Below are positions 1-36,577 of a stretch of DNA of 36,577 nucleotides, piece by piece (the first letter of the stretch is position 1; each line of letters opens with the position of its first letter). Both the position numbers and the translations under genes were made by a program. The stretch spans positions 1 to 36,577 of the forward strand of contig CAIYHQ010000011.1 of the NCBI GenBank assembly GCA_903926075.1, in the 5' to 3' direction. Source of the stretch: an uncultured Methanomicrobiales archaeon. GTDB lineage: Archaea > Halobacteriota > Methanomicrobia > Methanomicrobiales > Methanospirillaceae. The notes under the pieces were generated by a model that made no database searches, had not been told where the DNA came from, and saw nothing but the letters and a program-made list of their open reading frames with translations.

Positions 1-540
1 ACACATAAAGGTGCAAAATTCATTGCCCTCGATGAATATTTTCCAAACAATGGTACCAAGGAAACCGTGAACCAGACCTGGTTAGATGAACAGCTCACAC
101 AGGACACCCGGCCGTTCATGTTCGTATTCGGGCATACGCCCGCATATAATGTGTCCAATGATATGGATGAATATAAATCAGGCATCGCGGTTCATCCTAT
201 TCAGCGGGACGCATTCTGGAACAGTCTCGTGAAAAATCATGTCTTAGCCTACTTCTGTGGACATGTCCATACTTATGTCAGGGCAGAATCAAAGGGGGTG
301 CAACAGGTTCTCTGCGGGAATGGTGGGGCACCTGCAGATAATTTTAGCCCTTCGTCAGTCGATCCGGTACTAAATCTTGAATATCCAACTAATCCCGTCA
401 ACGCATCGGACCAGAAGTTCGGCTACCTCGTTATTACTGTTCATGAAGACACCGGAACACTCAGCGGGGTACAAAAATTGTATAATCTAAAGACAAAGAC
501 CTGGACAACCGGTGATACCTTCACACTTCGTGCCAGATAA
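1..540 (+). CDS. Metallophosphoesterase, C-terminal part (5' end outside window)
   Basis: The reading frame is open from the first base to the TAA at 538-540, so only the C-terminal 179 residues are present. The motifs FGHTPAYN and, about 50 residues later, FCGHVHTY fit the last two metal-binding blocks (GH and GHxH) of calcineurin-like metallophosphoesterases, which hydrolyse phosphate mono- or diesters at a two-metal centre. The tail GNGGAPADNF plus a short beta-rich end resembles purple-acid-phosphatase-like or secreted phosphohydrolase members. The N-terminal metal-binding blocks and any signal peptide lie outside the window, so location and substrate cannot be judged. It ends 40 bases before the next gene. 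Confidence 0.8.
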   Translation, partial: THKGAKFIALDEYFPNNGTKETVNQTWLDEQLTQDTRPFMFVFGHTPAYNVSNDMDEYKSGIAVHPIQRDAFWNSLVKNHVLAYFCGHVHTYVRAESKGVQQVLCGNGGAPADNFSPSSVDPVLNLEYPTNPVNASDQKFGYLVITVHEDTGTLSGVQKLYNLKTKTWTTGDTFTLRAR

Positions 541-580
541 GTAGCGTGAATGCAAATATAAAAATATTCATCAGGTTATT

Positions 581-1411
581 ATGAAGGTTTCAGTTGCGAG
601 CATGATCTTTCACGAATATTCGCTTTGTGAAATATTTGATGCCATACAAATTTCAGGGCTTGATTCAGTAGAATTCTGGCCTGAAACTCCTGACTTCTGG
701 CTAAATGGAAAAAATAAAGATTATTTAAAAAACTGTCTCAAAGATCATCCAATGTTTTTTCCAATAACATTTCATGCCCCGGTTCTGGATTTAAATCCAT
801 GTTCATTGAATGCAGAAATTGCAGAAATCTCCATACAGAATACATTTGAGGCAATCGATCTCGCAAGGGAACTGGGTGCTTCAGTGGTAACAATACATCC
901 AGGAAGAAGAACTGTAAAGAGGCCCCCCAGTGCTGCGGATTATGAGCGCTTTCATAATTACATTAAAAGAATTAAAGATAGTGGGGCCAGTGAGACTATT
1001 AAAATTGCGATTGAAAATATGGCTCCTGCAATCAATTCACTACTAGCGGACCCAGAAGATCTTCTTGACCTGTTAAATAAAGAAAAATGGCTTTATTTTA
1101 CACTTGATACTTCTCACGCACTATCAGTCTCTCCTGATCAAGTACTAAGGTATATCAGTCTTTGTGGACACCGGCTCGCAAATGTTCACCTTTCATACGC
1201 GAGTGAGGGGTCACTTCATCTTGCACTGGGAAATGAAAATATCTTTAAAGAAATAATTTCTGAAATTATTAAATCTGGTTACAATGGGCATCTCACCCTT
1301 GAAATTGAAGATACACATTTTTCTCATACACTTTCATATGAAGAAAAAATTTTAATGTTAAGGAAAGAAAAGGAGTTTATTGACTTTATCATTAAAAGAA
1401 AGTGTAATTGA
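581..1411 (+). CDS. Sugar phosphate isomerase/epimerase family (xylose isomerase-like TIM barrel)
   Basis: A 276-residue protein with the layout of the AP endonuclease 2/xylose isomerase-like TIM barrel. Metal-ligand candidates appear at barrel strand ends: the HP of VTIHPGRR, the Glu of IAIENMAP, the Asp and His of LDTSHAL, the His of NVHLSYA and the Glu of LTLEIED. Family members either isomerise sugar phosphates or, as endonuclease IV, cut abasic DNA. The short length and lack of clear endonuclease IV signatures favour a generic isomerase-type annotation, and the substrate cannot be read from sequence. It starts at ATG 581 and is followed 18 bases later by the CorC-like gene, so the two may be co-transcribed. 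Confidence 0.8.
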   Translation: MKVSVASMIFHEYSLCEIFDAIQISGLDSVEFWPETPDFWLNGKNKDYLKNCLKDHPMFFPITFHAPVLDLNPCSLNAEIAEISIQNTFEAIDLARELGASVVTIHPGRRTVKRPPSAADYERFHNYIKRIKDSGASETIKIAIENMAPAINSLLADPEDLLDLLNKEKWLYFTLDTSHALSVSPDQVLRYISLCGHRLANVHLSYASEGSLHLALGNENIFKEIISEIIKSGYNGHLTLEIEDTHFSHTLSYEEKILMLRKEKEFIDFIIKRKCN

Positions 1412-1429
1412 GATCTGGCACGGATATCA

Positions 1430-2695
1430 ATGATTATAGACTTCACAATGCTTATTCTCTTCATAGTATGTGTGGCATTATCCGCGTTCTTCTCAAGTGC
1501 TGAAGTTGCCCTGATAGGTATCACGAAAGCAAAAGTGAGGACGCTTCACAATGAAGGGAAGAAAGGTTCAAAAGCACTTTCCACTTTGAAGGAATCACCA
1601 GATAGAATTCTCATTACAATTCTTATTGGTAATAATATTGCAACTATTGGTGCTACTGCCATAGCAACATCCATTGCAATTTCTGCTTTTGGAGATATCG
1701 GTATAGGTATCTCCACAGGTATTGTAATTATAATTCTTTTGATGTTCGGAGAGATTGGTCCAAAACTCTATGCAACAAGGTCAGGAGAATCATATACACT
1801 ATTTATTGCTCCAATTATCCTTTTTCTCTCTCAAATTATATCTCCTTTGATATATCTTGTGGAATGGGCCGGGAAACGCAAAGGGAATAAAAATGTTCTT
1901 ACTGAACCTTCTGTCACTGAAGATGAGATAAAAGAATGGATAGAAGTAGGAAAAGAGGAGGGCACAATTGAGCAGGAAGAACGTGAGATGTTATATTCAG
2001 TCCTTCAGTTTGGCGATACTAATGTAAGACAGGTGATGATTCCGAGGATTGATGTGTCAGTAATTGAAGATAACTGCTCTCTTGAAAAAGCAATGAAAAT
2101 CTTTTCAGAAACAGGATACAGCAGACTCCCAGTCTATCATGATACCATAGATAACATTGTTGGAGTACTCAATGTAAAGGATGTATTTTCCATTCTTATT
2201 AACCAAAAACATGAGGTCAGAATACGCGACCTGGTATATGAACCATATTTTGTACCAGAGTCAAAAATGATTGATGATCTCCTTAAAGAGTTGCAGGTAA
2301 GAAAAATGCAACTTGCAATTGTACTTGATGAATATTCGAGTTTTGCCGGGATTATCACAGTGGAAGATATTCTCGAGGAACTTGTGGGTGATATCCTCGA
2401 TGAATTTGATATAGAAGAGAATTCGGTAGAAAAAGGAAATAACGGTGAATTTATCGTAAATTCTCAGGTCTGGGTTCAAGAAATGAATGAGGAGTACGGG
2501 TTTTCACTTCCTATACATGATTCATATGAGACAATAGGAGGCCTTGTTTTTTCACACCTTGGTCATATCCCTCACCCTGGTGAAAGTATTATACTCGACG
2601 AAAGCGGAGTAACAATCGTAGTAATGCAGATGCGAGGAAGAAGGATAATCAAAATCAAAATAATACCGAAAGAATCTCCAGTTCTGGATGAATAA
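1430..2695 (+). CDS. CNNM/CBS-pair/CorC domain membrane protein (HlyC/CorC family)
   Basis: A 421-residue membrane protein. Residues about 1-190 form a CNNM (DUF21) domain with hydrophobic segments near 4-26, 60-85, 90-110 and 125-148, and the typical FFSSAEVAL start. Two CBS domains follow (about 200-260 and 265-322; landmarks VRQVMIPR, GYSRLPVY, AIVLDEYSS, GIITVEDILEELVGDI). A CorC_HlyC domain closes the protein (about 335-415). CNNM/CorC proteins are linked to Mg2+ and other divalent-ion efflux or homeostasis, with CBS domains sensing adenosyl ligands. That role is family knowledge; substrate and direction are inferred. The older name 'hemolysin' is misleading. No truncation is seen. Confidence 0.9.
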   Translation: MIIDFTMLILFIVCVALSAFFSSAEVALIGITKAKVRTLHNEGKKGSKALSTLKESPDRILITILIGNNIATIGATAIATSIAISAFGDIGIGISTGIVIIILLMFGEIGPKLYATRSGESYTLFIAPIILFLSQIISPLIYLVEWAGKRKGNKNVLTEPSVTEDEIKEWIEVGKEEGTIEQEEREMLYSVLQFGDTNVRQVMIPRIDVSVIEDNCSLEKAMKIFSETGYSRLPVYHDTIDNIVGVLNVKDVFSILINQKHEVRIRDLVYEPYFVPESKMIDDLLKELQVRKMQLAIVLDEYSSFAGIITVEDILEELVGDILDEFDIEENSVEKGNNGEFIVNSQVWVQEMNEEYGFSLPIHDSYETIGGLVFSHLGHIPHPGESIILDESGVTIVVMQMRGRRIIKIKIIPKESPVLDE

Positions 2696-2709
2696 TATGA
2701 TACAATTAG

Positions 2710-3333
2710 GTGGTAACAATTAAACGAATAATTGTCCTTGGGTCAGGGCGTGGTTCAAATTTCCAGGCATTAATCGATGCAGAAAGGAAAAATCTCTTTC
2801 CTGGGAGGATAATTACTTTTATTACAGATAATCCCAATGCACATGCAATAGAACGTGCAAGAAAGGGAGAGATCCCCTTTTTTATTATAGATTTTTCTCT
2901 TTTTCATAACAAAAATCAATACGAAGAAAAGCTTCTTGAAACGATGCTTTCATGCGCTCCTGACCTTATAGTATTAGCTGGATATATGCGGATTGTGGGC
3001 GAAAAGATTGTAAAACAATTCAAGAACCATCTCATAAATATCCATCCCGCCTTGCTTCCCAGTTTTCCAGGCCTTAATGCCCAGTTACAGGCTATTGAAT
3101 ATGGCGTCAGAATAACAGGATGCACAATTCACTTTGTGACAGAGGAGATGGATGCCGGACCCATTATTCTTCAAAAGGAAGTTTATGTTGATGAGAATGA
3201 GAATGTAGAAAGTTTGGCAGAAAAAATTCTTGCTTTCGAACATAAGTGTCTCCCGTATGCAGTGAAACTTTTCTGCGAAGATCGGCTCATCATTAATGAC
3301 AGGCATGTAAAGATTCTTCCAAGAGTAAGTTAA
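2710..3333 (+). CDS. purN: Phosphoribosylglycinamide formyltransferase PurN
   Basis: GAR transformylase, which moves a formyl group from 10-formyl-THF (or a pterin analogue) to glycinamide ribonucleotide in purine synthesis; cytosolic. The 207 residues carry the phosphate-binding GSGRGSNFQAL start (11-21), INIHPALLPSFPG (109-121) and MDAGPII (147-153). Counting from GTG 2710, the catalytic trio is N110, H112 and D148. An in-frame TAG at 2707-2709 rules out anything upstream. GTG 2710 overlaps the only good Shine-Dalgarno-like run (AGGTGGT, 2708-2714), so translation may instead begin at ATT 2719, giving IKRIIVLG, which matches the usual PurN N-terminus better. It lies 3 bases before the RNase P gene. 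Confidence 0.93.
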   Translation: MVTIKRIIVLGSGRGSNFQALIDAERKNLFPGRIITFITDNPNAHAIERARKGEIPFFIIDFSLFHNKNQYEEKLLETMLSCAPDLIVLAGYMRIVGEKIVKQFKNHLINIHPALLPSFPGLNAQLQAIEYGVRITGCTIHFVTEEMDAGPIILQKEVYVDENENVESLAEKILAFEHKCLPYAVKLFCEDRLIINDRHVKILPRVS

Positions 3334-3336
3334 ATT

Positions 3337-3654
3337 ATGAAAACCCGGCGTGACAATGGAAAACGAATAGCGAAGGAAAGAATTTCAAGGTTATTCCAGC
3401 TTGCTCCGCTATTTTATGAGAAAGACCCGGATATTAGCAACAGATGCATTGACCTTGCAAGGAAAATCGCCATGCGTCAGAGAGTACGCATTGATCGCGC
3501 ATATAAATGGAGATTCTGTCATTCCTGCCATTCATTTCTTGTTCCAGGTAAAAATATGAGAGTACGTATACGAGAAGGAAAGGTCGTTATGACCTGTCTC
3601 TGTTGTAAACAAAGAAGGCGGTATCCGGTGGTGAAGACATATAAGAACGAGTGA
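3337..3654 (+). CDS. rnp4: Ribonuclease P protein component 4 (Rpp21/Rpr2 family)
   Basis: A 105-residue subunit of archaeal RNase P, which removes 5' leaders from pre-tRNA and binds the RNA together with Rpp29. It has a basic N-terminal helix pair (residues 8-55, with ARKIAMRQRVRI) and a zinc ribbon formed by C61, C64, C87 and C90 (FCHSCH and TCLCCKQR), all four present. Length is normal for the archaeal family. It follows purN by 3 bases and its stop overlaps the region where the yhbY-like frame must begin. RNase P component genes next to CRM and S19e/PDCD5 genes are a common archaeal arrangement. Confidence 0.93.
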   Translation: MKTRRDNGKRIAKERISRLFQLAPLFYEKDPDISNRCIDLARKIAMRQRVRIDRAYKWRFCHSCHSFLVPGKNMRVRIREGKVVMTCLCCKQRRRYPVVKTYKNE

Positions 3655-3670
3655 TGAGAAAAAGACTGCA

Positions 3671-3895
3671 ATTGACTTAAAACAGACAGTCTGGATAGGA
3701 AAAAATGGTTGTACTCCTGAGATCATAGAGGAAATCCGTGAACAGATAAAGAAAAGAGAGATAGTTAAAATTAAGTGGCTGAAGAGTGTTGAACTAAACC
3801 CGGTTGAAATTGCCGGATTATGTAATTCACGTCTCATACTTGTAAGAGGAAAAACAATGGTCCTTTCACGGAACAGAAAAAATGAGAAAAACTGA
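3671..3895 (+). CDS. YhbY/CRM-domain RNA-binding protein (start codon uncertain)
   Basis: A short frame encodes about 75 residues with the CRM (YhbY) fold: KQTVWIGKNG at the start, a helix with EEIREQIKKREIVKIKW, then SRLILVRGKTMVLSR and a basic tail ending at TGA 3893-3895. CRM proteins bind rRNA or other structured RNA and are associated with ribosome assembly. The frame has an in-frame TGA at 3632-3634 and no ATG, GTG or TTG between there and the conserved region. The left edge given is ATT 3671; ATA 3641 (after GGTGGTGA) and ACG 3647 are other possibilities, as is an upstream sequence error. The domain is intact, so this is probably a working gene with an unusual or mis-sequenced start. 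Confidence 0.75.
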   Translation: MDLKQTVWIGKNGCTPEIIEEIREQIKKREIVKIKWLKSVELNPVEIAGLCNSRLILVRGKTMVLSRNRKNEKN

Positions 3896-3913
3896 TCAGG
3901 ACACAAAAAGCCT

Positions 3914-3928
3914 CGAAATATATAATAA
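3914..3928 (+). promoter_or_regulatory. Archaeal promoter (BRE/TATA) for the rps19e operon
   Basis: CGAAATATATAATAA at 3914-3928 resembles an archaeal BRE plus TATA box. It predicts a start site near 3948-3952 and a 5' leader of about 35 bases before ATG 3987. It lies in the 91-base gap after the yhbY-like gene, the largest gap in the + strand cluster, so it is the likely main promoter of the ribosomal/SRP operon. A second AT-rich run (3938-3950) is a weaker option. Confidence 0.55.
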
Positions 3929-3986
3929 GTCTTTTTGCTAATAAATATAGACTATTTACACCGACATAGTTTGATGTGTGATTTTA

Positions 3987-4415
3987 ATGACAACAGTATA
4001 TGATATCCCTGCCGATATACTCATCAGGAATGTAGCGGCAGAACTGAAACAACGAACAGAAATGACTCCTCCGGAATGGGCAGCTTTTGTCAAGACCGGT
4101 GTCCACAAGGAATTGCCCCCGGAAGACCCGGACTGGTGGTTTATTCGTGCTGCAGCAGTCCTGAGACGAGTTTATATTGATGGCCCAGTAGGCGTTCAGA
4201 GAATGAGAACGTTTTATGGGGGTAGTAAGAACAGAGGAGTAAAACCTAATGCACTCCGTCGCGGAAGCGGTTCGATTTTAAGAAAAGCACTTCAGCAACT
4301 TGAGACTCTCGGGTATGTCACTCATGAAAAACAAGGCCGAAAGGTAACACCTTCCGGGATGTCCTTTCTTGATAACATTGCACATAGAGTTTCAACTGAA
4401 GAGAAGAAGGAATAA
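3987..4415 (+). CDS. rps19e: 30S ribosomal protein S19e
   Basis: A 142-residue archaeal/eukaryotic ribosomal protein of the small subunit head, needed for 40S/30S maturation. The N-terminal [13 protein letters not shown], the central [18 protein letters not shown] and [16 protein letters not shown] are hallmark S19e segments; the C-terminal winged helix has [16 protein letters not shown] 3987 is preferred over GTG 3978 because a GTGTGAT Shine-Dalgarno-like run (3976-3982) sits five bases upstream and the family starts here. It is the first gene after the predicted promoter and is followed 24 bases later by the PDCD5-family gene, its usual archaeal neighbour. Confidence 0.95.
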
Positions 4416-4439
4416 TCGGATAAATCCGGGTTGTGCCTT

Positions 4440-4781
4440 ATGACAGATGAACTTGATGAGATTCGCCAGAGGAGACTTGCCCAGATGCAGGACCAGGCAA
4501 TCTCACAACAACAACAGATACAGGACCAGGCTGAACGTGAACGGCAGGCCAAAGAGCAGATGCATGTTATTATGCTACAAATTCTCGAGCCTGATGCGAG
4601 GGAACGTCTGAACACAATCCGAATTACAAAGCCAGAATTTGCACGATCTGTTGAACAGCAGCTTGTTGCTCTTGCACAGAGCGGGAGACTGCGTCAAAAA
4701 ATTACTGATGCCCAGTTTAAGGACATCCTCACACAACTCACCCCGGCACGACGCGAATTCACAATTCGAAGAAAAGGTTAG
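4440..4781 (+). CDS. PDCD5-family DNA-binding protein
   Basis: A 113-residue member of the PDCD5/TFAR19 family, small helical proteins that bind DNA in vitro and are conserved in archaea and eukaryotes. The N-terminal helix is Gln/Glu/Arg-rich and probably coiled (residues about 4-45). It is followed by the conserved [19 protein letters not shown] (about 51-69), the [12 protein letters not shown] helix, and TDAQFKDIL near the C-terminus. ATG 4440 is chosen over TTG 4431 because [12 protein letters not shown] matches the family start. Co-location with S19e, L39e and L31e suggests a ribosome- or RNA-linked role, but its function in archaea is not settled. Confidence 0.92.
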
Positions 4782-4788
4782 TGAAGAT

Positions 4789-4941
4789 ATGAGCAAATTG
4801 ATGAAAGGAAAGAAGATACGCCTGATGAAAGCGTGTATGCAGAACAGAAGAGTCCCTGCATGGGTAATGGCAAGAACGAAACGTAATGTTAATTCGCATC
4901 CAAAGCGCAGGATGTGGAGACGTAGCACATTGAAGGTCTGA
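4789..4941 (+). CDS. rpl39e: 50S ribosomal protein L39e
   Basis: A 50-residue, strongly basic protein of the large subunit that lines the exit tunnel in archaea and eukaryotes. The sequence has the L39e pattern: a short N-terminal helix with [10 protein letters not shown], then [15 protein letters not shown] and the C-terminal [15 protein letters not shown] 4789 is preceded by AGGTTAGTGAAG, which overlaps the PDCD5-gene stop region, so the genes are probably translationally coupled. The gap to rpl31e is 5 bases. Confidence 0.95.
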
Positions 4942-4946
4942 AGATA

Positions 4947-5210
4947 ATGGCAGAAAAATTACAGGAGCACCTGTTTGTTATTCCACTCCGTGACGTGAAA
5001 AGAGCACCAGTCTGGAAAAGAAGCAGGACTGCATTGAAAGATATTCGCCGTTTTCTCATGCGGCATATGAAGAGTGAGGATGTAAAGATAGACAAATCAA
5101 TTAATGAAAAAGTCTGGGAACGGGGATCAGAGAAACCACCTTCGAAAATCCGCGTCCGTGCTGTGAAAATGGAGGACGGGCAGGTTCAGGCTGAACTTGC
5201 ATCGGAATAA
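4947..5210 (+). CDS. rpl31e: 50S ribosomal protein L31e
   Basis: An 87-residue large-subunit protein near the tunnel exit, where SRP and other factors dock. Recognisable segments are [34 protein letters not shown] and [19 protein letters not shown]. Length is normal. It lies 5 bases after rpl39e and 6 bases before eif6 within the same operon. Confidence 0.95.
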
Positions 5211-5216
5211 ACTGAT

Positions 5217-5876
5217 ATGGACAGAACCATTTCGTTTGCAGGAGACCCACATATTGGTGTTTTTTCCAGGCTTTTTGAAGATGTGGCAATAATCCCAAGA
5301 GAAAGCCCGGAGGAATTCGGAGATCAGATATCAGATGCTCTTGAAGTAGAGCTTATCAAGACTCCTATACAAGGCTGCTCAATTATAGGATCGCTAGTAT
5401 GTGGTAACAATAATGGCTTTGTTGTAAGTGGCATTGCATCTGGTCTGGAAGTTGAACTTCTTGAGGAGTTCCGTCCGGTTATGCTTCTTGACGAAACAAT
5501 GAACGCGGCCGGTAATGTTATACTTGCAAATAATTCAATCGGACTTGTTCACCCGGATATGCCATATCACCTGGCTTTAGAGATTGGCGAATTTCTCAAA
5601 GTAAAAGTCATACACCTGACATTAGGCGGAGTTAAAACTGTAGGGATGGCTGGAGTTGCAAATGACAAAGGTATTCTTGTCCACCCGAGAACTACCGATA
5701 GTGAGATAGCAAAACTTGAAGCCATTACCGATCTTCCAATTGGAAGAGGATCAGTAAATATGGGCTCAGGTCTTGTTGGTACAGGCCTCATTGCAAACAA
5801 CAAAGGATACCTGGCGGGTCATGCCACGAGTGGTTTTGAACTTGGTAGAATTGAAGATGTTTTAGGTTTTATATGA
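5217..5876 (+). CDS. eif6: Translation initiation factor aIF6
   Basis: A 219-residue anti-association factor that binds the large subunit (L14/L23/L24e face) and keeps the subunits apart. Its five-fold pseudosymmetric pentein fold is visible as repeats built around 'GN..G..V...' strands, such as [38 protein letters not shown] and [12 protein letters not shown], each ending in an aIF6-type turn. The length fits archaeal aIF6, which lacks the eukaryotic C-terminal tail. It starts at ATG 5217, 6 bases after rpl31e, and is followed by rpl18a after 12 bases. Confidence 0.96.
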
Positions 5877-5888
5877 GAGTGAGTAAAT

Positions 5889-6074
5889 ATGCAGGAATTT
5901 GAAGTTAATGGAACTTTTAGGATGGGGGATGTCTGGAAACTCTATACAAAGGTTGTTAGTGCTCCTAACGAAAACCAGGCAAAAGAGAGAATTTTTACAC
6001 TTATGGGAAGTAAGCACAGGTTGAAACGCCAGTATATCACAATTAGTGATGTTAAGGTGTACAAGCGTGAGTGA
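5889..6074 (+). CDS. rpl18a: 50S ribosomal protein L18Ae (LX)
   Basis: A 61-residue protein corresponding to archaeal LX/L18a, about one domain of eukaryotic L18a. The MQEFEVNGTFRMG start, the AKERIFTLMGSKHRLKR helix and the closing ISDVKVYKRE are typical. The ATG is preceded by GAGAGTGAG. Its 3' end overlaps the first codons of prefoldin alpha by 8 bases, an arrangement that favours translational coupling and is widespread in archaea. Confidence 0.94.
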   Translation: MQEFEVNGTFRMGDVWKLYTKVVSAPNENQAKERIFTLMGSKHRLKRQYITISDVKVYKRE

Positions 6075-6504
6075 CTCATCTGTAATGGACCCGAAGGAAT
6101 ATCAGGCCTTGCAACATTATCTCAATGAATACGGTCAGCAGATAGAATTTCTGGGCCAGCAGTTTCAAATCCTTGAACAAGGTCGTTTTGAAGCCCAGGC
6201 CTCGATAGAGACGATATCAGGCCTTTCACCTGCAGCAGAAACTTCAGTACTGCTTCAGATTGGAAGCGGCGTAAGTGTAAGAGCCAAAATTCTCGATCCT
6301 GATAAAATTCTTATTGCAATTGGTGCTGATGTTGTAATCGAAAAGACTGGTGCTGACGCTATTGATTATCTGAATGAACGCATTACTGAGATGGAAGCTT
6401 CTGCGAAGAACGTTGCGGGTTCTATTGAAAAAATTCGCATACAGATGAATGAGATCTCAAAGAGACTCGAAGAAGTCGATGCAAACAATCCTTCAGGTAC
6501 CTGA
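6067..6504 (+). CDS. pfdA: Prefoldin subunit alpha
   Basis: A 145-residue alpha subunit of the jellyfish-shaped alpha2-beta4 chaperone that passes unfolded proteins to the thermosome. Two long coiled-coil helices (about 8-55 and 100-140) flank a beta-hairpin core that carries AETSVLLQIGSGVSVRAKI and DKILIAIGADVVIEKT. GTG 6067 is chosen because AAGGTG lies 5-6 bases upstream and the gene then overlaps rpl18a; ATG 6085 (MDPKEYQAL) is a possible alternative. The beta subunit is not in this window. Confidence 0.92.
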   Translation: MSDSSVMDPKEYQALQHYLNEYGQQIEFLGQQFQILEQGRFEAQASIETISGLSPAAETSVLLQIGSGVSVRAKILDPDKILIAIGADVVIEKTGADAIDYLNERITEMEASAKNVAGSIEKIRIQMNEISKRLEEVDANNPSGT

Positions 6505-6533
6505 ATTAATAATATACAAAGGGGGCCTGCAAT

Positions 6534-7553
6534 GTGTTTGACGGATTGAAAAAAACCCTTCAGGGAGTTAAAGAAAAATTTAATTCTGAAATTATAGATA
6601 ATGAAGAATCAGACAAACTGGAAAATATTTTAACTCGTGAAGAACCTGTTGAAAATCACGGATTTGTTGAGAAGGTAAAAGTCTTTATTACAGACCGTGA
6701 ATTTATTATCTCTTCTGAAGCCTTAAACGAACCTCTATCAGAACTGGAATTTGCACTTCTTGAAAGCGATGTTGCTTTATCGGTAACAGAGGAAATATCA
6801 GGTCATATAAAAAAAGATCTGACTGGAAAACGCAGAAAGATTGGCGAACCGGTTGATAAAATTATTGAGGAATCATTACGTTCAGCACTTTTGCAGGTCC
6901 TTGGTGAAGGAATAAATTTCCCTGAATTCATACGGTCAAAAAAAAAGCCTGTAAAGATGCTCTTTACTGGTGTCAATGGAACCGGAAAGACAACGACAAT
7001 TGCTAAAGTGGGAAATTACCTGAAAAAAAACGGTTTTTCAGTTGTTATTGGAGCAGGAGATACATACAGGGCTGGAGCTATTGACCAGATTGATATCCAT
7101 GCAGAACGACTTGGAATAAAAGTAATTGAGCACCAGGAAGGAGCCGACCCTTCAGCTGTCCTCTTTGATACGGTCCAATATGCAGAATCACATGGGATAG
7201 ATGTTGTGCTTGCTGACACTGCAGGACGATTTCATAATAAAGTCAACCTAATGAACCAGCTTTCGAAGATGAAGCGGGTTATGAAGCCGGACATGGTTAT
7301 TTATGTTGATGAAGCTGTAGCAGGAAACGATGCAGTGACGCGTTCAGATGAATTTCAGCGATCAATAGGAATCGATGCAATCATCCTTACAAAAGCTGAT
7401 ATGGATTCACGTGGCGGTGCAGCGATTTCAATTGCGCATACTCTTGGTAAACCTCTGATATTTTTAGGATCAGGTCAGGGGTATGATGATCTTATGCCTT
7501 TTATCCCTGAAAAAATTGTGAATGACCTTCTTGGAGAGAGTCCAAATGCTTGA
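6534..7553 (+). CDS. ftsY: Signal recognition particle receptor FtsY
   Basis: A 339-residue SRP receptor GTPase that docks the ribosome-SRP complex at the membrane. A short acidic N-terminal region (about 1-45) precedes the helical N domain and the G domain: P-loop GVNGTGKT (146-153), the insertion-box region with [16 protein letters not shown] (228-232), the archaeal [12 protein letters not shown] and TKAD. The closing GRF and [10 protein letters not shown] are normal. GTG 6534 is used (MFDGLKK), preceded by GGGGG about 10 bases upstream. It overlaps srp54 by 8 bases, so both SRP GTPases are made from one transcript. Confidence 0.95.
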
Positions 7554-8868
7554 CAAACTCAGCACTTCCTTAAAAGATGCAGTGAAAAAACTTGCCGGAA
7601 AAACTGTTATTGACCGTGCATCTGTTGAAGAACTTGTAAAAGAACTTCAAAGAGCACTTATTCAGGCTGATGTCAATGTAAAACTTGTCATGAATCTCTC
7701 TCAGGCAATAAAAACGAGGTCGCTTGATGAAGAGCCACTAAAGGGAATGAGTGTAAGGGAGCATGTTTTAAGAATCGTCTACCAGGAACTGGTCAAGCTT
7801 ATGGGACCTGTAACAACAGTCCCGCTTCAGTCACAAAAAATACTGATGGCCGGTCTTCAGGGAAGTGGAAAGACCACAACTACTGCAAAACTCGCAAGAT
7901 ATTTTCAAAAAAAGGGGCTGAAAGTAGGTGTAATCTGTGCAGATACATACCGGCCTGGCGCCTACACTCAAATCTCTACACTATGTGAACGAATTAACGT
8001 TCCCTGTTTTGGTGACCCAAAAAATCCTGATGCCATTCAGCTTGTCAAAGAGGGTCTCAATTCTTTAAAATCAGCTGAAGTTATTATAATTGATACACAA
8101 GGCAGGCATGCACTTGAAGAATCATTAATTGACGAGATAATTGAGCTCAATATACTTACAAAGGCTGACCACAGGTGGCTTGTTATTGATGCGGCCCTTG
8201 GACAACAGGCACGTGAACAGGCTGAAAGATTCCATGCTGCGGTAAACATTGACGGAGTCCTTATTACGAAAATGGACGGTACCGCAAAAGGAGGTGGAGC
8301 TCTGTCCGCTGTTGCCGCAACCGGGAGTGGAATTGTTTTTATTGGACAGGGTGAAACCGTTGACGATATAGAGCGCTTTGACCCTGACGGATTTATCTCA
8401 CGCCTTCTTGGGATGGGGGACCTCAAAGCCCTTGTAGAGAGGGCTGAAGAGAGCCTGAAACCCGATGATGTAAATGTTCAGGCAATGCTTGCCGGAAAAT
8501 TTACTCTTAGGGACATGTACAAACAGCTGGAAGCTTTGAACAAGATGGGTCCCCTTAAGCAGATAATAAGCATGCTCCCGCTAGGAAATGTTGAACTCCC
8601 TAGTGAAGCAGTAGATGTTACTTCAACTAAGATGGGAAAGTACCGCATCATCATGGATTCGATGAATAACGCAGAACTTGATGATCCCACTCTCATTAGT
8701 GGTTCTAGAATCCAGAGAATCGCACGTGGTTCAGGATCGCACCCTGAAGAGGTCCGTGAACTTCTGAAACATTATAAAATGATGAAAAAGATGTTGAAAG
8801 GAGTGAAAGGGGCAGGTCAGGGGGGTTTCAGTTTACAAAAGATAATGAAAAGGATGGGCGGGGCATAA
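7546..8868 (+). CDS. srp54: Signal recognition particle protein SRP54
   Basis: A 440-residue SRP GTPase that binds signal sequences and 7S RNA. It has an N domain (1-90, including the ALLEADV-like region ALIQADVNV), a G domain with P-loop GLQGSGKT (103-110), ADTYRPGAY and [11 protein letters not shown], and a Met-rich M domain (about 310-440) with the RNA-binding [16 protein letters not shown] 7546 follows GGAGAG and fits the family start MLDKLS. The G3 motif reads DTQGRH (183-188) where DTAGRH is usual; every other GTPase motif looks intact. It is directly followed by trmY. Confidence 0.95.
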
Positions 8869-8873
8869 CTCAT

Positions 8874-9452
8874 ATGCCCGCCTTTGCAATTGTCGCTCAC
8901 GATGCCAGGACTGATGGAGACTGGTCACTTGATTCTCTTTCAGGCGGGGGCAGGATTGACCTAATCTGCAGGTGCCTATCAAGTTCTCTCCTTATTTCAC
9001 ATGGGATAAGAAAAGATTCCAATATTTCTGTTCTCTTCTATGGTCCACCAGGACCCGCAAAAACTCTCTTTATTAAAGGAGATGAAATAAAAAGGCTTTA
9101 TCCGGATGAGAGGAGTATAGCTTCAATTATTCGAATTGCGTTATTACTTCCCTGCGGACGCGAATTCCGGAAAAGTGCTCCGGGAGTTTATATAAGAAAG
9201 TCTGGCCTTACTGAACTGTTAAGTTCAAATGAATTTGCCCTCCTTATTGAAAACGGAGAAGATTTACGAAAAAGTCCAATAACTTATGAACATTTTCTGT
9301 TAAGTGACCATAGAAATTTTACAGATGAAGAATTTGTACAAATAAGCGAACTCCCGAAATATTCAATCGGCCCTGAAAGCCTGCACGCAGATCAGGTAAT
9401 CACATTAGTTCATAACGAATTTGACAGGAGGGAATCAGGATGGAGATCTTAA
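8874..9452 (+). CDS. trmY: tRNA pseudouridine(54) N1-methyltransferase TrmY
   Basis: A 192-residue SPOUT-fold methyltransferase that converts pseudouridine 54 in the tRNA T-loop to m1-pseudouridine with S-adenosylmethionine. Supporting segments are FAIVAHDAR, the GRIDLICRCLSSSL helix, and the C-terminal knot region IGPESLHADQVI, which corresponds to the SAM-binding loop. Length matches archaeal TrmY. It overlaps pus10 by 13 bases. Pus10 makes the pseudouridine 54 that TrmY methylates, so the overlap joins consecutive steps of one pathway. Confidence 0.93.
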   Translation: MPAFAIVAHDARTDGDWSLDSLSGGGRIDLICRCLSSSLLISHGIRKDSNISVLFYGPPGPAKTLFIKGDEIKRLYPDERSIASIIRIALLLPCGREFRKSAPGVYIRKSGLTELLSSNEFALLIENGEDLRKSPITYEHFLLSDHRNFTDEEFVQISELPKYSIGPESLHADQVITLVHNEFDRRESGWRS

Positions 9453-10681
9453 ATGCAGTCAAGGAAATTCTTACATACGGTGAAGTCTGTGACAATTGCC
9501 TCGGACGTTTTTTTGGTAAACGGTCATTTGGAATTACCAACAATTATCGGGGTCAGGGTTTAAGGACTGCTCATCACCTATCTGAAAATACCCCCTGGGC
9601 GGGACAAAACGGGCAATGCCCAATATGCCAGGATATTTTAAAGGACTTTGAGGTCTGGGCAGAAAAGGTTATTCTTGCGCTTAAAGATATTCAATGCAGG
9701 ACTTTTCTCTTGGGTAGTAAAATTCCCCCGATTATTTCTGAAACTGAAGAGATGGTCTGGAGTGATCTCTCACTGGAAAGTCCGGAGCCAATAAAGGCAG
9801 AAATAAATCGTGAAGTAGGTAAGATTGTCTCTCTAAAAAGAGACCTTGAAGTTGATTTTAAAAATCCCGAAGTAGTCATACTCTTAAATATCAATGAAGG
9901 ACGCACATCAGTTCAGATAAATTCACTCTATTTCAAAGGTCGTTACAGAAAATTCGAACGTGGAATTCCACAGACACACTGGAACTGCAGAAATTGCCAG
10001 GGGAAAGGGTGTGAACGTTGTGGTTTTAGCGGTAAACAATACAATACATCAGTTGAAGAACTGATAGGCGAAGAAGTCATTACTACCTTTGATGCGAAAG
10101 GAGTTTTACTTCATGGTTCTGGTCGTGAAGACATTGACGCGCGAATGCTCGGAACCGGGAGACCTTTTATTATGGAGATAGTCCAGCCTAAAATCCGGGA
10201 ATCCAACCTCTCTCTCCTTGAAAAAGCCATTAATTTAAAGGCTGCGGGAAGAGTGGAGATAGATATTTCAGGATGGACCCATAAAGATGAGGTAGAAACC
10301 CTTAAATCAGACAAATCTCATAAAAGATACCGGATTATAGTCAGTACTGACGGCATACTATCAAGGGAAACACTCGATAATGCTCTCGCAGAATTAAAAA
10401 ATGCGACTATCCATCAGCGGACGCCAGTCAGGGTATCCCACAGGCGTGCGGATAAAATCCGTGATAGAAGGGTAATCGATATCGTCTGCATAAATGAGAA
10501 CTCTCTAAACTTTACACTGGAAGTAACAGGTGAAGCAGGGCTCTATATCAAAGAGCTAATATCCGGCGATGAAGGCAGGACTATACCAAGCCTTACCCAG
10601 TTAACCGGAGTAAATGCAAGAGTAGTTACACTCGATGTTATTGCTGTCGGAACAAAGGAGGAGACAAATGGCACACCATAA
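9440..10681 (+). CDS. pus10: tRNA pseudouridine(54/55) synthase Pus10
   Basis: A 413-residue enzyme that isomerises U54 and U55 of archaeal tRNA. An N-terminal zinc site is formed by C17, C20, C60 and C63 (CDNCLGR and CPIC), a THUMP-like region follows, and a second four-Cys cluster (CRNC and CERC, 183-194) is visible. The catalytic domain carries GSGREDIDARMLGTGRPF, with the catalytic Asp in the REDID segment. The start ATG 9440 has a strong AGGAGGG nine bases upstream, inside trmY. Its end overlaps rpl21e by 14 bases. Confidence 0.95.
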   Translation: MEILNAVKEILTYGEVCDNCLGRFFGKRSFGITNNYRGQGLRTAHHLSENTPWAGQNGQCPICQDILKDFEVWAEKVILALKDIQCRTFLLGSKIPPIISETEEMVWSDLSLESPEPIKAEINREVGKIVSLKRDLEVDFKNPEVVILLNINEGRTSVQINSLYFKGRYRKFERGIPQTHWNCRNCQGKGCERCGFSGKQYNTSVEELIGEEVITTFDAKGVLLHGSGREDIDARMLGTGRPFIMEIVQPKIRESNLSLLEKAINLKAAGRVEIDISGWTHKDEVETLKSDKSHKRYRIIVSTDGILSRETLDNALAELKNATIHQRTPVRVSHRRADKIRDRRVIDIVCINENSLNFTLEVTGEAGLYIKELISGDEGRTIPSLTQLTGVNARVVTLDVIAVGTKEETNGTP

Positions 10682-10967
10682 CGGCCCTAGAAAGAAAACA
10701 AGGTATAAATTTAAGAAAGATCTCAGACGACGAGGAATACTTCCTGTCACACTTCTTATTCAGAAGTTTGAAGATGGACAAAAGGTCCACATTGTCTGCG
10801 AACCAAGTACGCAGAAGGGAATGCCACATCACCGTTTTCATGGGAAAACAGGTACGATTATTGGCAGGCGGGGACGTGCATGGATTCTATCGATAAAAGA
10901 CGGAAATTCTACAAAGACGGTAATTTCACGGCCTCAACACTTACGGGCACAACAAATATCACTCTAA
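10668..10967 (+). CDS. rpl21e: 50S ribosomal protein L21e
   Basis: A 99-residue basic large-subunit protein. MAHHNGPRKKTRYKFKK at the N-terminus, DGQKVHIVCEPSTQKGMPHH in the centre and HGKTGTIIGRRGRAW are diagnostic of L21e, an SH3-like barrel. ATG 10668 is preferred over upstream codons because AGGAGG ends about 6 bases before it and the family begins here. It overlaps the 3' end of pus10 and precedes the Rpo4 gene by 13 bases. Confidence 0.96.
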   Translation: MAHHNGPRKKTRYKFKKDLRRRGILPVTLLIQKFEDGQKVHIVCEPSTQKGMPHHRFHGKTGTIIGRRGRAWILSIKDGNSTKTVISRPQHLRAQQISL

Positions 10968-10980
10968 ATGCGGTGACCAC

Positions 10981-11331
10981 ATGAAGGTCAAAGCAATCGT
11001 GGGCGAAGAGAGAATGACACTATCTGAGGTTAGGGACTATCTCTCTTTAGTTGAGGCGGAACGCCACGAACAGTCAAAGGAAATGTCCTACGAACTCAGA
11101 AAGAGTATTGAACATGCAAGAGAAACAGGGAAGGTCGGAAAAGATAGTTCAAAAAACCTTGTTGAAAAGCTTCTTGCAATGGAGAAGTTAAAACCTGAAA
11201 TAATATACAGGATAGCAAATATTATGCCCAAGTCAAGAGACGAATTACGAGCGATATTTGCTAAAGAAAAGTATACACTCACTGGTGAAGATTTAGATCA
11301 AATTCTCGAAATAGTTCAATCTACAATATAG
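10981..11331 (+). CDS. rpo4: RNA polymerase subunit Rpo4 (RpoF)
   Basis: A 116-residue homologue of eukaryotic Rpb4. With Rpo7 (not in this window) it forms the polymerase stalk, which helps open-complex formation and binds emerging RNA. The N-terminal strand (VKAIVGEERMTLSEVRDYL) and the C-terminal HRDC-like helices (LEKLKPEIIYRIANIMPKS-type segment, then EDLDQILEIV) are the family pattern. A GGTGACC run lies 3 bases before ATG 10981. It sits between rpl21e and DUF655, the usual archaeal order. Confidence 0.93.
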   Translation: MKVKAIVGEERMTLSEVRDYLSLVEAERHEQSKEMSYELRKSIEHARETGKVGKDSSKNLVEKLLAMEKLKPEIIYRIANIMPKSRDELRAIFAKEKYTLTGEDLDQILEIVQSTI

Positions 11332-11339
11332 GTAACATT

Positions 11340-11900
11340 ATGCGGGTCGATAAGAAAGAGATACATGCGGTAGTACTTGATGTCCTTTCAAAAGGGTATG
11401 TCGACGACCCGCGGCCGGTTTACAAACGTGAGGCTTTAGTTCAGGCAGTAGGGGAAGAACAATTTAAACTTCTTGAACTAATCCCAAAAACTCTTGAAAT
11501 TTCTCTGCACGAACGGATATATATTGGTGATTTGAACAGGGATAAGATCGAAAGAGTGAAACGGCGGATATCATTTAATGATCTGACACAGACGGCAAGG
11601 GTTGAACTGATATTTGCGATAGAGAAAATGGTTTCAGAACGTGAACCTGAATTTGTCCAGTTCTTTAACAAAGCAATTTCCATAACTCCAAAACTACACA
11701 TGCTACACCTTCTTCCTGGAATTGGGAAGAAATTATTATGGGAAATTCTTGATGAAAGGGAAAAAAGACCGTTTGACAATTTTCATGACATTTCAACACG
11801 AATAAAATCGATTCCTCACCCTGAAAAAATGATAATAAACAGGATCCTCGAAGAGATTAAAGATCCGAATGTAAAATATCATGCATTCACATCAAGATGA
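11340..11900 (+). CDS. DUF655 family RNA/DNA-binding protein
   Basis: A 186-residue protein of the archaeal DUF655 family. It has an N-terminal OB-like beta region (about 10-75: AVVLDVLSKGYVDDPRP and ERIYIGDLNRDKIERV) and a C-terminal helix-hairpin-helix region (about 118-150) with the hairpin LLPGIGKKLLWEIL, which suggests nucleic-acid binding. The exact function is unknown. The gene lies between rpo4 and rsmA and overlaps rsmA by ATGA (11897-11900), consistent with a role in rRNA or transcription-linked processes. Confidence 0.9.
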   Translation: MRVDKKEIHAVVLDVLSKGYVDDPRPVYKREALVQAVGEEQFKLLELIPKTLEISLHERIYIGDLNRDKIERVKRRISFNDLTQTARVELIFAIEKMVSEREPEFVQFFNKAISITPKLHMLHLLPGIGKKLLWEILDEREKRPFDNFHDISTRIKSIPHPEKMIINRILEEIKDPNVKYHAFTSR

Positions 11901-12658
11901 ATGTAAGAAAAGATCAACATTTTTTAATCGATAAGGACGCTGTAAAGCGAATAGTAGAAATTGTACCTGTAGATAACCGTAGAGTCCTCGAAATAGGGCC
12001 GGGAGATGGAATTCTCACAGAGAAGCTTCTGAATGAAGGGGCAAAGGTAACTGCTATTGAGATTGATGGTTTTCTCGTTGAAAAACTCAAATTGCGGTTT
12101 TCAGACGAAATTAAACAGAAAAAATTAACGATTATCCATTCTAATGCTGTTAAAGCTGAATATCCGGAACTTGACCTGATTATTTCAAATCTTCCTTATT
12201 CCATCTCATCCCTGGTTATATTCAGACTTTTATTTTCTGAGTTCAACGCTGCAGTTTTAATGGTACAGAAAGAATTTGCAGAAAAAATGGTCGCATTTAC
12301 CGGAACACGAGATTGTGGCAGACTTTCAGTTATGGTTCAGACGTTTGCAAATGTCCATAAATGTTTTGATCTGCCACCCGAATCATTTCTACCAAAACCA
12401 AGGGTTAATTCATCTGTTGTAAGGATAACCCCCCGTTATCCTCTTTTCGGGATTAACGATCGGAGGGTCTATGAAAACCTTGTACGTGCGCTTTTTATGC
12501 ACCGCAGAAAGACTGTGAAGAATTGTTTGCGCGGTGCCCAATGGCTTAAAGGATGGGATATTTTGGTTGATTCGCTTCCAGGTGAGATTTTGAAATCACG
12601 GCCTGAAGAACTTTATCTTGAAGATTTCGCAATGATGTCTAATGTTTTATCAGGCTGA
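11897..12658 (+). CDS. rsmA: 16S rRNA dimethyladenosine transferase RsmA (KsgA/Dim1)
   Basis: A 253-residue SAM-dependent enzyme that dimethylates the two adjacent adenosines in the 3' loop of small-subunit rRNA as a late assembly checkpoint. It has the DQHFLID start, motif I LEIGPGDGILTEKLL (about 32-46), acidic motif II IEID, and catalytic NLPYSISS (motif IV). A C-terminal helical domain includes MHRRKTVKNCLR. It overlaps DUF655 by 4 bases at its start and the HemK2-like gene by 17 bases at its end. Confidence 0.95.
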   Translation: MNVRKDQHFLIDKDAVKRIVEIVPVDNRRVLEIGPGDGILTEKLLNEGAKVTAIEIDGFLVEKLKLRFSDEIKQKKLTIIHSNAVKAEYPELDLIISNLPYSISSLVIFRLLFSEFNAAVLMVQKEFAEKMVAFTGTRDCGRLSVMVQTFANVHKCFDLPPESFLPKPRVNSSVVRITPRYPLFGINDRRVYENLVRALFMHRRKTVKNCLRGAQWLKGWDILVDSLPGEILKSRPEELYLEDFAMMSNVLSG

Positions 12659-13214
12659 TCAGATTTATCCAGTTCAGGAAGATACGCTCCTGTTAAAAAA
12701 AGCAATACTGGAAGAAATTAAATTAAACGATAATGTACTTGAGATTGGCACAGGCAATGCGGAAGTGGCCTTATCAATAGTAGGGAAAGTCCGCTCTTTA
12801 ATTGTTACAGATATAAATCCTCATGCAGTGATTCACGCAAAAAAACACGGACTGGATGCGATTAGGGCAGATCTTACTGCTCCTTTTAAATGCTGTTTCT
12901 CTTTAATTGTCTTTAATCTTCCTTACCTTCCTACCGATAAAAATGAAAGGATTGATGACTGGCTTGAATTCGCACTTGATGGAGGACCCGATGGTCGTCG
13001 CGTTTTTTACCGTTTTCTTCCTTCTCTATCACGAGTCCTTGCATTGGGAGGAAGACTCCTCCTCCTAATCTCCTCTCTTACAGGACTTGAAGAAGTCCTT
13101 AATGCTTTATTTAAAGAAGGTTATTCAGTTGAAGTCCTGCTATCTGAAAAACTTCCGGGTGAGGAACTCTATGTCATCCGGGGAGTCTATGATAAAAAAA
13201 AAAGTGTTAAATAA
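12642..13214 (+). CDS. HemK2/Mtq2-like class I methyltransferase
   Basis: A 190-residue Rossmann-fold methyltransferase. QEDTLLLKKAI, motif I LEIGTGNAEVALS and VTDINPHAV match archaeal HemK2, which methylates the Gln of the GGQ loop in release factor aRF1. The catalytic NPPY motif of the family reads NLPYLPT here, which keeps the Asn and the Pro-Tyr pair. DGGPDGRRVFYRF is also typical. It is the last gene of the + strand cluster. Substrate assignment to aRF1 rests on family knowledge and context; no second subunit (Trm112-like) gene is nearby. Confidence 0.85.
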   Translation: MFYQADQIYPVQEDTLLLKKAILEEIKLNDNVLEIGTGNAEVALSIVGKVRSLIVTDINPHAVIHAKKHGLDAIRADLTAPFKCCFSLIVFNLPYLPTDKNERIDDWLEFALDGGPDGRRVFYRFLPSLSRVLALGGRLLLLISSLTGLEEVLNALFKEGYSVEVLLSEKLPGEELYVIRGVYDKKKSVK

Positions 13215-13265
13215 TGTCGAATTGCTAATGAGATTGGATGCTCACCAGGTTGAATATGTACTTCA

Positions 13266-14669
13266 TTAAGCTTTGTTCTGTCTAATTAAAAACCTTGCAT
13301 GGAGATCTTTTTCTCCCCAGAGTTCCTCGTTCTCTGGATCAAGCTCATGAGCCCTTTTAAAGCACTTCACAGCTTCAAGACGGTTTCCAAGTTCATCAAG
13401 ACTTATTCCCTTGTTTCTCCATGCACCTACACTATACGGGTTGATTTCCAGTGTCTTATCGTAGCAGAAAATGGCTTCAGGATGCCGAATTAGTTCACTA
13501 TAAATCCAGCCTTTATTAAACCAGGCCACAGAATTCTTTGGATCAAGATCAAGAGTATTATCAAAACATTTTAAAGCTTCGCGATATTCTCTTTTAAATC
13601 TGTGAATACTGCCTTTATTGAACCAGGCCTCACTCCTCCATCCGTCAAGATCAATTGCTTTATTATAACTCTCATGTGCAGCATCATATCGCTCCAGCTT
13701 TTGGAGAGCTATTCCCCTGTAATACCAGGTATCAGGGTCCTTTGAATTTAGAGCGATTGAACGGTCAAAATAAGAGAGAGCTTCCTCATAACGCTTTAAA
13801 TTTAAAAGAGTAAGTCCGGATTTTTTCAGAGTGATGTGATCATTTGCAGATTTTTGAAGAGAATGCTCAAAGCATGCAAGGGCATCTTCAAATTGTAACA
13901 GTTCAAGATGAATATTTCCTTTCCTTTTCCAGGTATTTGAGTCATCCGGGTTGTAATCCAGCACTTTGTCATAAGAACTATGAGCTTCATTGAAATTTCG
14001 TAATTTTTCAAAACTATACCCTCTATGGAACCATGCATCGACATTATCGGGTTCAAGTTCGATGGCTTTATCATAGCAAAGGCGTCCTTCGTGATACCTT
14101 TTTAACGTATTGAGCGCTGAGCCCTTTATTAGCCATGCACGGATATCGTGAGGTTCAAGTTCAATGGCTTTATCAATTGCCTTTAATGCATATATTGGTC
14201 TTTTCAATCTTAGATAAAGTCTGCTTCTATGAAGATATCCGGGTAAGTAGTTTGGATCAAGAATAACTACATAATTATACGAGTCAAGTGCTTCCTTGTA
14301 TTTTTTAAGAGCATTTTGACAGTGTCCTTTGAAAAGCCATGCTGATAACTCTTTTCTATCGAAATCAATCACAAAGTCAAATTCACTTATTGCATCAGAA
14401 TACTGTTTTAAGTGATACAACGAAAAACCTCGTTGGAGGTGGGCTTTTTGATGAGTGGGTTCTATTAATGTAGCTTTTGTAAGGCTTTTTAGGGATTCAT
14501 TATACTTTTTTGTCCTGTTCTCGATATATCCTTTATAGTACCATGCTTTCCCGGAATTAGGATCAATCTCTATAATTTTAGTAAAATTGTTAAGGGCGAG
14601 AGTGTCATCTCCTTTCTCAAGATACTTTAATCCTTCTTCAAATTGAGCTGTGAGATCCATGTTTTTCAA
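13266..14669 (-). CDS. TPR-repeat protein with 13 uninterrupted repeats
   Basis: A 467-residue protein made almost wholly of tetratricopeptide repeats. Residues 8-449 divide into thirteen consecutive 34-residue units without gaps. Each unit has the pattern AW..KG..L..L..Y.EAL..(Y/F)(D/N)KAIEL(D/E)P. An 18-residue basic tail follows (LWGEKDLHARFLIRQNKA). No signal peptide or membrane segment is present, so it should form a soluble superhelical scaffold that binds partner peptides. It is convergent with the methyltransferase gene and lies downstream of the glycosyltransferase/regulator genes on the same strand, with a likely promoter of its own. Partner and function are unknown. Confidence 0.88.
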   Translation of the reverse strand: MKNMDLTAQFEEGLKYLEKGDDTLALNNFTKIIEIDPNSGKAWYYKGYIENRTKKYNESLKSLTKATLIEPTHQKAHLQRGFSLYHLKQYSDAISEFDFVIDFDRKELSAWLFKGHCQNALKKYKEALDSYNYVVILDPNYLPGYLHRSRLYLRLKRPIYALKAIDKAIELEPHDIRAWLIKGSALNTLKRYHEGRLCYDKAIELEPDNVDAWFHRGYSFEKLRNFNEAHSSYDKVLDYNPDDSNTWKRKGNIHLELLQFEDALACFEHSLQKSANDHITLKKSGLTLLNLKRYEEALSYFDRSIALNSKDPDTWYYRGIALQKLERYDAAHESYNKAIDLDGWRSEAWFNKGSIHRFKREYREALKCFDNTLDLDPKNSVAWFNKGWIYSELIRHPEAIFCYDKTLEINPYSVGAWRNKGISLDELGNRLEAVKCFKRAHELDPENEELWGEKDLHARFLIRQNKA

Positions 14670-14710
14670 TATTTTTAACTATCTATGAAATAGAATTTTT
14701 CGATTGAGCT

Positions 14711-14726
14711 CTATAAAATAATTCGT
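14711..14726 (-). promoter_or_regulatory. Possible TATA box for the TPR gene
   Basis: On the - strand the run CGAATTATTTTATAGA covers 14711-14726, about 45-55 bases before ATG 14669. It predicts a short leader. The 116-base gap between the glycosyltransferase stop and the TPR start is otherwise simply AT-rich. Confidence 0.35.
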
Positions 14727-14785
14727 TAGATAGTTATATTACATTATAGTATAGAAGCGATTTGTTATTTGCTTTTTGTATTCCA

Positions 14786-16912
14786 TTAACAGCACATCCT
14801 TATTATTGAAGTGATATTAGAGAGCCCCTGTATTGCAAAAAACTTACTGACGGGTGTGTGAATTATATTTAACAATATAACGAGGCCAAAAATCAAAATC
14901 AATGTTAATAGTACTGAAAGAAAAATCTGAATCGATGTTGGCCTTTTCATTCCTCTTTCGATAGTCGGGATCTCAACTTTTATCCGGGCTATATTCTTTT
15001 TCATCTGATTCTGATCTTCAGGCTTTTGAATGGCAACGTCAGTACCATGGGCAGTTTTATCCCAGAAATAAGGATTTCTCACTATCTGAATCGCGCCTTT
15101 CCAGGCACCTATGCTCATCAGTATCCAATATATAGGAGAGAAAAATGCAAACAGAAGAAGATCATATTGACGTTCTTTATATGTCGCTAATACTGAAAGC
15201 AGGATGTAAGTCAGGTTTCCTAATATCAGATTGAAGATAGCAATAAAAGCGAATGGTCTGAAGTCAAACCAGTTGGAAAATATCCCTGGAATCAATAATG
15301 CGGCTATAAAAACACTCCAAAGGATGACATTTACAAGAGGCAGATAAAAATTTCCACCAAATGTTAACTGGAATATAATAAAACGTTTGAATCCAAGTTC
15401 TTTATAGAGAATGCGTGGATGACGCATATGGACAAGCCAGGTTATAATGAATCCCTTAACCCAGCGTGAACGCTGATTAATCCAGCCTTGGACTGATGAA
15501 ACTGATTCCTCATAAGTATGCGAGTTGAGCATCCCGGTTTTTAAATTCCTTCGGGCAATCCTGACACCGAGGTCTGCATCTTCTGTAACATTATATGGAT
15601 CCCATGCCCCAATTTCACGAAGTTGTTTTACCCTGAAATGATTACTCGTCCCCCCAAGGGGTATTGCGGCTCCGACTTTATCCATGCCCTGAAGGAAATA
15701 ATCATACCAGTATGAATATTCGATAGTGAACCATCTTGTCAGAATGTTTTTCCTCGAATTGTAATAATTAAGAAGACACTGGAGACACGCATAATCATTT
15801 CCAAGTTTACGAAATGCAATTACCGCTTTCTTCAATTGATCAGGTTCAGGATAGTCCTCGGCATCATATATTACTACAAACTCACCTCTCGCACGGTACA
15901 ATCCGTATGTACAGGCTCTGGGTTTTGTCCTGATCTCTGACTTTGGAACGATAACAGGACTAAATATTTTTAAAAATTCCCTGTATTCATCTTCAGTCAT
16001 TGGATCAATTATCTTTTCAACCGAACCAAAAAGACCTAAGGAACGTGCCTCACCAATTGTCTCTTCGTCCTCTTCTTCCATGAGAAGTTTAACGTCAAGT
16101 TTATTTTTCGGATAATCAAGGTTGTGAATGTTTGCAAGAATATGGGGCAACATCTTTTTTTCACGGTACATAGGGACTAAAATCGTATAGATAGGGAGAG
16201 TGGATTCATTTATAGTATCAATATCTTCATTCGAGACATAGACCATCCGGCCTGAACCTGTAAAACCCATAACAGATATATAAAATTTCACTGGATTCAT
16301 GAGGAAATAGGTGATATTGATAAGTGTAAAAATTACAAAAATTGTGTAGAGTGTGTTGATAATAAGAAAAAATCCAATTATAAGGGCTAATATGATAATA
16401 GCAACTTTTTGCCAGGGAAACAAAATTATATATGCAGATTCATCCGGGTTTCTGTCTCGTAACTCCTCAAGTGCTTTGTAACTATGCATTTTCTGGAAAC
16501 CCAGGTCATTCACTTCAGAGACTGCATTAAGAGATGCAACAGAGATTTCGATCTCGCGTTTAAAGATTAATCGGAGGCGTACAAAAATCTCTCTGTTCAG
16601 AGGATTGGCAGTTGCTATCTTAACTTTTTCCGGAGTTATACCAAGGAGGATAATATGTGATTCGCGGATTACATTGTAAGGGAGGGCCTGAGCATAATGT
16701 GTCTTTTTTTTCAATTCAAATGATTCAATATACGGGAGTCCAAGTTTTTCTGCGAGAGATTTATAAAAGAGGTCAGGAACTATTATTTTATATTGGTCAA
16801 TTGCCTGGATTAACTTTTCTTTTGTAATTTGAGGTCTTTCTAAAAGACTAATCTCATCTACATTGTATTCTTTCAGGAGATTGAGGATCTCATCTTTTGT
16901 AATTTCATTCAT
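14786..16912 (-). CDS. Membrane glycosyltransferase family 2 with N-terminal GspE/MshE-type domain
   Basis: About 708 residues (716 if read from ATG 16936). Residues about 10-155 resemble the N-terminal domain of type II secretion/pilus ATPases: LAEKLGLPYI, LPYNVIRES, LLGITPEKVKIATANPLN. Two hydrophobic stretches follow (about 175-215), then a GT-A glycosyltransferase domain with YDAEDYPEPDQ (DxD-like), TEDADLGVRIAR and QRSRWVKG, the D,D,D,Q(Q/R)xRW layout of processive beta-glycosyltransferases. At least four further membrane helices lie in the C-terminal third. The enzyme probably polymerises and extrudes a polysaccharide or glycosylates a lipid carrier. ATG 16912 avoids overlap with the regulator gene; a run of ten A precedes it on this strand. 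Confidence 0.85.
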   Translation of the reverse strand: MNEITKDEILNLLKEYNVDEISLLERPQITKEKLIQAIDQYKIIVPDLFYKSLAEKLGLPYIESFELKKKTHYAQALPYNVIRESHIILLGITPEKVKIATANPLNREIFVRLRLIFKREIEISVASLNAVSEVNDLGFQKMHSYKALEELRDRNPDESAYIILFPWQKVAIIILALIIGFFLIINTLYTIFVIFTLINITYFLMNPVKFYISVMGFTGSGRMVYVSNEDIDTINESTLPIYTILVPMYREKKMLPHILANIHNLDYPKNKLDVKLLMEEEDEETIGEARSLGLFGSVEKIIDPMTEDEYREFLKIFSPVIVPKSEIRTKPRACTYGLYRARGEFVVIYDAEDYPEPDQLKKAVIAFRKLGNDYACLQCLLNYYNSRKNILTRWFTIEYSYWYDYFLQGMDKVGAAIPLGGTSNHFRVKQLREIGAWDPYNVTEDADLGVRIARRNLKTGMLNSHTYEESVSSVQGWINQRSRWVKGFIITWLVHMRHPRILYKELGFKRFIIFQLTFGGNFYLPLVNVILWSVFIAALLIPGIFSNWFDFRPFAFIAIFNLILGNLTYILLSVLATYKERQYDLLLFAFFSPIYWILMSIGAWKGAIQIVRNPYFWDKTAHGTDVAIQKPEDQNQMKKNIARIKVEIPTIERGMKRPTSIQIFLSVLLTLILIFGLVILLNIIHTPVSKFFAIQGLSNITSIIRMCC

Positions 16913-16919
16913 TTTTTTT

Positions 16920-17360
16920 TTATTGTTCCAGATCAAGGTTTGTTAGTTGCCTTTCAAGATATTCAGAGACTTTCTCACCATCAATCTGTTCGGCTTCTTC
17001 CTGCTCAACAATCTTTTCATGAATTATCTGAATGAGGACTCTGGGTTCAACAGGTTTAACAATATATGCATCAGCTCCTGAATTGAGAGCCTTAACTGAA
17101 TTTTCAAGGTTTGCATATCCTGTAACCATTATCTTCATCATTGCAGGTCTTATTTTCTGAAGTTCTATTAGAAGGTCTGTGCCTTCCATATCAGGGAGTT
17201 TAATGTCAAGAAGGGCCAGGTTGTAATATTTCCCTTCTGCCTTTTTCAGACCATCTCCCGCATTATTTGCTGTATCGACCGTATAACCTTCCAACTCGAG
17301 GATCTCCCTGAAACTTTCCAGAATTCCCTCGTCATCGTCAACAATTAATATATTTTTCAT
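16920..17360 (-). CDS. Single-domain response regulator (receiver)
   Basis: A 146-residue protein with one CheY-like receiver domain (2-120). The acidic cluster is at D8-D10, the phospho-acceptor is D52 (LALLDIKLPDMEG), and the switch Thr and Lys are T80 and K102 (VTGYA and VKPVEP). All catalytic residues are present. A charged C-terminal tail (about 121-146) follows, with no DNA-binding domain, so output must be by protein contact. Its stop lies 7 bases before the preferred glycosyltransferase start and its own start is 13 bases after the kinase gene, so the kinase, regulator and glycosyltransferase probably form one operon. Confidence 0.92.
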   Translation of the reverse strand: MKNILIVDDDEGILESFREILELEGYTVDTANNAGDGLKKAEGKYYNLALLDIKLPDMEGTDLLIELQKIRPAMMKIMVTGYANLENSVKALNSGADAYIVKPVEPRVLIQIIHEKIVEQEEAEQIDGEKVSEYLERQLTNLDLEQ

Positions 17361-17373
17361 TCAAATCTCCTCG

Positions 17374-18648
17374 TTATTTTAAACTGATTTTCTGTTTCGC
17401 GGAGTTATTAGGTAATTTAATAGTAACAGTAGTGCCTTTTCCAATATGACTTTCCAGTTGGATAGTCCCGTTGTGAGCTTCAATAAGTCTTTTTGCAACA
17501 GGCAACCCAAAACCGGTTCCTTTGGGTTTCGTTGTAAAAAGTGGATCAAAAATTTTCAAGAAAATGTCCTCAGTTATCCCTTTCCCTGTATCAGTAAGCT
17601 CTATTATAGTATTTTCGCCTTCTGTTCTCGCGTTGACCTGTAAAATACCCCCTTCCGTCATTGAAGAAATTGAATTTGTAATTAAGTTTGAAAATACACG
17701 TTTTATTAATTCTTTATCAGCTGATATCATAATTCCCATGGGAACTTTTACATTATAGGTAATTTTTTCATTTATTTTTAATAATAGTTGAAAGTCAAGG
17801 AATAACTGCCTGACATCTACAAGACTTAAGTTGAGACTGATATCTCTTGCATAGTCCTGAAGATCTGAAACAATTTTATTTAAGTATATTGTTTCATCTT
17901 CGATTTTAGATAGTATAGTATTAATTCCAAATCTTTCGAGAACATCATATTCAGCACTATTCATTTGAGTTCTCCTTCTTTTTGCAAGGAATTCCATGTT
18001 TGTTATAACCTGAAGTGGATTTCGCATATCATGGCCTATCATTGTAGCAAGTTCTCCAATTACAGAGAACCTGTGTACCTGTTCAAGCTCCCTCGTTCTC
18101 TCTTTCACAGTCTCTTCGAGTTCTTCTGTATATAATTTTAACTTGTTTTCAGCTTGATGTAATTGTGTTATCTGCCGTATCTTCTGGCAGAGGTCAGAAT
18201 ATACAAGTACTGGATTACCGGATCTCTGGAAAAGAAAATCAGAACTGGATTTAATTGCTTCTTTAATGATATCAGTTCCTCCAGGACTTGTAAACAATAT
18301 AAAAGGAATGGTGAAATTTTGCAGGATCAGTTTTTTATGGAGATCGATTCCACTCATATCGGGTAGATCATATTCTGAAACGATCACGTCGTATTTTTGA
18401 GCTTTAACCTCATCAAGTGCCTCATTACCAGTTAAAGCTCCATTTACAAGAAGTGCACCCAGTTTTGTAAGATTTTCTTTTGCAAGTTTTATACCTTTTT
18501 CATTGCCATCAACAACAAGGATCCTTATTTCTGATTCCGAAAGAAAATTACACATATATTCACCGTTATTCGCATTTCCATTATCCTCCACGGATGAAAT
18601 TTTTTTAGAAGGGTCTGGATTTACGACCGACGGTATTTTCTCTTCCAT
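17374..18648 (-). CDS. Histidine kinase with degenerate N-terminal receiver domain
   Basis: A 424-residue soluble kinase. Residues 41-160 fold-match a receiver but lack key residues: the acidic pair is D47-G48 (VVDGNE), the phospho-acceptor position is E92 (VIVSEYDLPDMSG), and the usual Lys is R142 (FQRSG). A coiled linker (165-195, ETVKERTRELEQ) leads to the DHp helix with H206 (IGHDMRNPLQ), then an ATPase with N325 (NLITNS), DTGKG (353-357) and GTGFGLP (377-383). The kinase half therefore looks active while the receiver probably cannot be phosphorylated. It is the first gene of the operon with the single receiver and glycosyltransferase, and its own receiver may act as a constitutive or ligand-responsive regulator. 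Confidence 0.9.
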   Translation of the reverse strand: MEEKIPSVVNPDPSKKISSVEDNGNANNGEYMCNFLSESEIRILVVDGNEKGIKLAKENLTKLGALLVNGALTGNEALDEVKAQKYDVIVSEYDLPDMSGIDLHKKLILQNFTIPFILFTSPGGTDIIKEAIKSSSDFLFQRSGNPVLVYSDLCQKIRQITQLHQAENKLKLYTEELEETVKERTRELEQVHRFSVIGELATMIGHDMRNPLQVITNMEFLAKRRRTQMNSAEYDVLERFGINTILSKIEDETIYLNKIVSDLQDYARDISLNLSLVDVRQLFLDFQLLLKINEKITYNVKVPMGIMISADKELIKRVFSNLITNSISSMTEGGILQVNARTEGENTIIELTDTGKGITEDIFLKIFDPLFTTKPKGTGFGLPVAKRLIEAHNGTIQLESHIGKGTTVTIKLPNNSAKQKISLK

Positions 18649-18675
18649 AAAAATAATGAGAATATTTTGATCATC

Positions 18676-18692
18676 TATTATATTAATTTCAT
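18676..18692 (-). promoter_or_regulatory. Likely TATA box for the kinase-regulator-glycosyltransferase operon
   Basis: On the - strand, GAAATTAATATAATAGA at 18676-18692 lies about 30-45 bases before ATG 18648. It is in the 98-137-base divergent gap shared with the + strand receiver-PAS-kinase gene, so the two transcripts may be co-regulated. Confidence 0.4.
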
Positions 18693-18732
18693 CTTTTTAG
18701 ATAATTACTTTGCAAGAATTATTTCGGTAGAA

Positions 18733-18747
18733 TTTTATTACATATAG
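18733..18747 (+). promoter_or_regulatory. Possible TATA box for the divergent receiver-PAS-kinase gene
   Basis: TTTTATTACATATAG at 18733-18747 lies about 40-50 bases before ATG 18786. If used, the predicted start site near 18765-18772 would fall after GTG 18747 and so favours ATG 18786 as the start codon. Confidence 0.35.
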
Positions 18748-18785
18748 TGATAAGATCTTCAACAGGAAAAAAAAGTAAAACAATA

Positions 18786-20384
18786 ATGACTGAAAGAACT
18801 GAAAATCTGAACATTCTTCTCGTTGAGGATGAAGAGGCACAGGCTGAACTGATAAAAAAAATCCTAGAAATGGAACTTGTTAATTGCACTGTTCACGAAG
18901 CCTCAACAATAAGTGAGGCAAAAATGATTTTAGAGGCAATTAGTCCTGATATTATTATCTCGGACTGGTTTTTACCAGACGGTGAGGGAATCCAGATGAT
19001 GCCTAATTATCTTCATAATGCAGATTCACCAGTCATATTGATGACAGGTCAGGGGAATGAAGAGATTGCAGTCGGTGTGATGAAAGCAGGCGCACTAGAT
19101 TATATCATAAAATCTGAAGACGTATTCTTTTCACTTCCAAAGAATATTGACCGATGGCTTCGTGAATGGGATAATATTATCTTTAGGAGGGAAGTTGAAA
19201 AAAGTCTCATTGAGAGTGAAGAAAAATTCAGATCACTAATTTCAAACCTCCCGAGTTATGTTCTTATTTATGCAGAGGGCGAGATCCTCTATGTAAACAA
19301 CGCACTTGTAAGAGGTCTTGGATATTCCAGCGAAGAATGGATAGGCTCTTCATTGTTTTCATATATCGGTTCAGAAATACATAAAAAAATTCAGGATAAT
19401 ATAAACCGGGAAAAGAGAGGTGAAGTAACAAAAGATTATGAAGTTCCAATCATAAGTAAAAACGGAAAGACATTAATTGTCGATGTGAAAGGAAGTTTAA
19501 TACAATTCAACAGGAAACCAGCCTTACTTGCAGTTTTAACAGATATTACTGAAAGAAAGACAATTGAAGAGGAACTGAAGAGATATACCCGGGAAATTGA
19601 AGCAAAAAACATTGCTTTAGATACCCTGCATAAAGAGATATCTGAGATCAACCTAGGACTTGAAAAAACCGTAAAAGAGAGGACACACGAAATTGAAGCA
19701 TTATTGCAACAGAAAAACGAACTGATTCTCCAGCTTGGTCACGATCTTAAGACCCCCCTTACCCCTCTTCTTGCTATACTTCCATATATCATCAAGTATG
19801 AAAGCGACGAAAAATTGAAAGGGCTTCTGGAGGTTGTTCTTAATGAGGTAAGGAACATGCGGGATATGGTCTTTCATATCCTGGAAATTGCAAAGTTTCA
19901 ATCACACGATTTTCATCTGGAAAGCCATGAAATGGACTTAAAACAATTGATCGACGCAATAATTTCAAGTACTCGTCTGACAACAGATAAATCTCAGTTA
20001 GTTTTTGAAAATACTATTCCAAATGGAATAATTATTAAGTCTGACCGAATGTATCTGAATTCACTTTTTCTAAATCTTATTGATAATGCAGTAAAATATA
20101 CAAATTCTGATGGAATTATAAAAGTAAATGCTGAAGTTAAAATTGACGAAGTAGTGATTTCAGTTAAAGATAATGGGATTGGAATTAAACAGGCCGATCT
20201 TGAAAAGATCTTTACTGAATTTTTCAAAGTTGATCCTTCCCGTCATGAGAGGGAATCATTTGGACTTGGCCTTTCAATCGCAAAGAAAATTACCGAAAAA
20301 TTGAATTGGAGGATCTGGGCCTGTAGTGAAGGACCAGGACTTGGTTCCACATTTTATGTTGCAATTCCAAAAGATATTAATTAA
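18786..20384 (+). CDS. Receiver-PAS histidine kinase (soluble)
   Basis: A 532-residue cytosolic signalling protein. Counting from GTG 18747, the receiver (22-140) has the acidic EDEE at 27-30, phospho-acceptor D73 (ISDWFLPDGEG), T100 and K122. A PAS domain with PAC segment spans about 155-272, followed by a coiled coil (275-320), the DHp helix with H332 (LGHDLKTPLTPLL) and an ATPase with NLIDNAVKYT, DNGIGI and GLGLSIAKK. All catalytic residues look intact. ATG 18786 is preferred because a TATA-like run lies just before GTG 18747; the longer form cannot be excluded. It diverges from the pseudo-receiver kinase operon and may feed or compete with it. Confidence 0.9.
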   Translation: MTERTENLNILLVEDEEAQAELIKKILEMELVNCTVHEASTISEAKMILEAISPDIIISDWFLPDGEGIQMMPNYLHNADSPVILMTGQGNEEIAVGVMKAGALDYIIKSEDVFFSLPKNIDRWLREWDNIIFRREVEKSLIESEEKFRSLISNLPSYVLIYAEGEILYVNNALVRGLGYSSEEWIGSSLFSYIGSEIHKKIQDNINREKRGEVTKDYEVPIISKNGKTLIVDVKGSLIQFNRKPALLAVLTDITERKTIEEELKRYTREIEAKNIALDTLHKEISEINLGLEKTVKERTHEIEALLQQKNELILQLGHDLKTPLTPLLAILPYIIKYESDEKLKGLLEVVLNEVRNMRDMVFHILEIAKFQSHDFHLESHEMDLKQLIDAIISSTRLTTDKSQLVFENTIPNGIIIKSDRMYLNSLFLNLIDNAVKYTNSDGIIKVNAEVKIDEVVISVKDNGIGIKQADLEKIFTEFFKVDPSRHERESFGLGLSIAKKITEKLNWRIWACSEGPGLGSTFYVAIPKDIN

Positions 20385-20419
20385 TAACTTGTTTTAATGA
20401 ACCTGAAATAATAGAGGGG

Positions 20420-23248
20420 CTAAACAAAAGTGCGATAAGCCCAATTCGGTACCGTCATCTCGAACCGTGCTCCACTTCCGAAAATCCCGTCTTCCTCAAT
20501 CGTGACACCTGTTATTGCAAGTATCTCCTGGGTGAGGAATAATCCCATACCTGTATTCTTTCCCACACCCCGTTCAAAAATCTGTGTTTTTTGGTCAAAA
20601 GGTATACCTGCACCATCATCCTCAAAAATTAGCAGTGCATTGTTTTCTGTGACCCGGGTGAATATACGTATGGTTGTAATCTTCTCCCCATACCTTTTTG
20701 CATTATCAATAAGGTTATAGAAAACCTTCTCCAGCAATGGGTCAGCATAGACCTCAATATTCCCGGTATCTATTTGAAAGTGTATACCAGTATTTTCAAA
20801 ATTCTGTAAAACTTTATCGATAACGAGGTGAATGTTCTGCCATAACGGCAGGTGAACACCAACTTCCTGATATTCCCTCGTAAATGCTATCTGCCGTTCT
20901 ATAATGCGTGTAAGTTCCTTAATATCATCAAGAAGATGCTTTTTTTCTTCAGGTGAGGTTGTAGCATTTGCCATATCCACACAACCTAAAAGCCCGGTTA
21001 TAGTGTTGAGGATATCATGCCGGGTGATATTATTCATCAGGTTAAGTTTCCTGTTTGCAAGTTCTATTGCATCCTCAGCACGTTTACGTTCAGAAATATC
21101 AACAACAGCTGCGATACTGTCAGTTGTTCCTGGGATCATTACGACACTTACAATACATGAGTGAACATTTTTTAATGAATCAATAAGCCTGAAGAGATAT
21201 TCTCGAGGAACGAAAGATGACTCATCCCTCCGGTCGTAATGATATTTTTTCATCATATCCTGGTCTTCAGGATAAACAAATTCGGTCCAGCTCCTCCCTA
21301 TACAATCTTCTTTTGAAATCCCGGTAAGTCTTGCCCATCTCTCGTTTGCAAGAATAATGGATGTGTTCTTTGAAATAATAATCGTGGCACTTCCAGTGTT
21401 ATCAAAAATTGCCATGTAAAGGTTTTTTGATTCAGTCAATTGCTCTTCAACACGCTTCCTTAGAGAATCATCGCGTAAAACGCCATAGATTCCAATGGGT
21501 GTTCCATATTGGTCAAGCCGTAGAGTACCTTTTTCCTCAAACCAGTGGGTATTTCCCCATTTATCAAGGATTCTGAACGTGGAATGAAACTGTGCTCCTT
21601 TTTCGAGGTCACGTGCAAAATCTTTTTCAACCGTGTTGAAGTCACTTGGATAGATAATATCCCGAAATGTTTTGCCAAGTATCTCATCCACAAGATATCC
21701 ATATTTATTGACCTGCGGTGAGATATATGTAAAAAAACCTGACATATTCAGGGAGAATAGAATGTCACTCGTGTTCTCAGTGAGTGCCCGATATTCTTCC
21801 TCACTTTCTTTTAAATCCCTTTCAAGCTTGAGTCTTTCAGAAATATCAAGAACTATACCACGAAAGCCGATAATGTTGCCTTCACTGTAAATTAGAGAAG
21901 TATTGACAATTGCATGCATCAGGTTTCCATCAAGTTGTTTTAAAGTATAGGTCTCACCAGGAGAACGGGCTCCGGATAAAACTGCTGCAAGTCCCCTCTC
22001 CATCATTTCGATATTCTCAAGTGATAAATAATCCCTGATATTAATCCCTTGATTGATCTTTTCTTCGGTAACTCCGAATATTTCAACGCCGGTCTTATTG
22101 ACATACAGAAGATTGCCAGTTGTGTCCATCTCAAATATGATAAGCGGCAGATTTTCAGCGAGTCCTCTGAACCTGGCCTCACTTGCCTGCACTTTCTGCT
22201 GGGCCTGTTCAATTGTGTCGAGCATCCGGTTTATTTCTGTAGCGAGTCCTGATAGTTCGTCATCTCCTTCAATTCCTACATGCTCTGTTGTGCTTCCGGA
22301 TTTACCAATTGAATATACCTGGGTCGAAATTGATCTCATCCTTTTTAAGAGGATCCGATCAAGAAGAAAAATTACCACAAGCCCTAAGCACAGACCACTA
22401 AAAATTATGATCAAAATGACCTGTATAGTCGTATTTAATCCCTGGCGATAGATATCACGTGCTTCGGTGATCTGGAGAACAAGTGCATCATTTCCATAAA
22501 TATCCTTAATTAGGGCATATCCGGCAATCCTTTCCATGCTAATTTGTTTGATGGTTCTTGATAATGAGCCGCTTTTTTCCCTGATACGTGAGAGAAGGTC
22601 TGGCGACAATGAAGGGTCTTCGATACTAATAAAAGCAAGACTAGGCTGTGTAAGTTCCGCAAGCTTTGAGATTTCTGCCTTGTCAAGGTACCTCCCCATA
22701 ATGACTACTCCCTGGGGCTCCCCGGAAAAATCGGAATGTACTATAGGTTGTGATACAATGATCATCGGATTTTCGGGAAGCATTAAAATTCCTGCGGTTA
22801 TATAGTGAGGATCTGACATATTCATCAGGGGAGTTGTAAGAGAAAGATGCCCCTGAAAAAATGCCGGAACTGGGACCATTACCTTATTTAAAGGATCATA
22901 AGATCCGGAATAGACTATTGCCCCCTTGTTATTTGTTAAAACAATAAGGTTCATGTTCAGATTATCAAAGCCCGGGGTCAGGAGATTTGATCTGATATAC
23001 TCCGGGTCATTCCCATTTACAAAATTATAAGTATCATCCCAGGGCCCCCAATCAGATACTATCGCAGAAAGTGTCGAAAATTCATCATCTAGTTTTTTTA
23101 CAGACTGGTCGAGGTCCTTTGCAATATATTGCTCTTCAAGAGTGCTGTAACTTGCAAGAAGTATTGTTGAAAAAAATATGCTGATAACTATTAAAACGGA
23201 TATTAGCAGAATGACAAAAACCAAAATTGTTTTTTTCTGGAGGTTCAT
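20420..23248 (-). CDS. CHASE4-HAMP-PAS(3)-histidine kinase, membrane sensor
   Basis: A 942-residue sensor. Membrane helix 1 (about 8-31) is followed by an extracellular CHASE4 domain (about 50-265; VSDWGPWDDTYNF is the signature), helix 2 (about 272-297) and HAMP (297-350). Three PAS domains follow (about 357-472, 480-600, 605-725). The DHp helix has H744 (NITRHDILNT), and the ATPase has NLIDNAKRYG, EDDGAGIP and the ATP lid GKNTGMGLFL, all intact. It senses an unknown outside signal through CHASE4 and cytosolic ligands or redox through PAS. It is convergent with the receiver-PAS-kinase gene (35-base gap). Its cognate regulator is unknown. Confidence 0.92.
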   Translation of the reverse strand: MNLQKKTILVFVILLISVLIVISIFFSTILLASYSTLEEQYIAKDLDQSVKKLDDEFSTLSAIVSDWGPWDDTYNFVNGNDPEYIRSNLLTPGFDNLNMNLIVLTNNKGAIVYSGSYDPLNKVMVPVPAFFQGHLSLTTPLMNMSDPHYITAGILMLPENPMIIVSQPIVHSDFSGEPQGVVIMGRYLDKAEISKLAELTQPSLAFISIEDPSLSPDLLSRIREKSGSLSRTIKQISMERIAGYALIKDIYGNDALVLQITEARDIYRQGLNTTIQVILIIIFSGLCLGLVVIFLLDRILLKRMRSISTQVYSIGKSGSTTEHVGIEGDDELSGLATEINRMLDTIEQAQQKVQASEARFRGLAENLPLIIFEMDTTGNLLYVNKTGVEIFGVTEEKINQGINIRDYLSLENIEMMERGLAAVLSGARSPGETYTLKQLDGNLMHAIVNTSLIYSEGNIIGFRGIVLDISERLKLERDLKESEEEYRALTENTSDILFSLNMSGFFTYISPQVNKYGYLVDEILGKTFRDIIYPSDFNTVEKDFARDLEKGAQFHSTFRILDKWGNTHWFEEKGTLRLDQYGTPIGIYGVLRDDSLRKRVEEQLTESKNLYMAIFDNTGSATIIISKNTSIILANERWARLTGISKEDCIGRSWTEFVYPEDQDMMKKYHYDRRDESSFVPREYLFRLIDSLKNVHSCIVSVVMIPGTTDSIAAVVDISERKRAEDAIELANRKLNLMNNITRHDILNTITGLLGCVDMANATTSPEEKKHLLDDIKELTRIIERQIAFTREYQEVGVHLPLWQNIHLVIDKVLQNFENTGIHFQIDTGNIEVYADPLLEKVFYNLIDNAKRYGEKITTIRIFTRVTENNALLIFEDDGAGIPFDQKTQIFERGVGKNTGMGLFLTQEILAITGVTIEEDGIFGSGARFEMTVPNWAYRTFV

Positions 23249-23285
23249 GATTATTGCACTATATGTTCCCAGTTTCCATTAATCG

Positions 23286-23298
23286 GATATATAATGTT
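23286..23298 (-). promoter_or_regulatory. TATA box for the CHASE4 sensor gene
   Basis: On the - strand CATTATATATCCG lies at 23286-23298, 38-50 bases before ATG 23248, and is a good archaeal TATA match. It implies a leader of roughly 15-25 bases. Confidence 0.5.
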
Positions 23299-23341
23299 TG
23301 GTGAAAAAAAAGATAATGGAAATTCCCTTTTTTGTTATAGA

Positions 23342-23578
23342 AATATATTTCCCATCTGGCACCGTTATCTCAAACCGTGCCCCAATTCCTGGTTCACCCG
23401 TTTTTCCTATGGTATTGACGGTGATGATATCCAGAGGTGGTCATAACATGATAAATGGTCTATGGTTTATTAATGATTGTGGGGGACAATCACCTGCTTC
23501 CTCAAGGAAAATCTTAGCGATCTCGAGAAGACCTGTTTCATCGTCAACATAGAGAACCCGGATAGCTTCTGCCATCAT
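23342..23578 (-). pseudogene. Remnant of a receiver-...-histidine kinase gene reduced to its two ends
   Basis: Read on the - strand from ATG 23578, the sequence encodes the start of a receiver domain (MMAEAIRVLYVDDETG and on to FLEEAGD). It then becomes unrelated and hits TGA at 23441-23443. The same frame continues with the end of a kinase ATPase domain: GKTGEPGIGARFEITVPDG (about 23352-23410), matching the C-termini of the kinases around it. The whole middle (most of the receiver, any PAS, the DHp and most of the ATPase) is gone, so this is a large internal deletion. An AGGAGG-type ribosome site still precedes the ATG. The 45-codon peptide is unlikely to be functional. Confidence 0.75.
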
Positions 23579-23930
23579 GCACTGTCACTATCCCTCCTGC
23601 CAGGTTTGGATACCGCTTCCAGAATACCGGGCGGTGTGATATTTTATCAAAAAGCGAATGTCCTGGCTTGGCTTGACTTGATTGTTATCCATGTGAGGGC
23701 CCGGTCTTGTTTTTTCCCATAGTTTCACCAGAAAATGGTGCCTGAGATATAGAGGATACCCTGTGCAAACATCCCGGCATATAGTAACGGCGTTTTCGAT
23801 TACGTATGATTATTGCAGGCATGATTACAATCTTAAGACACCACGTTTCATCACAAATATTAAGGAAATCCAGATATATTTCGCCAGGTACACTTGTAAA
23901 GTGATAATAGGCGTATATATGTTTAAGGGT
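23518..23930. repeat. Duplicated segment, copy 1 (pair with 31562-31895)
   Basis: From CGATCTCGAG at 23518 through the start of the receiver remnant and about 350 bases upstream of it, the sequence matches 31562-31895 closely. Shared landmarks include CTGCCAGGTTTG, TTGTTATCCATGTGAGGGCC, GTGCCTGAGATATAGA and, after a less similar stretch, CACTTGTA.AGTGAT.ATAGG. Differences are scattered over all codon positions, so the part upstream of the receiver start is probably non-coding leader or decayed DNA. No gene is supported in 23579-24091 on either strand. Confidence 0.75.
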
Positions 23931-24030
23931 TTTGCTATGGTTGGTTTGAAACCGCAAAACAGATATTGAACGCGTCAGTTACAAGGAAATAGGCATTAGC
24001 CAAAATTTGAATAGGTTCATTTGGTTGTTC

Positions 24031-24046
24031 TCTCTATATAACTTAC
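24031..24046 (+). promoter_or_regulatory. Possible promoter of the nuclease/transposase remnant
   Basis: TCTCTATATAACTTAC at 24031-24046 has a good TATA core and lies about 45-60 bases before the GTG at 24092 that begins the remnant. Confidence 0.4.
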
Positions 24047-24091
24047 TCACAGGAAAATTTATTCGATTAGCAAAGTCAAATAAAGTATATT

Positions 24092-24825
24092 GTGTATATA
24101 GCGAATCCAATCTACGATGTTGTTTTTAAATTTTACCGTATATCGTCTGGATTATTCGGCATTGATACAGACACCGGAGGGAAAACTAAAAGTCATAATT
24201 GAAATAGAGAAAGCAAAGCTGATAACTGACATCATGCGTTTTCGCCACTACTTAAGAGAACAATACAGCAACAAAGAGAATTATTATGAGATGGACGGGA
24301 AAAAGAAGGCCCTGCCCATAATCAGTATTTACTTCCCTTGGGTATTCAATTTCTGACATCCCCGGACCAGTTCTGGATATACGCCGGGTATGTACTGATA
24401 GAACAACGCTTGAGATCTATCCGATAAAAGACGAGTTTATAGAGAGTCTGACTCATGACAGTTATATCATTCAGATTAACCGCCTGAAAGAGAAGCGGCG
24501 TAATGAACTTGAGATACTTCTTAATGTCTTTGATCAGGATACTATCTCAAAAGATAATCATATCCTGAATGTTCATGAAGAAGATTTTCCAAAAAAGCAT
24601 CGACCACTTATTCGTCGCCTCCAGAATGCAGCCCAGACTGACGAAGTTCGTCAGGCTATGGATATAGAAGATGAGATACTTGAAGAACTGGCAGATCTTG
24701 AGCGAAAAATTGAAGAGAAAGATAAATCTATTGAAGAGATAGGTAAAACCGTAGTGGAGAAAGATAAGACTATCGAAGAGAAGGATCGTATCATTGCAGA
24801 TCTCATGAAGAAGTTACAGGAATGA
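24092..24825 (+). pseudogene. Rpn-family PD-(D/E)XK nuclease/putative transposase, frameshifted and internally deleted
   Basis: GTG 24092 begins VYIANPIYDVVFKF, the usual family N-terminus. It jumps directly, with a frame change, to TVYRLDYSALIQTPEGKL, so roughly 45-50 residues that normally lie between are missing. The nuclease core E-x-K is kept (VIIEIEKAK), then DIMRFRHYLREQYS and KKALPIISIYF. Near 24336-24340 an extra C (CTTCCCTTGG) shifts the frame and causes a stop at 24354-24356. The rest is readable in the other frame: GPVLDIRRVCTDRTTLEIYP, FIESLTHDSYIIQI, HILNVHEEDFPKKHRPLI and a charged coiled coil (EEKDKSIEEIGK) ending at 24825. Family members are recombination-promoting nucleases; this copy should be dead. 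Confidence 0.8.
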
Positions 24826-24999
24826 TATGATGATTTAATCATCCACCATTTTAAGGTAATTATGATTTTCTCCGATATATCTGCCATTCTTATCAGCGTA
24901 GAATATCGGAACGGGTAATGCTGATAACACTGCCTCCTGAAATGACAATGATTTGTGAAGTGATTCCCGGGTTGAATCCTCTTCTTCCGGCCGGGTCTG

Positions 25000-26010
25000 T
25001 TATTTTTCCTGTATGGACTTTGTGAATACATGCTGGTGCTTTATAAGGAACTGGCTGACTTTTTCAGATTTCAACCAGCCTATATCGAGTTGGGTTACAA
25101 GGTCGTCGATAATCTCAACCTGTTTATTGATAGCATCACTGTATCTCGTGGTATCTAGTAACACGTAACCCCTGATGACCTGGAGTGGGTTTCGAATCTG
25201 GTCGTTTAAGATCTGGAACTGCTCCATATTTTGTCCAATCTGGGTGAGTCCTTCATTTTTTAAATCTTCTTCAAACTGTTTCCTGAGGGTAATGTCATGA
25301 GACTGAATGGCAATTCTCAAGTCATTTTCGCTCCCGCCGATGACTGGATACACTAGGGTCTCAACCCACCTGTCATTTTGTTTCTCTTCGAAATGAGTCT
25401 GCCTGTCAGTTTCATGGGAATCAATGATTCGGTCTAATATTTCAGACAATACCTGGGAATTGAGAAAATCCCCAATCGCCCTTCCGATAAGTTCTTTGGG
25501 TTTCTGCCCCAGTTTTTCTGCCATGGATTTATTGATGGCGATAATTTTTCTCCCGCTGTTTATCAGTACCAGATCATCCGATACCGCGTTGAGAAGCGTA
25601 CGTATGGTGTCATCACGTTCTTTGAGTTTCCTATTGAGGGCATGTTTGTAAAGCGCCATCTCGATTGTGGCCTTTAATTCGCGGTTATGAACCGGTTTTA
25701 CGAGATAACCGTAAGGTTCTGTTATTTGTGCTTTCTTAAGGCGCTCGTCATCACTATAAGCAGTCAGGTACACAATAGGGATATCTGCGATTGCCCGGAT
25801 CTTCTCTGCGGTTTCTATTCCGGTCAATGCCCCGATGAGTTCGATATCCATAAGTATAAGATCAGGTTTCTGGATTTTTACCGAATTGACAGCGTCCTCA
25901 CCTTTGGCAACCGCTTTGTGAACCGTATAACCAAGCGAGATGAGGATTTGGATCAGATTGGCTGCAATGAATGCTTCATCTTCAACTACAAGGATTTGAG
26001 GTTTATTCAT
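25000..26010 (-). CDS. Receiver-PAS protein with degenerate DHp-like end and no ATPase
   Basis: A 336-residue soluble protein. The receiver (4-120) is intact: E10-D11, D55 (LILMDIELIG), T83 and K105. A PAS domain covers about 132-248. The last segment resembles a kinase dimerisation helix, but the His-Asp pair of the neighbouring kinases (TRHDIRNPL-like) reads ILNDQIRNPLQVI (267-279), with Asp 270 at the His position. The chain then ends after an amphipathic helix, without an ATPase domain. It is therefore a phospho-acceptor output or adaptor, not a kinase. The start has AGGAGGGG just upstream. It is 61 bases downstream of the CHASE4 pseudokinase gene and likely co-transcribed. It is convergent with the transposase remnant. 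Confidence 0.88.
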   Translation of the reverse strand: MNKPQILVVEDEAFIAANLIQILISLGYTVHKAVAKGEDAVNSVKIQKPDLILMDIELIGALTGIETAEKIRAIADIPIVYLTAYSDDERLKKAQITEPYGYLVKPVHNRELKATIEMALYKHALNRKLKERDDTIRTLLNAVSDDLVLINSGRKIIAINKSMAEKLGQKPKELIGRAIGDFLNSQVLSEILDRIIDSHETDRQTHFEEKQNDRWVETLVYPVIGGSENDLRIAIQSHDITLRKQFEEDLKNEGLTQIGQNMEQFQILNDQIRNPLQVIRGYVLLDTTRYSDAINKQVEIIDDLVTQLDIGWLKSEKVSQFLIKHQHVFTKSIQEK

Positions 26011-26071
26011 CTGAAACCCCTCCTATATGGTGACACTGGAAACCTGATATTATACATGGATTGTCCTCCTT

Positions 26072-27814
26072 TCAGTCCTGATTATCCTGATAATTCCGGT
26101 AACCACCATTCGGCACCATGATCTCAAACCGTACTCCCTTCCCTGGTTCGCCGGTCTCAGTTATTGTGATGCCGGTAATGTCGAGAATCTCTCTGACAAA
26201 TATGAGACTCCCCCTTGAAACACGGGTAAACTCGGCTCGTAAAAAGATCTGTTCTTTTTTCTCCAGCGGAATACCGATCCCATCATCTTCAAAAAATATT
26301 GTGACCCCTTCAAAAGTGACTGTGTGCCATACCCGGATCAATGTGACATGATCGCCATGCTTCACTGAGTTCTCGAAAAGGCGCTGGAATACCTTTTCTA
26401 TTAGAGGGTCGGTAAAAATCTCGAGGTCTGCTGTTTCTATGTTGTGTTGGATATTTCCAATGGATACATGAGAGAGCCCGAGCAACAACGCAATCTTTAC
26501 GTTCTGCCATTTTGGGAGTTTTATACCCATGTCCTGATAATCCTTTGAATATTCAATTGTCTCGTCGATTGACTGAATCGCCTGGGCACATTTTTGTAAA
26601 GTTTCGATAATATGATCTTTCCTAGCTAATTGCGTTTTTGCCAGTTCGAGGTAACTGCTTAGGATAAAAGTCTGGTTAGTCAGGTCTTTTCGTGTCAACA
26701 GGGAGATTAGGTTGAGCTTCTGATTCGCTGTAGCAAGCGACGTTGAGATTTTCATAAGTTCCTGCTCACTGTTCTTTAGATCGGTGTGTGCAATCAGGAT
26801 TGCCTGCTCGAGAAGAGTAATTTCATCGCTTCCGGTAAATTCTGGTTTCATATCGTCATTTTTGCCCTGTCCCAACATCCTGACGCGGTTTGTAAGGTGA
26901 TTCAGCCGTTTCAGCACGATCTGATCTACGGCAAACAGGACAATGAACAATGTGACCAATAATAAAAAAATGAAGATTATCAGGTATGTCCGTATGAGTG
27001 TAAGGCCGTTCAGGTAGATATCCCGTGGTTGATTGGTAACAATCAGAATTTTCCGGCCGTTGACATCGTTGATCACCGTGAATCCTGATATGGTATCATC
27101 GGAACTGGGAATACTGACAACACCGGAGTCCGGGTTCATTTGTTTCAGGAGTGATAACTGCAGGTCATCTGCAACCATATCTCCTTTCCAGTACGCGGAA
27201 ATGGGGTTTCCAGTGGTGCGAGAGATACGGGCAAATGCACCCTTATTAAGAGACCTCCCCATAACAAGGACACCATGTGAGGGACCTTCCCTCATATTGT
27301 TAAGTACCGGTGATGAGGCAATCATCATGGGTCCAGTGGGCAGGAGGAGAAAGCCGGTATTCGTATCTGTCAGGGAGGTATGATTAAGGAAGGGGTGGCC
27401 GGGGGGGAGTAACTCGCTAAAATTTTCAGGAAGCTGGCTTTCCCGACCAGTAACCGGATCCACTACCTTACCATAGACAAGGTTTCCCTGGGTGTCAGTC
27501 AACATGAACAGGTTTACTCGGATTGTTGATAGTGACTTTTCATTCATGTTTTGTGTTATATAATACTGGTTCTGGTCAAGAGCAAACTGGTTAGTGTCAT
27601 TCCAGTATGACCAATCACGAAGAGTATTACTAAGGTCATCCTGCTCGTTTACCATGGCACTGATTACTTGTGTTACATCTGTTGTTACCTGTTGTTGTTC
27701 GAGATGCCCTAGTTGATCAATATAAAGAGTCATCGAGACCCCTGCTATTGTACAGAAAAGGATAATGATGAAGGTGATACTGAGTACCAGCAGAGTCTTC
27801 TTACGGATATCCAT
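26072..27814 (-). CDS. CHASE4-HAMP sensor with degenerate histidine kinase domain
   Basis: A 580-residue membrane protein: helix 1 (8-30), CHASE4 (about 45-265; RDWSYWNDTNQF), helix 2 (275-297), HAMP (297-350), coiled region, DHp-like helix and ATPase-like domain (about 465-570). The position equivalent to the phospho-accepting His is K376 (LLTRKDLTNQ, where the paralogs have ITRHD). The N box keeps N482 (LFENSVKHG) and the G1 box is intact (EDDGIGIP, 509-516). The ATP-lid motif GKNTGLGLFL is replaced by TRVSRGSLIF (530-539). It should not autophosphorylate and may be a ligand-sensing pseudokinase that acts on partner proteins. It lies 54 bases after the kinase gene ending at 27869, in the same orientation. 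Confidence 0.9.
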   Translation of the reverse strand: MDIRKKTLLVLSITFIIILFCTIAGVSMTLYIDQLGHLEQQQVTTDVTQVISAMVNEQDDLSNTLRDWSYWNDTNQFALDQNQYYITQNMNEKSLSTIRVNLFMLTDTQGNLVYGKVVDPVTGRESQLPENFSELLPPGHPFLNHTSLTDTNTGFLLLPTGPMMIASSPVLNNMREGPSHGVLVMGRSLNKGAFARISRTTGNPISAYWKGDMVADDLQLSLLKQMNPDSGVVSIPSSDDTISGFTVINDVNGRKILIVTNQPRDIYLNGLTLIRTYLIIFIFLLLVTLFIVLFAVDQIVLKRLNHLTNRVRMLGQGKNDDMKPEFTGSDEITLLEQAILIAHTDLKNSEQELMKISTSLATANQKLNLISLLTRKDLTNQTFILSSYLELAKTQLARKDHIIETLQKCAQAIQSIDETIEYSKDYQDMGIKLPKWQNVKIALLLGLSHVSIGNIQHNIETADLEIFTDPLIEKVFQRLFENSVKHGDHVTLIRVWHTVTFEGVTIFFEDDGIGIPLEKKEQIFLRAEFTRVSRGSLIFVREILDITGITITETGEPGKGVRFEIMVPNGGYRNYQDNQD

Positions 27815-27868
27815 AGTGCCCTATTTTATTAGTCTCTTTCATTTTCATTATACATAGTCCTGACTGTT

Positions 27869-29302
27869 TCACAAAGACTTGAACCGCCAGTTTCCATTCG
27901 GCACCGTTATCTCGAATCGTGCTCCCTTCCCGGGCTCACCGGTTTCCTGTATCGTCATTCCCGTAATTGCAAGGATTTCCCTGATAAGGAAGAGTCCAAG
28001 GCCGGTGTTCTTCCCAAAGCCCCTCTCAAAGATAATCTCCTTCTCATCCTCCACAATCCCGTCACCATCATCCTCGCACACGATAACCTCATACCCGTCA
28101 CGGTTCTCAACAGTAAACAGAATAGTCGTGATTTTTCCGCCATACCGCACAGCATTATCTATAAGGTTGTAACAGACCCTGACGATGAGTGGATCAGCAA
28201 AGACTTCTGCACCAGCAGGAAAGTCGTTCTTCACCATGACCTGCCCAATCTGGACCTGCTTTGCTGCAGTGTCCACCAGTTTACGGCAATCCTGCCAGGT
28301 TGGAGCTTTGACACCGATCTCCTCATATTGTTTGGTGAATAGAATTATGGCAGAGATTCGCTGTGCAGCGGTAATGACCTTAAGGAAATATTCATTAATT
28401 ACGAGAGATGGCTGCTCATTTTTAAGGAGGGTTAGACATCCCTTCATCACCGTCAGTTTGTTGTTGATATCATGTCTCGTAATACCGGAAAGGAGGCTGA
28501 GTTTTTTATTCGCCTGACTGAGTGACTCTTCTGCCTGCCTGCGTCCGGTGATATCCTGAATCTGTACGAGGAAACCCGTTATTGAATCCACACTTTCTCC
28601 CAGTGGGGTGATTAGCACATCCAGCCAGATTGTCCCTTCCCGACTGGTAGGATAGAGGCTCAGGATTTTTCCTTTTTCGAAATCAAAAGGTCCTTCGTAA
28701 TGAACCGTTTCTCCCTTTAGTAATTTCTCCTCATCCTCATTATTGATATTCGGGTCAGCAAAAAGAGAAATGTTATGAATAGCCTGTATATCCCCTATGC
28801 CAAACAATTTCAGACACGCGGGGTTGACATGCACTAGTGCACCAGTTATATCATAGAGTTCAATAGCAATTGGAGACTTTTCATAAATTGCCCGGTACCG
28901 TTCCTCACTAGCCCTGAGTTGCAGATCAAGTGCATGTTTGTATAGCGCCATTCCGATTGTGGCATGGAGTTCACGGTTATTGGCGGGCTTAACGATATAG
29001 CCATACGGTTCAGTAAGCTGTGCCTGCTTAAGACGCAGATCATCAGTATAAGCAGTAAGATATACGATTGGAATATCAGCGATTGAACGGATCTTCTCGG
29101 CGACTTCTATTCCATTCATCGCCCCGATGAGTTCTATGTCCATAAGCACGAGATCGGGTTTTTGAGTTTTTACCGCAAGGATAGCGTCTTCTCCTGTCTC
29201 GACCTGTTTTTGAACTGTATAGCCAAGTGAAGAGAGGATTTGGAAAAGGTTAGCAGCAATAAGGGCTTCGTCTTCAACTATAAGGATGCTGGGCTTTTTC
29301 AC
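27869..29302 (-). CDS. Receiver-PAS-histidine kinase
   Basis: A 477-residue soluble protein. Counting from GTG 29302, the receiver has E10-D11, D55 (LVLMDIELIG), T83 and K105. A PAS domain spans about 130-255, the DHp helix has H277 (GITRHDINNKLTV), and the ATPase has NLIDNAVRYG, CEDDGDGIV and GKNTGLGLFLI, ending GARFEITVPNGNWR. All catalytic residues are kept. GTG 29302 is chosen because AAGGAG lies about 10 bases upstream and MKKPSILIVEDE matches the paralog at 26010. An open frame runs back to 29377 but only through the end of the preceding gene. It follows that gene by 7 bases, so the two are co-transcribed. Confidence 0.9.
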   Translation of the reverse strand: MKKPSILIVEDEALIAANLFQILSSLGYTVQKQVETGEDAILAVKTQKPDLVLMDIELIGAMNGIEVAEKIRSIADIPIVYLTAYTDDLRLKQAQLTEPYGYIVKPANNRELHATIGMALYKHALDLQLRASEERYRAIYEKSPIAIELYDITGALVHVNPACLKLFGIGDIQAIHNISLFADPNINNEDEEKLLKGETVHYEGPFDFEKGKILSLYPTSREGTIWLDVLITPLGESVDSITGFLVQIQDITGRRQAEESLSQANKKLSLLSGITRHDINNKLTVMKGCLTLLKNEQPSLVINEYFLKVITAAQRISAIILFTKQYEEIGVKAPTWQDCRKLVDTAAKQVQIGQVMVKNDFPAGAEVFADPLIVRVCYNLIDNAVRYGGKITTILFTVENRDGYEVIVCEDDGDGIVEDEKEIIFERGFGKNTGLGLFLIREILAITGMTIQETGEPGKGARFEITVPNGNWRFKSL

Positions 29303-29309
29303 GAGAATT

Positions 29310-30758
29310 CTACTCCTTAAATGTCGATTCTGGAAACCGAATAGTATAAACGGTCCCTTCAGTCGTGCTAATCTCAAGGATCCCCTGCAACTGGTGCTCT
29401 ACAATAAACCTGATAAGGTAAAGCCCGAGTGATCTGGGCATGGAGACATCTGTTCCTACTGGTATCCCTAAACCGTTATCTGCAACGATAAGGAGATAAT
29501 CGCTTCCCTCACATTTCAAGGTTAGCGTAATAGTGCAGGGCACTCCGCGGATTTCTGAACAGGAAAATTCATGGGGGAAAGCGTATTTCAGCGAATTAGT
29601 GACAATCTCGCTAATGATAAGACCAAAGGGAATTGCAGTCTCGATAGGCATCGTTATATTGTCCGATTCAATTTTACAACTGACTCTTGTCTTTGTCTTG
29701 TCCATCTGAATCAGGTACTGGAACAGGGTTTTTAGGTAGGTGGTGATCTCAATTCGGGAAATATCTCCTGATAAATAAAGCAATTCGTAAACAAACTCCA
29801 TGCTTCGTATCCGGACCTGGAGACTTTTAAATTGGGAGATATGCACTGGGTCTGTGAGTGAGTTGATCTGAAGATCGATTGAGTTAACTATCCCGACAAG
29901 GTTGGTCTTCACCCGGTAATGCACTTCTCGTAAGAGTGTTTCCTTTTCTGCAAGGGCGTTTCGCAACGCTTCTTCCTCCCGTTTTCTGTCGGTTATATCA
30001 TGCACAACGGTAAGCAGGACTTCATTTGTTCCAAGGGTGATCACCTCTGAAGAGAATTCAGCGGTGAATTCCTCACCGGATTTACGGTACAGGCGTAATT
30101 CTAATTTCTGCACCCTTTTCTGTTTTTGTAACCGGGTGATTATGTCAGAGAGATCTTCCGGCTGGCACCAGATATTGAGATCCCATATACTTTTACCGAC
30201 TAATTCTTCCCGTTCATACCCAAATATCCTGATTACTGCATCATTTATTTCAAGAAACAGTCCGGTCCCGGTCTCATTAATTGCTATCATATCAGGAACG
30301 GAGTGGAAGGCTTTGGAGTACTTTTCCTGTTCATTGCGCAGTGCCTCTTCCGCCCGTGCACGACCGACTGCCTGTCGGACCTTGTGGGAAAGCTCGGCAA
30401 ACATTGCCTTTGGCGGACCTCCTTTCTGAAGATAGAAATCAACTCCGGCATTGATAGCGTCGATTACCACCTCTTCACGCCCTCTCCCAGTGAAGATTAT
30501 GAATGGCGTCGTATTACTTTTTGCCCTGATGTGCCTGAGGAACTCAATGCCGTCCATCTCTGGCATCTGATAGTCAGAGATGATTGCATCAAAAACCTGT
30601 TCAGATAGTAAATGAATAGCATCGGGTGGACTCATTGAAGTTGTGACGGCAAAGTCACCGGATTGCTCCAAAAATATCTTGCATAAGTTCAGAAGGTTTG
30701 CTTCGTCATCGACATATAATATTGAGAGTTTTGACGATGTTTTCCCGTTTAGTGTCAA
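29310..30758 (-). CDS. Receiver-PAS-histidine kinase of the HisKA_2 type
   Basis: A 482-residue soluble protein. The receiver (11-130) has D17-D18, D62 (AIISDYQMPEMDG), T90 and K112 (YLQKGG). A PAS domain (about 142-262) is followed by a HisKA_2 dimerisation region with H280 (LREVHYRVKTNL) and an ATPase with SEIVTNSLKYAFP and ADNGLGIP. This kinase subtype differs from the TRHD-type paralogs around it. TTG 30758 is the only plausible start: it directly precedes the receiver and no ATG or GTG is available. Weak ribosome-site support (CAGGAAG about 16-20 bases upstream) suggests low expression. It is the first gene of a likely four-gene - strand run to 25000. Confidence 0.88.
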   Translation of the reverse strand: MTLNGKTSSKLSILYVDDEANLLNLCKIFLEQSGDFAVTTSMSPPDAIHLLSEQVFDAIISDYQMPEMDGIEFLRHIRAKSNTTPFIIFTGRGREEVVIDAINAGVDFYLQKGGPPKAMFAELSHKVRQAVGRARAEEALRNEQEKYSKAFHSVPDMIAINETGTGLFLEINDAVIRIFGYEREELVGKSIWDLNIWCQPEDLSDIITRLQKQKRVQKLELRLYRKSGEEFTAEFSSEVITLGTNEVLLTVVHDITDRKREEEALRNALAEKETLLREVHYRVKTNLVGIVNSIDLQINSLTDPVHISQFKSLQVRIRSMEFVYELLYLSGDISRIEITTYLKTLFQYLIQMDKTKTRVSCKIESDNITMPIETAIPFGLIISEIVTNSLKYAFPHEFSCSEIRGVPCTITLTLKCEGSDYLLIVADNGLGIPVGTDVSMPRSLGLYLIRFIVEHQLQGILEISTTEGTVYTIRFPESTFKE

Positions 30759-30929
30759 TATATTATTATAGCTTCCTGAGGCAATAACAATTTAGTAACT
30801 ATTCTGGGTCACAAAAAACTGATGCAATACATTCAAATTGCAAAGCTACTCATCGGCAAGATAATAAGAAAGAAAGTTTTAGACCTGTAAGTTACGACCA
30901 TATGAAGTCATAATCAATATCTATTTTAT

Positions 30930-31071
30930 TGAGATTTCTCTATCTGAAATAACTGGACCGGTTCTGGATATACACCGGGTATGTACCGATCGGACCCCGC
31001 TTGAAATTTATCCAATAAAAGACGAGTTCATAGAGTGTCTGACTCATGAAAGTTATATCATTCAAATCTGA
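30930..31071 (+). pseudogene. Fragment of an Rpn-type nuclease/transposase gene
   Basis: A + strand stretch reads GPVLDIHRVCTDRTPLEIYP, KDEFIECLTHESYIIQI and then TGA at 31069-31071. It is nearly the same as the middle of the remnant at 24092-24825 (24354-24480). N- and C-terminal parts are missing. Its right edge runs directly into a fragment of a - strand kinase-like gene at the shared bases ATCTG.AACTGCTCC, which marks the deletion joint. The 171 bases before it (30759-30929) show no gene. Confidence 0.75.
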
Positions 31072-31356
31072 AACTGCTCCATATTTTGTCCAATCTGGGT
31101 GAGTCCTTTATTTTTTAACTCTTCTTCTAACTGTTTCCTGTGGGTAATGTCATGGGAATCAATTATCCGGTCAATACCCCGATGAGTTCGATATCCATAA
31201 GTACAGGATCAGGTTTCTGGATTTTTACCAAATTGACAGCGTCCTCACCTTTGGCAACCGCTTTGTGAACCGTATAACCAAGCGAGATGATGATTTGGGT
31301 TAGGTTGGCTGCAATAAGTGCTTCATCTTCAACTGTAAGAATTTGAGGTTTATCAT
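31067..31356 (-). pseudogene. Collapsed copy of the receiver-PAS gene (25000-26010 paralog)
   Basis: Bases 31168-31356 match 25821-26009 on the same strand and encode a receiver N-terminal half (DKPQILTVEDEALIAANLTQ through VLMDIELIGVLTG), ending at TAA 31163-31165 after 63 codons. The ATG is lost. Bases 31067-31158 match 25207-25302, the DHp-proximal region. The PAS and the receiver C-terminal half between them are deleted. The gene is dead, but nucleotide similarity is still high, so the event is fairly recent. Confidence 0.75.
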
Positions 31357-31383
31357 CGGAATAATTTTCAATTTCTTGTATTC

Positions 31384-31462
31384 CTATGTCGTTATCTGCT
31401 ATTTTAAGGAAATAATCATTGCCCTCGCACTGCAGGTTTTTTGTAATAGTGCAAGGCTCACT
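31384..31462 (-). pseudogene. Fragment of a HisKA_2-type kinase ATPase domain
   Basis: On the - strand this encodes EPCTITKNLQCEGNDYFLKI and ADNDIGI, matching PCTITLTLKCEGSDYLLIV and ADNGLGI of the kinase at 29310-30758. It is fused in frame to the receiver fragment that starts at 31354, an order (ATPase before receiver) never seen in the intact paralogs. It is therefore a rearrangement scar. Confidence 0.65.
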
Positions 31463-31544
31463 AAGGTCTTTTTTGCAACACCTTAATTTCTGCCAGAATA
31501 ACTATCATACATCCTCCTTTTGATCTGTTCCAACGGATCAAGGA

Positions 31545-31622
31545 CTATATATATAAAATTCCGATCTCGAGAAGATCCTTTTCATCGTCAACATAGAGGA
31601 CTTGGATAGCATCTGCCATCAT
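31545..31622 (-). pseudogene. Receiver N-terminal fragment
   Basis: From ATG 31622 the - strand reads MMADAIQVLYVDDEKDLLEI and then stops at codon 26 (TAG 31545-31547). It pairs with the remnant that begins at 23578. Only the first beta strand and acidic pocket of a receiver remain. Confidence 0.7.
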
Positions 31623-31895
31623 GCACCGTTCCTATCCATCCTGCCAGGTTTGCATACCGCTTCCGAAGTGCCGGGCGATGTAATATTTTTTATCAAAAAG
31701 AGAATGGTCTGGCTTGATTTGATTGTTATCCATGTGAGGGCCAGAACTTGATTTTTTCCATAGTTCCACCAGGAATGGGTGCCTGAGATATAGATGATAT
31801 CCTATGCAAACTTCCCGGCACAAGCATTCGGAACCCAATTACATTTCGGTTGGTGCACTTGTATAGTGATGATAGGAGTATACACGTTTAAAGGT
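31562..31895. repeat. Duplicated segment, copy 2 (pair with 23518-23930)
   Basis: This is the second copy of the receiver start plus upstream region described at 23518. It is slightly shorter because about 70 bases between the two best-matching blocks are absent. The remaining 115 bases up to the next gene (31896-32010) show nothing recognisable. Confidence 0.75.
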
Positions 31896-32010
31896 TGTAC
31901 AGAGTGGATATGAGATAATTCCACCCCATTTATATCTTCCCGAAGATACCTGATGGGATGGAAGCATAACCTTAGCGAAGCTGGGTTCGACCGGAACGAT
32001 CAACGGCAAA

Positions 32011-34398
32011 TTAATTCTCGTCATTTCCGATACGCCACTTTCCATTCGGCACCGTTATCTCGAACTGTGCACCCTCCCCTGGTTCACCGGTCTCCTGTAT
32101 CGTTATTCCCGTAATTGCAAGAATTTCCCTGATAAGAAAAAGACCTAAGCCTGTGTTCTTCCCGTAACCCCGGTTAAATATCATCTCCTTCTCTTCAGCA
32201 GGCACACCTACTCCATTATCTGTCCAGATAATCCGTATATCATCCTTATCGGTGATAAAAGATACATGGACTTCAGTTGCAGTCTCTCCATGACGAATGG
32301 TATTATCAATAAGATTATCCGGCACCTTCTCAAAGAGCGGGTCTGCAAATACCTGAAGAGTTCCGGTTTCATCAACAATCTGAATCGCAGGGGTTGAGGT
32401 TAATGTAATCATATAAGATAAATTCAGCCATTCTGGCGGTCTTACCCCCAGGTCCTGATAATCCTTTGAAAAATCTATCTGATGTTCAATAACATTTACT
32501 GAATTATGTATTTCATCAAGGAAAGGTTCAATTTCGTCAATAACTTGCTTTTGTCGTGCGAATTGTAAGGCATAATGTATCACTATAACTTTATTCTTTA
32601 TGTCGTGACGGGTGATGCTGGAAAGGAGACTGATTTTATTATTAGCTATGATAAGCGCCTCTTCCGCCCGCTTGCGGTCAGTGATGTCCCGGATATTGCA
32701 TTGTATGACTGAAATGTGCGGATCAATGGGATAGACGTTGCTGATAAACTCAACATCTATCCTCCGCCCATCCTTCATCTCGAGCGGTAGATCTTCATAC
32801 CGGATATATTCATTTGACTGCAATTTTGCAAAGGCGAGCTTTGACGTTGCCTGATCCTTGATGAACCCGATATCCCAAATGGGTTTTCCTATAAGTTCTT
32901 CTTTGGCATATCCAGTTAATCTCTCGATATAGGGGTTGGAATCAATGATCTCACCAGTTTCCCGGTTCAGGATAAGGATCCCGTCTTGTGCCGATTCAAA
33001 GAGACGATGATATCTCGTCTCTGATGTTTTTATCTTATCATCCGCCTGCTTTCTGTCCGTGATGTCCATCACAAACCCGGTTACCTTCAATGGTCTTCCA
33101 TTGGAAGCATATTCAGATATACCTCCAATATCATGGAACCATAAATACTCGTCATTCCGGGAATTTATCCGGTAATCCGCTTCGTATAGTTTTTTTATCC
33201 CGGATATATGGTCACGCATCGCCTGCATTGATATTTCGTGATCCTCAGGATGGATCAACTTAGTAAAGTCAGTATAATGGGAAAACTTTTCAGCCGGATA
33301 TCCTAGCATTTGTGCCTTGCGTTTATTGAAAATAATGTTTCCAGTCACGCAGTCCATCTCCCACCATGCGATTCTCCCAGTCTCCATCGCCAATTCCAGT
33401 CTGGATTGTGTGAGCCGGAGTTCATTCTCCATCTGTTTGCGCCCGGTAATATCCTCAACAATCCCTTCGTAATGACTGGGCTTACCATGTATATCAGGGA
33501 CGACACGCAGATGCAGCATTCCATACCACAGGGTGCCATCCCTACGTCGATACTGGTTTTCCCGGCTGGTGATTCTCCAGACATCTGCATCCAGAGAGGT
33601 GGTTGATATGGCAGGGCGATGAAAAGACTCATTATAGACCTGTTCGGCGATATTGGTGATAGATAATAGCACCTCTTCTGGAGAATTATAACCAAGCATC
33701 TTTGCAAGAGCAGGGTTTAAATCGATAAATCTTCCTTCGAAGGTAGAATGGAAAATGCCAAGGGCTAAATTTCGATAAAGATTGTGATATTTTTCCTCAC
33801 TCTCCCGCAGCGCCTCTATCTGCCATATATCAGTTATGTCACTGATAGCGATACGGACCGTGATAGTCCCATCGCTGCGGGTAGTCCGGACCCCTTCCAG
33901 ATGGGCAGGGAACAATGAGCCATCTCTCCGTATGAGCATGAGGCTGCAGATCTGCTTTTCCACGTGCTGCCGCACGTTTGCGAAATACAGGTCCCACGCA
34001 TCATGACTTTTTGAGTCTATGAAAAGTCCGAGTCCATGGTTGACCAGTTTGCTCCGCTCTATCCCCAGGAGACTTGCACTGGTGAGGTTTGCTTCAGTTA
34101 TTAGTGCCTTATCGTTAAGCGTGAGATACCCGGTCGGAGCGAATTCATAGAGATCAAAAAACTTATCCCTCGACTTCTCCAGTTCCAGTTGAGCCAATCT
34201 AAGTTCTTCTGTCTGTGCCTCGAGCTCAATCTGGTGTACCCTAAGTTCGTGGATAAGTTGTTCGGGGGATGTCCCTGCGAAGTCGGGAGGGATTTTTGGA
34301 TGGTTTGCCAGCTTCTTTTCCGCAGCATCCCTTAACGGACGTTCGATACCCGGGGTGCCTGTGTTTTTCTCTTCCGTATTCTTCTTTCCTGCTGACAT
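32011..34398 (-). CDS. Soluble four-PAS histidine kinase
   Basis: A 795-residue protein without membrane segments. A coiled N-terminus (about 45-80, ELRVHQIELEAQTEELRLAQ) is followed by four PAS/PAC units (about 80-190, 202-320, 330-450, 460-577). The DHp helix has H598 (SITRHDIKNKV) and the ATPase has NLIDNTIRHG, TDNGVGVP and GKNTGLGLFLI, all intact. It begins at ATG 34398 directly after the TGA of the upstream paralog, with no gap, so the two are translationally linked. PAS1, PAS4 and the kinase core are nearly identical at DNA level to the neighbour, while PAS2 and PAS3 are unrelated to it, so the genes are mosaic duplicates. Confidence 0.92.
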   Translation of the reverse strand: MSAGKKNTEEKNTGTPGIERPLRDAAEKKLANHPKIPPDFAGTSPEQLIHELRVHQIELEAQTEELRLAQLELEKSRDKFFDLYEFAPTGYLTLNDKALITEANLTSASLLGIERSKLVNHGLGLFIDSKSHDAWDLYFANVRQHVEKQICSLMLIRRDGSLFPAHLEGVRTTRSDGTITVRIAISDITDIWQIEALRESEEKYHNLYRNLALGIFHSTFEGRFIDLNPALAKMLGYNSPEEVLLSITNIAEQVYNESFHRPAISTTSLDADVWRITSRENQYRRRDGTLWYGMLHLRVVPDIHGKPSHYEGIVEDITGRKQMENELRLTQSRLELAMETGRIAWWEMDCVTGNIIFNKRKAQMLGYPAEKFSHYTDFTKLIHPEDHEISMQAMRDHISGIKKLYEADYRINSRNDEYLWFHDIGGISEYASNGRPLKVTGFVMDITDRKQADDKIKTSETRYHRLFESAQDGILILNRETGEIIDSNPYIERLTGYAKEELIGKPIWDIGFIKDQATSKLAFAKLQSNEYIRYEDLPLEMKDGRRIDVEFISNVYPIDPHISVIQCNIRDITDRKRAEEALIIANNKISLLSSITRHDIKNKVIVIHYALQFARQKQVIDEIEPFLDEIHNSVNVIEHQIDFSKDYQDLGVRPPEWLNLSYMITLTSTPAIQIVDETGTLQVFADPLFEKVPDNLIDNTIRHGETATEVHVSFITDKDDIRIIWTDNGVGVPAEEKEMIFNRGYGKNTGLGLFLIREILAITGITIQETGEPGEGAQFEITVPNGKWRIGNDEN
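32034..33039. repeat. Tandem kinase duplication, kinase core plus PAS4, copy A
   Basis: This aligns with 34431-35436 at a constant offset of 2397 bases, so there is no net insertion or deletion over 1006 bp. The PAS part (32656-33039) is above about 90% identical by eye; the ATPase/DHp part is less so. Confidence 0.85.
33805..34236. repeat. Tandem kinase duplication, first PAS module, copy A
   Basis: This aligns with 35803-36234 at a constant offset of 1998 bases (432 bp, no net length change). It covers the PAS domain with YEFAP.GYLTLNDKALITEA and its coiled N-terminal helix. Confidence 0.85.
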
Positions 34399-36577
34399 TC
34401 AGATCATCTTATCCTCCACCTTACCCTTACGCCACATTCCATTCGGCACCGTTATCTCAAACCGTGCCCCTTTCCCGGGTTCACCGGTCTCCTGTATCGT
34501 CATTCCTGTAATTGCAAGAATTTCCCTGATGAGGAAAAGACCTAAGCCGGTGTTCTTCCCAAAACCCCTCTGAAAAATCATCTCCTTCTCTTCAACAGGG
34601 ACTCCAACACCATTATCCTCCCAGATAATCCGAATATCATCCTTTTCCGTGATGACAGATACATGAGACTCCGTTGCAGTCTCTCCATGACGGATTGTAT
34701 TATCTGTTAGGTTATACATCACCTTTTCAAAGAGTGGGTCTGCGAATATCTGGATAGTTCCGGTTTCATCAGTGATCTGAATTGCAGGGTTACTCGCTAA
34801 TATAATCATATTAGATAAATTCAGCCAGATTGGTGATTTAACTCCCAGATCCTGATAATCCTTTGAAAAATTTATCTGGTGCTCAATAGCCTTTGCCGAA
34901 TCTTGTATTTTATCGAGGAATGGTTGAATCTCTTTAATATCTTTTGATTTTCGTGCAAATTGCAAGAAACCCTGTATCGTTATCACTTTATTTTTTAGGT
35001 CGTGCCTGGTAAGACCTGATAGGAGATTAAGTTTCTTATTCGCCTGATTTAGTGCCTCTTCTGCCCGCTTGCGGTCAGTAATGTCCCGGATGTTGCATTG
35101 TATGACTGATATGTGTGGGTCAATGGGATAGACGTTGCTGATAAACTCAACATCTATCCTCTGCCCATCCTTCATCTCGAGCGGTAGATCTTCATACCGG
35201 ATATATTCATTTGCCTGCAATTTCGCAAAGGCGAGCTTTGATGCTACCAGATCCTTGATGAACCCGATATCCCAAATTGGTTTTCCGATAAGTTCTTCTT
35301 TGGTATATCCAGTTAATTTCTCGATAAAAGGGTTGGAATTAATGATCTCACCAGTTTCCCGGTTCAGGATAAGGATCCCGTCTTGTGCCGATTCAAAGAG
35401 ACGACGGTATCTCGTCTCTGATGTTTTTATCTTATCTTCCGTTTGTTTGCGTTCGGTGATGTTACGTAAATTGACCACGATCCCGTTTACCGCTGGATTA
35501 TCGATGTAATTTGTTCCAAGCACCACGACCCAGACCCAGCCACCATCTTTCCGGCTGATGCGGAACTCTTTCATCAGACTCTTTGCAGTCCCACGTATTA
35601 TCTGTTCGAATAATGCATCAATTTCTTTACGATCATCGGGATGCACGAATTTCAGCACAGAAATTCCTTCGTACTCATCGGGTTGGAAACCAGAGATATC
35701 GATTACATTATTTGATATGTACTGGATTTTTCCGGCAGTATCAAGAATCCCAATCGCATCACTGGATCCAGTAGTTAACAGTCGAAATTTCTCTTCGCTC
35801 GTCCGCAGCGCCTCTATCTGCCATATATCAGTTATGTCACTGATAGCGGTACGCACCGTGATAATCCCATCGATTCGAATAGTCCGGATACCTTCCAGAC
35901 GGGCAGGGAACAATGAACCATCACCCCGTATGAGCGTGAGGTTACAGATCTGTTTTTCCACATGCTGCCGTACGTTTGCAAAATACAAGTCCCACGCATC
36001 ATGACTTTTTGAGTCTATGAAACGTCCGAGTCCATGGTTGACCAGTTGGCTCCGCTCTGTCCCCAGGAGACTCGCACTGGTGAGGTTTGCTTCAGTTATC
36101 AATGCTTTGTCATTAAGCGTTAGATACCCGATCGGGGCGAATTCGTAGAGGTCAATAAACTTATCCCTCGACTCCTCGAGTGCGAGATGAGACTGTCGAA
36201 GTTCTTCTGCCTGTGCCTCAAGTTCAACCTGGTGGGTCAAGAGTTCTTCAGTATTTTTGAGCAGTGCTGCTTCCGCACGTTTGCGTTCGGTGATGTCACG
36301 GATGTTGCATTGCATCACGTTCTTGCTGTCCACGTCATAGACGAAGCTGACGAACTCCGAGTAGATTTGCCGTCCGTCTATTGTCTCCAGCGGCAGATCG
36401 TCATAGTGGATGTATTTCTTCTCCTGCAATTTTTTAAAATTGTCTTTGCTGGCAGCGATATCCTTAAAAATCCCTATCTCCCAGAGTTTCTTGCCAAGGA
36501 ACTGTTCATGGGTGAATCCAAGTAACTTGATCAGGAATGGATTCACATCCAGAATTGTCCCAGTCTCGGCATCGAGA
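34399..36577 (-). CDS. Multi-PAS histidine kinase, 5' end outside window
   Basis: The frame is open to the right edge: codons before GTG 36546 read DAETGTILD, which continues a PAS domain, so the N-terminus lies outside. The visible 725 residues hold a partial PAS, a coiled segment (ELLTHQVELEAQAEEL), three more PAS units, the DHp helix with GLTRHDLKNKV, and an ATPase with NLTDNTIRHG, EDNGVGVP and GKNTGLGLFLI, ending GARFEITVPNGMWR. No membrane helix appears in the visible part. It is the upstream partner of the kinase at 32011-34398 in a tandem pair. Confidence 0.9.
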   Translation of the reverse strand, partial: LDAETGTILDVNPFLIKLLGFTHEQFLGKKLWEIGIFKDIAASKDNFKKLQEKKYIHYDDLPLETIDGRQIYSEFVSFVYDVDSKNVMQCNIRDITERKRAEAALLKNTEELLTHQVELEAQAEELRQSHLALEESRDKFIDLYEFAPIGYLTLNDKALITEANLTSASLLGTERSQLVNHGLGRFIDSKSHDAWDLYFANVRQHVEKQICNLTLIRGDGSLFPARLEGIRTIRIDGIITVRTAISDITDIWQIEALRTSEEKFRLLTTGSSDAIGILDTAGKIQYISNNVIDISGFQPDEYEGISVLKFVHPDDRKEIDALFEQIIRGTAKSLMKEFRISRKDGGWVWVVVLGTNYIDNPAVNGIVVNLRNITERKQTEDKIKTSETRYRRLFESAQDGILILNRETGEIINSNPFIEKLTGYTKEELIGKPIWDIGFIKDLVASKLAFAKLQANEYIRYEDLPLEMKDGQRIDVEFISNVYPIDPHISVIQCNIRDITDRKRAEEALNQANKKLNLLSGLTRHDLKNKVITIQGFLQFARKSKDIKEIQPFLDKIQDSAKAIEHQINFSKDYQDLGVKSPIWLNLSNMIILASNPAIQITDETGTIQIFADPLFEKVMYNLTDNTIRHGETATESHVSVITEKDDIRIIWEDNGVGVPVEEKEMIFQRGFGKNTGLGLFLIREILAITGMTIQETGEPGKGARFEITVPNGMWRKGKVEDKMI
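34431..35436. repeat. Tandem kinase duplication, kinase core plus PAS, copy B
   Basis: Partner of 32034-33039. The similarity ends sharply at the boundary between the last and the next-to-last PAS domain (…TTTTTATCTTATC), where the two genes become unrelated. Confidence 0.85.
35803..36234. repeat. Tandem kinase duplication, first PAS module, copy B
   Basis: Partner of 33805-34236. The offset differs from that of the other block by 399 bases because copy A has two PAS domains between the blocks and copy B has one. Confidence 0.85.

Follow-up and report, generated by a model that had tools for sequence, protein, structure and literature searches.

A conserved histidine kinase–receiver–glycosyltransferase triad in archaea: a candidate two-component-controlled polysaccharide synthase with a degenerate MshEN domain

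Our comparison of gene neighbourhoods supports a triad of a histidine kinase (HK), a stand-alone receiver (RR) and a GT2 glycosyltransferase (GT) as a conserved unit across widely separated archaea. With moderate confidence, we propose that this triad is a two-component-controlled polysaccharide synthase, in which the phosphorylated receiver would act on the synthase by protein contact. The stretch of DNA that was analysed (36,577 nucleotides, hereafter the window) is contig G000:C11 of a 3.14-Mb archaeal draft genome belonging to the same family as the genus Methanospirillum (g12). Its relevant features are:

17374–18648, minus strand: cytosolic histidine kinase, 424 aa (degenerate N-terminal receiver, HisKA, HATPase_c)
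16920–17360, minus strand: stand-alone receiver, 146 aa (Pfam: REC without output domain)
14786–16912, minus strand: BcsA-type processive GT2 synthase, 708 aa from the ATG, about 6 TM helices
16484–16912, minus strand: MshEN/GspE-N domain of the synthase (PF05157), with ND0 helices and ND1 alpha/beta part
15290–16207, minus strand: GT-A catalytic core of the synthase, residues 244–549 in TTG numbering (BcsA alignment)
13266–14669, minus strand: TPR protein of 13 repeats without a visible signal peptide; a neighbour of doubtful module membership
18747–20384, plus strand: divergent REC-PAS-HisKA-HATPase kinase; a neighbour whose place is not conserved in relatives

The five open reading frames of the original prediction are all present at these positions, and its spacing is exact, with 13 bases between the kinase and receiver genes and 7 bases from the receiver stop to the synthase ATG at 16912. 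The TTG listed as the synthase start (16936) overlaps the receiver gene; the N-termini of relatives align with the ATG. Beyond the divergent kinase, the minus strand carries seven more two-component genes in a row (20420–36546; CHASE4, PAS and REC kinases and one REC-PAS), an unusual density of signalling genes, and a housekeeping stretch with SRP54, Rpb4 and DUF655 occupies 7522–13214.

In Pfam, the kinase matches REC (45 bits) and HATPase_c, and its H-box, GHDMRNPLQV, is intact. Its receiver, at about 18247–18522, is indeed a pseudo-receiver, the phosphoacceptor Asp being replaced by Glu and the Lys by Gln. The receiver of the Methanospirillum kinases is also degenerate, but at other positions; the kinase core is kept at the Methanospirillum loci and also adjoins the receiver at Bathyarchaeota and Nitrososphaeria loci. 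The lone receiver had been described as devoid of a DNA-binding domain, and Pfam finds only REC (93 bits) and no output domain. It retains the acidic pocket and the phospho-Asp, Thr and Lys residues expected of a single-domain response regulator. A short C-terminal helix (GEKVSEYLERQL, about 16923–16988) was considered as a synthase-specific signature and rejected, being present too in receivers far from the synthase. Synthase-linked receiver orthologues score 146–186 bits against the window receiver (G349 lower, at 123 bits), with 177–186 bits for the synthase-adjacent receivers of three complete-chromosome Methanospirillum genomes, whereas other receivers of the window and of the Methanospirillum genomes reach at most 61 bits. 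Because three genomes (G345, G346 and G349) have a single receiver matching at E ≤ 1e-8, the synthase-linked one, chance proximity to the synthase amounts to about 0.5–1% per genome. The HK-RR-GT arrangement exceeds chance.

Relatives of the synthase are sparse. They were found in 9 of 101 near relatives, 27 of 257 Bathyarchaeota-class genomes, 4 of 77 Nitrospinota, one Aerophobetes MAG and 2 of 200 genomes of the Nitrososphaeria class, one of these being a weak partial match; many compared genomes are MAGs, and several loci are cut by contig edges. Six Methanospirillum genomes have HK, RR and GT arranged and oriented as in the window, although in L030 the GT reads as two open reading frames, and a seventh Methanospirillum genome is rearranged, with the GT ahead of HK-RR (L027). 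The same triad is found in Bathyarchaeota (L060–L063 and L067). One locus has RR-GT behind a truncated upstream gene (L033), other gene orders occur at seven loci (L012, L013, L016, L044, L046, L064 and L065), and in another Halobacteriota family (G136) a receiver orthologue lies 75 bp from the GT. Varied arrangements with a receiver orthologue near the GT also occur in several Bathyarchaeota groups and one Nitrososphaeria MAG. No receiver–GT fusion was seen at the loci read; the two are separate open reading frames, unlike the single-chain REC-BcsA type of Methanobacteriaceae.

Conserved co-occurrence had been proposed as a check on the original prediction, and the triad does recur in widely separated archaea: a member of the receiver family lies within 4 kb of the GT in 18 of the 20 archaeal rows of the GT tree outside one clade. 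That clade, clade B, comprises 14 Bathyarchaeota rows (support 100/100) and has a receiver near the GT in one of the 14, at a limit of 4 kb as at one of 6 kb, some contigs being short. GT and RR tree distances are correlated (r = 0.94, n = 19, 0 of 5000 permutations), with a contribution from shared ancestry or co-transfer. The observation named in advance as adverse, a GT2 fusion without a receiver nearby, was made as well: besides clade B, one genome has the synthase and no nearby receiver (G560, L045), and a 99% complete Methanospirillaceae genome (G006) has the synthase and no receiver of the synthase-linked family anywhere. Conversely, members of the receiver family are found without the synthase in g33 genomes, in G334 and in several Bathyarchaeota.

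In one genome (G056), the receiver family adjoins a different GT2 that has no MshEN domain, with a related kinase two genes on; this pairing supports a glycan role but, since docking there would need another site, weakens MshEN as a general docking site. The locus (L068, G056:C345, 80–6182) brings together a kinase, a lipoprotein-like gene, a PgaC-like non-MshEN GT2, a receiver of the same family and a TPR gene.

Two neighbours that had been counted with the module fared less well. The TPR protein does consist of 13 repeats of 34 residues, but the one adjoining the GT in Methanospirillum and G006 is another protein, apparently secreted and 24–25% identical to that of the window. A TPR scaffold as conserved partner was rejected on this identity, on a lipobox or signal sequence found in the relatives only and on the abundance of TPR domains. 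The divergent kinase likewise has the predicted receiver-PAS-kinase architecture (REC-PAS-HisKA-HATPase) and lies 98 bp away, but the Methanospirillum loci lack it and mostly carry a GH26 gene in its place; this gene diverges beside the kinase of the triad in six Methanospirillum genomes (L024, L025, L026, L028, L029 and L030). Among the Nitrospinota synthase loci, a GH113 gene is present at L017 and a BcsB-like gene at L019.

The catalytic part of the synthase aligns to BcsA (5ej1/4hg6/4p00) with E = 1.7e-8 for the single sequence and 7e-17 for the profile, and Pfam reports Glyco_trans_2_3 in addition to PF05157 MshEN. The hallmarks of a processive BcsA-type GT2, here DAED, TEDAD and QRSRW, are invariant across 36 homologues. 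In an AlphaFold model of the GT (pLDDT 83), long helices flank the GT domain; its top structural matches are BcsA and hyaluronan synthase, and a Pyrobaculum mannosyltransferase is similar too. Assignment as cellulose synthase was rejected: the enzyme scores 57 bits with the TIGR03030 equivalog model, which requires 699, so that we do not file the enzyme as a cellulose synthase and leave its product unassigned. The GH26 (Methanospirillum) and GH113 (L017) neighbours give a mere hint of a mannan-like polymer and were discarded as a guide to the product; the window genome has no GH26. Five Methanospirillum synthases (L024, L025, L026, L028 and L029) are extended beyond their last TM helix by about 130 C-terminal residues, a segment missing from the window enzyme. 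A frameshifted C-terminal extension of the window enzyme, by comparison with the 845-aa Methanospirillum enzymes, was rejected after inspecting the other frames by eye, as there is no clear continuation. In five Bathyarchaeota synthases (L060, L061, L062, L064 and L065), about 70 residues are inserted within the GT domain, close to query residue 312.

The GspE/MshE-like domain predicted at the N-terminus of the synthase is borne out by PF05157 (33–35 bits, cut-off 23.1) and by its fold: the AlphaFold model of the domain (pLDDT 88) matches the N-domains of XpsE, MshE, PilF and PilB in Foldseek, the last from the PilB-PilZ complex. No other MshEN domain was found in the 3.14-Mb window genome, and PF05157 matches 38 of 38 homologue N-domains at E ≤ 0.01. 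The published c-di-GMP motif of MshEN domains consists of two 24-residue RLGxx..Q units set 5 residues apart (PMC5013675). We scored it as the tandem pattern RLGxxhhxxGhhxxxxLxxxLxxQ with a 5-residue spacer, giving 22 positions. The window domain does not read as a c-di-GMP receptor, with 8 of 22 positions, the level of shuffled sequences, and no NF053729 match. Synthases of Nitrospinota, Aerophobetes and one archaeal genome (G208) have 14–19 of the 22 positions at the correct spacing, and the remaining 34 archaeal sequences 7–10, no better than shuffles, with 4–5 residues missing within motif 1. The NCBIfam c-di-GMP_motif model matches five of the 38 N-domains (L017, L019, L021, L022 and L034), all of them from the bacteria or G208. 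A residual motif in the archaeal domain was sought under the relaxed published pattern as well and rejected. In archaea the MshEN domain has retained its fold but lost the tandem c-di-GMP motif, a state newly seen here; we speak of loss because the canonical motif is widespread in other MshEN proteins, the root of the tree not being inferred.

No GGDEF domain was found in the 18 archaeal genomes tested that carry the degenerate MshEN domain, whereas all four bacterial genomes tested have GGDEF domains, 2–9 each. Archaeal response regulators with GGDEF output have been reported absent (PMC5847659). The sole GGDEF of G208 is part of an RR-GGDEF protein adjoining the synthase. At this locus (L034, G208:C107, 4660–8450), the canonical-motif MshEN-GT2 lies directly beside the REC-GGDEF protein, whose C-terminus is HD-GYP-like by eye, and the contig also bears, by eye, an archaeal primase-large-subunit-like gene. 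In the GT tree G208 groups with the bacteria, so that motif, GGDEF and lineage are statistically inseparable. These data are best read as control of the synthase by a phosphoreceiver instead of by c-di-GMP. A swap of inputs is a more tentative proposal, which we hold to be possible at somewhat under even chances: an MshEN-BcsA synthase, with the c-di-GMP motif in bacteria and the G208 lineage, would have been rewired in GGDEF-less archaea, its degenerate domain becoming a receiver dock. Clade B shares the degenerate N-domain, and motif loss alone therefore does not imply receiver control.

In the mechanism that we propose, the lone receiver would take its phosphate from the autophosphorylated cytosolic kinase. 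Having no output domain, the receiver so phosphorylated would contact the membrane GT2 encoded directly downstream and alter its activity, the degenerate MshEN domain being the likeliest docking site, and the synthase would produce a surface polysaccharide and extrude it. Post-translational control of the adjacent GT2 by the lone receiver, the core of the original prediction, thus stands as the best reading and has direct precedents; the contact between receiver and synthase, its docking on MshEN, the sign of the regulation and the product are what we infer.

A functional triad might also work with the receiver acting indirectly, as a shuttle or phosphate sink for its own and other kinases or through another partner, while MshEN docks something else, such as a TPR protein, a scaffold or another synthase subunit. 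The occurrence of the receiver family without the synthase and beside an MshEN-less GT2 is consistent with this, as are the numerous kinases and receivers of the compared genomes and the scaffold role of GspE/EpsE N-domains, which bind GspL/EpsL (2bh1 and 4pht are among the weak structural matches). We nevertheless consider such indirect action rather unlikely, given that G345, G346 and G349 have one receiver at E ≤ 1e-8 and have it near the synthase, and that proximity outlasts changes of gene order. Continued sensing of a small molecule by the MshEN-like domain, be it a nucleotide or another cyclic dinucleotide, with the two-component pair just sharing its operon, is improbable. Cyclic dinucleotides other than c-di-GMP occur in archaea, and the fold is kept in 38 of 38 homologues; MshEN domains with imperfect motifs may, moreover, still bind c-di-GMP (PMC5013675). 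Against this, the degenerate sequences retain neither the motif spacing nor its Arg, Gly and Gln positions, none of them matches the relaxed motif, and the degenerate-form archaeal genomes tested have no GGDEF domain. Finally, that the genes are neighbours by co-inheritance or co-transfer only, without a regulatory link and with the N-domain as a relic, would suit the sparse, patchy distribution, suggestive of transfer, and the retention of the enzyme without the HK-RR pair in clade B and G006, but is very improbable in view of an association kept in several divergent groups, in differing orders and orientations and mostly at close spacing.

Direct receiver control, the reading we prefer, has precedents in REC-BcsA fusions, EpsW/EpsZ and PilB-PilZ. 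Our literature search on Methanospirillum exopolysaccharide and archaeal receiver–GT pairs found nothing specific to the window locus. The REC-BcsA fusions of Methanobacteriaceae (MTH_548 type; PMC5847659), likened here by their description, likewise place an archaeal BcsA-like GT2 under a receiver, but in one polypeptide, whereas the window has separate genes, a linked kinase and an MshEN-like domain on the GT. In Myxococcus xanthus, the phosphorylated single-domain response regulator EpsW activates EpsZ (PMC12802240), again a stand-alone phosphorylated receiver and a polysaccharide enzyme under post-translational control; direct activation in the window is drawn by analogy, as EpsZ is a bacterial phosphoglycosyl transferase with no MshEN reported and the window enzyme a BcsA-type synthase with an MshEN-like domain. 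The PilB of Xanthomonas citri, which is without the c-di-GMP motif, binds PilZ largely via ND1 (PMC8389850; PDB 7lko), so that a motif-less MshEN-type N-domain there docks a small regulatory protein, although the partners are a pilus ATPase and PilZ rather than a glycan synthase and a receiver. MshEN is likewise fused to a membrane processive GT2 in Escherichia coli NfrB and other MshEN-glycosyltransferases (PMC8669469, PMC5013675), but NfrB has a C-terminal MshEN with an intact c-di-GMP motif, whereas that of the window GT is N-terminal and has lost it. BcsA itself (PDB 4p00, 5ej1) shares the GT2 fold and the D/D/TED/QxxRW residues and is the best sequence and structure match of the catalytic part; its activation by c-di-GMP runs through a PilZ domain, whereas the window synthase has no PilZ, and the archaeal loci showed no recognisable BcsB gene.

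Stand-alone receivers make up about 40% of archaeal response regulators, and most of them lack a conserved neighbourhood that might point to their targets (PMC5847659). The triad supplies a specific, testable target for one of them. It also offers a natural comparison within one synthase family, between a c-di-GMP-type and a receiver-type input, and may bear on the control of surface polymers and aggregation in archaea without c-di-GMP enzymes.
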